64,000 nt of DNA from Sphingosinicella microcystinivorans. GTDB taxonomy: Bacteria > Pseudomonadota > Alphaproteobacteria > Sphingomonadales > Sphingomonadaceae. Shown here piece by piece: positions 1 to 64,000 of this stretch. Under the pieces are notes generated by a model, which was not told the DNA's origin, searched no databases, and was given only the letters and a program-made list of their open reading frames with translations. Every line of letters starts with the position of its first letter. Positions within the stretch are counted from its first letter, which is position 1. The stretch covers positions 1,474,945 to 1,538,944 of the forward strand of contig NZ_RBWX01000007.1 in NCBI RefSeq assembly GCF_003634215.1. The letters run 5' to 3'. Made by a program: the position numbers and the translations under genes.

Positions 1-825
1 GTAGACCTTCACCGTATCGAGACGCGCGCCTTTTTCGCCGGTCAGCGGGTCGAACTCGGCGATTTCCTCGATCTCGTCGCCGAAGAAGCTGATGCGCCAG
101 GCCATGTCTTCAAGGTGGCTCGGGAAGATTTCCAGGCTGTCGCCGCGCACACGGAAGGAGCCGCGCACGAAATTCGCGTCGTTGCGCTTGTATTGGAGCG
201 CGACCAGCTTGCGGATCAGCTCGCGATTGTCGACGCTTTCGCCCTTGTTCAGCTTGAACGTCATCGCCGAATAGGTCTCGACCGATCCGATGCCGTAGAG
301 GCACGAGACCGACGCGACGATCAGCACGTCGTCCCGCTCCAGCAGCGCGCGCGTAGCGGAGTGGCGCATCCGATCGATCGCCTCGTTCACCGAGCTTTCC
401 TTCTCGATGTACGTGTCCGACCGGGGAACGTAGGCCTCCGGCTGGTAGTAATCGTAATAGCTGACGAAATATTCGACCGCGTTGTTCGGGAAGAACGATT
501 TGAACTCGCCGTAAAGCTGCGCGGCGAGAATCTTGTTATGGGCGAGCACGAGCGTGGGGCGCTGCAGCGCCTCCACGATTTTCGCCATGGTGAAGGTTTT
601 GCCCGATCCGGTGACGCCCAGCAGCACCTGCTCGCGCTCGCCCGCGTTCAGGCCCGCAACCAGCTCCGCGATCGCCTGCGGCTGGTCGCCGGAGGGCTGA
701 TATTCGCTTGCCAGCTCGAACCGGCGGCCCCCTTCGGACTTCTCCGGACGCTCCGGGCGATGGGGCTGGAACACCGGCTGTTCCGAAGGGTCAGTCAGCG
801 TCGTGCGAATCCGGATGTTGGTCAT
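1..825 (-). CDS. uvrB: Excinuclease ABC subunit UvrB (N-terminal part; gene runs off the window)
   Basis: UvrB is the damage-verifying helicase-like subunit of UvrABC nucleotide excision repair. Only the first 275 codons lie in the window, against a usual length of about 660-730. The Walker A motif GVTGSGKT sits near residues 70-77, followed by the family hallmarks [11 protein letters not shown] and the tyrosine-rich beta-hairpin [10 protein letters not shown] that inserts between DNA strands. The ATG at 825 gives [10 protein letters not shown] and leads into a charged linker before the helicase core. The gene is transcribed away from the DUF3617 genes. Family identity is certain; the C-terminal half cannot be assessed here. 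Confidence 0.97.
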
Positions 826-857
826 TGCTTAACTATGGGGGGTGTAGGCCGCGAATG

Positions 858-906
858 CCAGATGGGCGCCGTGTGCCTTGAGTCGGGGATGGGAGCGCCC
901 GTCTGG
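858..906. repeat. 12-bp inverted repeat between uvrB and the first DUF3617 gene
   Basis: CCAGATGGGCGC (858-869) faces GCGCCCGTCTGG (895-906) across a 25-base loop; the single mismatch becomes a G-U pair in RNA. It lies between the divergent starts of uvrB (825) and the DUF3617 gene (930), ending just before the latter's AAGGGG ribosome-binding site. There is no T-run, so it does not look like a simple terminator. It may be a 5' leader stem or an operator; function not known. Confidence 0.5.
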
Positions 907-929
907 TGAACGATAAGGGGTCTAGAGAG

Positions 930-1400
930 ATGAAACGTGTGCTTGCCGGTGCCTGTATCGCGCTCGTTGCAGCGTCCGCTGTTGCGGCGCCGAAGTCGAC
1001 CGCGACGAAGGTACCAACCTCCACAAATGCGCTTTGGGTGACGACCGGATCGATCGTCAGCGTGTCCGGAGCGGGCCTTACCGCCGAACAAATCGAAACG
1101 ATCAAACAGCAGAAGCTTTCCAACACGACCTGCATGGCACGCAGCCCCAAGCCCGCGGATATCCAGACCGCGATCGGCAACACGTTCGGGTCGTGCACCT
1201 TCTCGAAGTTCGGCCTGGCCAAAACAACCATTCGCGCAACGATGAAGTGCAACGGCACCTATGGTCCGATGGATGCGGACTTCCTCGGTTCGCGCGGCTC
1301 AACCAGCTATTCGGGCACCAATAACGCGGTTTTCCCGAACACGGGGGGCGATGTTTACGTGAAGTCGGTGATCAGCGGGAAGATCAGCGGCAACTGCTGA
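930..1400 (+). CDS. DUF3617-type exported protein, copy 1
   Basis: The product is a small exported protein of 156 residues. A signal peptide (MKRVLAGACIALVAASAVA) is followed by a compact domain with the pattern LWVTTGSIVSVSGAG, a conserved TTCMA cysteine near the middle, GSCTFSKF, and a carboxy-terminal GKISGNC. This layout matches the DUF3617 family common in sphingomonads, whose function is unknown; I assign the family from memory of its pattern. The ATG at 930 is preferred over an in-frame GTG at 906 because an AAGGGG ribosome-binding site lies just before it. It is followed 29 bases later by a close paralogue with a near-identical leader. The periplasmic location is inferred from the signal peptide. 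Confidence 0.75.
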   Translation: MKRVLAGACIALVAASAVAAPKSTATKVPTSTNALWVTTGSIVSVSGAGLTAEQIETIKQQKLSNTTCMARSPKPADIQTAIGNTFGSCTFSKFGLAKTTIRATMKCNGTYGPMDADFLGSRGSTSYSGTNNAVFPNTGGDVYVKSVISGKISGNC

Positions 1401-1429
1401 AGGTGTGTAAACGACAAGGGGTCTTCGAA

Positions 1430-1882
1430 ATGATGCGTACTGTAAAATTCATACTGCCGATCCTCATCGCAGCCGGATTTCCGGCGGGCGCCGAGGCCGC
1501 CAGCAAATCGCTTTGGACGACGACGGGGACGATCGCCTCCGTGACGGGGCCGGGCGCGGACGCGGAAACGCAGAAAACCCTGAAATCAATGCCGATCAAT
1601 CATACCGTCTGCGCAGCGAAAATGCCGGGCAACAGCGAGATCAAATCCGTGATCGGCGCGGCGTTCGGCACCTGCAAGTACTCGACCTTCGCGGTTCGGG
1701 TCGGCCGGGTGACTGCAAAGGCGCAGTGCACGGGCGGCCTCTACGGAGATGCCAGCATCGCGTTCAACGGCACGTTCAACGGCACGACCTACTACGGTTC
1801 GAACACCTCCGTGTTCAAGACCAGCACCGGCGATCTGACGGTGCGTTCCAACATCAGCGGCAAGGTCGGCGGCAGCTGCTGA
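1430..1882 (+). CDS. DUF3617-type exported protein, copy 2
   Basis: This 150-residue exported protein is a tandem paralogue of the gene at 930. After a signal peptide (ILPILIAAGFPAGAEA) come LWTTTGTIASVTGPG, a central HTVCAA cysteine, GTCKYSTF and the end GKVGGSC. The start is one of two adjacent ATGs (1430, 1433), with AAGGGG upstream. The 15 bases ahead of the start (1410-1424) match 909-923 of copy 1 at 14 positions, so the duplication included the ribosome-binding region. The two genes probably share a transcript. Function is unknown. Confidence 0.75.
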   Translation: MMRTVKFILPILIAAGFPAGAEAASKSLWTTTGTIASVTGPGADAETQKTLKSMPINHTVCAAKMPGNSEIKSVIGAAFGTCKYSTFAVRVGRVTAKAQCTGGLYGDASIAFNGTFNGTTYYGSNTSVFKTSTGDLTVRSNISGKVGGSC

Positions 1883-1966
1883 TGCTTTTCGGGGCGGGCC
1901 GGCTGGCGGTCCGCTCCGCGCCTTGCTAGCCTCGCCTCTCGTATCCTTGGGAAACGGGAGGGATTC

Positions 1967-3334
1967 TTGCTCGGCTACACCAACGCTCTAGGGCGTACGC
2001 GTCACGCTTTCGGCGCAAAGCGATTTCTGCTTGCCGCTGTTGCCGCAGCGGCGCTCGGCAGCCCGGCCGCTGCTGATCCGGCGCTGAAATCGGCGATCAA
2101 GGTGGATTACGACGCCTACCTCGGCCCGCTGTTCACGCATTTTCACCAGAACCCCGAGCTGTCCTATCTCGAAACCGAGACGGCGAAGCGCATGGCGGCG
2201 GAGCTGAAGAAAGCCGGCGCAACCGTCACGACCGGTGTCGGCGGCACCGGCGTTGTCGGCGTGATGAAGAACGGCGAGGGCCCCGTGCTGCTGCTGCGCG
2301 CCGATATGGACGGGCTTCCGGTCGAGGAAAAGTCGGGACTGTCCTACGCTTCCAAGGTTACGCAGAAAGGCCTCGACGGGCAGGTTTATCCGGTGATGCA
2401 CGCGTGCGGCCACGATACGCACATCACGGCGATGGTGGGCACGGCGCGCCGCCTTGCCACGATGAAGGACAAGTGGAAAGGTACGATCCTGTTCGTCGTG
2501 CAGCCCGCCGAGGAGCGCGTGGGCGGCGCGAAGGCGATGCTCGCCGACGGGCTCTACACGCGTTTCCCGAAGCCCGACTACGCGGTCGCGTTCCACGTCG
2601 CCTCGAACCTGCCATCGGGCAAGATCAGCGCGTCTGAAGGCCTGCAATACTCCTCGGCCGATAGCGTCGACATCACGGTACACGGTGTCGGCGCGCACGG
2701 TGCCGCGCCGCACGCGGGCAAGGACCCTGTATACATCGCCTCCGCGATCGTGGTAGCGCTGCAGTCGATCGTCAGCCGCGAGGTCGGCCCGCTGTCGCCT
2801 GCGGTGATCACCGTCGGTGCATTCCATGCGGGGCACAAGCACAACATCATCTCCGATCGCGCCGACCTCCAGCTCACCGTACGTGCCAACGATGAGGCGA
2901 CGCGCGCCCAGCTGATCGCCGCGATCGAACGCGTGGCGAAGAACGTCGCACGCGCGAACGGTGTCGCAGAGGACAAGCTGCCCGACGTGAAGGTCAGCGA
3001 GGGCACGCCCACGACGATCAATGATGGGCCGCTCGCCCGGCGCATGAACGCGGCATTCGCGCGCGATCTGGGGCCGGACGTGATGATCCCGTTCGTGCAG
3101 GAATCGATGGGGGCGGAGGATTTCGCCTTTTTCGTGCAGCGCGAACTCAAGGTGCCAGGATATTATTTCGGGGTGGGCGGCACGCCGCAGGCGGCGTTCG
3201 ATGCGGCGAAGGCGGGCGGTCCGCCGGTGCCTTCGCACCACTCACCACTGTTCAAGGTCGCGCCGGAGCCTGCGGTAACGCTCGGCACCGAGGCGATGGT
3301 GAGTGCGGCGCTTGAGCTGCTGAAGCCGAAATGA
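1967..3334 (+). CDS. Exported M20 family amidohydrolase / metallopeptidase
   Basis: This is a 455-residue hydrolase of the M20 (IAA-amino acid hydrolase, hippurate hydrolase, AbgA-type) family, which cleaves amide bonds of N-acyl amino acids or small peptides using two metal ions. Visible metal-site motifs are RADMDGLP, HACGHDTH and PAEE, with a dimerisation-domain segment HGVGAHGAAPHAGKDP and a late MGAEDFAFF. A hydrophobic stretch (FLLAAVAAAALGSPAAA) near residues 20-36 indicates export. The start is a TTG at 1967 preceded by GGGAGGG. It lies between DUF3617 genes but no shared role is evident. The substrate cannot be read from sequence. Confidence 0.9.
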   Translation: MLGYTNALGRTRHAFGAKRFLLAAVAAAALGSPAAADPALKSAIKVDYDAYLGPLFTHFHQNPELSYLETETAKRMAAELKKAGATVTTGVGGTGVVGVMKNGEGPVLLLRADMDGLPVEEKSGLSYASKVTQKGLDGQVYPVMHACGHDTHITAMVGTARRLATMKDKWKGTILFVVQPAEERVGGAKAMLADGLYTRFPKPDYAVAFHVASNLPSGKISASEGLQYSSADSVDITVHGVGAHGAAPHAGKDPVYIASAIVVALQSIVSREVGPLSPAVITVGAFHAGHKHNIISDRADLQLTVRANDEATRAQLIAAIERVAKNVARANGVAEDKLPDVKVSEGTPTTINDGPLARRMNAAFARDLGPDVMIPFVQESMGAEDFAFFVQRELKVPGYYFGVGGTPQAAFDAAKAGGPPVPSHHSPLFKVAPEPAVTLGTEAMVSAALELLKPK

Positions 3335-3426
3335 GGATATTTCACGGTTAACAAGCTGTTATCTTTACCTTGATGGCGCCTACACTATAATCGTGGGCGT
3401 CATTTCTCACAAAAAAGGGCTTCCTC

Positions 3427-3879
3427 ATGCGCGCCGGGTTCAGGCTCCTGCTTGCAGCAAGCGCGGCGGTGCCTTTGGCAGCCTTCGCTGGCAACACGCT
3501 CTCGCCGGGCAAATGGGCCTCGGCCGGCGCCGTCACTTCCATCGATATGCCGGGAATGCCGCCGGAGGCGCTGGCGATGATGAAGAAGCGCCCGATCAAC
3601 CACAGCTATTGCCTGACGCCCGAACAGGCGGCGAAAGATCCGCGCCAGATGTTCAAGGGCGACAATGGCGAGTGCGAATACACGAAGTTCAGTATGGCGG
3701 ACGGCAAGCTGAACGCGGTCATGCAGTGCAAGGGACCGCAGGGCAAGATGACGATGACGATGCACGGCACCTACAGCGCCAGCAGCTATGAATCGACCAA
3801 CGTCATGGTCGTGGAAGGCCCCCGCGGCAACATGAAGATGACCTCGAAGATCAGCGGCAAACGCACGGGCGCCTGCTAG
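3427..3879 (+). CDS. DUF3617-type exported protein, copy 3
   Basis: This third, more diverged DUF3617-type protein has 150 residues. It has a signal peptide (LLLAASAAVPLAAFA), GKWASAGAVTSIDMPGMPPEA, a central NHSYCL cysteine, GECEYTKF and a carboxy-terminal KISGKRTGAC. The PG-rich insert after the first strand is closer to the classical DUF3617 pattern than in copies 1 and 2. It is separated from them by the M20 hydrolase gene and begins with a run of AT-rich upstream sequence. Function is unknown; periplasmic location is inferred. Confidence 0.75.
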   Translation: MRAGFRLLLAASAAVPLAAFAGNTLSPGKWASAGAVTSIDMPGMPPEALAMMKKRPINHSYCLTPEQAAKDPRQMFKGDNGECEYTKFSMADGKLNAVMQCKGPQGKMTMTMHGTYSASSYESTNVMVVEGPRGNMKMTSKISGKRTGAC

Positions 3880-3955
3880 GCCTACCTCTCAAACCTCCCT
3901 GCTTGTGGAAGTGCCGGCGCTTTCATAGCTTTCACAGGACCTGGGGAGGAACACC

Positions 3956-5260
3956 ATGAAAGCCATGACCGGAATCGCCCTCGTTGCGGCGATCCTTGCC
4001 GTATCCGCGCGTGCGGAGCCTGCGTTTCCCGATGCCGCCGCCAGCGACCCCGTAAAGCTCGGCTGGATGCAGGGCTCGCCGCCACCGCCCGAAAAGCGGA
4101 TCGCGTTCGACGACTACAGCTTCTTCACTTTCCCGCAGTGGCGCTGGAGCTTTTCGCACTGGCGCGAGCTGATGCCCTCGGTTGGCGTTTCGCGCGGGGC
4201 AGGGCCGGTACATACGTTACCGCGCGCCGAGCGTAGCGACATTGACGGTGTCACGTTCACGCCGATAGGCGGCACCAAGCCGATGACGTGGGTAGAGTCC
4301 CTCTCGGCCAACTACACGGACGGCATCGTCGTGCTTCACAAGGGGCGGGTCGTTTACGAGCGCTATTTCGGCGCGCTGAAACCGGAAGGCGAGCACATCG
4401 CCTTTTCCGTCACCAAGTCGTTCGTCGGCACGCTTGCGTCGATGCTGGTCGTGGAAGGCAAGATCGATCCGGCGAGGACGGTGGCGTTCTATATGCCCGA
4501 ACTGAAGGACAGCGGCTTCGGCGACGCGACCGTCCGCCAGGTGATGGACATGACGACCGGGCTCGACTTCACCGAAAAGTACGGCGACCCCAATTCCTCG
4601 TTCGCGGGCTATGTCGCGGCGCTGGGTGCGGCGCCCCGGCCAAAGGACTATGCCGGGCCGAATGGCGACTATGCCTATCTTGCCACCGTGAAGAAGGCGG
4701 GCGCGCACGGCGAAGGCTTCACCTACCGCACCGTCAATACCGACGTGCTCGGCTGGATCGTTTCCCGAGTCGGCGGCAAACCCTTCACCGAGCAGCTTTC
4801 GGAGCGGATCTGGGCGCCGATGGGCGCGGAGGCGGACGGCTATTTCCAGGTCGATCCGGTGGGGACGCCGTTCGCTGGCGGCGGCTTCAACATGCGCCTG
4901 CGCGACCTCGCGCGCTTCGGCGAATTGATGCGGCTTGGTGGACGCATGGGCGGCAAGCAGATCGTGCCGGAAGCGGCCATCGCCGACATCGTGCGCGGCG
5001 CCCGCAAGGAAGATTTCGCCAAGGCGGGCTACGCGACGCTGCCGGGCTGGAGCTACCGGAATCAATGGTGGGTCAGCCACAACGCACACGGCGCCTACAC
5101 CGCGCGCGGCATCCACGGGCAGGCGGTCTACATCGATCCCAAGGCCGAAATGGTTATCGCCCGTTTCGCCTCGCACCCGATGGCGGGCAACGTGAACTTT
5201 GATCCGACATCGCTTCCGGCATATCAGGCGGTGGCAGAGCATCTCATGGCAAAGGATTGA
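3956..5260 (+). CDS. Exported serine hydrolase of the beta-lactamase (class C / EstB-NylB) fold
   Basis: The protein has 434 residues with a signal peptide (IALVAAILAVSARA). The catalytic SxxK motif is SVTK at about residues 151-154, followed by a Y-R-T-V-N segment near 257-261 that corresponds to the Tyr region of the second motif, and a late HGQAVYIDPKAEMV strand. The order and spacing resemble 6-aminohexanoate-dimer hydrolase and EstB-type esterases rather than true beta-lactamases. A good ribosome-binding site (GGGAGG) precedes the ATG. A lipoprotein gene follows after three bases, so the two probably form an operon. Substrate unknown; antibiotic hydrolysis should not be assumed. Confidence 0.85.
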   Translation: MKAMTGIALVAAILAVSARAEPAFPDAAASDPVKLGWMQGSPPPPEKRIAFDDYSFFTFPQWRWSFSHWRELMPSVGVSRGAGPVHTLPRAERSDIDGVTFTPIGGTKPMTWVESLSANYTDGIVVLHKGRVVYERYFGALKPEGEHIAFSVTKSFVGTLASMLVVEGKIDPARTVAFYMPELKDSGFGDATVRQVMDMTTGLDFTEKYGDPNSSFAGYVAALGAAPRPKDYAGPNGDYAYLATVKKAGAHGEGFTYRTVNTDVLGWIVSRVGGKPFTEQLSERIWAPMGAEADGYFQVDPVGTPFAGGGFNMRLRDLARFGELMRLGGRMGGKQIVPEAAIADIVRGARKEDFAKAGYATLPGWSYRNQWWVSHNAHGAYTARGIHGQAVYIDPKAEMVIARFASHPMAGNVNFDPTSLPAYQAVAEHLMAKD

Positions 5261-5263
5261 AGC

Positions 5264-5785
5264 GTGGTCCCACGGGTTCGAATCTTCGCGCTCCTCGGCG
5301 CGCTGCCTCTCACAGCGTGTCTGGAAACCTACCCATCGTATGAGATGGTCAAATCAAGCCGCGAGATGCCTGTTCCCCCAGGCAGGTATCAACTCTGCGA
5401 AACACAAAAGAACAGCTGTTCCGACGTGACGATCCGGCATGGCGATGCCGAGATGATCCTGACCCACAAGGGCGATGATTTTGTGCTGCAGGCTGATGGC
5501 GCGTCGCTCGCGGACAATTGGCTTGTGGTCGCCAAGCTAGAAGGCATGGCCGTTTTCGTGTGGGTCGACCGGCACAAGGACGGCGTTTTCCACATACAGG
5601 CGCCCAAGTGTCATGCTGCGCTGCTCAAGAAGGTGCGCGGAGACGAGGCCGAAGCGGAAGGCGGGCGGTGCCGCGTTTCCGGCCAGTTTCAGGCTGCTGG
5701 CTACATGCATGCACTTTTCGCCGAACCCGCCGATCAGCGCTTCGACCCGACTGCCGACATGACCCTCCGTCCGAAAAGCTCTTAA
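5264..5785 (+). CDS. Putative lipoprotein of unknown function
   Basis: This 173-residue protein starts with GTG at 5264. Its amino end (FALLGALPLTAC) carries a lipobox LTAC, so Cys19 is the likely lipidated residue. The rest is a soluble domain with no motif I recognise; it includes several further cysteines (LCETQKNSC, PKCH, GRCRV). It follows the beta-lactamase-fold hydrolase by three bases and is probably co-transcribed. Its stop overlaps by four bases the end of the convergent antiporter gene. Confidence 0.6.
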   Translation: MVPRVRIFALLGALPLTACLETYPSYEMVKSSREMPVPPGRYQLCETQKNSCSDVTIRHGDAEMILTHKGDDFVLQADGASLADNWLVVAKLEGMAVFVWVDRHKDGVFHIQAPKCHAALLKKVRGDEAEAEGGRCRVSGQFQAAGYMHALFAEPADQRFDPTADMTLRPKSS

Positions 5786-6978
5786 GCGGGTTTTTCAGTC
5801 GGCTCTGCACGCCCTGCCAGCCGGTCCGCCAGCTTGAACATGAATGGGTTGAGCGCGATCGAGAGCAGTGCTGCGGCCAGGATCAGGTTGTTCGTTTCCT
5901 TTGAGATCAGTTCGAGCGTCACGCCGAGCCCGGCAAGGATGAACGAGAACTCCCCGATCTGCGCAAGGCTGGCAGCGATGGTGAGCCCTTCGTGGCGCTC
6001 GCGCTTGAACACGCTGGTAACGGCGACGGCCGCGATCGACTTGCCGATCAGGATGATCGCCAGCGTCGCCACGACGCCGATCGGCTCCCGAATAAGCGTT
6101 GAGGGGTCGAACAACATGCCCACGGATACGAAGAACAGCACGGCGAATGCATCGCGCAGCGGCAGCGAGCGTTCCGCCGCGTTGTGGCCGAGCGGCGTGC
6201 TGTTGAGGACGAGGCCCGCAACGAACGCACCGAGCGCGAAGGATGCGCCAAACACCGCATAAGCCAGCCAGGCAATGCCGAGTGCGATTGCGAGCACGCC
6301 GAGCGTGAACAGTTCGCGTGAGCGCGTGTGTGCGATCCACGTCAGGATCACCGGCATGGCGCGCACGCCGACAACGAACATCAGGGCAAGGAATGCGGCG
6401 ATCTTGACGAAGGTCCAGGCGATTTCGCGTGCGATTGCCGCGCCGCCGCCCATGTCGCCCATGTTCGCCAGCAGCGGCAGCAGGACGAGCGCTATGATGA
6501 TGACGAGATCCTCAACGAGAAGCCAGCCGACAGCGATCTGTCCGATGCTCGTTTTGAGCTGTCCACGACTTTCGATCGCGCGCAGCAGCACCACAGTCGA
6601 TGCGACGGAGAGCGAGAAGCCGAAGATCGCGGCTTCCGGTCCCGACATGCCCATCAGCAGTCCGGTTCCCCAGCCAAGCGCGGTGGCGGCGACGATCTGC
6701 GCGATCGCACCCGGCAGCGCGATCGACTGAACGCGCATCAGCTCCTTTGGCGAGAAATGCAGCCCGACACCGAACATCAGCAGGATGACGCCGATTTCGG
6801 CAAGCTGGGGCGCGAGCGATTGGTCCGCAACCCAGCCCGGCGTGAAGGGGCCGACGACCACGCCGGCAACAAGATATCCGACGATCGGGGAGAGTTTCAG
6901 CCGGTTCGCCAGCATCCCGAACAGAAAGGCAAGCACGAAGCCGCCGACGAGAATGAGGATCAGGTTGTCGTGGTGCAC
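5782..6978 (-). CDS. Cation:proton antiporter, CPA2 (KefB/YbaL-type) membrane domain only
   Basis: This 398-residue integral membrane protein is almost entirely hydrophobic, with about 12 membrane segments. It starts ILVGGFVLAFLFGMLANRL and carries the CPA2 signatures SPIVGYLVAG, FGVGLHFSPKEL and a conserved LLVEDLV stretch containing the ion-binding Asp. KefB and YbaL are about 550-600 residues because they end in a TrkA-N/RCK regulatory domain; here the protein stops shortly after the last helix (AGRAEPTEKPA). The start is a GTG at 6978. It probably exchanges K+ or Na+ for protons. Ungated activity is an inference from the missing domain. Confidence 0.85.
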   Translation of the reverse strand: MHHDNLILILVGGFVLAFLFGMLANRLKLSPIVGYLVAGVVVGPFTPGWVADQSLAPQLAEIGVILLMFGVGLHFSPKELMRVQSIALPGAIAQIVAATALGWGTGLLMGMSGPEAAIFGFSLSVASTVVLLRAIESRGQLKTSIGQIAVGWLLVEDLVIIIALVLLPLLANMGDMGGGAAIAREIAWTFVKIAAFLALMFVVGVRAMPVILTWIAHTRSRELFTLGVLAIALGIAWLAYAVFGASFALGAFVAGLVLNSTPLGHNAAERSLPLRDAFAVLFFVSVGMLFDPSTLIREPIGVVATLAIILIGKSIAAVAVTSVFKRERHEGLTIAASLAQIGEFSFILAGLGVTLELISKETNNLILAAALLSIALNPFMFKLADRLAGRAEPTEKPA

Positions 6979-7082
6979 GCGCCTCGCATTTCGATTTCGA
7001 ATTGAGTTTCTATGATCTTATACAGGCGGAAGCTGACGCGTCACCCGTACTTGTCAAATAATGGGTCTCGATTGCGGCTCGT

Positions 7083-8189
7083 TCAAGACGCGGGCCGAAT
7101 TGTCGCAACGGTCGCGCGTTCCCCCCTCAGCCGTCCGCCGCTCAAAACCTCCGCCGCGCGCGGTGCGAACAGAATCAGGCACTGGCCGAGCCCCAGCGCG
7201 AAACCGAGGGCAAGCAGCGGATGCACGAGGAGAAGGAGCGGGTAGGCAGGGGAGCCGAGTGGGCCCGTCAGTGCTTCGAACAGCGGCGTCGCCAGCCAGA
7301 TCAGGATCATGTGCGAGCAGAAGAGGAAGAAGGCATAAGGTTCAAGCCAGCGGAACATCGCCGGACGCGCGGCAAGCCCCCACGCGATGCGCGCGAAGGC
7401 GAGGGCTGCGGCGAGGCGCAGCCCGAGATCGAGCAGAGGGACGAGTTTCTGCGCCATCGCGACGCTTCCGGGCACGGGAATGCTGACGATCAGCTTGATC
7501 GCCGCGATGGCGATGAAGGGCGCAAGCGCCACCGGCAACGGGACGTCGGCAATGCGCGTGGCCAGATCGTGGCGGCGGGCAGCGATGCCGAGCAGGAAGA
7601 ACAGCAGGATTTGCGGCCTCAGCATCAGCGGAAAGAACCAGCCCGAGACGCTCCACGCCGCGACAATCAGGATCGCACTCGTCATCCAGGGGCCGCGCAA
7701 CCGGAGCAGCAGCGGCGCCATCGCCATGCACACGAAAAGGTCGCGCAGGAACGGCGTCTGCACGTTGATGTGGTTGGGCGTGAGAATCGAGAAAAGCTCG
7801 TCGATCAGCCACCAGAGGCTTTCGGGAATCGGCGCCTTCAGCAAGCCGAGCCAGGCTGTGCCCGATACGAGAAGGATGGCAAGCGCGTTCCACAGCGCCA
7901 TCGGCAGCAGGATCACACGCGCCTTGCGCGCGATGAACGTGCGCCAGGATTTGATGACGGTGCCAGCGACGAGATAGCCGGAGATCATGCCGAGCAGGGG
8001 CACCGCGCTGCGGCCGAACACCTCCATCAGCACGGTACGGAGCATGCCTTGTCCGCTCGACGATGCCGCTGCGAGTTCAGCGCCGCCAAGGCCCGTCCAT
8101 GCATGAACATAGACGATGCCGAGTACACACAGCACGCGGGTCACGGCGATCGTGTCGGAAAGGCGCGGGGAGAGCGGTTCGCTCCGCAT
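7083..8189 (-). CDS. Membrane acyltransferase of the acyltransferase-3 family
   Basis: This 368-residue protein has about ten transmembrane segments. Near its amino end is the family hallmark pattern VTRVLCVLGIVYVHAW, with the conserved His in the first helix, and a later LGMISGYLVAG segment. Members O-acetylate or otherwise acylate surface polysaccharides, glucans or small molecules. The ATG at 8189 is preferred to one 45 bases upstream because a purine-rich GGAAAGGGA lies before it. It stands alone between the antiporter and fumarase genes on the same strand. Substrate unknown. Confidence 0.8.
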   Translation of the reverse strand: MRSEPLSPRLSDTIAVTRVLCVLGIVYVHAWTGLGGAELAAASSSGQGMLRTVLMEVFGRSAVPLLGMISGYLVAGTVIKSWRTFIARKARVILLPMALWNALAILLVSGTAWLGLLKAPIPESLWWLIDELFSILTPNHINVQTPFLRDLFVCMAMAPLLLRLRGPWMTSAILIVAAWSVSGWFFPLMLRPQILLFFLLGIAARRHDLATRIADVPLPVALAPFIAIAAIKLIVSIPVPGSVAMAQKLVPLLDLGLRLAAALAFARIAWGLAARPAMFRWLEPYAFFLFCSHMILIWLATPLFEALTGPLGSPAYPLLLLVHPLLALGFALGLGQCLILFAPRAAEVLSGGRLRGERATVATIRPAS

Positions 8190-8316
8190 CAGTTCACGCG
8201 TTCCCTTTCCTGCTCCATGCCGACCTGCAGGCACGGATCACGAACGGTTCCGCCAAACCCGGGGTTCCCGCGGCGTACTCGTGATCCGTCCCGAAATGCA
8301 GGCGACTCGGCGCGCG

Positions 8317-9837
8317 TTACTCGGCCGGCTCCAGCAGGCGTTCCTTGGCGATCTTCTCGCGCCAAACGAGCGGGGCGAGGTGGTGGACGTTCTTGCCCTC
8401 GCTGTCGACGGCGACGGTGACGGGGAAGTCCTTCACCTCGAACTCGTAGATCGCTTCCATGCCGAGGTCTTCGAAGCCGACGACCTTGCTGCCCTTGATG
8501 GCGCGCGCGACGAGGTAGGCCGCGCCGCCTACCGCCATCAGGTAAGCGCTCTTGTGGTCGCGGATCGCGTCCACCGCCATCGGACCGCGTTCGGCCTTGC
8601 CGACCATGGCGATGAGGCCCTGTTCCAGCATCATGCGCGTGAACTTGTCCATGCGCGTGGCCGTGGTCGGGCCTGCCGGGCCGACGACTTCCTCGCCCAC
8701 GGGATCGACCGGCCCGACGTAATAGATCACGCGCCCCTTGAACTCGACAGGCAGGGGCTCGCCCTTGGCCAGCATGTCCTGGATGCGCTTGTGCGCGGCA
8801 TCGCGCCCGGTGAGCATCTTGCCACTCAGCAGCAGCCGGTCACCCTGCTTCCAGCTCTGCACGACTTCCGGCGTCAGCGCATCGAGATCGACGCGGATCG
8901 CTTCCTTCGAAGGTGTCCATTCCACCTTCGGCCAGTCCGCGAGGTCCGGCGCTTCGAGGTAGGCGGGGCCCGAGCCATCGAGCACGAAGTGCGCGTGGCG
9001 GGTGGCGGCGCAGTTCGGGATCATCGCGACGGGCTTCGATGCGGCGTGCGTCGGGCAGTCGTAGATCTTGACGTCAAGCACGGTCGCAAGGCCGCCGAGG
9101 CCCTGCGCGCCGATGCCGAGCGCGTTCACCTTGTCGTAGATTTCGATGCGCAGCGCCTCGATCTCGTTCTGCGGCCCGCGCGCCTTCAGCTCCGACATGT
9201 CGATCGCTTCCATCAGCGATTCCTTCGCGAGCAGCATGGCCTTTTCGGCAGTACCGCCGATGCCGATGCCGAGCATTCCCGGCGGGCACCAGCCGGCGCC
9301 CATCTGCGGCACCATCTCCAGCACCCAGTCGACGATGGAATCGCTGGGGTTCAGCATCTTGAACTTGGACTTGTTCTCGCTGCCGCCGCCCTTCGCCGCG
9401 ACGGTGATCTCCACCGTGTCGCCGGGCACCATCTCGATGTGGACCACGGCCGGCGTGTTGTCCCTGGTGTTCTTTCGCGAAAACGCCGGGTCCGAAACGA
9501 TCGAGGCGCGCAGGCGATTTTCCGGGTGGAGGTAGGCACGGCGCACGCCTTCGTCGACCATTTCCTGAACAGTTTTCGTGGCTTGCCACTGAACGTTCAT
9601 ACCGATTTTCACGAACGCCGTGACAATTCCGGTGTCCTGGCAGATCGGGCGGTGGCCTTCTGCGCACATCCGGCTGTTCGTCAGAATTTGCGCAATCGCG
9701 TCCTTTGCGGCCGGTCCCTGTTCCAGTTCGTACGCGCGTCCGAGCGCGCGAATATAGTCCATGGGGTGGTAGTAGCTGATGTACTGAAGCGCGTCGGCGA
9801 CCGACTCAATGACGTCTTCTTCGCGGATCACCGCCAT
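8317..9837 (-). CDS. fumA: Fumarate hydratase, class I (iron-sulfur)
   Basis: This enzyme interconverts fumarate and malate in the TCA cycle using an oxygen-sensitive [4Fe-4S] cluster. The 506-residue protein is a single-chain class I fumarase: the amino-terminal alpha domain contains CAEGHRPICQDTG and GAGWCPPGMLGIGIGGT, and the carboxy-terminal beta domain GPTTATRMDKF and RGPMAVDAI. Conserved cysteines that would ligate the cluster are visible in each of the first segments. The ATG at 9837 has GAGAGGG upstream. It is transcribed divergently from nrdA across a 420-base intergenic region. Confidence 0.95.
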   Translation of the reverse strand: MAVIREEDVIESVADALQYISYYHPMDYIRALGRAYELEQGPAAKDAIAQILTNSRMCAEGHRPICQDTGIVTAFVKIGMNVQWQATKTVQEMVDEGVRRAYLHPENRLRASIVSDPAFSRKNTRDNTPAVVHIEMVPGDTVEITVAAKGGGSENKSKFKMLNPSDSIVDWVLEMVPQMGAGWCPPGMLGIGIGGTAEKAMLLAKESLMEAIDMSELKARGPQNEIEALRIEIYDKVNALGIGAQGLGGLATVLDVKIYDCPTHAASKPVAMIPNCAATRHAHFVLDGSGPAYLEAPDLADWPKVEWTPSKEAIRVDLDALTPEVVQSWKQGDRLLLSGKMLTGRDAAHKRIQDMLAKGEPLPVEFKGRVIYYVGPVDPVGEEVVGPAGPTTATRMDKFTRMMLEQGLIAMVGKAERGPMAVDAIRDHKSAYLMAVGGAAYLVARAIKGSKVVGFEDLGMEAIYEFEVKDFPVTVAVDSEGKNVHHLAPLVWREKIAKERLLEPAE

Positions 9838-10257
9838 CGAAAAGCCCTCTCGAAATGTCCGATTTGGGGGCGGTGATTAGCCATCGCCGAGGGCTTCGTC
9901 CACTAGTGTCTTGCACGGATTCTTCAAGCGATTCAGCTAAGTGCCTGATCTCGTCAAAAAAACTTAATTCGTGCAAAAAACCCCCTTGCGTTAGTCGGCG
10001 CTTCACCACAAAGTCTGGTTCTGGGACCGGGGGGTCACCACAACAGCTTGTGTCACACGGGAAACGATCCGTTCCCGGGGCAGGGCTGGTTTTGCCCCCT
10101 TGGTCCGGCGAGAAATCGCCGGGGCCTGTGGATTACGAGGATATCGGGGACGGCGCGACATCGCCCGTATCCGTTGCGGAAAACACCCGCTACCCCATAT
10201 CCGCAGGACCCCTTGACGAATTTGGAACGAAGCAGGAACATAGGGGAGTCGGCTCAG
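9838..10257. promoter_or_regulatory. Divergent fumA/nrdA intergenic region (420 bp)
   Basis: No gene is supported here. The fumA-proximal part is AT-rich (poly-A runs at about 9956-9984) and should hold the promoters; a TTGACG on the minus strand near 9954 is a weak -35 candidate for fumA. The nrdA-proximal part holds a chain of hairpins (listed separately). The nrdA reading frame stays open upstream to 10048, but that stretch does not look like protein. Confidence 0.5.
10039..10172 (+). promoter_or_regulatory. Array of five consecutive hairpins in the nrdA leader
   Basis: Five potential stem-loops follow one another. They are CACAA/TTGTG at 10039-10052; CGGGAA/TTCCCG at 10058-10077; GGGGCA/TGCCCC at 10077-10098; a perfect CCGGCGA/TCGCCGG stem with a GAAA tetraloop at 10105-10122; and GGATA..CGGG/CCCG..TATCC at 10139-10172. 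The array ends 85 bases before the nrdA start. I do not recognise a cobalamin riboswitch or another known aptamer. It could be a structured leader RNA controlling ribonucleotide reductase, or a set of protein-binding palindromes. The pairings are seen; the function is inferred. Confidence 0.5.
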
Positions 10258-12123
10258 ATGGATTTCAGTGGCGTGGATACGGCGACTCTTGACGGCGACC
10301 TCGACGTTGCGGCGGCACGCCCGCGCGGCGCGAATTCGCATGCCGTCGAGATCGACCATGGCCGCGACGCGCTCCTCACCGATTTCGGTCGGGAGACGCT
10401 CGAGGATCGCTACCTGCTGCCAGGCGAGAAGCCGCAGGATTTGTTTGCCCGCGTCGCCGCGGCTTACGCGGACGACGATGCCCACGCGCAGCGTCTTTAC
10501 GACTATATCTCGCGCCTGTGGTTCATGCCCGCGACGCCCGTGCTCTCGAACGGCGGCACCGGGCGCGGCCTTCCCATCTCCTGCTACCTCAACAGCGTGT
10601 CGGACAGCCTGGAAGGCATCGTCGGCACGTGGAACGAGAACGTCTGGCTTGCCTCCAAGGGCGGCGGCATCGGCACCTATTGGGGCCATGTCCGCGGCAT
10701 CGGAGAGCCCGTGGGCCTGAACGGCAAGACGTCGGGCATCGTCCCGTTCGTGCGCGTCATGGATTCACTGACACTGGCGATAAGCCAGGGATCGCTGAGG
10801 CGGGGATCCGCAGCTTGCTACCTCGACATCTCGCACCCGGAGATCGAAGAGTTTCTCGAAATCCGCAAGCCTTCCGGTGATTTCAACCGCAAGGCCTTGA
10901 ACCTCCATCACGGTGTCCTCGTTACGGACGCTTTCATGGAGGCCGTGCGAGATGGTCTTCCCTTCGATCTCCTGAGCCCGAAGGACGGTTCCAAGCGTGG
11001 TCAGGTGGATGCGCGCGCGCTGTTCCAGAAGCTGGTCGAAACCCGGCTGGCGACGGGCGAGCCGTACATCATCTTCATCGATCACGTGAACAACACGATG
11101 CCCAAGCATCAGCGCGACGTCGGCCTCAAGGTCACCACGTCGAACCTGTGCTCGGAAATCACGCTGCCCACGGGCGTCGACCAGCACGGCAAGGACCGCA
11201 CGGCGGTGTGCTGCCTCTCCAGCCTCAATCTCGATACGTGGGATGAGTGGTCGAAGGACAAGCAGTTCATCGAGGACGTGATGCGCTTCCTCGACAACGT
11301 GCTCAGCGACTATATCGAGCGGGCGCCGAGCGAGATGGAGCGCGCGAAATATGCCGCCGCGCGCGAGCGCTCCGTGGGTCTTGGCGTCATGGGCTTCCAC
11401 AGCTTCCTGCAGGCGCGCGGCATTCCGTTCGAAGGCGCGATGGCGAAATCGTGGAACCTCAAGATCTTCCGCCACATCCGCGCGCACGTGGACGAAGCTT
11501 CGATGCTGCTCGCGACCGAACGCGGCGCCTGCCCGGATGCCGAGGACATGGGCGTGATGGAGCGTTTCTCGTGCAAGATGGCGATCGCGCCGACCGCGTC
11601 GATCAGCATCATCTGCGGCGGCACGTCGGCCTGCATCGAACCGATCCCCGCGAACATCTACACGCACAAGACGCTGTCGGGCAGCTTTACCGTCCGCAAC
11701 CCGCACCTGGAAAAGGTGCTGGAGGAGAAGGCGAAGAACAGCGACAAGATATGGAGCTCGATCCTGGAGCGCGGCGGCTCCGTCCAGCACCTCGATTTCC
11801 TCACGCCCGAGGAAAAGGCGACGTTCCGCACGGCGTTCGAGATCGATCAGCGCTGGCTGCTCGAACTGGCCGGCGACCGCACGCCCTATATCGATCAGGC
11901 GCAGAGCCTCAATCTGTTCCTGCCGGCGGACATCGAGAAGTGGGATCTTCTGATGATGCACTACCGGGCGTGGGAGCTGGGCATCAAGTCGCTCTACTAT
12001 TGCCGGTCCAAGTCCATCCAGCGCGCGGGCTTCGCGGGCGGCGTGGAGGCGGACAACACCATCAACCTCAAGCAGATCGAGGTTGATGTGAAGGACTACG
12101 ACGAGTGTCTGGCCTGCCAGTAG
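10258..12123 (+). CDS. nrdA: Ribonucleoside-diphosphate reductase alpha subunit, class Ia
   Basis: NrdA carries the catalytic site that reduces ribonucleoside diphosphates to deoxyribonucleotides. The 621-residue protein shows all active-site residues: Cys109 (PISCYLN), the SNLCSEI motif with Asn296, Cys298 and Glu300, Cys318 (AVCCLSS), the radical-relay Tyr580-Tyr581 (SLYYC), and a carboxy-terminal CLAC pair that would exchange disulfides with thioredoxin or glutaredoxin. The amino-terminal ATP-cone of E. coli NrdA is absent. ATG 10258 is chosen for its AGGGGAG site; the frame is open further upstream. It is separated from nrdB by a small extra gene. Confidence 0.95.
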   Translation: MDFSGVDTATLDGDLDVAAARPRGANSHAVEIDHGRDALLTDFGRETLEDRYLLPGEKPQDLFARVAAAYADDDAHAQRLYDYISRLWFMPATPVLSNGGTGRGLPISCYLNSVSDSLEGIVGTWNENVWLASKGGGIGTYWGHVRGIGEPVGLNGKTSGIVPFVRVMDSLTLAISQGSLRRGSAACYLDISHPEIEEFLEIRKPSGDFNRKALNLHHGVLVTDAFMEAVRDGLPFDLLSPKDGSKRGQVDARALFQKLVETRLATGEPYIIFIDHVNNTMPKHQRDVGLKVTTSNLCSEITLPTGVDQHGKDRTAVCCLSSLNLDTWDEWSKDKQFIEDVMRFLDNVLSDYIERAPSEMERAKYAAARERSVGLGVMGFHSFLQARGIPFEGAMAKSWNLKIFRHIRAHVDEASMLLATERGACPDAEDMGVMERFSCKMAIAPTASISIICGGTSACIEPIPANIYTHKTLSGSFTVRNPHLEKVLEEKAKNSDKIWSSILERGGSVQHLDFLTPEEKATFRTAFEIDQRWLLELAGDRTPYIDQAQSLNLFLPADIEKWDLLMMHYRAWELGIKSLYYCRSKSIQRAGFAGGVEADNTINLKQIEVDVKDYDECLACQ

Positions 12124-12132
12124 GGGTGGGAC

Positions 12133-12369
12133 ATGCGTGTGGTTGATGATATTGTTCGGGTGTTAAAAGATCTCGGTGGGCAAGGCTGCTACGACGAGAT
12201 TTATCGTGGAATGGAAAAGCTGCGTGGACCTCTTTCAGAGGGCAGGCGCGCAAGTATCAGAGCTCGTATCGAAGAGCATTCGTCTGACACGAGAACTTGG
12301 AATGGTTTGAAGCCAGACTTGTTTCGTTCAGTAGAAGGTTTGGGTGCCGGAGTTTGGGCGCTTCGGTAA
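12133..12369 (+). CDS. Small winged-helix-like protein inserted between nrdA and nrdB
   Basis: This 78-residue protein begins nine bases after nrdA with a good GGGGTGGG site. The pattern IVRVLKDLGGQGCYDEIYRGM ... ASIRARIEEHSSD ... DLFRSVEGLGAGVWALR resembles the small winged-helix (HARE/ASXL-type) DNA-binding domain often seen at the ends of restriction or HNH proteins; here it stands alone. Its base composition is visibly more AT-rich than the nrd genes, suggesting acquisition. A 55-base AT-rich gap separates it from nrdB. Whether it regulates nrd is unknown; the fold assignment is by pattern only. Confidence 0.65.
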   Translation: MRVVDDIVRVLKDLGGQGCYDEIYRGMEKLRGPLSEGRRASIRARIEEHSSDTRTWNGLKPDLFRSVEGLGAGVWALR

Positions 12370-12424
12370 AAATTCTAGTTTATTAAGTTTCGGCCTTTAG
12401 CGAATAAGCTCGGAGTTATAAATA

Positions 12425-13465
12425 ATGCCTCTTCTGCAAGCCTCCAAGCAGTACAAGCCCTTCGAATATCCGTGGGCATACGACTATTGGAAGCTCCAGC
12501 AGCAGCTCCATTGGCTGCCCGAGGAAGTGCCCTTGGGCGAGGATTGCCGGGACTGGGCGCAGAAGCTCTCGGATCACGAGCGCAACCTGCTCACGCAGAT
12601 CTTCCGCTTCTTCACGCAGGCCGACGTCGAGGTGCAGGATTGCTACCACGAGAAATACGGCCGCGTCTTCAAGCCCACCGAGATCAAGATGATGCTGACA
12701 GCGTTCAGCAACATGGAGACGGTGCACATCGCCGCCTACAGCCACCTGCTCGACACGATCGGTATGCCCGAAAGCGAGTACGGCATGTTCCTTCAGTACA
12801 AGGAAATGAAGGACAAGCACGATTACCTCGCGACCTTCGGCGTGGATACGGACGAGGATATCGCGAAGACGCTCGCCATGTTCGGCGGCTTCACGGAAGG
12901 GCTGCAGCTCTTCGCCAGCTTCGCGATGCTGATGAACTTCCCGCGTCACAACAAGATGAAGGGTATGGGCCAGATCGTCAGCTGGTCGGTGCGCGACGAG
13001 AGCCTCCACTGCGAAGGCATCATCAAGCTTTTCCACACCTTCTGCCAGGAGCGGGACTGCCTGACGCCCGCGATGCGCAAGGAAATCCGCGACACCTGCT
13101 ATCACACGGTCGATCTGGAGGACGCGTTCGTCGATCTGGCGTTCGAGATGGGCCCGGTGCCCGGCATGACGCCCGACGACATCAAGAACTACATCCGCTT
13201 CATCGCCGATTGGCGGCTCAGCCAGCTCGGGCTGAAGCCGATCTACAAGATCAGCGAACACCCGCTGCCGTGGCTCGCGCCGCTGCTGAACGGCGTGGAG
13301 CACGCCAACTTCTTCGAAACCCGCGCCACCGAATATTCAAAAGCCGCCACCAAGGGCAGCTGGAACGACGTGTGGGACGCCTTCGACAAGCGCAAATCCG
13401 CGAAGATCACTACCGCCGCCAACGAGGCGGGTGAAGAGCAGGGACTGCTGGGGGTGGCGGAGTAG
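12425..13465 (+). CDS. nrdB: Ribonucleoside-diphosphate reductase beta subunit, class Ia
   Basis: NrdB supplies the tyrosyl radical from a diiron site to NrdA. The 346-residue protein carries the pattern E98-T-V-H101-I-A-A-Y105, matching the diiron ligands and radical tyrosine of E. coli NrdB (E115, H118, Y122), and a second ligand set around RDESLHCEG. There is no carboxy-terminal ATP-cone. The ATG at 12425 lies in an AT-rich leader with GGAG upstream. The gene probably shares a transcript with nrdA although the extra gene at 12133 separates them. Confidence 0.95.
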   Translation: MPLLQASKQYKPFEYPWAYDYWKLQQQLHWLPEEVPLGEDCRDWAQKLSDHERNLLTQIFRFFTQADVEVQDCYHEKYGRVFKPTEIKMMLTAFSNMETVHIAAYSHLLDTIGMPESEYGMFLQYKEMKDKHDYLATFGVDTDEDIAKTLAMFGGFTEGLQLFASFAMLMNFPRHNKMKGMGQIVSWSVRDESLHCEGIIKLFHTFCQERDCLTPAMRKEIRDTCYHTVDLEDAFVDLAFEMGPVPGMTPDDIKNYIRFIADWRLSQLGLKPIYKISEHPLPWLAPLLNGVEHANFFETRATEYSKAATKGSWNDVWDAFDKRKSAKITTAANEAGEEQGLLGVAE

Positions 13466-13470
13466 GGACC

Positions 13471-13662
13471 ATGCCGTTTGTCAGCTCGTCGGCAATGAGC
13501 CGGGTCGAGTATGACGAAACGACACGGCAACTCGATATCTGGTTCACCGATAGTGGCCGTTACAGCTATTATGGCGTTCCTCTATGGATATACGAAGGGC
13601 TGCTTGCGGCGCCCTCAAAGGGTGCGTATTTCAATACCCACATTCGGGACCGATACACCTGA
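13471..13662 (+). CDS. KTSC domain protein
   Basis: This 63-residue protein is essentially one KTSC domain. It shows the motif progression SSAMSRVEYDE, LDIWFTDSGRYSYYGVP, and the end SKGAYFNTHIRDRY, which fits the KTSC family well. Family members occur alone or attached to RNA-related domains and have no firm function. The ATG is five bases after the nrdB stop and uses a GGAGTAGGG site overlapping the end of nrdB, so it is probably translated from the nrd transcript. Confidence 0.8.
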   Translation: MPFVSSSAMSRVEYDETTRQLDIWFTDSGRYSYYGVPLWIYEGLLAAPSKGAYFNTHIRDRYT

Positions 13663-13741
13663 CCAAGTGTGTGTGGTGGTAAATCCACAAGTCTGAATGG
13701 CCGATAGCGACCCAAAAGCAGACGTTGCGATTTTCGATTAG

Positions 13742-14059
13742 ATGCAGAAAGATCATCGAATGATCGAAGATGCCATTAGCGAAGTGGGCATTAGTGAGGA
13801 CGGCGGTCTTTATGTTCGTCCCTCGTCAACGACTTTCGAGTATATCTGGCGTGCCGCAGTGGAGGTTCATTGGGACCTCCAGAATCGTCGGTTATTCGGT
13901 CCTAAGCCGAGAGAATGGACCTACGTAGATTGGTTCAAACAAATCGTTGCGGCTGTGGCCGACGAGTATGGAATTCTGCTTCGGCTGACTCCGCAAACGG
14001 CCTGGGCCAATATTTCCGATACCATCCGAACTGAGATAACGTCTGCGGTTCAGCCATAG
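13742..14059 (+). CDS. Hypothetical protein, accessory islet
   Basis: This 105-residue protein is tryptophan-rich (YIWRAAVEVHWD, PREWTYVDWFKQI, PQTAWANI) and acidic, without signal peptide or membrane segment. I do not recognise its family. The ATG at 13742 and another at 13760 are both possible and neither has a clear ribosome-binding site. Base composition is more AT-rich than the flanking housekeeping genes. It sits between nrdB/KTSC and a toxin-antitoxin locus, consistent with an acquired gene, but no function is claimed. Confidence 0.5.
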   Translation: MQKDHRMIEDAISEVGISEDGGLYVRPSSTTFEYIWRAAVEVHWDLQNRRLFGPKPREWTYVDWFKQIVAAVADEYGILLRLTPQTAWANISDTIRTEITSAVQP

Positions 14060-14110
14060 CGTCCGCTTCCCACCTTATCCCAGACGTTCAGCTGTCGATG
14101 GCGCAAAGAC

Positions 14111-14404
14111 CTAAATCAGCACGCGTTCTGCGCTCATCGCGGCGTGAAGCACACGCACAATGCGAACGCCCTGATCGCCGACGGCATAAAAGATACGATG
14201 GCTGCGGCAGGGTAGGGCCCGATAGGGGTTCCTGAGATTGGTGCAGAGCGTTCCCGCCTCCGGGTGCCGCGAGAGCAGTTCAAAGCTCTGCTTTAGTTTC
14301 GCCATGTAGACGTCGGCGACTTCCTACCCGAATTCGGCTTCGCTCCATTCATAGATATGCGCGAGGTCGGCGAGCGCCGCCTCGGTGAAACGGACGTCAG
14401 CCAC
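14111..14404 (-). pseudogene. parE: ParE/RelE-type toxin gene interrupted by an in-frame amber codon
   Basis: Reading from a GTG at 14404, the frame encodes ADVRFTEAALADLAHIYEW and SEAEFG, then a TAG at 14326-14324, then EVADVYMAKLKQSFELL and the typical carboxy end SHRIFYAVGDQGVRIVRVLHA. Read through, it would be a ParE toxin of normal length (about 97 residues). As it stands the product stops after 26 residues; an internal ATG at 14305 could give a 64-residue carboxy-terminal piece. The GTG overlaps the antitoxin stop by eight bases, as in functional parDE pairs. CAG to TAG is the simplest explanation. Confidence 0.8.
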
Positions 14405-14642
14405 GCGCGCGGCGGCGTTTCTGGTGGTCTGCGATCACATCGTCGATGGTGCGCTTGCTGATACCCGACTTCTCCCCTGCATCGAGCGCGGCTTCCAGCG
14501 CCGCCAGTTCGTCCGCCCGTTCCTGATCCCGCCGGATCAGGTCGCGCACATAGTCGCTGGTGCTGCTGTAGCGGCCTTCGGCCACGCGGTGTTCCGCCCA
14601 ACTTTTTAGGGCGTCGGGGATCGAGACGTTCATCTGTGCCAT
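14397..14642 (-). CDS. parD: ParD-type ribbon-helix-helix antitoxin
   Basis: This 81-residue antitoxin begins MAQMNVSIPDALKSWAEHRV, a ribbon-helix-helix DNA-binding region, continues SSTSDYVRDLIRRDQ, and ends in an acidic-to-basic tail (DVIADHQKRRRARG) that would wrap the toxin. Such proteins neutralise ParE and repress their own promoter. The gene is intact, and its start codon lies at the edge of a perfect palindrome (14642-14677). The partner toxin gene, overlapping by eight bases, carries a nonsense codon. An ATG at 14633 is a possible alternative start. Confidence 0.85.
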   Translation of the reverse strand: MAQMNVSIPDALKSWAEHRVAEGRYSSTSDYVRDLIRRDQERADELAALEAALDAGEKSGISKRTIDDVIADHQKRRRARG

Positions 14643-14677
14643 GTCTATCTTTATAGCATTTCCTATAAAGATAGACA
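14642..14677. promoter_or_regulatory. Palindromic operator at the parD start
   Basis: TGTCTATCTTTATA (14642-14655) is repeated perfectly inverted as TATAAAGATAGACA (14664-14677) around the eight bases GCATTTCC. The left arm touches the parD initiation codon, and the AT-rich arms include TATAAA-like hexamers. Ribbon-helix-helix antitoxins bind palindromes of this sort to autoregulate. The repeat is seen directly; ParD binding is inferred from family behaviour. Confidence 0.75.
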
Positions 14678-14689
14678 AGCATTCCTCGT

Positions 14690-15028
14690 TCAACCCGCGC
14701 GCCGCATCAGCAGCCACAGGCACGCCAGCACCACCACGATGTCGATGACAACGAACGCCGTGCCGATCGGCGTCCAGCCGCCTTTGCCGGACGCGTTCGC
14801 GGCGAAGGAGAGCGCTGCGCCGATCGCGGGCAGGATGAGCCCTGCCCAGAGCGCCCGGCGCCCGTCGCCGCGCCACAGGAACACGCCGATCAGGAAATAG
14901 GCCACGCCGAACGCCGCCGTGATGGCGAGTTCCGGGCTCATCGGCCGCATGGCGAGCAATGCGACGTGTCCCGCGCCTGTCAGCAGCATCAGCGTGCCCG
15001 CGCTCTTGCGTATGAAATCAGCGGTCAT
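14690..15028 (-). CDS. Small four-helix membrane protein
   Basis: This 112-residue protein is composed of four hydrophobic segments (for example GTLMLLTGAGHVALLA, AFGVAYFLIGVFLW, AGLILPAIGAALSFAA and FVVIDIVVVLACLWLLM). No catalytic motif is visible and I do not recognise a named family. The ATG at 15028 is preceded by GGGGGAG; the frame stays open far upstream but that part does not look like protein. It has an unusually long 5' region of 300 bases containing an FNR-like site and hairpins. Confidence 0.65.
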   Translation of the reverse strand: MTADFIRKSAGTLMLLTGAGHVALLAMRPMSPELAITAAFGVAYFLIGVFLWRGDGRRALWAGLILPAIGAALSFAANASGKGGWTPIGTAFVVIDIVVVLACLWLLMRRAG

Positions 15029-15327
15029 GGTTGGTTCTCCCCCGTCTGCACCCGTTCTGAATCGAAGCGGATCGTGATGAGCCGCGCGTGGCGGCGCAAC
15101 GTCTTCAAAACGACAGGAAAGAAATGCGGGGGACAGCAGGAGCGCGCTATCCCCCAAGGAGGAGGTGTTTACTGCGGGGAGGGTCCGCCGGCCCCTTGCG
15201 GAGGGTGGTGGGACGGTAGTCACCGGCGGAACCTCTTTTCTGTAGGTAAAGCAGTGCCGCATTCCGACTTTGATCTGAGTCAAACTCGCTCGCGCCGCCG
15301 TACTTTCGTTCAAAAGAAAACGGCCGT
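15029..15327 (-). promoter_or_regulatory. 299-bp leader with hairpins upstream of the small membrane protein
   Basis: No gene is supported between the DUF167 gene and the membrane protein. Besides the FNR-like box (separate entry) it holds an eight-base perfect inverted repeat, TCCGCCGG with CCGGCGGA (within 15180-15235, about 30 bases apart), and GGGGGA/TCCCCC at about 15128-15155. Read on the minus strand these would fold in the 5' untranslated RNA. I could not match this to a known riboswitch. Confidence 0.4.
15270..15283 (-). promoter_or_regulatory. FNR/FixK-like box
   Basis: The + strand reads TTGATCTGAGTCAA, i.e. TTGAT-N4-GTCAA, one base off the FNR consensus TTGAT-N4-ATCAA and a fit to FixK-type boxes of alphaproteobacteria. 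The only gene it could serve downstream is the membrane protein at 15028. No strong -10 element is evident at the expected distance, so regulation by oxygen is tentative. Confidence 0.45.
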
Positions 15328-15597
15328 TCAGCGCGCGATGTGCAGCAGCTTCTCGCGCGATGTGTCGCCGCGCGCGACGCTGACGGCGGACTTGGGAAGG
15401 CCGAGCGCTTTTGCGACGAGTCGGCAGACGGCGGCGTTCGCCTTGCCGTCCTCGGGCGGGGCGGAGACCCACACGCGGGCGCGCGGCCCTTCGGGCGTGT
15501 CTTCAACGACGATGCGCTCGCCGCCGCGCGCTTTGGGCGTCACCCGCACGGCGAGTGTGTCGCCCGTCGAAACCAGTGCGGCGAGGGCGGTATCCAC
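15328..15597 (-). CDS. DUF167 (YggU-like) family protein
   Basis: This 89-residue protein has the DUF167 pattern: LAVRVTPKARGGERI, VWVSAPPEDGKANAAVCRLVA, and SAVSVARGDTSREKLLHI. The family is small, cytosolic, widely conserved and without an assigned function. Translation starts at a GTG (15597) located four bases after the stop of the upstream membrane-protein gene at 15601-15942, indicating translational coupling. Confidence 0.9.
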   Translation of the reverse strand: MDTALAALVSTGDTLAVRVTPKARGGERIVVEDTPEGPRARVWVSAPPEDGKANAAVCRLVAKALGLPKSAVSVARGDTSREKLLHIAR

Positions 15598-15600
15598 GCT

Positions 15601-15942
15601 TCAGCGCCCGACGAAAAGGAACCCGACCGCCGCCATGATGCAGCCGAAGGCGGCAAGGTGGCGCCAGTGCAGCGGTTCGCCGAGGTAGGTGACCATGAAC
15701 ACGCCGAAGATGGTGAGCGCGATCGCTTCCTGCGCGATCTTCAGCTGTCCCGGCGTCCAGCCCGCAGCCGCGCCGATGCGGTTCGCGGGGACTGCGAGCG
15801 CATATTCGAAGAAGGCGATGCCCCAGCTGATGAGGATGATGATGAACATCGGCTTGGCGCCCGCGGCGCCGGCTTTCAGGTGCCAGTACCAAGCGAATGT
15901 CATGAGGATGTTGGAGAAGGTGAGGAGGACGATCGTCTGCAT
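15601..15942 (-). CDS. DMT-superfamily small membrane protein (DUF486)
   Basis: This 113-residue protein has four transmembrane helices and matches the DUF486 type of the drug/metabolite transporter superfamily. Features are LTFSNILMTFAWYWHLK, PMFIIILISWGIAFFEYALAVPANRIG, QLKIAQEAIALTIFGVFMVTYLGEPL and a final glycine-rich helix. ATG 15942 gives the usual family length (about 113); the frame is open 72 bases further upstream. It is coupled to the DUF167 gene. Transport substrate unknown; such half-size proteins normally dimerise. Confidence 0.85.
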   Translation of the reverse strand: MQTIVLLTFSNILMTFAWYWHLKAGAAGAKPMFIIILISWGIAFFEYALAVPANRIGAAAGWTPGQLKIAQEAIALTIFGVFMVTYLGEPLHWRHLAAFGCIMAAVGFLFVGR

Positions 15943-16108
15943 GGTTGCACGTCTTAGCGCGCGTGCGGGCACGCCGCCACGGCTGTTCAGGTATGAGTCA
16001 GCGTTCAGCCGCAAGTTTGCGCGGGAAGCAATTTTGCGGGAGCCGTTTGCATCTTCTTGCGTTTGGCACCCGAAGCGAAGGCTTCATGTGAATGGTTTGG
16101 AGAGGTTT

Positions 16109-16504
16109 ATGAAAAAGGTCGTTTTCGCCGCGGTTGCGGCTTCGCTGATCCCGCTCGCCGGCGTGTGGTCGGCTCCGGCGCTTGCCGATCCGCCGCACTG
16201 GGCGCCCGCGCACGGAAAGCGCGCCAAGGATCGGGATCGCTGGTATCCCGATGATTACTACCGCAAGGGCAATTATCGCGAGCGTCGCCTGAGCCGCGAC
16301 GAGCAGATTTATCGCGGTCGCGACGGGCGCTATTACTGCAAGCGCAAGGACGGCACGACCGGCCTCATCATCGGCGGCGTGGCGGGCGGCGTGCTCGGTC
16401 ACGAAATTGCGCCGGGCGGCTCAAAGACCGTTGGCGCGGTCCTCGGCGCTGTCGCCGGCGGCCTCCTCGGCAAGAGCCTGGACGACGGCATCAAGTGTCG
16501 CTGA
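16109..16504 (+). CDS. Exported glycine-zipper (17 kDa antigen-like) protein
   Basis: This 131-residue protein has a signal peptide (VVFAAVAASLIPLAG...PALA), a basic, tyrosine- and arginine-rich middle (RWYPDDYYRKGNYRERR) and a carboxy-terminal glycine zipper: GLIIGGVAGGVLGHEIAP, then AVLGAVAGGLLGKSLDDG. This is the glycine-zipper 2TM layout found in 17 kDa surface antigen and RcnB-like envelope proteins. The ATG has GGAGAGG nearby. It probably sits at the outer membrane or periplasm; the precise role is unknown. Confidence 0.75.
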   Translation: MKKVVFAAVAASLIPLAGVWSAPALADPPHWAPAHGKRAKDRDRWYPDDYYRKGNYRERRLSRDEQIYRGRDGRYYCKRKDGTTGLIIGGVAGGVLGHEIAPGGSKTVGAVLGAVAGGLLGKSLDDGIKCR

Positions 16505-16574
16505 CCAGTTGAATAACAAGGCTTCCTCTCCGGCAGGCATTTGATAATGTGCCTGCCGGACAGGAGGTATTCTC

Positions 16575-17114
16575 ATGACGAAACAGGGATTTATCGCAGG
16601 CGCCGCGCTTCTCGCGCTCACAGCCTGCGGCGGCAACGACGCAAGCGAAGCCTCGAAGGGCGAGGGCAGGGAGGTCGCGAGCGGCAGCGTTGCGACCGAA
16701 GACGGCGAAGCGCAATACAGCGTGCGTCAGGATGGTGACACCTCCACCGTCACGATCACCGGACCCGATGGGCAAACGGGCAAGTTCATGAGCGGCGAAG
16801 GTGCCGCGAACTTTCTCCCCGATTTCGCTCCGCTGTATCCGGGGGCAAAGACTGTCGGCGGCGCGGGCGGTGATTCCAGCACGGGCAAGGGCGGCATGGT
16901 CAACTTCGAAACTGACGACGCGCCCGAAAAGGTCATCGACTGGTACAAGGCAGCGGCTGAAAAAGCCGGGCTCAAGATCGCGGGCGAGATGACGACACCC
17001 GAAATGCGCATGGTCGCCGCGCAGGATGAAGCGACGAAGCGCAGCCTGCAGGTCCACGCCTCCGCCAAGGAAGGCGGCGGCACCAGCGCGAGCCTGATCG
17101 CAGGCACGCAGTAG
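16575..17114 (+). CDS. Lipoprotein of unknown function
   Basis: This 179-residue lipoprotein has a signal sequence FIAGAALLALTAC and lipobox LTAC with Cys18. The mature part starts with a Gly/Ser/Glu-rich linker, followed by a domain including NFLPDFAPLYPGAKTVGG and DAPEKVIDWYKAAAEKAGLKI, a pattern that recurs in sphingomonad lipoproteins. No catalytic residues are apparent. A strong AGGAGG-type site (CAGGAGGTATTCTC) precedes the ATG. It is probably attached to the inner leaflet of the outer membrane. Confidence 0.7.
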   Translation: MTKQGFIAGAALLALTACGGNDASEASKGEGREVASGSVATEDGEAQYSVRQDGDTSTVTITGPDGQTGKFMSGEGAANFLPDFAPLYPGAKTVGGAGGDSSTGKGGMVNFETDDAPEKVIDWYKAAAEKAGLKIAGEMTTPEMRMVAAQDEATKRSLQVHASAKEGGGTSASLIAGTQ

Positions 17115-17241
17115 AATTGATAACAGGTCCGTAAGGTTAACCATCAAAGTTTTGGCGTTAACCGCCTTCGGCAAGACCTCGTTAGGTATTCGGGCCGCTA
17201 ATGGCTACCGGGTCAAGAAAATGCTCGGGAGTCTAGGGGCC

Positions 17242-17487
17242 ATGGACAAGGTAGAACTCGCTGACGCGGTGTACGCCCGCGTCTTCCCTGTTATCATTAT
17301 TGTCTGCGCCGTTGTGGGCACGGCCAGCTTCGCGCTGCAAAACTATTCGCAGGCCGTATGCGCCTTCCTGGCAATCGGCCTTGCGATGAAGTTGAACGGC
17401 ATCATAGAGCGCCGCCGTTTCGAACGCTCGGAACGTCTCGCGGCACTCGGTTGGAATCGCGCGCGCAACCCGCTCGGTTCATTCTGA
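17242..17487 (+). CDS. Small hypothetical membrane protein
   Basis: This 81-residue protein has two hydrophobic segments (VFPVIIIVCAVVGTASFAL and AVCAFLAIGLAMKL) followed by a basic cytosolic tail (RRRFERSERLAALGWNRARN). ATG 17242 is preferred, with TAGGGG just before it; an in-frame ATG at 17221 and further upstream codons are also open. It is followed by a strong hairpin at 17509-17540. Upstream are two TTAACC elements 17 bases apart, but not in the spacing of a CtrA full site. Confidence 0.5.
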   Translation: MDKVELADAVYARVFPVIIIVCAVVGTASFALQNYSQAVCAFLAIGLAMKLNGIIERRRFERSERLAALGWNRARNPLGSF

Positions 17488-17508
17488 TACTCCGTCCGAA
17501 GTTCGGTC

Positions 17509-17540
17509 GCGCCACTCCCGATCCCCCTCGGGGGTGGCGC
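17509..17540 (+). terminator. Hairpin terminator after the small membrane protein
   Basis: GCGCCAC (17509-17515) pairs with GTGGCGC (17534-17540), extended inside by CCCGA/TCGGG. The stem is GC-rich and followed by CTTCCGTTTG, a modest T-tract. It separates the small membrane protein gene from the TonB receptor gene. Confidence 0.6.
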
Positions 17541-17651
17541 CTTCCGTTTGCGAATTGGACAATTGACTAACTACTGAGGCTGCGACATCCTCCGCTCCGG
17601 GAAGTTCGGGAAGAACGCCGGAAACCGGCAAAAAGGGTGGGAGCAGCAGCT

Positions 17652-20549
17652 ATGAAGACGATCACCGCGTTCGCCGCGTTGATGGCGACAACCGCATGGA
17701 GCGCGCAGGCCTTCGCGCAGCAGACGGATGCTGTCGAAGGCGAAGTCGCCGAAACCATCATCATCACGGGCACGCGTATCAGCCGCCCGGAACTCGATTT
17801 CGCGAACCCCGTCACAACGCTCTCGGCTGACGCCATCGCCCAGTCCGGCAAGACCAATATCGCGGATTTCCTGACGCAGAGCCCCGCGCTCATCGGTTCG
17901 CAGACCGGCAGCCTCACCGGCGGCTCCGAAACGGAATTCGGCGAAGCCGGCCTCAACCTCCTCGATCTCCGGAACCTCGGCACCGACCGCACGCTGGTGC
18001 TGGTGGACGGGCGCCGCCATGTGTCCGCGCTCGCGGGTTCGGCGGCGGTCGACATCAATGCGATCCCGACCGACCTCATCGAAGCGGTTGACGTCCTGAC
18101 CGGCGGCGCGTCGGCGATCTACGGCGCCGATGGCGTGTCGGGCGTCGTCAACTTCCGGTTGAAGCGCGATTTCGAAGGCATCACCGCGCGCGGCCAGATC
18201 GGCATTTCGCAGCGCGGCGACGGCGGCAACCGGTTCGGTGCGATCACCGCCGGCACCAATTTCTCGGAAGGGCGCGGCAACATCGCCGCCGCCTATGAAT
18301 ACAACAAGCAGGACCGGCTGAACGAACTGCGCCGCGCGCGACTGCGGAATCCGCGCGCCGCCGGCCTTTATCGCAACCAGGCCGACTTGCCTGACGATCC
18401 CAACGTCCCGGACTATATCCCCTATAACGACGTTCGTTACGCAGACACCGCGCGCATGGGCGCTGTCGATGTCGATTTCGACTATGCGTCTGACTTCGAG
18501 GGCGACGGCGATATCTATGACCGTGGCCTCGTGCTGGAGGAATCCGGCGGCTACGCGCAGGGTGGTTCGAGTACGCCCGTGGATGGCTACCAGGGCGACG
18601 TCCTGCCGGGCCTTGAACGCCACCTCGTCAACGTCCTTGGCCGTTATGAATTCAGCGACGCTTTCACGCTGTTTGCCGAGGGCAAGTACGTCCGTAGCAA
18701 GGCGTGGACGCAGCAGCAGCCCACTTACGATTTCTACCTGTTCCAGACAGCCGAAAACCCCTTCATGCCGGAATCGATCCGCAATGCGATCGTGCCCGGT
18801 GCGGCGGCGGCGGCATTTGAAGACCCCGATATGCCGGACGGTGTATGGGTCACGCGCGACAATTTCGATCTCGGCATCAATTTCGAGGAAAACATTCGCC
18901 AGACACTGCGCGGCGTTATCGGGGCCAGCGGCAGTTTCAGCGAGCACCTGAAATACGAGGTGTCGTACGTCTACGGCCGGACGAAGACGCGCACGTTCAG
19001 CCAGGGCAATCGGCTGGAGGCCGAATGGCAGGCAGCGATCGACGTTGTTTCCGATCCCGACACGGGCGCGCCGATCTGCCGGACGATGCTCGATCCCGAT
19101 AATCCCTTCCCGAACTGCGTACCTTACAACATCTTCGGCGAGTACGTGCGCGATCCGGCAGCGATCGGCTTCGTGACGACCGATAGCCTCAGCCGTGCGA
19201 AGGTGACCCAGCACGTCGTCTCGGGCTCCATTTCGGGTGACACCGGTGCGTTCTTCAATCTCCCGGGCGGGGCAGTCGGCTTCGCTTTCGGCGCCGAATA
19301 TCGCAAGGAGAAGAGCACGTTTGATCCCGACCCGGTGATCCGCGATGGCCTGACGTGGTACGGTGCGATTCAGCCGTCGAACGGCCGCTTCGACGTGAAA
19401 GAGGTGTTCGCCGAGATCAACCTGCCCCTGTTAAAGGATGTGCCGGGCGCGCATCTGCTGTCGGTCGGCGGCGCCATCCGGCTTTCCGACTACAGCACGG
19501 TCGGTTCCACGACGACGTGGAAGGTGGACGGCGTCTACGCACCGATTCCCGACGTCTCGTTCCGCGCGACCTATTCGCAGGCGGTGCGCGCGCCGAACAT
19601 TGCCGAGCTGTTCGCGCCGGAAAGCTCCTCGTTCAACTTCATCGTCGATCCGTGCGACACGCAGGAGCTGAACAACGGCACCTCCACGCGCGAGGCGAAC
19701 TGTGCGGCGCTGATCGGCGCGCTCGGCATCGATCCGACGACGTTCAGCCCGACGAGCGACCCCAGCTCGTCACTTTTCACCGAGGGTCTGAGCGGCGGCA
19801 ATCCCGACCTTCAGGAGGAAACCGCGAAGACATGGACGGCGGGCGTGGTGCTTCGCCCGCGTTTCCTGCCTGGCTTCAGCGTTTCGGCGGACTGGTACGA
19901 CATCAAGATCAAGAACGCGATCAACACGCCGCAGGCGGAAGAGCTTGCCGAGCTGTGCGTTGATCAACCTACGCTCGACAATCCGTTCTGCTCGGCGATC
20001 ACACGTGATCCCGATACGGGCTTCATCACCGGTTTCACCTCGCGGCCTGACAACGTTGCGCAGTTCCGCACTGCTGGTCTTGACGTCACACTCGCGTACC
20101 GAATCCGTACGGATACCGCAGGAACGTTCAACGTGGCGCTCACCGGTAATTATCTCGACCGTCTGGAGTACGTGGCAACGCCGGGGGCTGAGGTCGATTC
20201 CGACCGTGACGAGGCGCTTGCCTATGCACCGCGCTATTCGGCGACGCTCGACCTCACGTGGAACAAGGGGCCAATGACAATTGCGTACGGCATCTCCTGG
20301 TTCGACAAGACCCGTCGCTTCAAGACCGAGGATCTTGCGGGAGACCCCGATTACACCGATCCCAAATATTTCTGGGCGAAGCAGAAGTGGGAACACGAAG
20401 TGCAGCTCAGCTACGACATCGGCGAACGCTTCAGAATCTACGGTGGCGTCAACAACCTGTTCGACGAGAAACCGGCGTTCAACTTCACGTCCTACCCCGT
20501 CTCCGCGATGGGGCGCTATTTCTACATGGGTGCGACGGTTTCGTTCTAA
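17652..20549 (+). CDS. TonB-dependent outer-membrane receptor
   Basis: This 965-residue receptor has a signal peptide (ITAFAALMATTAWSAQAFA), a TonB-box-like segment ETIIITGTRI, a plug domain with TLVLVDGRRH and GGASAIYGADGVSGVVNFRLK, and a long beta-barrel ending in the canonical carboxy-terminal Phe (GATVSF). It imports a substrate across the outer membrane with energy from TonB-ExbBD. An S9 peptidase gene follows after 29 bases, suggesting peptide or amino-acid-conjugate uptake, but this is inference. The ATG at 17652 is chosen over a GTG at 17637 because the purine run GGGTGGGAG fits it. Confidence 0.93.
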   Translation: MKTITAFAALMATTAWSAQAFAQQTDAVEGEVAETIIITGTRISRPELDFANPVTTLSADAIAQSGKTNIADFLTQSPALIGSQTGSLTGGSETEFGEAGLNLLDLRNLGTDRTLVLVDGRRHVSALAGSAAVDINAIPTDLIEAVDVLTGGASAIYGADGVSGVVNFRLKRDFEGITARGQIGISQRGDGGNRFGAITAGTNFSEGRGNIAAAYEYNKQDRLNELRRARLRNPRAAGLYRNQADLPDDPNVPDYIPYNDVRYADTARMGAVDVDFDYASDFEGDGDIYDRGLVLEESGGYAQGGSSTPVDGYQGDVLPGLERHLVNVLGRYEFSDAFTLFAEGKYVRSKAWTQQQPTYDFYLFQTAENPFMPESIRNAIVPGAAAAAFEDPDMPDGVWVTRDNFDLGINFEENIRQTLRGVIGASGSFSEHLKYEVSYVYGRTKTRTFSQGNRLEAEWQAAIDVVSDPDTGAPICRTMLDPDNPFPNCVPYNIFGEYVRDPAAIGFVTTDSLSRAKVTQHVVSGSISGDTGAFFNLPGGAVGFAFGAEYRKEKSTFDPDPVIRDGLTWYGAIQPSNGRFDVKEVFAEINLPLLKDVPGAHLLSVGGAIRLSDYSTVGSTTTWKVDGVYAPIPDVSFRATYSQAVRAPNIAELFAPESSSFNFIVDPCDTQELNNGTSTREANCAALIGALGIDPTTFSPTSDPSSSLFTEGLSGGNPDLQEETAKTWTAGVVLRPRFLPGFSVSADWYDIKIKNAINTPQAEELAELCVDQPTLDNPFCSAITRDPDTGFITGFTSRPDNVAQFRTAGLDVTLAYRIRTDTAGTFNVALTGNYLDRLEYVATPGAEVDSDRDEALAYAPRYSATLDLTWNKGPMTIAYGISWFDKTRRFKTEDLAGDPDYTDPKYFWAKQKWEHEVQLSYDIGERFRIYGGVNNLFDEKPAFNFTSYPVSAMGRYFYMGATVSF

Positions 20550-20578
20550 GCGCAGCACAACATAAGGGGGCAGGGCTT

Positions 20579-22576
20579 ATGTACCGGATTCTGGGCGGTT
20601 TCATGCTGCTGGCATCGTCCAGCCTTGCCTCCGCGGCGCCGTCTGCGGTGGTGCCGGAGGATTATTACCGGCTCACGGACGTGAGCGAACCGGCCTTCGC
20701 GCCCGATGGCGCCACGATCGTCTACACCGTCTCGACCCCCGATCAGGCGCGCGATGAAAAGACGAGCGACCTGTGGACTGTGCCGTGGAAGGGCGGAGCC
20801 GCCAGACCGCTCACCAGTACGCCGGAGGTGAGTGAATACAGCCCGCGCTACACACCCGACGGCAAGACGGTCGTGTTCCTCAGCAACGCCGGCGAAAAGC
20901 AGGCCGGCGAGGGCGAAGATGACAGCGACCAGCTCTGGACGATGCCGGCCGCAGGCGGCGCAGGGAAGCGCATTTCCAGCCTCCCCGGCGGGATCAGTGA
21001 CTACGATCTGTCTCCCGACGGCAAATACGCCGTCGTCGTCGCGGAAGTCGGCAAGGCGGTTGGCAGCAAGGCGAAGAATCCGCCGCCCATCGAAACCGAG
21101 CGCTTCTTTTTCAAAGAGGACGGTCGAGGCTATCTCGATGACCGCACGCAGCAGCTTTTCATTGTGGACCTCGAAACGGGCGCGGCGCGGCAGCTGACGC
21201 GCGGTGCGCGCGATCATTGGCGCCCCGCATGGTCGCCCGATGGAAAACTTATCGCCTACACCGCGAAGGACCACGGCGAGACCGACAAGACGCTGAACAC
21301 CGAAATCTATGTGCTGTCCCCCGAAGGCGGCGAGCCCCGCAAGCTCAGCCCGACCGCGAATGCGGACGACGACCCGGATTGGCTCGCGGGCGCCTCGTGG
21401 TCGCCGGATTCGAAGCGCGTCGTGTGGCTCGAAGGCATGGAGGACAAGTGGCTCTACTACGGCACGCCGCACCTCGCCGTTGCGGACCTGGCGACGGGCG
21501 CGGTGACGCGGCCCGCGAAGCTCGACCTCTGGTTCTACTACCCGCGCTTCGCGCCGGATGGGTCGATCCTCACGCAGATCGAGGGTGACCGCGACACGTG
21601 GCTGGCACGCGTGGACGCGAAAAGCGGCAAGATCAGCTACCTCACCAAGGGCACGCGCTTTGCCTATGACTATGCGGTCGCGCACGATGGTCGCATCGCG
21701 ATCCTCGAAACGACCAACGAAAAGCCCGCCGAACTTTTCGCACTCGACAAGAGCGGCGCCCGGCCGCTCACCGATCACAACCGGTGGCTGAAAGACCGTG
21801 CGCTCGGCGAAACGCGTGACGTCCGCTTCAAGAGCGGTGACGCTGAAATCCATGGCTTCTACGTGCTGCCGCCGAATTACGACCCGGCGAAGCGTTATCC
21901 GCTGATCGCGGACCTGCACGGCGGCCCGGTCTATCAGCACAGCCACGAGTTCGACCTCGATGCGCGCGCACTCGCGAGTGCGGGCTATGTCGTTCTGAAG
22001 ATCAATCCGCGCGGCTCATCGGGGCGTGGCTTCGATTTCTCGCGGGCGATCTATGCCGATTGGGGCAATGTCGATGCGCAGGATATCAGCGCGGGCATCA
22101 CCAATGCGATCGAAACCGGCATCGCGGACCCCAGCCGCATCGGCGCGGGCGGCTGGAGCTACGGCGGGATCCTCACCGGCTACATGATCGCCTACGACAA
22201 GCGCATCAAGGCGGCGGTCGCAGGCGCAGGCGTCTCCAACATCTTCGCGACATGGGGCGTCGACATGTATCAGCGCGAATACGTCCTCGAACTCGGCACG
22301 CCGTGGGAGAATGTCGATACGTGGAAGAAGCTCGCGTACCCGTTTTTCGAGCCGGAGCGCATCACCGCGCCCACGCTGTTCCAGTGCGCGGACGCCGACG
22401 ACAACGTGCCCTGCGTAGGCGCCGAACAGATGTACCTGACGCTGAAGACACGCGGCATCCCGACCAAGCTGATCGTCTACCCGGGCCAAAACCACGGTCT
22501 CACCGTGCCGAGCTACCTCGCGCACCGCATCCGCGCCAACATCGACTGGTACGGTCGCTGGTTGAAGGCCGACTGA
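20579..22576 (+). CDS. Exported S9 family prolyl oligopeptidase / acylaminoacyl peptidase
   Basis: This 665-residue protein has a signal peptide (ILGGFMLLASSSLASA), an amino-terminal beta-propeller with WD-like repeats (DGKTVVFLSN, SPDGKYAVVV, SPDGKLIAYTAKD, SPDSKRVVWL) and a carboxy-terminal alpha/beta-hydrolase domain. The nucleophile is Ser527 in GGWSYGG; an Asp in DADDNVP and a His in GQNHGL complete the triad. The ATG has AAGGGGG upstream. With the TonB receptor it forms a likely unit: the receptor brings peptides into the periplasm and the peptidase trims them. Its stop lies one base from the stop of the convergent formamidase gene. Confidence 0.9.
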   Translation: MYRILGGFMLLASSSLASAAPSAVVPEDYYRLTDVSEPAFAPDGATIVYTVSTPDQARDEKTSDLWTVPWKGGAARPLTSTPEVSEYSPRYTPDGKTVVFLSNAGEKQAGEGEDDSDQLWTMPAAGGAGKRISSLPGGISDYDLSPDGKYAVVVAEVGKAVGSKAKNPPPIETERFFFKEDGRGYLDDRTQQLFIVDLETGAARQLTRGARDHWRPAWSPDGKLIAYTAKDHGETDKTLNTEIYVLSPEGGEPRKLSPTANADDDPDWLAGASWSPDSKRVVWLEGMEDKWLYYGTPHLAVADLATGAVTRPAKLDLWFYYPRFAPDGSILTQIEGDRDTWLARVDAKSGKISYLTKGTRFAYDYAVAHDGRIAILETTNEKPAELFALDKSGARPLTDHNRWLKDRALGETRDVRFKSGDAEIHGFYVLPPNYDPAKRYPLIADLHGGPVYQHSHEFDLDARALASAGYVVLKINPRGSSGRGFDFSRAIYADWGNVDAQDISAGITNAIETGIADPSRIGAGGWSYGGILTGYMIAYDKRIKAAVAGAGVSNIFATWGVDMYQREYVLELGTPWENVDTWKKLAYPFFEPERITAPTLFQCADADDNVPCVGAEQMYLTLKTRGIPTKLIVYPGQNHGLTVPSYLAHRIRANIDWYGRWLKAD

Positions 22577-22577
22577 G

Positions 22578-23402
22578 CTATTCGCCGAGCAGCGTGCGCG
22601 TCAGCGGGTGATCGGGGTCTTCAAGCCCGTCGATGACGTTGAAGTGATGACGCCCCGGTTCCTCGAAAAGCGCGGCTGCGGCGCCAAGGCCGCTCCAGAT
22701 GTTTGCGAGAAGTGCCGACTGGCGGCGGAACTCGGGGCGCTCGTCCGCACCCATCCAGCAGGTGACGCGCGCGCCGGCGAGGGGGGCGAGCAGCGCAGGG
22801 CTCTCGCCGGCGGCTTCGGCATCGTCGATATGGAGCGTGTCGTTCATTTCCGTTCGCATCAGCGGCCGCAGGTCGGCGAGCGCGGAAATGGGAACGGTAT
22901 GCACGACGCGGGCCGCGACCTCGCGCGGTAACGGCGAGGTCGCGGAGACCATGCGCGCGGCGAGATGCCCGCCCGCAGAGTGACCGGTGATGAGGATCGG
23001 GCCTTCAATGCGTGCCGCAGCGGCGGTGATCGCGGCGCCGACTTCGCGCGAAATGCCACTGATCGGGGTTTCCGGGCAGAGCGTATAGGACGGCATCGCG
23101 ACAGCGAAACCGCGCGCGAGCGGTCCGCGCGACAGGTGCGACCAGTAGCTCTTGTCGAGTGCGAGCCAGTAGCCGCCATGGATGAAGACCACGAGGCCGC
23201 GGGGCGTGCCTTCGGGCAGGAACAGGTCATAGCGATTGCGGGGAGCGTCGCCGTAGGGAAGGTCCAGCATCGCGCGTGTACCGCAAGCTTCGCGCCAGCG
23301 CCGGGCAGGCTCAACCCACGCCTCTGGCCAGCGGTCGCCGTCCGCGATGTGCGCGCTGTTCGCGTAAGCGTCGTCCCAGTCGATGATCGCCTGCAGGGTC
23401 AT
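22578..23402 (-). CDS. Alpha/beta hydrolase, probable kynurenine formamidase
   Basis: This 274-residue hydrolase has the oxyanion-hole motif FIHGGYW and the nucleophile elbow GHSAGG, the signature of the arylformamidase (esterase/lipase-type) kynurenine formamidases. The catalytic His is likely in GRHHFNV near the end. It would hydrolyse N-formylkynurenine to kynurenine and formate, the step between KynA and KynU, both encoded in the divergent operon. It is unrelated to the metal-dependent KynB cyclase family. ATG 23402 has GGGAGCG upstream. The role is supported strongly by context. Confidence 0.8.
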   Translation of the reverse strand: MTLQAIIDWDDAYANSAHIADGDRWPEAWVEPARRWREACGTRAMLDLPYGDAPRNRYDLFLPEGTPRGLVVFIHGGYWLALDKSYWSHLSRGPLARGFAVAMPSYTLCPETPISGISREVGAAITAAAARIEGPILITGHSAGGHLAARMVSATSPLPREVAARVVHTVPISALADLRPLMRTEMNDTLHIDDAEAAGESPALLAPLAGARVTCWMGADERPEFRRQSALLANIWSGLGAAAALFEEPGRHHFNVIDGLEDPDHPLTRTLLGE

Positions 23403-23439
23403 GTTCGCTCCCGTTCGAGTTTGCACACAATGCGCGACA

Positions 23440-23484
23440 CCTAAAATATTTCAACCCTGAAATTTTAGGCTTGAAACATTAAAG
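23440..23484. promoter_or_regulatory. AT-rich repeat cluster in the formamidase/ACMR divergent promoter
   Basis: CCTAAAATATTTCA (23440-23453) is mirrored by TGAAATTTTAGG (23458-23469), and a third related copy, TTGAAACATTAAAG, follows at 23471-23484. The inner core TTTCA-ACCC-TGAAA is a perfect palindrome. The cluster lies between the divergent starts at 23402 and 23528 and is the natural operator candidate for the MarR regulator encoded in the operon. The repeats are seen; protein binding is inferred. Confidence 0.6.
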
Positions 23485-23527
23485 TCTCCGTGTCAGCCTG
23501 CGACTCATCGACAAGGGAGATCATCCG

Positions 23528-25819
23528 ATGGATGTGGCTGTACTCGGCGGTGGACCCGCAGGCCTTTATTTCGCGATCTGCATGAAGCTGCGCGATGCGG
23601 GGCATCGCGTCACCGTGATCGAACGCAACCGCCCGGACGATACCTTTGGCTGGGGCGTCGTGCTTTCGGACGAGACGCTGGACAATCTCGCCGCGAACGA
23701 CCCCGTCAGCGCTGCCGCGATCCGCGAGCATTTCGCCTATTGGGACGACATCGCCGTCGTCCATAAGGGCGTGCGCACGGTTTCGACCGGCCACGGCTTC
23801 TGCGGTATCGGGCGCAAGCAACTCCTGCTGCTGCTCCAGGCGCGCGCGCTGGAGCTTGGCGTCGAAATCTGTTTCGAGACCGAGGCGGAGCCGACGCAGA
23901 CCTATATGGACAAATACGACCTCGTCGTCGCGGCAGATGGGCTCAACTCCCGCACGCGCACCGAGTTCGCAGACCATTTTCAGCCGAATATCGACGTGCG
24001 CAAGTGCAAGTTCGTCTGGCTCGGCACGCACCAGAAGTTCGACGACGCCTTCACCTTCATTTTCGAGAAGACCGAGCACGGCTGGGTCTGGGCGCACGCC
24101 TATCAGTTCGATGCCGACACGGCGACGTTCATCGTTGAATGCACGGAAGACACGTGGGCGGCCTTCGGCTTCGGCGAGATGACGAAGGAAGAGTCGATCG
24201 CGACATGCGAGCGCATCTTTGCAAAGCACCTCGGCGGGCATTCGTTGATGTCGAACGCCGCGCATGTGCGAGGTTCGGCGTGGATCAACTTCCCGCGCGT
24301 ACTCTGCGAGCGCTGGTCCTACCAGAATGTCGCGCTGCTCGGCGATGCGGCGGCGACCGCACATTTCTCGATCGGTTCGGGCAGCAAGCTCGCGATGGAA
24401 AGCGCCGTGGCGCTCGCGGACTATATCCACAGCGAGCCGACGCTGGCGGCGGCCTTCCAGAAGTATGAGGACGCGCGCCGTGTCGAGGTGTTGCGCCTGC
24501 AATCGGCAGCGCGCAACTCGATGGAATGGTTCGAGGAGGTGGAGCGCTACCTCGATCTCGATCCCGTACAGTTCAACTATTCGCTGCTCACGCGCTCGCA
24601 GCGCATCTCCCACGAGAATCTGCGCCTGCGTGATCGCGCGTGGCTCGATAGCGCGGAGATCTGGTTCCAGCAGCAAGCGGGCGCTGGAAACGTGCGCCGA
24701 GCGCCGATGTTCGCGCCTTTGAGCCTGCGCGGCATGACGCTGCAGAACCGTATCGTCGTCTCGCCGATGGCACAGTATAAGGCGGTCGATGGCTGCCCCA
24801 CCGACTGGCACTTTGTGCACTATGCCGAGCGCGCCAAGGGCGGTGCCGGCCTGGTGTTCATCGAGATGACCTGCGTCAGCCCCGAAGGCCGCATCACACC
24901 CGGCTGCCCGGGCTTTTACGCGCCCGAGCACGAGGCGGCATGGAAGCGGCTCGTCGATTTCGTTCATGCCGAAACTCACGCGAAGATCTGCGCGCAACTC
25001 GGCCACTCCGGCCCCAAGGGTTCAACGCGGGTCGGCTGGGAAGAGATGGATGCACCGCTCCCCGCGGACAACTGGCCGCTGCTTGCCGCTTCTGCCGTGC
25101 CGTGGTCGGAGCGCAACACGGTGCCGAAGGCCATGGACCGTGCCGATATGGATCGGGTCCGCGACGAGTTCGTTGCGGCGGCCGAAATGGCGGACCGCGC
25201 CGGCTTCGACATGGTCGAGATACACGCCGCGCACGGCTATCTGCTCTCGTCGTTCATCAGTCCGCTCACCAACCGGCGCGAGGACGAATACGGCGGCAGC
25301 CTTGAAAACCGAATGCGCTATCCGCTGGAGGTGTTCCGCGCCGTCCGTGCCGTGTGGCCGGAAGAAAAGCCGATCTCTGTGCGTATCTCCGCGAACGACT
25401 GGGTCGGCGACGAAGGTGTGACGCCGGAAGAAGCCGTGCAGATCGCCGAAATCCTGAAGGACGCGGGCGTCGATATCTGCGACGTCTCTGCCGGGCAGAC
25501 GTCGGTGCGTGCGAAGCCTGTCTACGGCCGCATGTTCCAGACGCCGTTCTCTGACCGTATCCGCAACGAGACCGGCATGGCGACGATGACTGTGGGTAAC
25601 ATCTACGAGCCCGACCACGCCAACTCGATCCTGATGGCGGGCCGCGCCGATCTCGTCTGCCTCGCACGCCCGCATCTTTCCGATCCCTACTGGACGCTGC
25701 ACGCGGCGGCGACGCTCGGCGACAAGCAGACGGAATGGCCGAAGCCCTATCTCCCCGGGCGCGATCAAGCGTTGCGTCTCGCCGAGCGCGGACCCGAGCA
25801 GATGACGGGCAAGGTATGA
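23528..25819 (+). CDS. 2-Aminobenzoyl-CoA monooxygenase/reductase (ACMR)
   Basis: This 763-residue fusion has an amino-terminal FAD monooxygenase ([11 protein letters not shown] at the start, [14 protein letters not shown] near residue 275) of the salicylyl-CoA hydroxylase type. From about residue 392 an Old Yellow Enzyme domain follows ([52 protein letters not shown]). This is the architecture of ACMR, which hydroxylates and then reduces the ring of 2-aminobenzoyl-CoA without ring-cleaving dioxygenase. The anthranilate-CoA ligase in the operon supports this over salicylyl-CoA 5-hydroxylase. It is the first gene of the operon; ATG 23528 has AAGGGAG upstream. The next gene overlaps it by ATGA. 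Confidence 0.9.
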
Positions 25820-26562
25820 TCGCAGGGCAAAGCGCTCTCGTCACCGGTGGTGGCACCGGCGCGGGCCGGGCCATCGCACTTGCGCTTGCGCAGGCTGGTG
25901 TTGACGTCACGATCTGCGGCCGCCGCCTCGCGCCACTGGAAACGGTGGCGCAGGAAAACGAACGCATAAGCGCCGTGCAGGCCGATGTGACCGACGAAAC
26001 CGCGATGCGCGCGCTCCACGCGGCGCACGGCCCGTTCGACATCGTCGTTGCGAACGCCGGCGCGGCTGAAAGCGCCCCCGCACACAAGGTGACGCAGGCG
26101 GATTGGCAGGCAGCGCTCGCCGTGAACCTCACGGGCGCGTTCCTCACCGTGCAGCCTGCGATCGCGCCGATGGTGAAACGCCGCGCCGGGCGGATCATCT
26201 TCATCGCCTCCACGGCGGGTCTCAAGGGCTATGCCTATGTCGCGCCCTATGTGGCGGCGAAGCATGGCGTCGTCGGGCTGATGCGCGCGCTCGCGGCGGA
26301 GACGGCGAAATCGGGTGTCACGGTCAACGCCGTCTGTCCCGGCTTCACGGAGACCGATCTCCTCGAAGAGTCGATCGAGCGCATCATGGCGACCACGGGC
26401 CGCAGCCGCGAAGACGCGCGCGCCAACCTCGCCGCCACGAACCCGCAGGGCCGTTTCATAACGCCGGACGAGATCGCGGCCACCGTGCTGTGGCTCGCGA
26501 GCGAAGGTGCTGCGTCCGTCACCGGCCAGGCCATTTCCGTTTCGGGCGGCGAGACATGGTAA
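25816..26562 (+). CDS. Short-chain dehydrogenase/reductase of the anthraniloyl-CoA operon
   Basis: This is a 248-residue classical SDR. It has the cofactor motif [12 protein letters not shown], the NAGAAES segment, catalytic Ser in IASTAG and Tyr-x-x-x-Lys in YVAAK, and PGFTETD. The substrate is not readable; context suggests reduction or oxidation of an alicyclic or open-chain hydroxyacyl-CoA made from the ACMR product. The start ATG lies within the ACMR stop (ATGA), indicating coupled translation. The MarR gene overlaps its end by seven bases. Confidence 0.88.
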
Positions 26563-27020
26563 GCGCGCCGCTTACGGCTGACGATGGGAAGGAGCGCGTC
26601 CGCCTGTGGCTGCGTCTGCTCCGCGCGACGCGGCTGATCGAGGCCGAACTGCGCGAGCAGCTGAAGATCGAGTTCGACACGACGCTGCCGCGCTTCGACG
26701 TCATGGCGGCGCTCGACCGCGCGCCCGACGGCATGATGATGAGCGAGCTTTCGCGTTTCCTGCTCGTCTCCAACGGCAACGTCACCGGCATCGTAGATCG
26801 CCTGGTATCGGATGGATTGGTTGCCCGCACCGCACGCGACGGCGACCGCCGCGCCTTTATCGTCAAGCTGACCGAAGCGGGCACCAAACAGTTCAAGGCG
26901 ATGGCCGCCGCGCACGTCCGCTGGATCGATGCGATGCTTGCCGACGTCGACCCTGAAGAGGCCGCGCATCTCGCCGGCACACTCAGAACGTTCCAGAGCA
27001 AGTGGGAGGGCGGACATTGA
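26556..27020 (+). CDS. MarR family transcriptional regulator
   Basis: This 154-residue winged-helix regulator shows the MarR pattern: [25 protein letters not shown], the recognition helix region [12 protein letters not shown], and the wing [21 protein letters not shown]. It is encoded inside the catabolic operon, overlapping genes on both sides. MarR proteins in aromatic-CoA pathways usually release DNA on binding the CoA thioester; here 2-aminobenzoyl-CoA would be the logical effector and 23440-23484 the operator. Both points are inferred. Confidence 0.9.
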
Positions 27021-27829
27021 CGCAGATGGCAGGACTGAAGCCGAAGCATTTCCTCTGGGAGGTCGAGGACCGCATCGCGCGCGTCCGACTCGACCGGCCC
27101 GAGCGTAAAAACCCGCTGACCTTCGAATCGTATGCCGAGATGCGCGATACCTTCCGCGCGCTCGTCTATGCCGATGATGTCGATGCCGTGGTGTTCCTGC
27201 CCAATGGCGGCAACTTCTGTTCGGGCGGCGACGTCCACGACATCATCGGGCCGCTCGTCGCGATGGACATGAAGCAGCTGCTCGCCTTCACGCGCATGAC
27301 GGGCGATCTCGTGAAGGCGATGCTCCACTGCGGCAAGCCGATCATCTCGGCGGTGGACGGCGTGGCGGTGGGTGCGGGCGCGATCATCACCATGGCGTCG
27401 GATATGCGGCTGGCAACGCCTGCCGCGAAGACGGCGTTCCTGTTTACGCGCGTGGGCCTCGCCGGCTGCGACATGGGCGCGTGCGCGATGCTGCCGCGGA
27501 TCATCGGGCAGGGCAGGGCCTCCGAGCTCCTTTACACCGGGCGCACGATGAGCGCCGAGGAAGGCGAACGCTGGGGCTATTACAACCGGCTGGTTTCCGC
27601 CGAGGCGTTGGAAGACGAGGCGATGGCGCTCGCACGGCGGATCGTGGCGGGGCCGACGTTCGCGCACGGCATCACCAAGACGCAGCTCAACCAGGAATGG
27701 TCGATGAGTCTGGATCAGGCGATCGAGGCCGAGGCGCAGGCTCAGGCGATCTGTATGCAGACGCGGGACTTCGAGCGAGCGTACAAGGCGTTCGTGGCGA
27801 AGCAGACTCCGGTATTCGAGGGCGACTGA
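27017..27829 (+). CDS. Enoyl-CoA hydratase/isomerase family protein
   Basis: This crotonase-fold enzyme has about 270 residues. It contains the oxyanion-hole segments [11 protein letters not shown] and [21 protein letters not shown], plus [19 protein letters not shown] where family catalytic residues lie. Possible roles include hydration of an unsaturated acyl-CoA or hydrolytic opening of the alicyclic ring, as crotonase relatives do in the benzoyl-CoA pathway. The start chosen is TTG 27017 (overlapping the MarR stop as TTGA, with GGGAGGG upstream); ATG 27026 is possible. The next gene's ATG overlaps its TGA stop by one base. Confidence 0.85.
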
Positions 27830-28980
27830 TGGCGGACCGCAGCTTTCTGGATTGGCCGTTCTTCGAAGACCGGCATCGCGACTACGCCGAGCGGCTGGAG
27901 GCTTGGTGCCGGGAAAATTTGCCGGTCGACCACAGCGACACAGACGCGGCGTGCCGCCGTCTTGTGGACATGTTGGGCGCAGGCGGCTGGCTGCTGGCGA
28001 CGGCGGTGGATAGCGATACGCCTGCGCCGCTCGACGTGCGCACGCTGTGCATTACGCGCGAGACGCTCGCGCGGCATGACGGGCTGGCCGACTTCGCCTT
28101 TGCGATGCAGGGCCTAGGCACCGGGACGATCAGCCTGTTCGGCGATGCCGGACACCGCGAATGGCTGCGGAAGACGCGGGCGGGCAAGGCGATTTCGGCG
28201 TTCGCGCTTTCCGAGCCGCGCTCGGGATCGGACGTCGCCAACATGGATATGGCCGCCCGCCGCGACGGCGACGGCTACGTGCTTTCAGGCGAAAAGACGT
28301 GGATTTCGAACGGCGGCATTGCCGACGTCTACACGGTGTTCGCCCGCACCGGCGAGGCGCCGGGCGCGAAGGGCATTTCTGCGTTCGTCGTGGCGGCGGA
28401 TACGCCGGGGCTCGAGATCGCCGAGCGTATCGATGTGATCGCGCCGCACCCACTCGCGCGGCTACGTTTCAATAACGTGCGCGTGCCTGCGTCGGCGCTC
28501 ATCGGGAAACCCGGCGAAGGCTTCCGTATCGCCATGTCGGTGCTCGACGTGTTCCGCTCGACCGTGGGCGCGGCTGCGCTCGGGTTCGCGCGCAGGGCGC
28601 TTGAAGAGAGCATCAAGCGCACCAGCGAACGCACATTGTTCGGCGCGCCGCTGTTCGATTTGCAGATGGTGCAGGGCCACATCGCGGACATGGCGCTCGA
28701 CGTAGATGCGGCGGCGCTCCTCGTCTACCGCGCCGCATGGACCAAGGACATGGGCGCACCGCGCGTGACGCGCGAAGCGGCGATGGCGAAACTCTACGCC
28801 ACCGACCGCGCGCAATCCGTGATCGATAAAGCGGTACAGCTTCATGGCGGGGACGGCGTGCGCCACGGCCACATCGTCGAAAGCCTGTACCGGGAGATCC
28901 GGGCGCTTCGCATCTACGAAGGCGCATCGGACGTACAGAAGGTGGTGATTGCGCGTCAGGTGATGGGAGCGGGAGCATGA
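27829..28980 (+). CDS. Acyl-CoA dehydrogenase
   Basis: This 383-residue FAD enzyme belongs to the acyl-CoA dehydrogenase family. The FAD/substrate signature [16 protein letters not shown] is followed by [17 protein letters not shown]. The carboxy-terminal helical domain has [32 protein letters not shown], where the Glu of YEGAS is the likely catalytic base. It differs clearly from the glutaryl-CoA dehydrogenase later in the operon. It presumably introduces a double bond into an alicyclic or pimelyl-type CoA ester from anthranilate. Exact substrate is inferred only. Confidence 0.88.
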
Positions 28981-30593
28981 TTTTGGGGCCGTCTGCCCAT
29001 GTCGATACGTTTACGCGGGACAATCTGCCACCGTTCGCGGAATGGCCGGACCTGCTGCTCGACGGCTTCGAATACCCCGATTACCTGAATGCCGGCGTCG
29101 AACTCACCGACGCGATGGTCGTCAAGGGCTTTGGCGATCATACCGCGCTGATCGGCAACGGGCGCCGCCGCACCTACAAGGAACTGACCGACTGGTCGAA
29201 CCGCATCGCGCACGCGCTTGTCGAAGACTACGGCATCAAGCCGGGCCACCGCGTTTTGATCCGTTCGGCGAACAATCCCGCGATGGTCGCGTGCTGGCTC
29301 GCCGCGACGAAGGCGGGCGCAGTCGTCGTCAACACCATGCCGATGCTGCGCGCGGGTGAACTTTCGAAGATCGTCGACAAGGCCGAGATCAGCCTCGCGC
29401 TCTGCGACACGCGCCTGATGGACGAGATGGTGCTGTGCGCGAAGGACAGCCGTTTCCTGAAGGCGGTCGTCGGCTTCGACGGCACCGCCAACCACGATGC
29501 GGAACTTGATCGCGTGGCGCTCGGCAAGTCCGTGAAATTCGATGCGGTGCAGACGGGCCGGGACGACGTGGCGCTGCTCGGTTTCACCTCGGGCACCACG
29601 GGCGAGCCCAAGGCGACGATGCACTTCCACCGCGATCTGCTGATCATCGCGGACGCGTATGCGAAGGAAGTGCTCGGCGTGCGCCCGGACGATATTTTCG
29701 TGGGTTCGCCGCCGCTCGCGTTCACCTTCGGGCTTGGCGGGCTTGCGATCTTCCCGCTGCGTTTCGGCGCCGCGGCGACGCTGCTCGAACACGCTTCGCC
29801 GCAAAGCATGATCGAGATTATCGAGACCTACAAGGCGACGATCAGTTTCACCGCGCCGACGGCCTACCGCATGATGCTCGCCGCGTTCGACGAGGGCGCG
29901 GACCTCTCCTCGCTGCGCATTGCCGTGTCGGCGGGCGAAACGCTGCCCGCGCCGGTGTTCGAGGATTGGGTGCGGAAGACGGGCAAGCCGATCCTGGACG
30001 GCATCGGCGCGACCGAGCTGCTGCATATCTTCATTTCGAACCGCCTCGACGACATGCACCCGGCCTGCACCGGGCGACCTCTCACCGGCTATGAAGCGAA
30101 GATCGTGGACGAGGACATGAACGAGCTGCCGCGCGGCGAAATCGGACGGCTTGCCGTGCGCGGCCCCGTGGGCTGCCGCTACCTCGCCGACACGCGGCAG
30201 AAGAAGTACGTGAAGGGCGGCTGGAACCTCACCGGCGACTCCTTCACGCAGGATGCGGAAGGCCGCTTCCACTTCGCTGCGCGGTCGGACGACATGATCA
30301 TTTCGGCGGGCTACAATATCGCCGGGCCGGAGGTGGAAGCCGCGCTGCTCAAGCATCCGCACGTGCTCGAATGTGCGGTGATCGGCGTTGCCGATGAGGC
30401 GCGAGGCCAGATCGTCGAGGCGCATGTCGTGCTGGTGGAGGGCCTCGCGCCCGACGACGGTGTTGTGAAGGCCTTGCAGGACCACGTGAAGGCGACGATC
30501 GCGCCTTACAAATACCCGCGCTCGGTGCGGTTCACGGCCGCGCTTCCCAAAACCGAGAGCGGCAAGATCCAGCGCTTCCGATTGAAGGCATAG
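28977..30593 (+). CDS. 2-Aminobenzoate (anthranilate)-CoA ligase
   Basis: This 538-residue member of the benzoate-CoA ligase branch of adenylate-forming enzymes carries the P-loop-like [19 protein letters not shown], the A5 region [12 protein letters not shown], and [22 protein letters not shown], ending with the catalytic Lys motif [10 protein letters not shown]. It would activate anthranilate released by kynureninase to 2-aminobenzoyl-CoA, the substrate of ACMR. Its ATG overlaps the preceding stop (ATGA). Benzoate specificity cannot be excluded from sequence alone, but the neighbours argue for anthranilate. Confidence 0.87.
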
Positions 30594-30601
30594 AGAAAAA
30601 A

Positions 30602-31795
30602 ATGACCGATTTCAGCGCAACACGCGCGAAGTTTCATATCCCCGACGGCATCATCTATCTCGACGGCAATTCGCTGGGGCCGCTGCCGATCGCCGCGAAG
30701 GCGCGCGCGGCGAAGGTGATCGAGGAGGAATGGGGCGGCGAGCTTATCAAGGGCTGGAACACCGCAGGCTGGATGGTGCAGCCGCGCAAGGTCGGCGACC
30801 GCATCGCGCGGCTGATCGGCGCACCCGAAGGTAGCGTCGTGATGGGCGATACGCTTTCGATCAAGGTTTACCAGGCGCTCGCCTCCGCGCTCGAAATGCG
30901 CCCCGACCGGCGCGTGATCGTGTCGGATAACGGCAATTTCCCGACCGATCTCTACATGGCGCAGGGCCTTATCGCGTCGCTGGGGCGGGGGCATGAGCTG
31001 AAGGTCGTGGACCCCGAAGCCGTGGAAGCCGCGATCGACGAAAGCGTCGCCGCGCTGATGATCACCGAGGTCGACTATCGCACGGGCCGGAAACACGACA
31101 TGGCGAAGCTGATCGCCAAAGCGCATGCGGTGGGCGCGCTGGTCATCTGGGATCTGGCGCACTCGGCGGGCGCGATTCCCGTCGATCTGAAAGGTGCGGG
31201 TGCGGACTTCGCGGTCGGCTGCACCTACAAGTATCTGAACGGCGGACCCGGTGCGCCCGCCTTTATCTACGTGGCGGCGGAACATGCGGACGCGGCGCGC
31301 CCAGCGCTTTCCGGCTGGATGGGCCACGAGGCGCCGTTCGCGTTCGATCAGGACTATCGCCCCGGCAACGGTATCGAGCGGATGCGGGTCGGTACGCCGC
31401 CGATCATCGCGCTGGCCGTGCTCGATGCCGCGCTCGATGCCTGGGAAGGCGTCGACATGGCAGACGTGCGCCGCAAGTCGATCGAACTCTCGGAACTGTT
31501 CATTCGCGAGGTCGAGGCGCGCTGTCCTGACCTTGTGCTCGCTTCGCCGCGCGACAGCGCGGTGCGCGGCAGCCAGGTGTCGTTCCGTCACCCGCAGGGC
31601 TACGCGGTCATGCAGGCGCTCATCGCACCCGGGCTGATCGGCGATTTCCGCGCGCCCGACGCGCTGCGGTTCGGTTTCACGCCGCTTTATATCGGCGAGG
31701 AGGAGGTGCTCGGCGCAGTCTCCATCATGGAGGACGTGCTGAGCAAAAGGAGCTGGGACAAACCCGAATATCACAGAAGAGGACTTGTCACTTGA
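30602..31795 (+). CDS. kynU: Kynureninase
   Basis: Kynureninase cleaves kynurenine to anthranilate and alanine with pyridoxal phosphate. The 397-residue protein opens with [12 protein letters not shown], has [16 protein letters not shown] for the cofactor pocket and the Schiff-base lysine Lys210 in [15 protein letters not shown]. The end ([15 protein letters not shown]) is typical of the family. It is eight bases after the ligase gene, and its stop overlaps the tryptophan dioxygenase start. It links tryptophan breakdown directly to the anthranilate-CoA genes in the same transcript. Confidence 0.96.
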
Positions 31796-32637
31796 GCACC
31801 CAGCAACCCTATGACCCGGCCCAAGACGGCGCGCAGATGTCGTTCCGGGAACGTATGTCCTACAGCGACTATCTGTCGCTCGATCCGATTCTGAACGCGC
31901 AGAAGCCGCTGTCGACCGCGCACGACGAGATGCTGTTCATCATCCAGCACCAGACTTCGGAACTTTGGATGAAGCTTGCGATCCACGAGGTGCGCGCCGC
32001 GATGGAGGCCGTGCGTGAGGGGCGCGTTTCGAACGCCTTCAAGATGCTGACGCGCGTGGCGCGTATCTTCGAGCAGCTGAACAGCGCGTGGGACGTGCTG
32101 CGGACGATGACCCCGAGCGAATACACCGAGTTTCGGGATTCACTCGGCCAGTCTTCGGGCTTCCAGTCCTACCAGTACCGCGCGATCGAATTTCTCGCAG
32201 GGAACCGCAATGCCGCGATGCTGAAACCGCACGCCCACCGGCCCGAGATCATGGCGCAGCTTGAGGATATTCTCTCCAAGCCGAGCCTTTACGATGAAGC
32301 GCTGCTGCTTCTCCAGCGCAGCGGCATCCCGATCGGCAAGGCCGACGCGGAGCGCACGGAATGGGCAACGCCGCGCACGGAAAGCCAGGACGTCGTTGAG
32401 GCCTGGAAAACCGTATATCGTTCGCCGGAGAAATACTGGGCACTTTATGAGCTTGCTGAAAAGCTCGTGGATTTCGAGGACTATTTCCGGCGTTGGCGCT
32501 TCAACCACGTAACGACCGTGGAACGCGTCATCGGCCTCAAGCGCGGCACTGGCGGCACCTCCGGGGTCGCCTACCTGCGCAAGATGCTGGAGGTGGAATT
32601 GTTCCCCGAACTCTGGAAAGTACGCACCGAACTCTAG
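31792..32637 (+). CDS. kynA: Tryptophan 2,3-dioxygenase
   Basis: KynA is a heme dioxygenase that opens the indole ring of L-tryptophan to give N-formylkynurenine, the entry step of the pathway. The 281-residue protein contains [26 protein letters not shown] with the substrate-site His, [13 protein letters not shown], and [24 protein letters not shown] holding the heme-ligand His. It starts at TTG 31792, overlapping the kynU stop as TTGA. Length matches bacterial TDO. Confidence 0.97.
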
Positions 32638-32647
32638 GAGCACGACC

Positions 32648-33823
32648 TTGGCAATTTTTGACCCCTTCGACCCGTTCGGCCTTGAGCAGCAGCTCACCGA
32701 AGAAGAGCAGATGATCTCCGCAACCGCGCGCCGCTATGCCGAGGACCGGCTGGCGCCGCGCGTTGTCGAGGCCTTCCGGCACGAGAAGACCGATCCGGCG
32801 ATCTTCCGCGAGATGGGCGAGCTTGGCCTGCTCGGCGCGACGATCTCGCCCGAATACGGCGGGGCGGGCTTCGGCTACGTCGCTTATGGCCTGATCGCGC
32901 GCGAGGTCGAGGCGATCGACAGCGGCTACCGTTCGATGATGAGCGTGCAGTCCTCGCTCGTGATGGTGCCGATCGAGACGTTCGGTTCGGAAGCCCAGAA
33001 GCAGAAGTACCTGCCGAAGCTGGCCCGCGGCGAGTGGATCGGCTGTTTCGGCCTCACCGAGCCGGACCACGGCTCCGACCCCGGATCCATGGCGACGCGC
33101 GCAAAGAGCGTGCCGGGCGGATACCGCCTTTCGGGCGCCAAGACGTGGATCACCAACGCGCCCATCGCCGACGTGTTCGTCGTGTGGGCGAAGACCGATG
33201 ACGGCGCGATCCGCGGCTTCGTACTCGAAAAGGGCATGGAGGGACTCTCCGCGCCGGCGATCCACGGCAAGGTGGGCCTTCGCGCCTCGATCACTGGCCA
33301 GATCCTGATGGACGACGTGTTCGTGCCCGAAGAGGCGATGTTCCCCGAGGTGCGCGGCCTGAAGGGGCCGTTTACCTGCCTCAACTCCGCGCGCTTCGGC
33401 ATTGCGTGGGGGGCGCTCGGCGCAGCGGAATCCTGCTACAAGACGGCGCGGCAATATACGATGGACAGGAAGCAGTTCGGGCGCCCGCTCGCGGCGAACC
33501 AGCTCATCCAGAAGAAACTTGCCGACATGGTGACGGACATCTCGCTCGGCTTCCAGGGCTGCCTGCGTCTTGGCCGCATGAAGGATGACGGGCATCCGCC
33601 TGTCGAGCTGACCTCGATCCTGAAGCGCAACAGCTGCGGCAAGGCGCTCGATATCGCCCGCACGGCGCGCGACATGCTGGGCGGCAACGGTATTTCCGAC
33701 GAGTTCGGCGTCGCGCGGCATCTCGTGAACCTGGAGGTGGTGAACACCTACGAGGGCACGCACGACGTCCACGCGCTCATCATCGGCCGCGCGATCACCG
33801 GCATCGCGGCCTTCGCGAACTAG
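32648..33823 (+). CDS. gcdH: Glutaryl-CoA dehydrogenase
   Basis: This enzyme oxidises and decarboxylates glutaryl-CoA to crotonyl-CoA. The 391-residue protein follows human GCDH closely along its length: [67 protein letters not shown], and [18 protein letters not shown]. The catalytic base is Glu369 in [10 protein letters not shown]. It begins with TTG 32648 after AGGAG. Its location inside the tryptophan/anthraniloyl-CoA operon suggests that the ring carbons leave through glutaryl-CoA; it may also serve lysine breakdown. Confidence 0.95.
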
Positions 33824-33833
33824 GCGGCCCGTC

Positions 33834-34250
33834 ATGGCGTTTACGACGGTTCGGCCCTTGCGGTTCGGGGACTGCGATCCTTCGGGGATCGCTTACTTCC
33901 CGTCCTATCTCAACCTGCTCGTCGGGGTGATGGAGGAGTTCTTCACCTCCATCGGCTCACCGTGGCCGGTGATGATGGGCGAACGTCGCATTTCTGTGCC
34001 GACCGTTCGGCTGGACATTACGTTCAGCCATCCGGGCGTGCATGGCGACGTGCTTGAATTTGAAGTGGGCGTGAAACGCGTGGGCGGAAGCTCGCTCGAT
34101 TTCCTGCACCGCATCACCTGTCGCGGCACGCTGCTCTGGTCCGCCGAGCAGCGTGTCGTTGCCACCGACACCGATACCCACCGCGCACGTCCGTGGCCGG
34201 ACGACCTGCGCGCGGCCCTCGAACAGCATCTGGAGAGCGAGAATGTTTGA
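33834..34250 (+). CDS. Acyl-CoA thioesterase, hot-dog fold (4-hydroxybenzoyl-CoA thioesterase type)
   Basis: This 138-residue hot-dog-fold thioesterase begins with LRFGDCDPSGIAYFPSYLNL, the 4HBT signature whose Asp is the catalytic residue. Further on are ITFSHPGVHGDVLEFEVGVKRVGGSS and DFLHRITCRGTLLWSAEQRVV. Proteins of this type in aromatic-CoA operons hydrolyse dead-end or excess CoA thioesters, releasing trapped CoA; that role is inferred here. Eight bases of its end overlap the ridA start. Confidence 0.88.
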   Translation: MAFTTVRPLRFGDCDPSGIAYFPSYLNLLVGVMEEFFTSIGSPWPVMMGERRISVPTVRLDITFSHPGVHGDVLEFEVGVKRVGGSSLDFLHRITCRGTLLWSAEQRVVATDTDTHRARPWPDDLRAALEQHLESENV

Positions 34251-34638
34251 AACCCTGCAACCCGAAGGCTGGGTGAAGCCGATCGGCTACGCGAACGGCA
34301 TCGCCGCAGAAGGTACGCTGATCTTCGTGGGCGGCCAAATCGGCTGGAACGCGAACGCAGAGTTCGAGACGGACGATTTTGCGGCGCAGACGCGGCAGAC
34401 GCTTGAAAACATCGTGGCGGTTCTGAAGGCGGGCGGGGCAGGGCCGGAGCACGTGACCTCGATGACGTGGTACGTGACCGACAAGGCAGAATATCTCGCC
34501 AACCTGAAGGGCGTGGGCGCCGCTTACCGCGACACTATGGGCAAAAACTTCCCCGCGATGGCGCTGGTGCAGGTCGCGGCACTCGTCGAGGATCGCGCCA
34601 AGGTGGAGATTCAGGCGTTCGCGGTGAAGCCACGCTGA
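34243..34638 (+). CDS. RidA family (YjgF/enamine-imine deaminase) protein
   Basis: This 131-residue RidA-fold protein contains YANGIAAEGTLIFVGGQIGW, TRQTLENIVAVLKAGGAGPEHVTSMTWYV and FPAMALVQVAALVEDRAKVEIQAFA. RidA relatives hydrolyse enamines or imines to ketones and ammonia. ACMR yields 2-amino-5-oxocyclohex-1-ene-carboxyl-CoA, an enamine, so this protein is a good candidate for removing its amino group. It is the last gene of the operon. The enzymatic assignment is inference; the fold is clear. Confidence 0.85.
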   Translation: MFETLQPEGWVKPIGYANGIAAEGTLIFVGGQIGWNANAEFETDDFAAQTRQTLENIVAVLKAGGAGPEHVTSMTWYVTDKAEYLANLKGVGAAYRDTMGKNFPAMALVQVAALVEDRAKVEIQAFAVKPR

Positions 34639-34768
34639 ATTCTTTTCAGGCGTTTTTTACGAGTTTTCCACAGCTTATTGCAGGCAAGACCGAAATAACA
34701 GAGATGCTTCTTGACAGCGCCGGACCCCGTCAATAGGTACGCCGGGCTTTCGAAATACGAAGCAACGC

Positions 34769-34845
34769 GCGGGTGTAGCTCAGTTGGTTAGAGTGCCGGC
34801 CTGTCACGCCGGAGGTCGCGGGTTCGAGCCCCGTCACTCGCGCCA
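34769..34845 (+). tRNA. tRNA-Asp (GTC)
   Basis: The 77-base gene folds as a cloverleaf. The acceptor arm is GCGGGTG/CACTCGC, the D arm includes AGCTCAGTTGGTTAGAG, the anticodon arm CCGGC-CTGTCAC-GCCGG carries anticodon GTC, the T arm contains GGTTCGAGCC, and the CCA end is encoded (34843-34845). Confidence 0.97.
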
Positions 34846-34884
34846 TTTCATGCCGGAAATGGCGCCTCCCCGCAGGAAACGATA

Positions 34885-35193
34885 TCAGGCTTCGATACTG
34901 TCGAAGACCCTGAACTCGTGCGCGATGGAGCGCTCCACAAGCAATTCATAGATCGCCGCGACATGCTCGCGGGAGAGGCCATGGGCATCAGCTGCGTCGC
35001 AGGCCTTGGCGATGACGTCCGCCTTGCGGTCCTCGTCGCGGACAGCCTCCCGCGCACTCTTCACGCGCGCCGCTGCATCGATGTAGCGCATCCGCTTTGC
35101 CAGCAGCGCGACGATCTCCCGGTCCAGGGCGTCAATCGCCGTGCGGATCTCCGACATGGTCGTGCAGGCGTTGGGAGGAACGATATCGGTCAT
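34885..35193 (-). CDS. Chorismate mutase, AroQ type
   Basis: This 102-residue all-helical protein has the AroQ pattern EIRTAIDALDREIVALLAKRMRYIDAAARVK ... DRKADVIAKACDAADAHGLSREHVAAIYELLVERSI, with conserved Arg and Lys residues of the active site. It converts chorismate to prephenate for phenylalanine and tyrosine synthesis; an isochorismate-pyruvate lyase of the PchB type cannot be excluded. It overlaps the next upstream gene by four bases, forming a three-gene set with the DUF2842 gene and fthC. Confidence 0.85.
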   Translation of the reverse strand: MTDIVPPNACTTMSEIRTAIDALDREIVALLAKRMRYIDAAARVKSAREAVRDEDRKADVIAKACDAADAHGLSREHVAAIYELLVERSIAHEFRVFDSIEA

Positions 35194-35408
35194 TTGCGGA
35201 AGCGTCCGGTTTCTATCCAGCGAACAAGGGGACGGGCGGGGAACACCCAGGCGATGCCGAGCACGACCCAGATGGGAAGCTGCACGAGAACGTGAAGTCG
35301 CGAGACGGGATCAGCGACGGCGACCGCGACAAGCGAATAGACCGCGATCAGGACGATCAGCAGGAGCACGCCGAAGGGCTTTCGGAGACTGGGTTTGGGG
35401 TCGGTCAT
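35190..35408 (-). CDS. DUF2842 family small membrane protein
   Basis: This 72-residue protein has two transmembrane helices (FGVLLLIVLIAVYSLVAVAVA and LHVLVQLPIWVVLGIAWVFPA) and the end PLVRWIETGRF, typical of DUF2842, which is restricted largely to alphaproteobacteria. Function unknown. It overlaps its neighbours on both sides by four bases (ATGA-type junctions), so it is certainly translated with fthC and the chorismate mutase gene. Confidence 0.85.
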   Translation of the reverse strand: MTDPKPSLRKPFGVLLLIVLIAVYSLVAVAVADPVSRLHVLVQLPIWVVLGIAWVFPARPLVRWIETGRFRK

Positions 35409-35992
35409 GCGGTGAGTGTCCTTGTGGGTGTCACCACCGCATCAAGGCGCTGGTCCCAGCTATCTGCCGGAAGCGTATGCAGGATCTGCACATCCCAGGC
35501 GAGGCCGATGGCAATCGTGGGCTGCACGGCCCGGAGCGCGGCAAGTGCGCGGTCGAAGTGGCCCTTGCCCTGGCCGATGCGGTTTCCTTGCGTGTCGGCT
35601 GCGACGAGCGGCACGAAGAGCGTATCGGGGACGCCCTCGGCGGCATCGGCAAGCGGCTGCATCGTGCCGAAGGGGCCGGGCTCCAGCGGGCCGCCGGCGA
35701 CGCGAAAGCGCATGACGTCATCACGGCTCGCGAACCATGGCAGCAGCACCGTTGCGCGGGAGAGGCACGGCGCGGGATCGATCTCGTGGCCCATCGGCAC
35801 ATAGCTGCCGGTGGCGCGGGCATTCGCAAGGAAGGGAAGGGCGCGCGCGGCGAGCGCGGCCTCCAGCGCCCGGCGTTCCTCGGCGGACAGGCCGCGAACG
35901 AACGCCGCGCGCGCTGCGCGAGCATCGCGGCGCAGGGTTTCCTTGTCGAATAGGGCGGCGGTGGGCAAAAGGGAATCCGGGCGACAGGTCAA
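35405..35992 (-). CDS. 5-Formyltetrahydrofolate cyclo-ligase
   Basis: This enzyme converts 5-formyl-THF to 5,10-methenyl-THF using ATP. The 195-residue protein shows LRRDARAARAAFV at the amino end, LPWFASRDDVMRFRV in the middle and the signature RIGQGKGHFDRALAAL. Only a TTG at 35992 opens the full frame; a later TTG is possible, so the start is uncertain. It lies immediately downstream of the 6S RNA gene, as ygfA does in E. coli. Confidence 0.9.
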   Translation of the reverse strand: MTCRPDSLLPTAALFDKETLRRDARAARAAFVRGLSAEERRALEAALAARALPFLANARATGSYVPMGHEIDPAPCLSRATVLLPWFASRDDVMRFRVAGGPLEPGPFGTMQPLADAAEGVPDTLFVPLVAADTQGNRIGQGKGHFDRALAALRAVQPTIAIGLAWDVQILHTLPADSWDQRLDAVVTPTRTLTA

Positions 35993-36011
35993 AAATGGGT
36001 GGCGGAACCGC

Positions 36012-36160
36012 CTCGGCCGTTTGCCGGAATATCCTCTGACGCCAGTAACGTCAGGTGGGCACCATATGGTCGGACCAGGATCCGCACAGGGACAGCACCC
36101 TTGGATGTCGATATCGCCTCAGGGATGTTCGCATCGCGCGCACCAGGCAGTATCCGCCTC
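36012..36160 (-). ncRNA. ssrS: 6S RNA
   Basis: Read on the minus strand, the segment between zapA and fthC contains GATGCGAACATCCCTGAGGCGA on its 5' side, a long arm closed by GGACCAG/CTGGTCC-like pairing, and TGCCCACCTGACG...CGTCAGAGGATATTCC on its 3' side. This is the open-bubble rod layout of alphaproteobacterial 6S RNA, which mimics an open promoter and binds sigma70 RNA polymerase. The genomic position between zapA and fthC is the classical one. The ends are approximate. Confidence 0.8.
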
Positions 36161-36167
36161 GGGCAAT

Positions 36168-36479
36168 CTAGGCGTTGGCGCGCCGCTTCTCAAGGGCTGC
36201 GACAATGGCTTCCACCCGTTGCGCCGCCTTTTCAAGCGCACCCGTCGCGATCGTGTCGCCGAGCGAGGGGTCGCGTTCCTTGAGGTCGAAGAACTCATCG
36301 GCAATCAGGATGGCGGACATCAGCAGCAGGCGAGGCTCGCTCATCTGCCCAAGCGCGCCCTGCAGATCGGCCGCCTTGGCGTCGACATGCGCTGCGAGAC
36401 GGTTCAGCCGCTCTTCCTCGCCATCGCGGCAGGCGAGGGGATAGGAGCGGCCGCCGATGCTGACGTTGATCTGCCCCAC
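36168..36479 (-). CDS. zapA: Cell division protein ZapA
   Basis: ZapA bundles FtsZ filaments at the division septum. The 103-residue protein has the family start INVSIGGRSYPLACRDGEEERLNRLAAHVDAKAADL followed by a long helix (MSEPRLLLMSAILIADEFFDLK) that forms the dimer/tetramer coiled coil. It precedes 6S RNA and follows a small coiled-coil gene by four bases, so the three are probably transcribed together. Confidence 0.92.
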   Translation of the reverse strand: MGQINVSIGGRSYPLACRDGEEERLNRLAAHVDAKAADLQGALGQMSEPRLLLMSAILIADEFFDLKERDPSLGDTIATGALEKAAQRVEAIVAALEKRRANA

Positions 36480-36483
36480 GCGC

Positions 36484-36687
36484 CTAGCTCCGCGACGCGA
36501 TCAGCGCGTCGAGATCGGCGACGGCGCGTTCGGTGGAATCCTTCAGGCGGCGGTGCTTGTGGCGCAGCGCTTCCAGTTCGGTGAGCGCCTCACCTGCATC
36601 GTGTACGCCCCCGGCGGCGCGCTCGAGCTTGTCGAGTGCGCTTTCAAGGCGTGTCAGCGCCGACGCGAAACCGGTCATCTGATCCAT
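36484..36687 (-). CDS. Small coiled-coil protein upstream of zapA
   Basis: This 67-residue protein is predicted helical throughout, with a heptad-like pattern (ALTRLESALDKLERAAGGV, ALTELEALRHKHRRLKDSTERAVADLDALI). It resembles the short DUF4164/ZapB-like coiled coils that often accompany zapA in alphaproteobacteria. No catalytic motif is present. The tight coupling to zapA (four bases) suggests a role at the division ring, which is an inference. Confidence 0.65.
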   Translation of the reverse strand: MDQMTGFASALTRLESALDKLERAAGGVHDAGEALTELEALRHKHRRLKDSTERAVADLDALIASRS

Positions 36688-36920
36688 GCCGAAAAGTCCC
36701 GAAAACAGCAGTTTGGGCGAGGAACATAAGAACGAATCCGAATGACGGTCAAGGCAAGCGCCGGACGGTTCGACGATTCATCTCGATTCAGCCGGATTCC
36801 CGCCTGTTTCGTATATGCATGGCCGCCATGCCTTGACATGACGTTGACGCAGCATAAGCCCCTCTCCATTGTGCGCGCCGATTCGCCGCCCGGCCGAAAT
36901 ATTGGGGAACCAAGCCGAAG

Positions 36921-38891
36921 ATGACCGTCAATCACGCCGATCTCGCCAACGCTGTCCGTGCGCTGGCGATGGATGCCGTACAGGCCGCAAACTCCGGCCA
37001 CCCTGGAATGCCGATGGGCATGGCCGACGCTGCGACGGTTCTCTTCACACAGCATCTGAAGTACGATCCCGAGTGGCCTGAATGGCCTGATCGCGACCGC
37101 TTCGTGCTCTCCGCCGGTCACGGCTCGATGCTGATTTACGCGCTTCTCTATCTCACGGGCTATGAGAAGCCGACGCTCGACCAGATCCGGAACTTCCGCC
37201 AGCTGGGCAGCCCCTGCGCCGGTCACCCCGAGAATTTCGAGCTTCCGGGTGTCGAGACGACGACCGGCCCGCTTGGGCAGGGCCTCGCCACCGCCGTAGG
37301 CATGGCGATCGCGGAGCGTCACCTCAACGCGCGCTTCGGCGACGCGGTGCAGGATCATCACACGTGGGTGATCGCCGGTGACGGCTGCCTCATGGAAGGC
37401 ATCAATCACGAAGCGATCGGCCTTGCCGGGCACCTGAAGCTCGGCCGCCTGAACGTGATCTGGGACGACAACCGCATCACGATCGACGGCGCCACCTCCA
37501 TGTCGACCTCGGAAGACGTGAAGGCGCGCTATGAGGCTTCGGGCTGGCACGTCGTTTCCTGCGACGGCCACGACGCGGCGAGCATCGACGCGGCGCTGCG
37601 GGCCGCGAAGGCTGATCCGCGCCCGTCGCTGATCGCCTGCCGCACGATCATCGGCTACGGCGCGCCCAACAAGCAGGGCACGGCGGCCACGCACGGCTCG
37701 CCGCTCGGCGCGGCTGAAATTGCGGCTGCGCGCGAAACGCTCGGCTGGCATCACGCACCGTTCGAAATCCCGGCGGATATCCTGAACGCATGGCGCACGT
37801 CGGGTGCGCGCGGCACGAAGTTGAGTGCCGACTGGAAGATGGACGCTGCGAAAGCAGAGGGTTACGCGGACTTCCTGACCTGGCTCGACGGTTCGGCACT
37901 GAAAGCCGCGGGCCCGGCACTGAAGGCTCACATCGACGCACTGATCGCCGCGCCGCAGACGGTGGCGACGCGCAAGGCGAGCGAGCTTGCGCTCGGCGCG
38001 ATCAATGCTGCCGTGCCGAACACCATCGGCGGCTCGGCCGACCTCACCGGTTCCAACAATACACTCACAAAGGGCCTCGGCACGCTCGACGCCGCGAATT
38101 ACGGCGGGCGCTACGTCTATTACGGCATCCGTGAATTCGGCATGGCCGCCGCGATGAACGGCATGGCGCTGCACGGCGGCATCGTGCCCTACGGCGGCAC
38201 CTTCCTCGTCTTCACCGACTATTGCCGCCCCGCCATCCGCCTCAGCGCGCTGCAGCGGGCGCAGGCAATCTATGTGATGACGCACGATTCGATCGGGCTT
38301 GGCGAAGACGGCCCGACGCACCAGCCCATCGAGCATGTGATGAGCCTGCGCGTGATGCCGAACGTGCTCGTGATGCGCCCGGCTGACGTCGTCGAGACCG
38401 CCGAGTGCTGGGCGATCGCTCTCGAGAACACGAGCGGCCCGACCGTTCTTGCGCTCTCGCGCCAGAATCTCCCGCAGGTCCGCACCGCGGCGAACGAAAA
38501 CCTCTCCGCAAAGGGGGCGTACCGCCTTCGCGCCGCTGGCGCCGCGCGGAAGGTTGTGTTCCTGGCGACCGGCTCGGAAGTTCAGGCTGCGCTGAATGCC
38601 GCAGACCAGCTCGAAGCCGACGGTATCGGCTGCGATGTCGTGTCCATGCCCTGCTGGGAGCTCTTCGATCTGCAGAGCGATGCCTATCAGGCGGATATCC
38701 TGCCTGAAGACGCGCTCATCGTGTCGGTTGAAGCCGGCACGACCGTGGGCTGGGAACGCTACACGGGCCGCAAGGGTCTGCGGCTTGGCATCGATCGCTT
38801 CGGCGCCTCTGCGCCTGCCGAAGCCTTGTTCGAGAAGTTCGGATTGACCGCCGACGCCATCGCGAAGGCGGTTCGGGGGAAGCTCGCTTAA
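36921..38891 (+). CDS. tkt: Transketolase
   Basis: Transketolase is a thiamine-diphosphate enzyme of the pentose phosphate pathway that moves two-carbon units between sugars. The 656-residue protein begins LANAVRALAMDAVQAANSGHPGMPMGMAD, has the ThDP motif GDGCLMEGINHEAIG...NVIWDDNRITIDG, the pyrimidine domain YYGIREFGMAAAMNGMALHGG, and the tail VGWERYTGRKGL. It heads a run tkt-gap-pgk on the same strand, 24 bases from gap. A TTGACA at about 36833 is a possible -35 element, without a convincing -10. Confidence 0.96.
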   Translation: MTVNHADLANAVRALAMDAVQAANSGHPGMPMGMADAATVLFTQHLKYDPEWPEWPDRDRFVLSAGHGSMLIYALLYLTGYEKPTLDQIRNFRQLGSPCAGHPENFELPGVETTTGPLGQGLATAVGMAIAERHLNARFGDAVQDHHTWVIAGDGCLMEGINHEAIGLAGHLKLGRLNVIWDDNRITIDGATSMSTSEDVKARYEASGWHVVSCDGHDAASIDAALRAAKADPRPSLIACRTIIGYGAPNKQGTAATHGSPLGAAEIAAARETLGWHHAPFEIPADILNAWRTSGARGTKLSADWKMDAAKAEGYADFLTWLDGSALKAAGPALKAHIDALIAAPQTVATRKASELALGAINAAVPNTIGGSADLTGSNNTLTKGLGTLDAANYGGRYVYYGIREFGMAAAMNGMALHGGIVPYGGTFLVFTDYCRPAIRLSALQRAQAIYVMTHDSIGLGEDGPTHQPIEHVMSLRVMPNVLVMRPADVVETAECWAIALENTSGPTVLALSRQNLPQVRTAANENLSAKGAYRLRAAGAARKVVFLATGSEVQAALNAADQLEADGIGCDVVSMPCWELFDLQSDAYQADILPEDALIVSVEAGTTVGWERYTGRKGLRLGIDRFGASAPAEALFEKFGLTADAIAKAVRGKLA

Positions 38892-38915
38892 ATTAGGAAC
38901 AGGAGTACAAGAGAC

Positions 38916-39923
38916 ATGGCGAAGGTTTCGATCAACGGGTTCGGCCGCATCGGGCGTCTTGTAGCACGGGCCATTCTGGAACGCCCGGATAGCGGGCTGG
39001 AACTGGTATCGATCAACGACCTCTCCGACGCGAAGTCGAACGCCCTGCTGTTCAAGCGCGATTCCGTGCACGGAACGTGGCAGGGCACGGTCGAAGTCGA
39101 CGGCAATGATCTCATCATCGACGGCAAGCGCATCAAGGTTTCGGCCGAGCGCGACCCGGCGAACCTGCCGCACGCCGCGAACGGCGTCGATATCGCGCTC
39201 GAATGCACCGGCTTCTTCACGGACCGCGCTTCGGCCGAGAAGCACATGGCGGCGGGCGCCAAGCGCGTGCTGATCTCCGCGCCGGGCAAGAACGTCGACC
39301 TCACGGTCGTTTTCGGCGTGAACAACGACAAGCTCTCGGCCGATCACAAGATCGTGTCGAACGCCAGCTGCACGACGAACTGCCTTGCCCCGGTCGCCAA
39401 GGTGCTGAACGATGCGCTCGGCATCGAACGCGGCCTGATGACGACGGTGCACGCCTACACGAACGACCAGAAAATCCTCGACCAGATCCACGACGATCCG
39501 CGCCGTGCCCGCGCTGCCGCTATGTCGATGATCCCGACCACGACCGGCGCCGCGCGCGCCGTCGGCGAGGTGCTTCCCGAACTGAAGGGCAAGCTCGACG
39601 GTTCGGCGATCCGCGTGCCGACGCCCGACGTCAGCCTCGTCGATCTGACTTTCACGCCGAAGCGCGACACGACGAAGGACGAAGTGAACGCGATCCTGAA
39701 GGCGGCGTCTGAATCCGGCCCTCTGAAGGGCATCCTCTGCTATTCGGACGAGCCGCTGGTTTCGATCGACTATCAGCACACCGCTGCGTCTTCGACCATC
39801 GACAGCCTTGAAACCGCCGTGCTTGAAGGCAAGCTCGTCCGCGTCGTTTCGTGGTATGATAACGAGTGGGGCTTCTCGAACCGCATGGTCGACACCGCCA
39901 AAGCGATGGCGGCGTTCCTCTAA
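38916..39923 (+). CDS. gap: Glyceraldehyde-3-phosphate dehydrogenase, type I
   Basis: GAPDH oxidatively phosphorylates glyceraldehyde-3-phosphate. The 335-residue protein has the NAD-binding start [17 protein letters not shown], catalytic Cys152 in SNASCTTNC, and the carboxy-terminal [15 protein letters not shown]. An unusual feature is the motif KRDSVHGTW, common to this family. It lies between tkt and pgk; pgk begins three bases after the gap stop, so the pair is transcribed and translated together. Confidence 0.97.
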
Positions 39924-39925
39924 CC

Positions 39926-41119
39926 ATGGCGAAGTTCCGGACGCTCGACGATATCGGGGACGTGCGCGGCAAGCGCGTCCTCGTTCGTGCCGATCTCAAT
40001 GTGCCGATGCAGGACGGCAAGGTCAGCGACGACACGCGCCTTCGTGCGGCGCAGCCGACCATCGCCGAACTCGCCGACAAAGGCGCGATCGTGCTGGTGC
40101 TCTCGCACTTCGGGCGTCCGAAGGGCGAAGACCCGATGCTCAGCCTGTCACCAATATCGAGCGCGCTTGCGAAGGTGCTCGGTCGCACGGTGGGTTTCGT
40201 CACCGAGTGCAAGGGGCCGGCGGCCGAACAGGCTGTGGGTCTGATGGCGGCGGGCGAAATCGCGGTGCTTGAGAACACGCGCTTCGAGGCGGGCGAAGAG
40301 AAGAACGATCCGGCGCTCGTCGCCGCCATCGCGAAGCTCGGCGACCTTTACGTCAACGACGCCTTTTCCGCCGCGCACCGTGCGCACGCCTCCACGGAGG
40401 GGCTGGCGCATGTGCTTCCCGCGTATGCGGGCCGTTCCATGCAGGCGGAGCTGGAGCACCTGGAAGCCGCACTTGGCGAGCCTGAACGGCCTGTCGCGGC
40501 GGTTGTCGGCGGCGCGAAAGTATCGTCGAAGCTCGATGTGCTCAACAACCTTGTCAGCAAGGTCGATCACCTGATCATCGGCGGCGGCATGGCGAACACC
40601 TTCCTTGCCGCGAAGGGTGTCGATGTCGGCAAGTCGCTTTGCGAGCACGATCTCAAGGAGACCGCGCTCGGCATCCTCGCCAAGGCGGACGCGGCGCGCT
40701 GCACCGTGCACCTGCCGTACGACGTCGTCGTGGCGAAGGAGTTCAAGGCGAACGCCGCGAACCGGACCGTGAACGTGCACGAGGTGGGGGCGGACGAGAT
40801 GATCCTCGACGTTGGCCCCGCTGCTGTCGAGGCGCTTTCGGACGCGCTCAAGACCTGCCGGACGCTGGTGTGGAACGGGCCGCTCGGTGCGTTCGAACTG
40901 GAGCCGTTCGATGCGGCGACAGTCGCCCTCGCGCGCACGGCGGCGGCGCTCACCGAAGCTGGAAGCCTCGTTTCGGTGGCGGGCGGCGGCGATACGGTCG
41001 CGGCGCTCAACCATGCGGGCGTTGCGGACAGCTTCAGCTTCGTCTCGACCGCAGGCGGTGCCTTCCTCGAATGGATGGAAGGCAAGGCGCTTCCGGGTGT
41101 TGAGGCGCTGCGGGCGTAA
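39926..41119 (+). CDS. pgk: Phosphoglycerate kinase
   Basis: This kinase makes ATP from 1,3-bisphosphoglycerate. The 397-residue protein has the substrate-site start [58 protein letters not shown], and the nucleotide-binding [16 protein letters not shown] 39926 gives the normal family length. With gap and the class I aldolase further on it makes up a lower-glycolysis/gluconeogenesis cluster. Confidence 0.97.
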
Positions 41120-41172
41120 CGAACCCGGTTTTGTCGCGGCGGTGCGTCGTTTCAACCATGGTAAGTCGGAAA

Positions 41173-41187
41173 TTAACCATTTCTTAA
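41173..41187 (+). promoter_or_regulatory. CtrA-type binding site
   Basis: The sequence TTAACCATTTCTTAA is TTAA-N7-TTAA, the full recognition pattern of the alphaproteobacterial cell-cycle regulator CtrA. It lies 38 bases before the start of the CAP-domain gene, in an AT-rich island within GC-rich DNA. Binding is inferred from the consensus. Confidence 0.5.
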
Positions 41188-41224
41188 AACCCGACCTTAA
41201 GCCTTGCGGGCGAAGGTCGGTGCC

Positions 41225-41743
41225 ATGCTTATGCGTCTCGCCACTGCTGCGTTCCTGATCGCCAGCCCTGCCGTTGCGGCGGGCTTCTCCACGGTTGCGG
41301 TTGCCAAGCAGAGCTGGTGCGCAGCGGGCGACGTCAATCCGGTCGAGGCGGTCGAGGCGCTGAACGATCTGCGCCGCGCGCAGGGCTTGTCCCCGGTGCG
41401 TGTCAATATGGCGCTCACCCGTGCCGCGCAGCACCATTCGGACGACCTTGCCGGGTGGGGCAAGCTTTCGCACAGCGGTTCCGATGGCAGCAACTTCGTC
41501 GACCGTGCCGAGCGCGCGCGCTTTGACGGCGTGCCGCGTGCCGAGAACGTGGCGTGGAACCTGCCGACCTCGCACGCCGTGGTCGTCGCGTGGGAACGGA
41601 GCCCCGGCCACCGCGACAACATGATGCTCGAAGACGTCACCGATGTCGGCATCGGTTACGCCTGCTCGCCCACCAAGGGGCGTTTCTGGACGATGGTGCT
41701 CGGACGCGCAGAAGCGCAGTTCACGCTCGCCGCGCTCAACTAG
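41225..41743 (+). CDS. Exported CAP (SCP/PR1) domain protein
   Basis: This 172-residue protein has a signal peptide (LATAAFLIASPAVAAG) and a single CAP domain: NPVEAVEALNDLRRAQGLSPVRVN, AAQHHSDDLAGWGKLSHSGSDG, AENVAWN, VVVAWERSPGHRDNMM and VGIGYACSPTKGRFWTMVLG. The conserved His and Glu residues of the CAP cavity are visible. Bacterial members are secreted and mostly uncharacterised. ATG 41225 is preferred, an ATG six bases later being possible. A CtrA-like site lies upstream. Confidence 0.85.
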   Translation: MLMRLATAAFLIASPAVAAGFSTVAVAKQSWCAAGDVNPVEAVEALNDLRRAQGLSPVRVNMALTRAAQHHSDDLAGWGKLSHSGSDGSNFVDRAERARFDGVPRAENVAWNLPTSHAVVVAWERSPGHRDNMMLEDVTDVGIGYACSPTKGRFWTMVLGRAEAQFTLAALN

Positions 41744-41840
41744 CCTATCATCCTGAATCCACGCGGGAGGTCGTTGCGATGCGCGGCCCTCTTCTGTATC
41801 ACGCGCGGCAACCCGAACTATCCAGCGACGAGGACGACGC

Positions 41841-42755
41841 ATGAAGATCACGAAAGCCGTGAAGGCCATCCTTTCCAACTATGAAAGCGACAACCCCGGC
41901 ACGAAGGCGAACCTCGCCCGGATCCTGATGCAGGGCCAGCTCGGCGGCACCGGCAAGCTCATCATCCTCCCCGTCGACCAGGGCTTCGAGCACGGACCGG
42001 CGCGCAGCTTCGCGGTCAACGAGCCGGCTTACGACCCGCACTATCACTTCCAGATCGCCATTGACGCGGGGCTTTCGGCCTATGCCGCGCCGCTCGGCAT
42101 GATCGAGGCGGGCGCCGACACGTTCGCGGGGCAGATCCCCACGATCCTCAAGGTGAACAGCTCGAACAGCTGGGCGACCTCGATCAACCAGGCCGTCACC
42201 GGCACGGTTGACGACGCGCTGCGCCTGGGCTGCTCGGCAATCGGCTTCACCATCTATCCGGGCGCGGACGACGTGTTCGACATGATGGAAGAGATCCGCG
42301 AGATGTCGGCCGAAGCAAAGTCTGTGGGCATCGCCACGGTGATCTGGTCGTACCCGCGCGGCGGCAACCTTTCGAAGGACGGTGAGCTTGCGCTCGACGT
42401 TGGCGCCTATGCGGCGCACATGGCCGCGCTCCTCGGCGCGCATATCATCAAGGTGAAACTGCCGACCGCGCACATCGAGCAGAAGGACGCGCAGAAGGCC
42501 TACGAGAAGCTGGACAGCTCGACGCAGGCGAAGCGCGTGGCGCATGTCGTGAAGTCGTGCTTCAACGGCCGCCGCATCGTCGTCTTCTCGGGCGGTGCCG
42601 CGAAGGGTGCCGACGCGGTCTATCAGGACGCGCGCGACATCCGCGACGGCGGTGGCAATGGCTCGATCATCGGCCGCAACACATTCCAGCGCCCGCGCGA
42701 CGAAGCGATGGCGATGCTTGGGAAGCTGGTGAACATCTACAAGGGCAAGGAATAG
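41841..42755 (+). CDS. Fructose-bisphosphate aldolase, class I (DhnA/FbaB type)
   Basis: This is a 304-residue class I (Schiff-base) aldolase of the archaeal/DhnA type, cleaving or forming fructose-1,6-bisphosphate. Visible features are [56 protein letters not shown] with the likely Schiff-base Lys, and [10 protein letters not shown] with GRNTFQRP for phosphate binding. It differs from the metal-dependent class II enzyme usually found with gap and pgk. thiE follows after seven bases. Confidence 0.92.
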
Positions 42756-42762
42756 GCCCTTT

Positions 42763-43431
42763 ATGGATGACGAGGTCGCGCTCGATCCGCGTTTCGCAGA
42801 CCGTTTCGGGCGCGAACCTCGCCCGCCGTGCCAGCTCTATCTCATCTCGCCTGAGCGCTACGATCCGGGCTTTCCCGAAAAGCTGAAAGCCGCGCTCGAC
42901 GCAGGGGTGGTTGCTGCGTTCCAGCTGCGGCTGAAGGGTGTGGAGGATATGGAAATCCTGCGCGCCGGGGCAGCGTTGAAGCCGATCCTTGCCGCCTATG
43001 ACGTGGCCTTCATCCTCAACGACCGCGCCGATCTTGCGAAGGAACTCGGGGCGGACGGCGTTCATCTCGGCCAGACCGACGGCAGTGTTGCTGAGGCGCG
43101 CAGCCTGCTCGGCCACGACGCGCAGATCGGCGTCACTTGCCACGACAGCCGCCATCTTGCGATGGAAGCCGGCGAGGCGGGGGCGGACTATGTGGCTTTC
43201 GGCGCGTTTTATCCCACCAGCACCAAGGCGACGACGCATCGCCCCGATCCTTCGATTCTCTCGTGGTGGACGACGATCAGCGAAATTCCCTGTGTCGCCA
43301 TCGGGGGCATCACTGCGGAGAACGCCTCTCCCCTTATCGAGGCGGGGGCCGATTTTCTGGCTGTCAGCGGCGCTGTGTGGAACGCCGACCCGGCATCCGC
43401 AGTTCGGGATTTTGCGAAGCTTCTGAAGTAG
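42763..43431 (+). CDS. thiE: Thiamine-phosphate synthase
   Basis: ThiE joins the pyrimidine and thiazole halves of thiamine. The 222-residue TIM-barrel protein contains [72 protein letters not shown] and [30 protein letters not shown]. The Gly-rich end binds the phosphate. It is probably co-transcribed with the aldolase gene, and thiamine diphosphate is the cofactor of the nearby transketolase. Its end faces a convergent acyltransferase gene five bases away. Confidence 0.92.
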
Positions 43432-43436
43432 CTCGT

Positions 43437-44543
43437 TCAGGCTGGTCGGCGCATCGCCGTGGAGCGTTCCAGCAGCATTTCGATCCATTTTCTGAGAAAA
43501 CGCGTGAACCCGCGTTCCAACGTGCGCGACATCATGAGCGCGAAACACACAATGAGGGCGAGCACCAGCAGCGACATCAAAGGTCCGTGGAGCTTGGCGA
43601 ATGCCGCTCCGGAAAGCAGTTCGGTAATCGGCCGATGAAACATGTAAAGCGTGAACGTGCCGCCGGCCAAGAAGCGGATGGCGGACGAAAACCGCATAAG
43701 CACGGGTGGAATCAGTGTCCGGACGGCGACCAGGTGCAACGTGAACAGAAAGCCGATCAGGAGGTCGGTGATAAGGTTCGTCGCATCGCGAAGCACATAC
43801 CACATCGGAAAATTGCCACTAAACCAACCGCGTAGTGCCGGCGGCACGCCCGCAAAGCCAATCACCGCAATGGCGGCAATGCTGAGGATGGCGATGAGGG
43901 GGCGCGCCGGAAGCGTGGTCTTGTCGATATTGCGGTAAAGCCATACGCCGGCCAGCCAGGCCGGACTGAGGAGCAGGATCGCCGGCCCTGCGACCATCAT
44001 GCCAAGAAGCATGAGGCCGATGCGAAGCTTGCCCTTCGTGAAAACCCAAATGCCGAAAAGCGTATAGTAGGCAGCCTCGTAGCACAGAGACCAGAAGGGC
44101 TGGTTGAGCGGTATGTCCGCGTCGTTGAGCCAGGACCTGTTGAGAAACAGCAGCGACGAAACAATGTCCCACGCCGACCATTCCGCGGACTTTACTGTCC
44201 CCGATGACCATCCCGGTGGCGAAACTATCGCAGCGCAGGCGACGCTGAGCAGGATTGCAGGAACGATGACCGCGTAAAGGCGTGAGGCGCGAGCCGCCAG
44301 ATAGTCTCGCCATCCCCGGTTGTTGTCGAACGTGCTATGGGCAATCACAAGGCCGGACAGCACGAAGAACACGATCACGGCCTCGTGTGCGAACTTGCCG
44401 GCGAAGGTGATGGGCAGATCAAAGCCGTCTTGTCGCATGTGCGCAATAACCACGATCAGCGCGGCAAAGGCGCGCCACAGATCGAGATAGAGCGAGAAAG
44501 CCTTGTCCCTTAAAGGGCTTGCAGCGGCGGGCGTGGCGATCAT
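43437..44543 (-). CDS. Membrane acyltransferase of the acyltransferase-3 family
   Basis: This 368-residue integral membrane protein has about ten helices. The family signature is SLYLDLWRAFAALIVVIAHM near the start, with the conserved Arg and His, followed by AVIVFFVLSGLVIAHS and later FWSLCYEAAYYTLFG. It would acylate a polysaccharide or lipid head group. ATG 44543 is chosen because AGGAAG lies just before it; the frame is open upstream. It is distinct from the acyltransferase at 7083. It is divergent from efp. Confidence 0.85.
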   Translation of the reverse strand: MIATPAAASPLRDKAFSLYLDLWRAFAALIVVIAHMRQDGFDLPITFAGKFAHEAVIVFFVLSGLVIAHSTFDNNRGWRDYLAARASRLYAVIVPAILLSVACAAIVSPPGWSSGTVKSAEWSAWDIVSSLLFLNRSWLNDADIPLNQPFWSLCYEAAYYTLFGIWVFTKGKLRIGLMLLGMMVAGPAILLLSPAWLAGVWLYRNIDKTTLPARPLIAILSIAAIAVIGFAGVPPALRGWFSGNFPMWYVLRDATNLITDLLIGFLFTLHLVAVRTLIPPVLMRFSSAIRFLAGGTFTLYMFHRPITELLSGAAFAKLHGPLMSLLVLALIVCFALMMSRTLERGFTRFLRKWIEMLLERSTAMRRPA

Positions 44544-44667
44544 GATTCTTCCTATTCTGAAGAAAATGCCTTTCCAAACGATTTCGTCCCGCCTTGAGCC
44601 CGCGCCCTCAGGCTGATAGAAGCCCCGCACTTTTCCGGTTTCGGCTCTCTTTCTCAGGATTGCACCC

Positions 44668-45231
44668 ATGAAGATCAGCGGCGTGGACATTCGTCCCGGC
44701 AACATCATCGAATATGAAGGCGGGCTGTGGCGCGCCGTGAAGATTCAGCACACGCAGCCCGGCAAGGGCGGCGCCTACATGCAGGTGGAACTGAAGAACC
44801 TCGTCGACGGCCGCAAGACCAACGTCCGCTTCCGGTCGTCGGAAACGGTGGAGCGCGTCCGCCTCGACACCAAGGACTTCCAGTTCCTCTATGCCGAAGG
44901 CGACATGCTGACCTTCATGGACAAGGAGACCTACGAGCAGGTCTCGCTGCCGCAGGACCTCCTCGGCGATGCCGCCGCCTTCCTGCAGGACGGCATGGAC
45001 GTCGTCATGGAACTCTATGAAGAACGGCCGCTTTCCGTGCAGCTTCCCGATCAGGTCGAAGCCACGATCGTGGAAGCCGATGCCGTGGTGAAGGGCCAGA
45101 CGGCCTCTTCCAGCTACAAGCCCGCCGTGCTCGACAACGGCGTGCGCATCATGGTGCCGCCGCACATCGCGTCGGGCACCCGTATCGTCGTCGACGTCTA
45201 CGAGCAGACCTACGTCCGCCGCGCGGACTGA
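44668..45231 (+). CDS. efp: Translation elongation factor P
   Basis: EF-P relieves ribosome stalling at polyproline stretches. The 187-residue protein has three beta-barrel domains: the KOW-like start [24 protein letters not shown], the loop [13 protein letters not shown] with the lysine that is modified in other bacteria, and the carboxy-terminal [18 protein letters not shown]...[13 protein letters not shown] signature. It is followed 11 bases later by a SuhB-type phosphatase gene. Confidence 0.97.
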
Positions 45232-45242
45232 TCGGAAACACC

Positions 45243-46052
45243 ATGCCTGCTCATTCCGCCCTCATCACCATCATGGACAAGGCCGCGCGCAAGGCTGCGC
45301 CGCGGCTGCGCCGCGATTTCAATGAGGTGTCGCAGCTTCAGGTCTCCCGCAAGGGTCCGTCGGACTTCGTGTCCAACGCGGACCGCGCGGCCGAGCGCTC
45401 CATCGTCGAAATCCTCCGGCAGGCACGCCCCGATTGGGGGCTGGTGCTGGAAGAGGGCGGCGAAATCGAGGGGGATCCCTCGCGCCCGCGCTGGATCGTC
45501 GATCCGCTCGACGGCACGTCCAACTTCCTGCACGGCATCCCGCACTTCGCGATCACCATCGCAGCGGAGCAGGACGGCCAGATCATCTCGGGCCTCGTCT
45601 ATCAGCCGATGACCGACGAGAGCTTCTGGGCGGAGGCGGGCAGGGGTGCCTGGCTCCAGAACCAGCGCCTGCGCGTTTCGGCGCGCAAGGACCTTGGCGA
45701 CTGCCTGATCGCGACGGGCATTCCGTTCCGCGGGCATGGTGATTTCGACCAGTTCGATTCGATCCTGCAGGCCGTGGCGCCAAATGTCGCAGGCATAAGG
45801 CGTTTCGGGTCCGCCGCGCTCGATCTCGCATGGGTCGCCGCAGGGCGTTTCGACGGCTACTGGGAAGCAGGGCTTAACAGCTGGGACGTGGGCGCTGGCA
45901 TGCTCCTCGTGCGCGAAGCCGGGGGGTTCGTCAGCGACTACCGCGGCGGCGACAAGTCCCTTGAAAGACGCGAAGTTATCGCCTCCAATGGTGCTATTCA
46001 GAGTCGTTTGCATAAACTCATCGGCGGGGCACTTCGCAGCGCAGCAAAGTGA
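45243..46052 (+). CDS. suhB: Inositol-1-monophosphatase family protein (SuhB type)
   Basis: This 269-residue Mg-dependent phosphomonoesterase has the family metal-site motifs WIVDPLDGTSNFLHGIPHFA (with the DPLDGT metal-binding Asp residues) and the late WDVGAGMLLVREAGGFVSD. The preceding LVLEEGGEIEGD holds the Glu ligand. Substrates may include inositol phosphates or adenosine bisphosphate; SuhB in E. coli also assists rRNA transcription. The specific role here is not readable. A hairpin follows its stop. Confidence 0.9.
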   Translation: MPAHSALITIMDKAARKAAPRLRRDFNEVSQLQVSRKGPSDFVSNADRAAERSIVEILRQARPDWGLVLEEGGEIEGDPSRPRWIVDPLDGTSNFLHGIPHFAITIAAEQDGQIISGLVYQPMTDESFWAEAGRGAWLQNQRLRVSARKDLGDCLIATGIPFRGHGDFDQFDSILQAVAPNVAGIRRFGSAALDLAWVAAGRFDGYWEAGLNSWDVGAGMLLVREAGGFVSDYRGGDKSLERREVIASNGAIQSRLHKLIGGALRSAAK

Positions 46053-46061
46053 TTGCGAAAG

Positions 46062-46087
46062 GCGGGCTTACAGCCTTGCAAGCCCGC
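46062..46087 (+). terminator. Hairpin between suhB and nuoA
   Basis: GCGGGCTT (46062-46069) pairs perfectly with AAGCCCGC (46080-46087) around a ten-base loop, just after the suhB stop and 43 bases before nuoA. No T-run follows, so it could be a Rho-assisted terminator, an mRNA end stabiliser or a leader element of the nuo operon. Confidence 0.45.
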
Positions 46088-46129
46088 TGACACGCGCCTA
46101 AAAGCGCCGCGAACATCAGGGAATCGCGT

Positions 46130-46507
46130 ATGCAATCGGTCGCGGCAGAGTATCTGCCGATCCTCTTGTTTCTGGGCGTCGCGGTGGTGCTTTCGGGCGT
46201 CTTCGTCGGCCTGCCGGTGCTTGTTTCGAACCTCACGGGAACCAACAAGCCGGACCCCAACAAGCTTGCGGAATATGAGTGCGGCTTCCCCGCCTTCGAA
46301 GACGCGCGCCGCCAGTTCGACGTGCGCTTCTATCTGGTGTCGATCCTGTTCATCATCTTCGATCTTGAGGTCGCGTTCCTGTTCCCCTGGGCGGTGAGCC
46401 TCGGCGCGACGGGCGTGTTCGGCTGGGCGTCGATGATGGTGTTCCTTGGCATCCTTACGATCGGCTTCATCTACGAATGGAAGAAGGGCGCGCTGGAATG
46501 GGAGTAG
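46130..46507 (+). CDS. nuoA: NADH-quinone oxidoreductase subunit A
   Basis: NuoA is a three-helix membrane subunit of complex I. The 125-residue protein shows the conserved loop [44 protein letters not shown], and its ten last bases overlap the start of nuoB. It is the first gene of the operon. Unlike the usual three-helix order, nothing odd is seen. Confidence 0.96.
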
Positions 46508-47043
46508 AAACCCAAATGGCGCCTGCCGGCTCCAGCATCATCATGCCGGAACAGGGCTTCGTCGACGACATCAACAACGAGGTCTCCAACAAGGGCTTCC
46601 TCGTCACCTCGACCGAGGAGTTGTTCCACTGGGCGCGCACTGGCTCGCTGTGGTGGATGACCTTCGGCCTTGCCTGCTGCGCGGTTGAAATGATGCATTC
46701 GAGCATGCCGCGCTACGACCTTGAGCGCTTCGGCGCTGCCCCGCGCGCATCCCCGCGCCAGTCGGACGTGATGATCGTCGCGGGTACGCTCTGCAACAAG
46801 ATGGCACCGGCGCTGCGCCGCGTTTACGACCAGATGTCGGAACCGCGCTACGTCATCTCGATGGGCAGCTGCGCCAACGGCGGCGGCTATTACCACTACA
46901 GCTATTCGGTGGTGCGCGGCTGCGATCGCATCGTGCCCGTGGACATCTATGTGCCGGGCTGCCCGCCGACCGCAGAGGCGCTGCTTTACGGCATCCTGCA
47001 GCTGCAGCGGAAAATCCGCCGGGTGGGAACGTTCGAACGATGA
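46498..47043 (+). CDS. nuoB: NADH-quinone oxidoreductase subunit B
   Basis: NuoB carries the terminal iron-sulfur cluster N2 that reduces quinone. The 181-residue protein shows the cluster cysteines: the tandem pair in [11 protein letters not shown], then [11 protein letters not shown] region, [15 protein letters not shown] and [14 protein letters not shown]. The ATG at 46498 overlaps the end of nuoA, with the stop of nuoA inside its first codons. nuoC overlaps by ATGA. Confidence 0.97.
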
Positions 47044-47669
47044 AAAGCCCCGCGCCCCGTACCTCTTCCGATGAAGGCGTCATTGAAGCTGCGCGCGCCG
47101 CGCTTGGCGATCTCGTTGTCGATGCGAGCGAGCATGCTTTCGAGGTGACGATCACGGTTCACCGCCGCGATCTCTACAAGGCGCTCGAAGCGCTGCGCGA
47201 CACGTCCGGCCTTGAATACCAGCAGCTCATGGAGATCGCGGGCGTCGACTATCCGGAGCGCCCGGAGCGCTTCGAGGTCAACTACTGCCTGCTTTCGCTG
47301 ACGAAGAACCGCCGCATCCGCGTGAAGACGCTCACCGACGAGAAGAACGCTGTTCCCTCCGTCGTCGATCTCTGGCCCGTCGCGGGCTGGCTGGAGCGGG
47401 AAGTGTGGGACATGTACGGCGTCCGTTTCGACGGCAACCCGGACCATCGCCGCATTCTTACCGACTACGGCTTCACCGGGCATCCGTTCCGCAAGGACTT
47501 CCCGCTCACCGGCTATGTCGAGCTGCGTTACTCCGAAGAGCACAAGCGCGTTGTCTATGAGCCCGTTCAGCTGGCTCAGGATTTCCGCAGCTTCGATTTC
47601 ATGAGCCCGTGGGAAGGCGCCGATTACGTGCTGCCGGGCGATGAAAAGGCGGAAGGGAAGGCGAGCTGA
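47040..47669 (+). CDS. nuoC: NADH-quinone oxidoreductase subunit C
   Basis: NuoC is a peripheral-arm subunit of complex I. The 209-residue protein contains [81 protein letters not shown], the well-known family signature, and the end [14 protein letters not shown]. It is separate from NuoD here, unlike the fused NuoCD of E. coli. Its stop and the nuoD start share one base. Confidence 0.97.
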
Positions 47670-48880
47670 TGGCCGAAGTCGCGACCACGACGCCCGCCAC
47701 GACCGGCGACGTCGAAATCCAGAACTACACGATCAACTTCGGCCCGCAGCATCCGGCGGCGCACGGTGTGCTGCGTCTCGTCATGGAGCTGGACGGCGAG
47801 ATCATCGAGCGCTGCGATCCGCACGTGGGCCTGCTTCACCGCGGCACCGAGAAGCTGATCGAGTACAAGACTTATCTTCAGGCGCTGCCCTACATGGACC
47901 GGCTCGACTACGTGTCGCCGATGTCCATGGAGCACAGCTATGTGCTTGCGGTCGAAAAGCTGCTCGATATCGAGGTGCCGCTGCGCGCGCAGTATATCCG
48001 AGTGCTGTTCGCTGAACTGACGCGCATCGCCAATCACATCCTCAACACCACCGCGCACGCGATGGACGTCGGCGCGCTGACGCCGATCCTGTGGCTGTTC
48101 GAGGAGCGCGAGGAACTGCTCGGCTTCTACGAGCGGGCTTCCGGCGCGCGCTTCCATGCGGCCTATTTCCGGCCCGGCGGTGTCCATCAGGACCTGCCGC
48201 CGAAGCTGATCGCCGACATCGCCGACTGGGCCGACGCCTTCCCGAAGGCGCTCGCCGACTTCGAGGCGCTGATCTGTGACAACCGCATCTTCAAGCAGCG
48301 CAACGTCGACATCGGCGTCATCAGCGAGCAGGACGCGGTGGCGTGGGGCTTCTCTGGCCCTTGCATCCGTGGCTCCGGCCTGCCGTGGGACCTCCGCAAG
48401 TCGCAGCCTTACGAGGTCTACGACCGCATGGAGTTCGATGTGCCGGTCGGCAAGAACGGCGATTGCTACGACCGCTTCATGGTCCGCATTGAGGAAATGA
48501 AGCAGTCGCTGCGCATCATCAAGCAGTGCCTGCGCGAGATGCCCGAAGGGCCGATCGCCAGCCTCGACCGCAAGGTGGTGCCGCCCAAGCGCGGCGAGAT
48601 GAAGCGCTCGATGGAAGCGCTCATCCACCACTTCAAGCTCTACACGGAAGGCTTCCACGTTCCGGCGGGCGAGGTGTACGTCGCGACCGAAAGCCCCAAG
48701 GGCGAGTTCGGCATCTACATGGTAGCCGACGGCACCAACAAGCCTTACCGCTGCAAGATCCGCCCCACGGGCTTCTCGCACCTGCAGGCGATGGATTTCC
48801 TCTGCAAGGGCCACATGCTCGCCGACGCGCCCGCCGTGCTCGGCAGTCTCGATATCGTTTTCGGTGAGGTCGACCGGTGA
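47669..48880 (+). CDS. nuoD: NADH-quinone oxidoreductase subunit D
   Basis: NuoD forms the quinone-binding pocket with NuoB. The 403-residue protein has the motif [13 protein letters not shown], which contributes the quinone-site His, [45 protein letters not shown] and the carboxy end with [35 protein letters not shown]. It overlaps nuoE by a GTGA junction. Confidence 0.97.
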
Positions 48881-49509
48881 GTCACGCCGCTTCAGCAACG
48901 CCCGAACAGCATCACGCGTTCGATGGTTTCGATTGGACGCCTGAGAACGCCAAGCGCGTGAAGGTGATCCTTGCGCGCTATCCGGAGGTGCGGAAGCAAT
49001 CCGCCGTGATGCCGCTCCTCGATCTCGCGCAGCGCCAGGTCGGCGCGCAGACGAAGACGCAGGGCTGGCTGCCGATCCCCGTGATCGAGTTCATCGCGAA
49101 CATGCTCGGCATGCCGTACATCCGCGTGCTCGAGGTCGCGACCTTCTACACGATGTACAACCTCGCGCCCGTCGGTCGCCATCACGTGCAGGTCTGTGGC
49201 ACGACGCCCTGTATGCTGCGCGGCTCCGACGACGTGATGAAGGCGTGCAAGGACAAGGGGCTCGCCAAGGGCCACACCACCGAGGACGGCCTTTTCACGC
49301 TCACCGAGGTCGAGTGCATGGGCACCTGCGCGAACGCGCCGATGGTGCAGATCAACGACGACAATTTCGAAGACCTCGACTACGCGAGCATGACGCGCAT
49401 TCTCGAAGACCTTGCTGCCGGCAAGACGCCGAAGCCCGGCCCGCAGATCGAGCGCCAGAACAGCGCGCCCGTCGGCGGACCCCGCGTTCTCAAGGAGTAT
49501 ATGGCATGA
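48877..49509 (+). CDS. nuoE: NADH-quinone oxidoreductase subunit E
   Basis: NuoE (24 kDa subunit) holds a [2Fe-2S] cluster beside FMN. The 210-residue protein has the ligand pattern CGTTPC and, about 35 residues later, CMGTC, both in the thioredoxin-like fold, after a helical start with [11 protein letters not shown]. Translation begins with GTG inside the nuoD stop. The ATG of nuoF overlaps its end (ATGA). Confidence 0.96.
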
Positions 49510-50816
49510 CGACCATTGCGCCGCTTGAGGACAAGGACCGGATTTTCACGAACCTCTACGGGTTCCAGGATTGGGGCGTCAAAGGCGCGCTGAAGCGCGG
49601 CGACTGGGACGGCACCAAGGATTTCCTCGCCAAGGGGCAGGACTGGATCATCGAGCAGGTGAAGGCGTCGGGCCTTCGCGGGCGCGGCGGCGCGGGCTTC
49701 CCCACCGGCCTCAAATGGTCCTTCATGCCGAAGGAACCACGCGAGGATCGCCCGTCCTACCTCGTCATCAATGCCGACGAGTCCGAGCCCGGCTCGTGCA
49801 AGGACCGCGAGATCATCCGCCACGATCCGCACAAGCTGATCGAAGGCGCGCTGATCGCCGGCTTCGCGATGCGCGCGAAGGCCGCGTACATCTACATTCG
49901 CGGCGAGTTCATCCGCGAGGCGGAGACGCTGTTCGCCGCCGTGGAGCAGGCCTACGACAAGGGCCTGATCGGCAAGAACGCCTGCGGTTCGGGCTATGAT
50001 TTCGACGTCTACGTCCATCGCGGCGCGGGCGCATACATCTGCGGCGAAGAAACCGCGCTCCTCGAAAGCCTTGAAGGCAAGAAGGGCCAGCCGCGCCTGA
50101 AACCGCCGTTCCCGGCGGGCGCAGGCCTCTACGGCTGCCCGACGACGGTGAACAATGTCGAGAGCATCGCGGTCGTCCCCACGATCCTGAGGCGTGGCGC
50201 GGAATGGTTCGCGGGCTTCGGCCGTCCGAACAACCTCGGCACCAAGCTCTTCCAGATCTCCGGCCATGTGAACACGCCGTGCGTCGTTGAAGAAACGATG
50301 GGCATCAGCTTCCGCGAGCTGATCGAAAAGCATGGCGGCGGTATACGCGGCGGCTGGGACAATTTGCTCGCGGTCATCCCCGGCGGTTCGTCCGTACCGC
50401 TCGTGCCCGCCGAACAGATCATGGACGCGCCGATGGATTTCGACGGCCTCCGTGAACTCAAGTCCGGCCTCGGCACGGCGGCGGTGATCGTGATGGACAA
50501 GTCCACCGACATCGTCCGCGCCATCAGCCGCATCTCCTATTTCTACAAGCACGAGAGCTGCGGGCAATGTACGCCTTGCCGCGAGGGCACCGGCTGGATG
50601 TGGCGCGTGATGGAACGGCTGCGCACCGGCGACGCCGATCTTTCGGAAATCGATACGCTGCTCGACGTCACCACAGAGGTTGAGGGCCACACCATCTGCG
50701 CGCTCGGCGATGCGGCGGCCTGGCCGATCCAGGGCCTCATCCGTCACTTCCGCCCGGAACTTGAGCGCCGCATCAACGAACGCAAGGGCGCTGCCCTCGC
50801 CGTGGCGGCGGAGTAG
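49506..50816 (+). CDS. nuoF: NADH-quinone oxidoreductase subunit F
   Basis: NuoF binds NADH, FMN and cluster N3, where electrons enter complex I. The 436-residue protein has [16 protein letters not shown], the FMN-site [33 protein letters not shown] and the [4Fe-4S] motif [15 protein letters not shown], plus [14 protein letters not shown] with the fourth Cys. Unlike the usual arrangement, nuoG does not follow directly: a 67-codon gene lies between. Confidence 0.97.
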
Positions 50817-50831
50817 GGCGATGGGGGATCT

Positions 50832-51035
50832 ATGCCAGCAGGCCCGGTCTTGGAGGTGGTCTTCCATGCTTGCGCTGAGCTTGTGGGGCGCTTTGTTTTC
50901 GACGGTGCCGATGAAGTGGCGCGCAAGCGTCTCAGCAAGCGCCTCTACATGGGGTGTTTGCTCGTGCTTTTTGTGCTCCCTGTGGCGGCGGGGCTCTGCT
51001 TTATCGCTTATGACTTCCTTTGGGGTGATGGCTGA
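50832..51035 (+). CDS. Small membrane protein inserted between nuoF and nuoG
   Basis: This 67-residue protein has a short amphipathic amino part (MPAGPVLEVVFHACAELVGRFVF) and one or two hydrophobic segments at the end (YMGCLLVLFVLPVAAGLCFIAYDFLW). It starts 16 bases after nuoF with GGGGGA before the ATG, and its TGA shares one base with the nuoG start. I recognise no family. It may be an accessory or assembly factor, or a passenger; conservation across related genomes would decide. Confidence 0.6.
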   Translation: MPAGPVLEVVFHACAELVGRFVFDGADEVARKRLSKRLYMGCLLVLFVLPVAAGLCFIAYDFLWGDG

Positions 51036-53056
51036 TGCCTAAACTTACCGTAGACGGCATCGAGGTCGAAGTCCCCGCCGGAGCCACCGTGCTTCAGGCG
51101 TGTGAGGCTGCGGGCAAGGAAGTGCCGCGCTTCTGCTATCACGAGCGGCTTTCGATCGCCGGCAACTGCCGCATGTGCCTCGTCGAGGTGAAGCCGGGAC
51201 CGCCGAAGCCGCAGGCGTCCTGCGCGCTTCCCGCAGCGGACGGGCAGGAGGTTCGCACCGACAGCCCGATGGTGAAGAAGGCGCGCGAAGGTGTGATGGA
51301 GTTTCTGCTCATCAACCACCCGCTCGATTGCCCGATCTGCGATCAGGGCGGCGAGTGCGACCTGCAGGACCAGTCGATCGCCTACGGCCGCGGGCGCACG
51401 CGCTACACGGAGAACAAGCGCGCCGTCACCGAGAAGTACATGGGTCCGATCATCAAGACGGCCATGACGCGCTGCATCCATTGCACGCGCTGCGTGCGCT
51501 TTGCCGAGGAAGTGGCGGGCACCGACGAGATCGGCGCGCTCTATCGCGGCGAGAACATGCAGATCACCTCGTATCTCGAAGCGGCGGTGAAGTCGGAGCT
51601 TTCGGGCAACGTCATCGATCTCTGCCCCGTGGGCGCGCTTACCTCGAAGCCCTATGCGTTCGAGGCGCGGCCGTGGGAGCTGACGAAGACGAGCGGTATC
51701 TGCGTGATGGACGCGGTCGGCACCAACATCCGCATCGACGCGCGCGGCCCCGCGGTGCTGCGCGTGCTGCCGCGCGTCAACGACGACGTGAATGAGGAAT
51801 GGGCGTCGGACAAGACGCGCTACGCGCCGCTCGGCCTTTCCAAGCGCCGCCTCGACAAGCCCTATGTGCGGCGCGGCGGCAAGCTTGAGGCGGCGAGCTG
51901 GGCGGAAGCCTTCAACGCCGTGAAAACCGGGCTCTCGGATCTCAGCGGCAACCAGATCGGCGCGGTGGCGGGCGAGCTGCTCGACGTTGAATCGATGGTC
52001 GCGCTCAAAGACCTCATGAAGTCGCTCGGTTCGGACCGCTTCGAATGCCGCACGGACGGCATGGCGCTGCCCGCCGGCGGCGCGGGCGCTTACCGCTTCA
52101 ACACCGGCATCGCCGGGATCGAGGACGCGGACGTCGTGCTCCTCGTCGGCGCGAACCCGCGCTGGGATGCGCCGCTCGTCAACACGCGTCTGCGCAAGGC
52201 GGTCCTGAAGAAGGGCGCCAAGGTCTTCAACGTGGGGCCGGAGGTCGATCTCACCTATCCGGTCACGCAGCTCGGCGAGGGCGCGTCCGTGCTCGGCAAG
52301 CTTCCGAAGGCTGCGGCTGACGCGCTGAAAAGCGCCACGAAGCCCGCGATCATCGTCGGTGCCGCAGCGCTCACGCGCGGCGACGCGCCCGCGATCCTCG
52401 CCGCGCTCGGCAAGATCGCCAAGGCCGCGAAGATGAACGCCGAGGGGTTCAACGTCCTGCACACCGCCGCCTCGCGCGTCGGTGGTCTCGACATCGGCTT
52501 CGCGCACGACGGCGGCATCTCCGAAGTGCTCGGCGGTGGTCTGAAAGCGCTCATCGTGCACGGCGCGGACGAGATCGACACCAACCTCGAAGGCGTCTTC
52601 AAGGTCTATATCGGACACCACGGCGACCTCGGCGCCCGCGGCGCCGACGTGATCCTGCCCTCGGCGAGCTTCGCCGAGAAGGACGGCACCTACGTCAACA
52701 TGGAAGGCCGCGTGCAGCGCGCCTACCGCGCCGTATTCGCGCCGGGCGACGCCCGCGAAGACTGGGCGATCCTGCGCGCGCTCTCCGAGGTGCTGGGGAG
52801 TAAGCTGCCCTACGACAGCTTCGCCGCGCTCCGTGCCCGTGTCGCCTCCGAATGGCCGCATCTGGCGGAAGAAGGGATCGCTGCGGCTTCCGGCGAGATC
52901 GACTTCGGCATGGCCAGCGAGTTCGACGCCGCGCCGATCGGTCGTTTTATCAGTGATTTCTACCTGACGAATGCGGTCGCCCGCGCGTCCGAGGTGATGC
53001 AGGATTGCTCCTCGACGCTGCTCCATGGCGCGCCTGCGCTGGAGGCGGCGGAATAA
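51035..53056 (+). CDS. nuoG: NADH-quinone oxidoreductase subunit G
   Basis: NuoG is the large subunit carrying several clusters. The 673-residue protein has the amino-terminal [2Fe-2S] domain ([20 protein letters not shown]), the His-coordinated cluster ([20 protein letters not shown]), a further [4Fe-4S] set ([10 protein letters not shown] and [10 protein letters not shown]), and a molybdopterin-oxidoreductase-like carboxy-terminal domain lacking cofactor motifs. It follows the inserted small gene by a one-base overlap and is itself coupled to nuoH. Confidence 0.97.
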
Positions 53057-54102
53057 TGACGGCGTTCTTTCAGGATCTGATCGGGCCGAACCTCGGCTAC
53101 CTGGTCGCCACGCTCATCCTCATCCTGCTCATCGCGCTGCCGGTGATGGTTGCGGTCGCCTTCGCGGTCTATGCGGACCGCAAGATCTGGGCGGCGATGC
53201 AGCTGCGTCGTGGCCCGAACGTGGTGGGTCCGTGGGGCCTGCTGCAGAGCTTCGCCGACGGCGCCAAGGTCTTCCTCAAGGAGACCATCATCCCGTCGGG
53301 CGCGAACAAGGGCGTGTTCCTGCTCGCGCCGATGATCACGTTTACGCTTGCGCTCATCGGCTGGGCGGTGATCCCGTTCGATGCGAGCGCGGTGCTTGCC
53401 GACATCAACGTCGGCATCCTCTACCTGTTCGCGGTCTCCTCGCTCGGCGTCTACGGCATCATCATGTCGGGCTGGGCGTCGAACTCGAAATACCCGTTCC
53501 TCGGCGGCCTGCGCTCGGCGGCGCAGATGGTGTCCTACGAAGTCTCGCTCGGCCTCGTCATCATCAACGTCGTGCTCTACGCCTCGTCGTTCAATCTCAG
53601 CGACATCGTGATGAGCCAGCAGGGCAACATTCTGTTTCTGAACGGCAATATCTTCAATCCGCTGCTGTTCCCGATGGGCATTGTGTTCTTCATCTCGGCG
53701 CTCGCCGAAACGAACCGCCCGCCGTTCGACCTTCCCGAAGCGGAAGCCGAGCTCGTCGCGGGTTATCAGGTCGAATACTCCTCGATGAGCTTCGCGCTGT
53801 TCTGGCTCGGTGAGTACGCGAACATCCTCCTGATGTGCGCGATGACGTCGATCCTCTTCCTCGGCGGCTGGCTGCCCCCGGTGGACTGGGCGCCGCTCTA
53901 CGTGATTCCGGGCTTCATCTGGTTCCTTGCGAAGATGGCGTTCGTGTTTTTCGTCTTCGCCTGGGTGAAGGCGACCGTGCCGAGGTATCGCTATGACCAG
54001 CTCATGCGCCTCGGCTGGAAGGTGTTCCTGCCGCTCTCGCTCTTCTGGGTGTTCCTGGTCTCCGGGTGGCTGATGTTCTTCACAGACAGGTTTGCGTCGT
54101 GA
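53056..54102 (+). CDS. nuoH: NADH-quinone oxidoreductase subunit H
   Basis: NuoH is the membrane subunit next to the quinone chamber. The 348-residue protein has about eight helices, with [31 protein letters not shown] and the highly conserved [26 protein letters not shown] loop. Its start shares a base with the nuoG stop. The gene that overlaps its end is not nuoI but a foreign-looking 184-codon gene. Confidence 0.97.
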
Positions 54103-54653
54103 GCGTCGTTGCCTTTCTCCTTCTTGCGCAAGTCTCTGCGCCTGTGACTATAATGATAGAGCAACCGACCGTGCAGTCGCTAACGCTGCCGAACTACCAT
54201 TACCGCTGCAGGGTTTTTGAGAAGACCGGGAAACAAGGTGCGCTTGAATTTAAGTTTCAAGGTCAACGAGGTTATGTGAATGCCGAAAAGAAATTGACCA
54301 AAACTGAATCACAGATTTCAGTTCAGGTCGACGACATCGGTATTCTAAAGGGATATGCGCCGTGGCGGAATCCCAAGTACCCTCAGTATGAATCTTGGCC
54401 TCTTAACCTTCATAAGGGGAAAGAGCTTCTGAGGCTCTGGTTTGGCGATGCCGCAGGTGACTCAAAACCGCCTAGTAAGAGCGAGAAATACCTCGTCATC
54501 ATGGAAGGTTTTTTGAATGATGATGGGAGTTCGGGGAGCGCTTCCAAGCGTGATTATCCGAAATACAATACGCGCTGGCTGGGATTTTGTGACGAAACGT
54601 CAACGCCACAAGAACCACTATCCGATGAAGAAGTGAAAGCGTTGGTGCAATGA
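54099..54653 (+). CDS. Exported hypothetical protein inserted between nuoH and nuoI
   Basis: This 184-residue protein starts with GTG at 54099, overlapping the nuoH stop, and its stop overlaps the nuoI start (ATGA). The amino end ([15 protein letters not shown]) is a probable short signal peptide. The rest is hydrophilic with two cysteines (HYRCRVFE and LGFCDETS) and no recognisable motif. Its base composition is visibly more AT-rich than the flanking nuo genes and its codon use differs. It looks like a later insertion that kept translational coupling intact. Function unknown. Confidence 0.65.
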
Positions 54654-55138
54654 CCGCCATATTCCGCGCTGCCAAATCGATGCTGCTGCTGGAGTTCGTC
54701 CAGGGCATGGCGCTCACGCTCAAATACATGTTCAAGCCGAAGGCGACGCTGAACTATCCGTTCGAGAAGGGGCCGATCAGCCCGCGCTTCCGCGGCGAAC
54801 ATGCGCTGCGCCGCTATCCGAACGGCGAGGAACGCTGCATCGCGTGCAAGCTTTGCGAGGCCGTGTGCCCGGCGCAGGCGATAACCATCGAGGCCGAACC
54901 GCGCGAAGACGGCTCGCGCCGTACCACGCGCTACGACATCGACATGACGAAGTGCATCTACTGCGGCTTCTGTCAGGAAGCCTGCCCGGTGGACGCGATC
55001 GTCGAAGGGCCGAATTTCGAGTTCGCGACCGAAACGCGCGAAGAACTGATCTACGACAAGGCGAAGCTGCTGGCGAACGGCGAGCAGTGGGAAACGGCGA
55101 TCGCCGCCAACCTTGCGGCGGACGCGCAGTGGCGATAA
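54650..55138 (+). CDS. nuoI: NADH-quinone oxidoreductase subunit I
   Basis: NuoI carries two [4Fe-4S] clusters (N6a, N6b) leading to NuoB. The 162-residue protein has the two ferredoxin motifs [16 protein letters not shown] and [16 protein letters not shown], after an amphipathic amino-terminal helix ([23 protein letters not shown]). It overlaps the inserted gene upstream by four bases. A 49-base gap, unusual for this operon, separates it from nuoJ. Confidence 0.97.
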
Positions 55139-55164
55139 CCGGCCGCAGGCAAAAGAGGGTCGAC

Positions 55165-55191
55165 ATGAACAGGGGCGGGGCAAAACCGTGA
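55165..55191 (+). CDS. Eight-codon ORF overlapping the nuoJ start
   Basis: ATG at 55165 opens MNRGGAKP followed by TGA at 55189-55191, which overlaps the GTG start of nuoJ (55188-55190). AAAGAGGG precedes the ATG at a suitable distance, and the ORF itself contains the AGGGGCGGGG that serves nuoJ. Translation of it may couple nuoJ to nuoI; it could equally be chance. Confidence 0.3.
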   Translation: MNRGGAKP

Positions 55192-55808
55192 TCGAGGCCA
55201 TCATCTTCTATATGCTCGCAGGCATTATTGTCCTGTCGGCAACGGCGGTGATCTTCGCCCGCAACCCGGTGCACAGCGTGCTCTGGCTGATCCTGGCGTT
55301 CTTCAACGCCGCCGGCCTGTTCCTGCTGCTCGGCGCCGAGTTCATCGCGATGATCCTCGTGATCGTTTACGTAGGCGCGGTCGCGGTGCTGTTCCTGTTC
55401 GTCGTCATGATGCTCGACATCGACTTTTCGGAGCTGCGATCCGGTTTCGCGCGCTACATGCCGTTCGGGCTGATGCTCGCCGGTGTGCTGCTTGCCGAAC
55501 TCGTGATCGCGGGCACGGCGTGGACGCTCGGCGCTGGCGCGCAGGCCGTCGCGGCCGCACCGCTGTCGGCTGCGGGTGACGTGACCAACACCGAGGCGCT
55601 CGGCGCGCTCATCTACACCAAATACGTCTACATCTTCCAGGCGGCGGGCATGGTGCTGCTGACCGCGATGATCGGCGCGATCGTGCTGACGCATCGCCAG
55701 CGTACCGGCGTGAAGAAGCAGAGCATCGCCCGGCAGAATGCCGTGCGGCCCGAGGAGGCCGTCGATGTCGTCAGCGTGCCTGTGGGCGAGGGGGTGAAAC
55801 TCAAATGA
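55188..55808 (+). CDS. nuoJ: NADH-quinone oxidoreductase subunit J
   Basis: NuoJ is a five-helix membrane subunit between the quinone site and the pumps. The 206-residue protein has [75 protein letters not shown], the conserved core with the [10 protein letters not shown] helix that twists during catalysis. The GTG at 55188 gives a normal amino end; a longer frame upstream is not protein-like. nuoK overlaps by ATGA. Confidence 0.95.
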
Positions 55809-56110
55809 TCGGCATCACCCACTATCTCACCGTCGCGGCGATCCTGTTCGTCCTCGGCGTGCTCGGCATCTTCCTCAATCGGAAGAACGTGATCGTCATC
55901 CTGATGTCGATCGAGCTGATCCTGCTTGCCGTGAACATCAACCTCGTGGCGTTCTCGGCATTCCTTGGCGATCTCGTGGGCCAGGTGTTCGCGATGTTTG
56001 TGCTCACCGTCGCGGCGGGCGAGGCGGCGATCGGCCTTGCCATCCTCGTCATCTACTTCCGCAACCGCGGCACCATCGCGGTCGACGACATCAACATGAT
56101 GAAGGGCTGA
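55805..56110 (+). CDS. nuoK: NADH-quinone oxidoreductase subunit K
   Basis: NuoK is a three-helix antiporter-like subunit. The 101-residue protein has the start [24 protein letters not shown] and the conserved membrane-embedded glutamates in [16 protein letters not shown] and [17 protein letters not shown]. Its length equals the family norm (about 100). nuoL follows after six bases. Confidence 0.96.
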
Positions 56111-56116
56111 GCGGGC

Positions 56117-58162
56117 GTGCTTCATACCATCGTATTCCTGCCGCTGCTCACGGCGATCGTTGCCGGTCTCGGCAACCGCGTGCTCGGCAACACGCTCGCC
56201 AAGGCGATCACCACGGGCGGTCTGTTTCTGGCGTGCGCGCTGTCGTGGGCGATCTTCATTCCCGTGCTGATGGGCCAGCCCGTCGAGGGCCAGCCGGTCA
56301 TGGAATGGTTCCGCTCGGGCGGTCTCGTCGTCGATTGGTCGCTCCGGCTCGATACGCTCACCGCCGTGATGCTCGTCGTCGTCACGACCGTGTCGGCGCT
56401 CGTGCACCTCTATTCCTGGGGGTACATGGCGGAGGATCCCGATCAGCCGCGCTTCTTCGCGTATCTGTCGCTGTTCACCTTCGCGATGCTGATGCTCGTG
56501 ACGGCGGACAACCTCGTGCAGATGTTCTTCGGCTGGGAAGGCGTCGGCCTCGCATCTTACCTGCTCATCGGCTTCTGGTACCACAAGCCGTCCGCGAACG
56601 CGGCCGCCGTGAAGGCGTTCGTCGTCAACCGCGTCGGCGACTTCGGCTTCTCGCTCGGCATCTTCGGCGTGTTCATGGTGTTCGGCACCACGGACATCGC
56701 GAACATCCTTGCCGCCGCGCCGGACTATCAGGGTTCGACCTTCGAATTCCTCGGCATGCAGGTCGATACGCTGACCACGCTCTGCCTGCTGCTGTTCATT
56801 GGCGCGATGGGCAAGTCCGCACAGCTCGGTCTCCACACCTGGCTGCCGGACGCGATGGAAGGCCCGACGCCGGTCTCCGCGCTCATCCACGCCGCTACGA
56901 TGGTGACGGCAGGCGTGTTCATGGTCTGCCGCCTGTCGCCCCTCTTCGAAACCAGTGAGATCGCGCTCAACGTCGTGACATACGTGGGCGCGGCGACGGC
57001 ACTGTTCGCGGCGACGGTCGGCACGACGCAGCACGACATCAAGCGCGTGATCGCCTATTCGACGTGTTCGCAGCTCGGCTACATGTTCTTCGCGGCAGGC
57101 GTCGGTGCCTACGGCGCGGCGATGTTCCACCTGTTCACGCACGCCTTCTTCAAGGCACTGCTGTTCCTCGGCGCAGGCTCGGTGATCCATGCGATGCACC
57201 ACGAGCAGGACATGCGCTACTACGGCGGCCTTCGGAAGCACATCCCGCTCACGTTCTGGGCGATGACGCTCGGCACGCTCGCCATAACGGGCGTCGGCAT
57301 CATCGGCGTGTTCGGTTTCGCGGGCTTCTATTCGAAGGACGCGATCATCGAGAGCGCCTTCGCGGCGGGCACGCAGTCCGGCTATGTCGCCTTTGCGGTC
57401 GGCATCTTCGCCGCACTGCTCACCAGCTTCTATTCGTGGCGCCTCGTATTCCTCACTTTCTTCGGCAAGCCGCGCTGGTCGCAGAGCGAACATATCCAGC
57501 ACGCTGCGCACGGCGATCACGGGCATGATCACGCCCACGGTCACGATGATCATCATGCGCACGCGCACGATGGAGATGGTACGCTCGGCTATCACCCGCA
57601 CGAGAGTCCGGTGAGCATGCTCATTCCGCTCGGCGTCCTGTCGCTCGGCGCGGTGTTCGCGGGCTTCCTCTTCCAGCATGCGTTCATCGATGCGGAAGGC
57701 GGCGTGGCGTTCTGGAAGGGCGCACTCGCGTTCGACGCGCACCTCGCCCACGCTTCGCATGAAGTGCCGTTGTGGGTGAAGCTGTCGCCCGGCATCGTGA
57801 TGCTGATCGGGCTGTTCATCGCCTGGAACAACTACCTTCGCGATCCGGCTGCGCCGGCGCGCTTCGTGGCGATGTTCCGCGGCCTTCACGCCTTCCTCTT
57901 CAACAAGTGGTACTTCGACGAGCTGTACGACACGATTTTCGTGCGCCCGGCGAAGTGGCTCGGCCGCTTCCTGTGGAAGAAGGGTGACGAGGGCACCATC
58001 GACCGCTTCGGGCCGAACGGCCTTGCGGGGCTGGTGATGAGCGGTGCAGGCGTCGCGCGTCGGCTGCAGACCGGCTACCTCTACACTTATGCGTTCGTGA
58101 TGCTGATCGGCCTCGCCGCCGCGGCAGCGTGGTTCCTCCCGAAGATGCTGGGCGGCGAATAA
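56117..58162 (+). CDS. nuoL: NADH-quinone oxidoreductase subunit L
   Basis: NuoL is the distal proton-pumping subunit with the lateral helix HL. The 681-residue protein has [19 protein letters not shown] with the key Glu, [38 protein letters not shown], and [14 protein letters not shown] loop at about residues 457-497 is remarkably histidine-rich (14 His in about 41 residues; for example [15 protein letters not shown]). It starts with GTG at 56117. The stop shares one base with nuoM. Confidence 0.96.
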
Positions 58163-59718
58163 TGGGCTTTCCGATCCTTTCCCTGATGATCCTGCTGCCG
58201 CTTGTGGCAGCCACTCTGCTGCTGTTCGTTCCCGGCGACGAGAACGCGCGGGCAAATGCGGCGCGCTGGGGTGCGCTCGGCATCACGCTTGTCGAGCTGG
58301 TGCTCGGTGTCGTCCTGTGGGCACAGTTCGATGTCGGCTCGGCGAGCTTCCAGTATGCCGAAAACCTGCCGCTGTTTGAGCCGTACTTCTCATGGGCGCT
58401 CGGCATCGACGGTATCAGCCTGGTTCTGATCGCGCTCAGCGTGTTCCTGATGCCGATCTGCATCCTCGCGTCGTGGACCTCGATCGAAAAGCGCGTGCCG
58501 GAATACATGGCGGCGTTCCTGCTGATGGAAGCGCTGATGATCGGCGTCTTCGCGGCGACCGACCTGTTCCTGTTCTATGTCTTCTTCGAAGGCGGCCTCA
58601 TTCCGATGTATCTCATCATCGGCATCTGGGGCGGCAAGGACCGCATCTACGCCAGCTACAAGTTCTTCCTCTACACGCTGCTCGGCTCGGTGCTGATGCT
58701 GCTCGCCATGCTCTATATGGCGAGCGTCGCGGGCACGACCTCGATCCCGCAGCTGCTTGTCTACGACTTCGATCCCAACGTGCAGACGTGGTTGTGGCTG
58801 GCGTTCTTCGCGAGCTTCGCGGTGAAGATGCCGATGTGGCCGGTGCACACCTGGCTTCCCGACGCGCACGTGCAGGCGCCGACGGCGGGTTCGGTGATCC
58901 TGGCGGGCGTGCTCCTGAAGATGGGTGGCTACGGCTTCATCCGCTTCTCGCTGCCGATGTTCCCGGCGGCCTCGGCAGAGCTGATGTGGATCGTCTTCGC
59001 GCTCTCCATGATCGCGGTCGTCGTCACGTCGCTGATCGCGCTCGCGCAGTCCGACATGAAGAAGCTGATCGCGTACTCGTCGGTCGCGCACATGGCGTTC
59101 GTCACCGTCGGCCTGTTCGGCTTCAACCAGCAGGCGATCGAAGGTTCGATCGTCGTGATGCTCAGCCACGGCCTCGTCTCGGGCGCGCTCTTCCTGTGCG
59201 TCGGCGTTGTCTACGACCGGCTGCACACGCGCGATATCGATGCCTATGGCGGCGTCGCCACGATCATGCCGCGCTATGCGATCCTGTTCATGCTGTTCAC
59301 CATGGCCTCGGTCGGCCTTCCCGGCACCAGCGGGTTCATCGGCGAGTTCCTCGTGATGATGGGCGCGTTCCGCACGTCCACCTTCGCGACCGCCGTGATC
59401 TGCACGGGCATCATCCTCGGCGCCGCGTACATGCTCTACCTCTACCGCAAGGTGGTGTTCGGCGAGGCGACGAAGGACGAGGTGCGCGCGATGCCGGATC
59501 TTTCCGTTCGCGAAATCCTCTGCCTCGCACCGATCGCGGTCTTCGTGCTGTGGATGGGTGTCGCACCGAACGTGTTCATCGATCCGGTGCGCGCGCCTGT
59601 GGCGGCGATCGTCGCCAGGCTGGAGCCGACCGCGCCGCACCAGCAGACGGTTTCGGTCGTGAAAGCGGCCGCAGCCAAACCCCAAACGTCTGAAACGCAT
59701 ACGGCGGAGACCCACTGA
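58162..59718 (+). CDS. nuoM: NADH-quinone oxidoreductase subunit M
   Basis: NuoM is the second antiporter-like pumping subunit. The 518-residue protein contains FFEGGLIPMYLIIGIWGG with the key Glu, SFAVKMPMWPVHTWLPDAHVQAPTAGSVILAGVLLKMGGYGFIR, and SHGLVSGALFLCVGVVYDR. The tail beyond the last helix is a short Ala/Thr/His-rich extension (AAAKPQTSETHTAETH). It is coupled to nuoL upstream and to nuoN downstream by one-base overlaps. Confidence 0.96.
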   Translation: MGFPILSLMILLPLVAATLLLFVPGDENARANAARWGALGITLVELVLGVVLWAQFDVGSASFQYAENLPLFEPYFSWALGIDGISLVLIALSVFLMPICILASWTSIEKRVPEYMAAFLLMEALMIGVFAATDLFLFYVFFEGGLIPMYLIIGIWGGKDRIYASYKFFLYTLLGSVLMLLAMLYMASVAGTTSIPQLLVYDFDPNVQTWLWLAFFASFAVKMPMWPVHTWLPDAHVQAPTAGSVILAGVLLKMGGYGFIRFSLPMFPAASAELMWIVFALSMIAVVVTSLIALAQSDMKKLIAYSSVAHMAFVTVGLFGFNQQAIEGSIVVMLSHGLVSGALFLCVGVVYDRLHTRDIDAYGGVATIMPRYAILFMLFTMASVGLPGTSGFIGEFLVMMGAFRTSTFATAVICTGIILGAAYMLYLYRKVVFGEATKDEVRAMPDLSVREILCLAPIAVFVLWMGVAPNVFIDPVRAPVAAIVARLEPTAPHQQTVSVVKAAAAKPQTSETHTAETH

Positions 59719-61163
59719 TGCAGCCGCTCGCGCAATCGCTCGGCATCGCCGCACCGGAAATCATCCTCGCCATCGGCGCGATGGCGCTGCTGATGATCGG
59801 CACGTTCCGGGGCGATCGCAGCCTTGGCCTGCTGTCGTGGCTTGCTGTCGCCATCTATGCCGCTGCCGGCCTCTGCATGATCGACGATGCCCCGCGCGCG
59901 TTCGCCTTTGACGGGCTTTACGTTGCGGACCTGTTCTCGGATTACCTGAAAACCGTCGTCTACGGCGCCGCCGCCGTCTGCACTGTGATCGCGATCCCGT
60001 ATCTGCGCCGCGCCCACTCCGACAAGTTCGAATACCCCGTGCTGCTCATGCTCGGCGCGCTCGGCATGGGCATGATGGTTTCGGCGAACGACCTTCTGTC
60101 GCTCTACGTCGGGCTAGAGCTGCAAAGCCTCGCCGCCTACGTGCTCGCCGCGTTCCACCGCAGCGAGGCGAAATCCTCCGAAGCCGGTCTCAAGTATTTC
60201 GTGCTTGGTGCGCTCGCGAGCGGCATTCTGCTCTACGGCATCAGCCTCATCTACGGCTTCGTCGGCAGCACGAACTTCGTCGCGCTCGGCACGCAACTTG
60301 AAGGTTCCGCGTCGATCGGTGTGATCTTCGGCCTTGTCTTCATCTTCGCCGGTCTCGCTTTCAAGATCAGCGCCGTGCCGTTCCACATGTGGACGCCCGA
60401 CGTTTACGAAGGTGCGCCGACACCGGTCGCCGCCTTCTTTGCCTCCGCGCCGAAAGTGGCCGCGATGGGTCTTCTCGTGCGCGTCGCGATCGAAGGCTTC
60501 GGCGGCCTTGCCGATGAATGGCGCCAGATCATCGCTTTCGCCGCGGTTGCCTCGATGATCCTGGGCGCCGTTGGCGCCATCGGGCAGACGAGCATCAAGC
60601 GCCTGCTTGCCTATTCGTCGATCAACAACGTCGGTTTCGCTCTCATCGGCCTTGCCGCTGGGACGGAGCAGGGCATTGCGGGCGTGCTGTTCTACATGGG
60701 CATTTACGCGGCGATGACGGTGGGTTCGTTCCTCGTCGTCCTCGCGCTCCGCGACCCGGACGGTACGCCGGTGGACGACATGGCGCGCCTCGCGGGCCTC
60801 TCGAAGACGCGTCCCGGCCTTGCCGCCGCGCTTGCCGTGTTCATGTTCAGCCTTGCCGGCATCCCGCCGATGCTCGGCTTCTGGCCGAAGTTCAGCGTGT
60901 TCAACGCCGCCATTGCAGCCGATATGTACGTGCTTGCGGTGATCGGCGTCGTCACGTCGGTGGTTGGCGCTTACTATTACCTGCGCGTCGTGAAGCTCGC
61001 CTACTTCGATGAGCCCGTAGGCACTCTCGCACCCGGCGAAAGCCGCGTGAACGGCATCGTGCTGACGGCGGCGGCCGTGTTCTGCTCGCCGGTCGGGATG
61101 CTTGCCATCGCACCGCTGGTGGCGTGGGCGACGGCGGCGGCGCGCATCATCGTCACCGGATGA
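59718..61163 (+). CDS. nuoN: NADH-quinone oxidoreductase subunit N
   Basis: NuoN is the third antiporter-like pumping subunit. The 481-residue protein contains LLSLYVGLELQSLAAYVLAAFHR with the conserved Glu, FKISAVPFHMWTPDVYEGAPTPVAAFFASAPKVAAM with the Lys residues of the pump, and FMFSLAGIPPMLGFWPKFSVF. It is the last nuo gene; birA overlaps it by ATGA. Confidence 0.96.
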   Translation: MQPLAQSLGIAAPEIILAIGAMALLMIGTFRGDRSLGLLSWLAVAIYAAAGLCMIDDAPRAFAFDGLYVADLFSDYLKTVVYGAAAVCTVIAIPYLRRAHSDKFEYPVLLMLGALGMGMMVSANDLLSLYVGLELQSLAAYVLAAFHRSEAKSSEAGLKYFVLGALASGILLYGISLIYGFVGSTNFVALGTQLEGSASIGVIFGLVFIFAGLAFKISAVPFHMWTPDVYEGAPTPVAAFFASAPKVAAMGLLVRVAIEGFGGLADEWRQIIAFAAVASMILGAVGAIGQTSIKRLLAYSSINNVGFALIGLAAGTEQGIAGVLFYMGIYAAMTVGSFLVVLALRDPDGTPVDDMARLAGLSKTRPGLAAALAVFMFSLAGIPPMLGFWPKFSVFNAAIAADMYVLAVIGVVTSVVGAYYYLRVVKLAYFDEPVGTLAPGESRVNGIVLTAAAVFCSPVGMLAIAPLVAWATAAARIIVTG

Positions 61164-61870
61164 ATTTTCGCATCGTCGATCTCGCCGAAACCGGCAGCAC
61201 GAACGACTGGATCGCCGAGCACCCGGAAAACGGGCTCTGGGTCCGCGCCGACCGCCAGACGGCAGGGCGCGGACGCCGTGCGCGAACGTGGACCTCCGAA
61301 ATCGGCAACCTCTTCACCAGCACCCTCGCCGCGCCTCAGCCGGGTGAGGGGCCTTCCCAGCAGCTTTCGTTCGTGGCGGCGAACGCGCTGCTCGAAACCG
61401 TCGCCCGCTGGGTCCCGCGTGACCGGCTGTCGCTCAAATGGCCGAACGATCTGCTGCTGGATGGCGTGAAGGTCGCGGGCATCCTGCTTGAAGGCCATGC
61501 GCAGGGTGTCATCATCGGCATCGGCGTCAACCTCGCGCACTTCCCGGAAGGCACCGAGCGCCCCGCCACGAGCCTCGCCGCAGTGGGGATCGCACCGCCA
61601 TCTGCGCGCGAAGCCTGCCGAACTCTGGCGGAGGCATTCGCCGCGCACCGCCGCCGCTGGCGCGAGGAGGGCTTCGTCGCCACACGTGCGGACTGGCTCG
61701 CGGCCGCCGCCGGGCTCGGCAAGCCCATCGTCGCCCGTCTCGGGAACGCGGACCTCACCGGGACGTTTGACGGTCTGGCGGAGGACGGCGCGCTTCTTCT
61801 GCGCTTGCCGGACGGGACATTACGGCCCATTCACGCGGGCGAAGTGTTCACATTGGGGGATCGGGCCTGA
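61160..61870 (+). CDS. birA: Biotin-[acetyl-CoA-carboxylase] ligase
   Basis: BirA attaches biotin to the carboxyl-carrier protein of acetyl-CoA carboxylase. The 236-residue protein is the short form without a DNA-binding domain. It has AETGSTNDWIAE, ADRQTAGRGRRARTW for biotinyl-AMP binding, LSLKWPNDLLLDGVKVAGILLE, IIGIGVNL and the SH3-like tail. The nuoN-birA-coaX-rnj order is common in sphingomonads and other alphaproteobacteria. It shares one base with coaX. Confidence 0.93.
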   Translation: MNFRIVDLAETGSTNDWIAEHPENGLWVRADRQTAGRGRRARTWTSEIGNLFTSTLAAPQPGEGPSQQLSFVAANALLETVARWVPRDRLSLKWPNDLLLDGVKVAGILLEGHAQGVIIGIGVNLAHFPEGTERPATSLAAVGIAPPSAREACRTLAEAFAAHRRRWREEGFVATRADWLAAAAGLGKPIVARLGNADLTGTFDGLAEDGALLLRLPDGTLRPIHAGEVFTLGDRA

Positions 61871-62640
61871 TGCTGCTCGCGATCGATGTCGGCAATACCA
61901 ATACGATGTTCGCGGTGGTGGATAACGGCGAGATCGTGCACCGCTGGCGTATCTCCACGCAGGCGTCGCGCACGTCCGATGAATATATGGTCTGGCTCAC
62001 CCAGCTCATGGAGATCGACGGCGTCGACCGGCACAAGGTCCACCGCGTCGTGATCTCCACTGTGGTCCCGACAACGCTCTTCAATCTCGAACGCATGGCG
62101 CGGCGCGGCTTCGGCATCGATCCGCTGGTCGTGACAAAGGATCTCGACCTCGGCGTCGGCATCGAGGTCGCGCATCCCGAGCAGGTCGGCATGGACCGCC
62201 TCGTCAATTGCGTCGCGGTAGGCGATCGCCACGAAGGCGATTTCATCATCATCGATTTCGGCACGGCGACGACATTCGACATCTTCGTCGGCAATGCCTA
62301 TACGGGCGGCATCATCGCGCCCGGCATCAATCTGTCGGCGGAGGCACTCTACGTCGCCGCCGCGCAATTGCCGCGTGTTGCCGTCGCGCCGCCCAAGGGT
62401 GGCAAAGCCAAAGGCTTCGATACCGTGTCCGCCATGCAGTCGGGTATTTTCTTTGGTTATCTCGCGATGATCGAGGGGTTGGTCGCCCGCCTGAAGGCGG
62501 AGGCCGCGGGGCCGATGAAAGTTCTGGCAACGGGCGGCCTTGCCGTCCTGTTCGAGCCCTACACCAGCGTGATCGATGTCGTGGACGTCGATCTCACGGT
62601 GCGCGGCCTTACGATTATCGATGAAAGGAACAGGCTTTGA
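61870..62640 (+). CDS. coaX: Type III pantothenate kinase
   Basis: CoaX phosphorylates pantothenate in the first step of CoA synthesis. The 256-residue protein has the ASKHA-fold motifs LLAIDVGNTNTMFAV, MDRLVNCVAVG, FIIIDFGTATTFDIF, and GGIIAPGINLSAEAL, which identify the type III enzyme. It is coupled to birA by one base, and to the RNase J gene by a TTGA overlap. Confidence 0.95.
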   Translation: MLLAIDVGNTNTMFAVVDNGEIVHRWRISTQASRTSDEYMVWLTQLMEIDGVDRHKVHRVVISTVVPTTLFNLERMARRGFGIDPLVVTKDLDLGVGIEVAHPEQVGMDRLVNCVAVGDRHEGDFIIIDFGTATTFDIFVGNAYTGGIIAPGINLSAEALYVAAAQLPRVAVAPPKGGKAKGFDTVSAMQSGIFFGYLAMIEGLVARLKAEAAGPMKVLATGGLAVLFEPYTSVIDVVDVDLTVRGLTIIDERNRL

Positions 62641-64000
62641 AGCCTGGAAAAGAACTGATCTTCCTGCCGCTCGGCGGCTCGGGCGAGATCGGCATGAACG
62701 TCAATCTCTACGGCTGCAACGGCAAGTGGATCATGGTCGACCTCGGCATGACCTTCGCCGATCCGAACCTGCCGGGTATCGAACTGGTCCTCCCCGATCT
62801 CTCCTTCATCGAGGATCGACAGAAGGATCTTCTCGGCATCGTCCTCACGCACGGGCACGAGGACCATATCGGCGCGATCCCTTATCTCGTCGGCGATTTC
62901 GACGTGCCGCTGTTCGCGACGCCGTTCACCGCGGGCCTCATTCGCAAGAAGCTGATCGAGGAAGGCATCGAACGTGATGTCGAACTGAACGTCGTGCCTC
63001 TTGAGGGCGAGGTCAACCTCGGCCCCTTCAAGTGCCGTTACGTGCCGCTCGCGCACTCGATTCCCGAAGGCAATGCACTCCTCATCGAAACGCCCTACGG
63101 CAAGATTTTCCACACCGGCGACTGGAAGCTGGACGAGGCGCCCGTGCTCGGCGTGCCCTCCACCGCCGAGGAACTGACCGCGCTCGGCGACGAAGGCATC
63201 CTCGCGCTCGTCGGCGATTCCACCAACGTCTTCAATCCCGAGGCCTCGGGCAGCGAAACCGGCGTGCGCGAAGGCCTCGACAGGGTGATCGCGGGCCACA
63301 AGGGCAGGGTGCTCGTCACCACCTTCGCTTCGAACGCCGCGCGTCTCCATACGCTCGGCGAGGTCGCGAAGGATACGGGCCGCAAGATCTGCGTCGTCGG
63401 GCGCTCGCTTGATCGCATCCTCGAAGTGTCGAAGAGCGTCGGCTACCTCACCGATTTCCCGCCCACCGTGTCGCACGAAGAGGCGATGAAGGTGCCGCGC
63501 GACAGGCTGCTCATCGTCTCCACGGGCGCGCAGGGCGAGGCGCGCGCCGCGCTCTCCCGAATCGCGGAGGGCGATCATCCTCACATCAAGCTCGAACGCG
63601 GCGACCTCGTTGTCTATTCGTCGAAGCAGATTCCCGGCAACGAGATCTCCATCGGCCGCGTGCAGAACGCGCTTGCGGCGCGGGGCATCGAGATCATCAC
63701 CGATCGGCAGGCGCACGTGCATGTTTCCGGCCATCCCGGCGTTCCCGAGCTGGAATCGATGTACGGCTGGATTCGCCCGCAAATATCGATCCCCGTCCAC
63801 GGTGAGCGCCGCCATATGGAAGAGCATGCGCGGCTCGCGCGCCGCTTCGGCGTTCAGGAAGCGGTCGTGCCGGTGAATGGTAGCGCCATCCGCCTCGCAC
63901 CCGGCAAGCCGCAGATCATCAGCCACGAACCCGTCGGCCGCCTCGTCCTCGATGGAGACGTCATTCTCCCTGCCGACGGCGCCACGATGCTCGCGCGTCG
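62637..64000 (+). CDS. rnj: Ribonuclease J (5' part; gene runs off the window)
   Basis: RNase J is a metallo-beta-lactamase-fold 5'-3' exo- and endoribonuclease. The frame starts at TTG 62637 (AAAGGAA upstream) and is open to the end of the window, 454 codons of about 550. The zinc motif THGHEDHIGAI gives His72, His74, Asp76 and His77; the beta-CASP region contains VGDSTNVFNPEASGSET, VLVTTFASNAARLHT and IVSTGAQGEARAALSR; and the late HVSGHPG matches the motif of the family. It is not found by ATG-only prediction because of its TTG start. Confidence 0.93.
   Translation, partial: MKPGKELIFLPLGGSGEIGMNVNLYGCNGKWIMVDLGMTFADPNLPGIELVLPDLSFIEDRQKDLLGIVLTHGHEDHIGAIPYLVGDFDVPLFATPFTAGLIRKKLIEEGIERDVELNVVPLEGEVNLGPFKCRYVPLAHSIPEGNALLIETPYGKIFHTGDWKLDEAPVLGVPSTAEELTALGDEGILALVGDSTNVFNPEASGSETGVREGLDRVIAGHKGRVLVTTFASNAARLHTLGEVAKDTGRKICVVGRSLDRILEVSKSVGYLTDFPPTVSHEEAMKVPRDRLLIVSTGAQGEARAALSRIAEGDHPHIKLERGDLVVYSSKQIPGNEISIGRVQNALAARGIEIITDRQAHVHVSGHPGVPELESMYGWIRPQISIPVHGERRHMEEHARLARRFGVQEAVVPVNGSAIRLAPGKPQIISHEPVGRLVLDGDVILPADGATMLAR

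Follow-up and report, generated by a model that had tools for sequence, protein, structure and literature searches.

Gene Content and Layout of the Locus

The window, i.e., the whole stretch of 64,000 nucleotides of Sphingosinicella microcystinivorans DNA analyzed here, contains eleven genes on the + strand between 23528 and 34638 and one gene that diverges from them on the − strand. The features are listed below with the matches on which each assignment is based.

22578–23402, − strand: alpha/beta-hydrolase, probable N-formylkynurenine formamidase (NF058665; PDB 2pbl and 4e11; motifs; adjacency to kyn genes)
23449–23462 and 23463–23476, no strand: pair of adjoining 14-bp palindromes, putative MarR operator (matrix scores, conservation)
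23528–25819, + strand: ACMR, FAD monooxygenase fused to an Old Yellow Enzyme (OYE)-type reductase (NF006101, PDB matches)
25816–26562, + strand: SDR, proposed ring-ketone reductase (PF00106)
26556–27020, + strand: MarR-family regulator, proposed repressor (PF12802)
27026–27829, + strand: Asp-type (PaaG-like) crotonase (NF006107, D149)
27829–28980, + strand: acyl-CoA dehydrogenase 1, core abm gene (PF00441/PF02770; PDB 5jsc, 5idu)
28977–30593, + strand: aryl-CoA ligase, probable anthranilate-CoA ligase (PDB 4wv3; kyn-module context)
30602–31795, + strand: KynU, kynureninase (TIGR01814)
31792 (TTG) or 31837 (ATG)–32637, + strand: KynA, tryptophan 2,3-dioxygenase (TIGR03036)
32648–33823, + strand: acyl-CoA dehydrogenase 2, assigned as glutaryl-CoA dehydrogenase (PDB 3d6b, 1siq)
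33834–34250, + strand: 4HBT-type thioesterase (PF13279)
34243–34638, + strand: Rid-family protein, Met106 at the position of the catalytic Arg of RidA (PF01042; alignment with YjgF 1qu9)
34633–34658, + strand: imperfect hairpin with a T run, possible terminator after Rid (by eye, low confidence)

All enzyme families named in an earlier note on this DNA are present. In the NCBIfam comparison, ACMR, KynU, KynA, the crotonase and the hydrolase score above the model cut-offs, and the SDR, MarR, ligase, both acyl-CoA dehydrogenases, thioesterase and Rid give family-level matches only. The single transcript proposed in that note cannot take in the hydrolase, which lies on the opposite strand and diverges from ACMR. 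The + strand junctions measure, in order, −4, −7, +5, −1, −4 and +8 nt up to KynU and +10, +10 and −8 nt from KynA onward, where negative values are overlaps. The KynU/KynA junction is a 4-nt overlap with the TTG start at 31792 and a 41-nt gap with the next ATG (31837); the annotated kynA of T. marina likewise overlaps kynU by 4 nt. At best, six of the ten junctions overlap, instead of nearly all by 1–8 bases as had been claimed. The hairpin after Rid was not among the matches of the consensus terminator scan, which did no better than chance (9 matches against 9.1 expected).

Five other genomes of the genus were found. Gene content and order are identical in all three that span the whole stretch, which indicates that the cluster is not a chance arrangement; the loci of the other two, on shortened contigs that end early, agree over what they cover. 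In the plasmid collection, the records nearest to the nrdA/nrdB DNA of the window are those of Sphingosinicella and Qipengyuania, which is indirect support for a sphingomonad origin.

The operon core, as read from its sequence, matches the known abm (2-aminobenzoyl-CoA) operon type, in line with the earlier reference to the ACMR-type hybrid pathway of Azoarcus evansii. It has the FAD monooxygenase-OYE fusion, a benzoate/anthranilate-type CoA ligase, and an SDR, crotonase, acyl-CoA dehydrogenase, MarR and Rid in one cluster. The abm operon of Azoarcus (Aromatoleum) evansii, for the aerobic 2-aminobenzoyl-CoA pathway, was reportedly described by Schuehle et al. in 2001, and is said to include a MarR-like regulator, a putative translation inhibitor (i.e., the Rid family) and an ABC substrate-binding protein. 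Both operons have the fused ACMR, a 2-aminobenzoate-CoA ligase and beta-oxidation-type enzymes. The window operon adds KynU, KynA, glutaryl-CoA dehydrogenase and the thioesterase, along with the divergent formamidase-like gene. In contrast to the A. evansii operon so described, no ABC substrate-binding gene is found among the genes between 23528 and 34638. The pathway of A. evansii is summarized in passages of PMC4539516.

Recurrence of the Linkage and a Candidate Control Site

In a class sample of 289 genomes, 42 carry KynA, 53 carry ACMR and 30 carry both (Fisher p = 4e-17, uncorrected for kinship). Here, 42 of 54 KynA genomes (12 fragments or distant homologues dropped), 53 of 60 ACMR genomes (7 reductase-domain or partial matches dropped) and 9 of 10 KynB genomes were used. 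KynA and ACMR lie within 15 kb of each other in only six of the 30 genomes having both. For 60 of 95 genomes of the same order, the ACMR loci were compared, and kynU and kynA, at 45% identity or more, stand beside ACMR in four of these 60.

The tree and locus set comprised 136 of 160 ACMR rows after removal of identical rows and of unlinked contigs under 14 kb. Kyn genes are linked to ACMR in 37 of the 136 loci and none is in reach in 99, where unlinked means no kyn gene in the stretch at hand (14–26 kb). The loci show 24 gene orders, some of which differ solely through an early locus end; all six core neighbors are present in 60 and none in 11. On a single uncertain tree (FastTree, 38 open forks), parsimony counts 21 changes in the state of the linkage. 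The linkage also occurs, at differing positions, in rhizobia, Thalassospira, roseobacters and others, and the ACMR of this genus clusters with those of Phyllobacteriaceae and Halomonadaceae and with two further Sphingomonadaceae-type rows, separate from the majority of ACMRs in its family. Judged from these sequences, the kyn-abm linkage is not peculiar to the S. microcystinivorans genome, and the idea that it is notable for occurring in a sphingomonad was not sustained. Some genomes are duplicated under different loci (e.g., L100/L152 and L112/L201), and the counts for site, Rid, crotonase and hydrolase were redone non-redundantly.

With a matrix to which ACMR-upstream sites of this genus contribute, the two palindromes of the window score 20.9 and 23.1 bits. 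The conserved TTTCAAGCTTGAAA-like palindrome before ACMR overlaps a −35-like box, TTGAAA (23471–23476, inside the second palindrome); in the promoter comparison, 17 nt below TTGAAA, A and T each stand at the expected places in 71% of 114. A consensus promoter scan gave four promoter-like matches against 1.8 expected, one of them at 23420–23447 on the + strand, and did not list the comparison-derived TTGAAA promoter.

A site within two mismatches of TTTCAAGCTTGAAA lies upstream of 63 of the 101 ACMR genes that are at least 70% identical (62/99 non-redundantly; shuffles 0.0%), and of none of the 21 ACMRs below 52% identity. Across 217 loci, 193 sites of at least 18 bits were found, against 5 in shuffled and 9 in first-order Markov sequence of equal length; 157 lie upstream of a cluster gene at a distance of up to 300 nt, and 36 are not upstream of any cluster gene used as query. 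A strong site precedes the first gene in 10 of 22 kyn loci away from ACMR, in one case before kynB-kynA, and is absent from the other 12; two groups of related genomes account for seven of the ten. The occurrence of the operator-like site before both ACMR and distant kyn loci argues for one MarR regulon, and in related bacteria the two are apparently under one shared control site. That this palindrome is common to ACMR and distant kyn loci is new here and, if the reading is right, it provides a DNA signature for finding the remaining regulon members.

The kyn genes might instead supply anthranilate for biosynthesis or signaling, with the CoA enzymes serving exogenous anthranilate only and the co-regulation being coincidental. 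The 99 of 136 loci without kyn genes in reach favor this, and indicate that the CoA pathway does not need tryptophan genes beside it. However, the kyn genes of the window lie inside the operon, between the ligase and glutaryl-CoA dehydrogenase, the linkage recurs (the state changes above, on the one tree), and operator-like sites are common to distant loci, and we consider a merely coincidental association very improbable.

Anthranilate as Probable Substrate and a Candidate Formamidase

KynU scores 271.8 bits against TIGR01814 (cut-off 246.4) and KynA 423.1 bits against TIGR03036 (cut-off 390.7). ACMR scores 1287.9 bits against NF006101 (cut-off 1078), and its PDB matches are VioD over residues 1–357 and the OYE family over 393–741; the genome has one ACMR and one KynA. 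The best solved relative of the ligase is the anthranilate-CoA ligase PDB 4wv3 (1.7e-85), and its score against the benzoate-CoA ligase family TIGR02262 is slightly below the cut-off (358/375 bits). An 82%-identical ligase adjoins kynA, away from ACMR, in four Mesorhizobium-type genomes, and the abm core is without a ligase in the two of these whose ACMR loci were also compared, which together argues against salicylate or benzoate as the substrate.

The database name of NF006101 is bifunctional salicylyl-CoA 5-hydroxylase/oxidoreductase, and most annotated plasmid homologues among the matches listed bear the same name, as would be expected if the ligase and ACMR acted on salicylate by the salicylyl-CoA 5-hydroxylase route, with the kyn genes as unrelated neighbors. 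The context favors anthranilate, however. In addition to the placement and relationship of the ligase, the kyn linkage occurs in many arrangements, the operator-like site is also found at kyn modules, and Rid, which is expected for nitrogen chemistry, is present in 94 of 136 ACMR loci; moreover, gentisyl-CoA formation would presumably need no fused ring reductase. The salicylate pathway was rejected on this genomic context, above all the ligase adjoining kynA elsewhere, and is held to be extremely improbable.

The best reading of these sequences is the conversion of tryptophan to anthranilate and of anthranilate to 2-aminobenzoyl-CoA. TIGR02439, the family of proteobacterial catechol 1,2-dioxygenases, finds no match in the genome, and no anthranilate 1,2-dioxygenase (TIGR03228) is above the cut-off (best 173.8 against 671.9 bits). 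Together with the ligase relative 4wv3, this agrees with the earlier proposal that tryptophan is consumed without catechol, probably through CoA-bound ring opening. If right, a catechol-free tryptophan route exists in soil and marine Alphaproteobacteria.

In the open-access PMC literature searched for kyn-abm linkage, aminobenzoyl-CoA, kynurenine and tryptophan occur together in one paper, PMC8879955, a reconstruction of Cupriavidus metallidurans CH34 that has abm (2-aminobenzoyl-CoA) and kyn (tryptophan) genes in the aromatic catabolism of one strain; its passages on these genes mention neither linkage nor a shared regulator nor the formamidase type. Passages of PMC3534580 describe a ligase and a putative ACMR in Arthrobacter sp. 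Rue61a, with measured anthranilate-CoA ligase activity, but there the anthranilate comes from quinaldine, and 'kynureninase' and 'tryptophan' are absent from the main text. The kynABU genes of Paraburkholderia xenovorans LB400 provide the same KynA and KynU steps as the window but use KynB, and the relevant part of PMC11676955 assigns both anthranilate and tryptophan to the catechol pathway.

In the genome analyzed here, no KynB (TIGR03035/cyclase family) is above the cut-off (best 40.6 against 223.05 bits). The divergent hydrolase scores 378.7 bits against NF058665, 'HaHSL' (cut-off 320), and its nearest solved structure is PDB 2pbl from Ruegeria sp. TM1040 (5.6e-79). It has the motifs HGGYW (oxyanion; common to 4e11 in the alignment) and GHSAGG, and S142, E221 and H253 are kept in 35 of 35 distinct homologues; this Ser-acid-His triad was assigned by likeness to the HaHSL description (PMC6921082), not from a structure. 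HGGYW and such a triad are those of the eukaryote-type Ser kynurenine formamidase, characterized in passages of PMC4243253 as a Ser-hydrolase with a catalytic triad. In contrast to that enzyme, the window hydrolase is bacterial, and it matches Drosophila kynurenine formamidase 4e11 at 1.8e-12 with only about 50 bits.

In the class sample, KynB is above the cut-off in 6 of the 42 KynA-positive genomes. The hydrolase, at E ≤ 1e-30, is present in 31 of 36 KynA-positive genomes without KynB against one of six with KynB (p = 0.0016). Five KynA-positive genomes have neither, and the hydrolase also matches in 36 KynA-negative genomes, which indicates a broad family. A homologue adjoins kynA in R. pomeroyi and in three further loci. 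Thalassospira and Ruegeria pomeroyi DSS-3 have arrangements that resemble the one in the window; in DSS-3, the hydrolase and kynA diverge from ACMR. Among the 136 ACMR loci, contig-end-cut ones included, the hydrolase occurs in 20 of 37 kyn-linked against 3 of 99 other loci.

The hydrolase might nevertheless be a general esterase or lipase, with formylkynurenine hydrolyzed by another enzyme or spontaneously. HaHSL, the relative from Halocynthiibacter arcticus with characterized activity, is described in the sections of PMC6921082 on its function as a lipase/esterase, without a kynurenine link; it is a short-chain esterase that cleaves p-nitrophenyl C2 and C4 esters, and 'kynurenine' and 'formamidase' are absent from the main text. 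Weak cyclase-family relatives elsewhere in the genome (the 40.6-bit match being the best) and the 17 of 37 kyn-linked ACMR loci in which no hydrolase is seen, loci cut by contig ends included, point the same way. Against this, the hydrolase and KynB occur in a complementary pattern, the hydrolase adjoins kynA elsewhere, the operator-like site is shared, and homology to the Drosophila enzyme is detected; a general esterase is therefore regarded as unlikely. Most likely, the hydrolase is a eukaryote-type Ser-hydrolase formylkynurenine formamidase that replaces KynB and has been filed as 'hormone-sensitive lipase'. If the reading of the whole cluster is right, two database names, this one and salicylyl-CoA 5-hydroxylase, would be corrected, and 2pbl, a solved structure of unassigned role, would gain a candidate function, as would, more tentatively, 5jsc, 5idu and 3g64.

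Proposed Route and Lower Pathway

The operon and the divergent hydrolase together very probably carry tryptophan to central metabolism. KynA would open the indole ring, the divergent Ser-hydrolase would take off the formyl group, and KynU would yield alanine and anthranilate, which the ligase would convert to 2-aminobenzoyl-CoA. ACMR would then hydroxylate and reduce this thioester to 2-amino-5-oxocyclohex-1-ene-1-carbonyl-CoA. In the subsequent steps, the SDR may reduce the 5-oxo group, the Met-type Rid may hydrolyze the ring enamine with release of ammonia, and the Asp-type crotonase may open the ring; glutaryl-CoA could then be reached through acyl-CoA dehydrogenase 1 together with general beta-oxidation, and glutaryl-CoA dehydrogenase could convert it to crotonyl-CoA and CO2. 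MarR may repress both directions from the palindromes between the hydrolase and ACMR, and its release would probably be caused by an early CoA thioester, e.g., 2-aminobenzoyl-CoA.

The crotonase scores 483.2 bits against NF006107 (cut-off 330). Its D149, which aligns with an Asp of PaaG 4fzw_C, is kept in 158 of 158 homologues (156/156 distinct), and it has I120 and R142 at the presumed places of the two catalytic glutamates in Glu/Glu enoyl-CoA hydratases. The PDB matches of acyl-CoA dehydrogenase 1, 5jsc and 5idu, are both acyl-CoA dehydrogenases without an assigned function. Two acyl-CoA dehydrogenases had been noted earlier and both are present, but the second is, by sequence, specifically a glutaryl-CoA dehydrogenase: it matches PDB 3d6b with 682 bits and glutaryl-CoA dehydrogenase 1siq with 547 bits over the full length, and on these matches its assignment as an extra beta-oxidation enzyme was replaced. 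This identity points to a glutaryl-CoA intermediate. The gene is found in 19 of 195 ACMR loci, four of them from this genus.

Met106 of the Rid protein aligns with the catalytic Arg of YjgF 1qu9, and the Arg105 of RidA is not found; Met stands at that place in 114 of 115 cluster homologues (113/114 distinct). Rid groups without the Arg are presumed to serve other functions (PMC4433059), and a protein that lacks it could have lost its deaminase activity. In anthranilate-grown Arthrobacter Rue61a, passages of PMC3534580 report the CoA ester of an acid with the formula C7H8O4, tentatively assigned as cyclohexanedione-carboxyl-CoA, i.e., a deaminated ring. The reading of the hydrolase as a formamidase, the Met for Arg in Rid and the glutaryl-CoA dehydrogenase identity, all drawn from sequence comparison, are new here.

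These points can be joined, although the combination is rather doubtful: a serine formamidase misfiled as hormone-sensitive lipase would act at step two, the Met-type Rid would deaminate a beta-enamino-acyl-CoA, a thioester substrate on account of which the Arg carboxylate clamp would have been given up, and the ring-opened product would join the lower benzoyl-CoA route (6-oxocyclohex-1-ene-1-carbonyl-CoA, 3-hydroxypimeloyl-CoA, glutaryl-CoA). If true, the lower benzoyl-CoA route would fill the lower part of the 2-aminobenzoyl-CoA pathway, and a chemistry would be proposed for Arg-less Rid proteins.

Gene layout and probable substrate of the cluster

The region 22578-34638 of the window consists of one divergent gene and eleven genes on the + strand, which are listed below.

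Genes of the cluster and the adjoining tRNA gene (window coordinates, strand, product)
22578-23402, -, alpha/beta-hydrolase
23528-25819, +, ACMR (FAD monooxygenase/Old Yellow Enzyme-type reductase fusion)
25816-26562, +, SDR
26556-27020, +, MarR regulator
27026-27829, +, crotonase
27829-28980, +, acyl-CoA dehydrogenase
28977-30593, +, aryl-CoA ligase
30602-31795, +, KynU (kynureninase)
31792 or 31837-32637, +, KynA (tryptophan 2,3-dioxygenase)
32648-33823, +, glutaryl-CoA dehydrogenase
33834-34250, +, thioesterase
34243-34638, +, Rid
34769, tRNA-Asp gene, downstream of Rid

The earlier note had placed all of these enzymes in one transcript with nearly all junctions overlapping. The hydrolase falls outside that transcript because it lies on the opposite strand from the eleven-gene run, and overlaps occur at six of the ten + strand junctions at best, counting KynU/KynA with a TTG start; the annotated kynA of Thalassospira marina likewise overlaps kynU by 4 bases. 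The gene order, including the glutaryl-CoA dehydrogenase, is identical in all three other genomes of the genus that hold the whole stretch. Upstream (17637-22576, +) lie genes for a TonB-dependent receptor and a Dpp5/S9-type peptidase (families below cut-offs), the latter tail to tail with the hydrolase; they are possibly a peptide-uptake pair outside the operon. The nrdA/nrdB DNA at 10352-13395 is 81-84% identical to Sphingosinicella and Qipengyuania copies in the plasmid collection.

The pathway and its individual enzymes are already known, and the 2-aminobenzoyl-CoA (abm) and kyn genes are listed together for one strain (PMC8879955). The combined operon, of which no description was found in the open-access literature searched, is a variant of this known pathway; the parts that merit specialist attention are the signature of the regulon, the assignment of the hydrolase as a formamidase and the Met-type Rid.

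KynA and KynU both score above curated cut-offs. Since the search of the genome matched nothing in the proteobacterial catechol 1,2-dioxygenase family, and no anthranilate 1,2-dioxygenase above cut-off, the CoA route appears to be the only anthranilate route among the alternatives searched. The closest solved structure to the ligase is an anthranilate-CoA ligase. In four loci (L234, L235, L236 and L240; two of the four genomes are of Mesorhizobium type in the ACMR tree), kynA is adjoined by a ligase 82% identical to that of the window, with an oppositely oriented hydrolase homologue 0.3-1.8 kb from it, and no ligase was seen in the abm clusters of the two of these genomes for which ACMR loci were also examined (L227, L228). 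A ligase placed beside kynA and not seen in the abm cluster is the strongest evidence pointing to anthranilate as its substrate.

Probable formamidase and proposed lower pathway

No KynB, the metal-dependent formamidase, was found above cut-off in the genome of the window, and KynB was above cut-off in only 6 of 42 KynA-positive class-sample genomes. A relative of the window hydrolase (E<=1e-30) occurs in 31/36 KynA-positive genomes without KynB versus 1/6 with it, as raw genome counts uncorrected for kinship; the family is also matched in 36 KynA-negative genomes. In Ruegeria pomeroyi, a homologue and kynA share one orientation and are a single base apart, and in L237-239 (three genomes of 6.9-8.0 Mb) a homologue lies ahead of kynA and kynU. 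The homologue HaHSL is described as a short-chain esterase, and the nearest solved structure, 2pbl, is labelled a putative esterase. A paper on bacterial KynB states that the formamidase differs between eukaryotes and prokaryotes (PMC4243253); in our reading, the Ser-type form is common in Alphaproteobacteria.

In Rid, Met106 is aligned with the Arg of YjgF. Among cluster homologues that share a locus with ACMR, Met occupies this position in 114/115 (113/114 distinct), the lone exception being a 32%-identical second paralogue in locus L051. In RidA, that Arg is described as binding the substrate carboxylate, and imine hydrolysis is almost lost when it is replaced by Ala (PMC4433059, excerpt). 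The Met-type Rid would fit an enamine-CoA deaminase, because the thioester lacks such a carboxylate; loss of deaminase activity would also fit the replacement. Anthranilate-grown Arthrobacter Rue61a is reported to contain a CoA ester of a C7H8O4 acid, tentatively cyclohexanedione-carboxyl-CoA (PMC3534580, excerpt), which would be the deaminated ring.

Asp149 of the crotonase, aligned with an Asp of PaaG, is invariant (158/158). A glutaryl-CoA dehydrogenase at least 60% identical lies near ACMR, divergent or downstream, in 19/195 loci, where a rough estimate assuming one copy per 4-Mb genome and ignoring kinship gives about one locus by chance; some of these clusters lack kyn genes. On these grounds, we propose that the ring would be opened to a C7 dicarboxylic CoA ester, the beta-oxidation of which would yield glutaryl-CoA. 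The sequence of the SDR, Rid and crotonase steps is a guess.

Candidate control site and regulon

Two abutting palindromes lie between the hydrolase and ACMR (23449-23462 and 23463-23476). Of ACMR genes at least 70% identical, 63/101 have upstream a site that differs from TTTCAAGCTTGAAA at no more than two positions, and 83/101 one that differs at no more than three (62/99 and 81/99 with duplicates removed), versus 0.0% and 0.6% in mononucleotide shuffles. The two-mismatch site fades with ACMR distance: 11/43 at 60-70% identity, 4/30 at 52-60% and 0/21 under 52%. From 74 such sites, all taken from upstream regions of ACMRs with 60% identity or more, a scoring matrix was derived; sites of 18 bits or more number 193 in 217 real loci versus 5 (shuffled) and 9 (first-order Markov) in 4.04 Mb of random sequence. 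In 57/114, another site, scoring 8 bits or more, is present 13-15 nt upstream.

Kyn loci without ACMR in the stretch served as an independent test of the matrix. In 10/22 (L234-240, L243, L246, L249), the first gene is preceded by a site scoring 18 bits or more; these ten form about five independent groups, as L234, L235, L236 and L240 are one genome group and L237-239 another. The other 12 have no such site there. L243 is a MarR-kynA-kynU operon with tandem sites in a genome (G271) without an ACMR match in the class sample, and in L246, from a KynB genome (G459), the site lies ahead of kynB-kynA.

The palindrome has as its right half the -35-like hexamer TTGAAA, and 17 nt beyond it, at the distance of a -10 box, an A and a T are conserved; a protein bound to the palindrome would therefore block the promoter. 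We infer that this protein is the MarR regulator of the cluster, with a CoA thioester as the releasing ligand.

Two extra sites per abm locus occur in Mesorhizobium qingshengii (L139, 17149 and 18041) and a Mesorhizobium-type genome (L227, 3189 and 4082). In the former, they precede genes for an HpaI-type aldolase and a PLP aminotransferase, which are candidate regulon members. At 16241 of L104, a site lies ahead of a gene for a substrate-binding protein that matches a single NCBIfam model at E<=1e-20, TrpX, with a score below cut-off; tryptophan uptake is possibly in the same regulon. At 8891 of L175, an AndR-resembling AraC-type regulator (below cut-off) stands behind a site beside an abm-kyn cluster.

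Spread of the ACMR-kyn linkage

ACMR was found in 95/246 genomes of the order, 60/289 of the class (some partial) and, at a stricter E-value, 38/279 of the phylum. KynA and ACMR occur together in 30 class-sample genomes, within 15 kb in six; outside the class, linkage was found in 1/9 phylum-sample genomes matching both (G754, locus L218). In the set of 80 named loci and three from plasmids, a kynA gene, alone or together with kynU, was found close to ACMR in Aquamicrobium, Aquibium, Nitratireductor, Mesorhizobium, Thalassospira, R. pomeroyi (megaplasmid), Sulfitobacter, Limimaricola, Paracoccus, Ahrensia and others.

The 136-row set holds 37 linked loci, with kynA in 37 and kynU in 27. The kyn genes stand after the ligase (kynU and kynA in either order), before it, after Rid or, in either orientation, upstream of ACMR; truncated loci inflate the raw tally of 24 gene orders. 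On a single FastTree of ACMR, parsimony counts 21 changes of linkage state, and with these varied placements the linkage therefore looks recurrent and labile.

In this tree, the genus of the window groups with Phyllobacteriaceae, a Rhizobiaceae bacterium, Halomonadaceae, a same-family genome (G114) and Sphingomonas asaccharolytica (20 rows, support 95), and most ACMRs of its own family branch elsewhere, which suggests horizontal transfer at some depth.

In the R. pomeroyi DSS-3 megaplasmid locus (L215), a cupin gene lies between the acyl-CoA dehydrogenase and the ligase. Six genomes (G253, G264, G428, G468, G486 and G522) have open frames of about 360-410 aa whose products are distant members of the TDO family, scoring about 110-124 bits to TIGR03036, and are perhaps another dioxygenase type.
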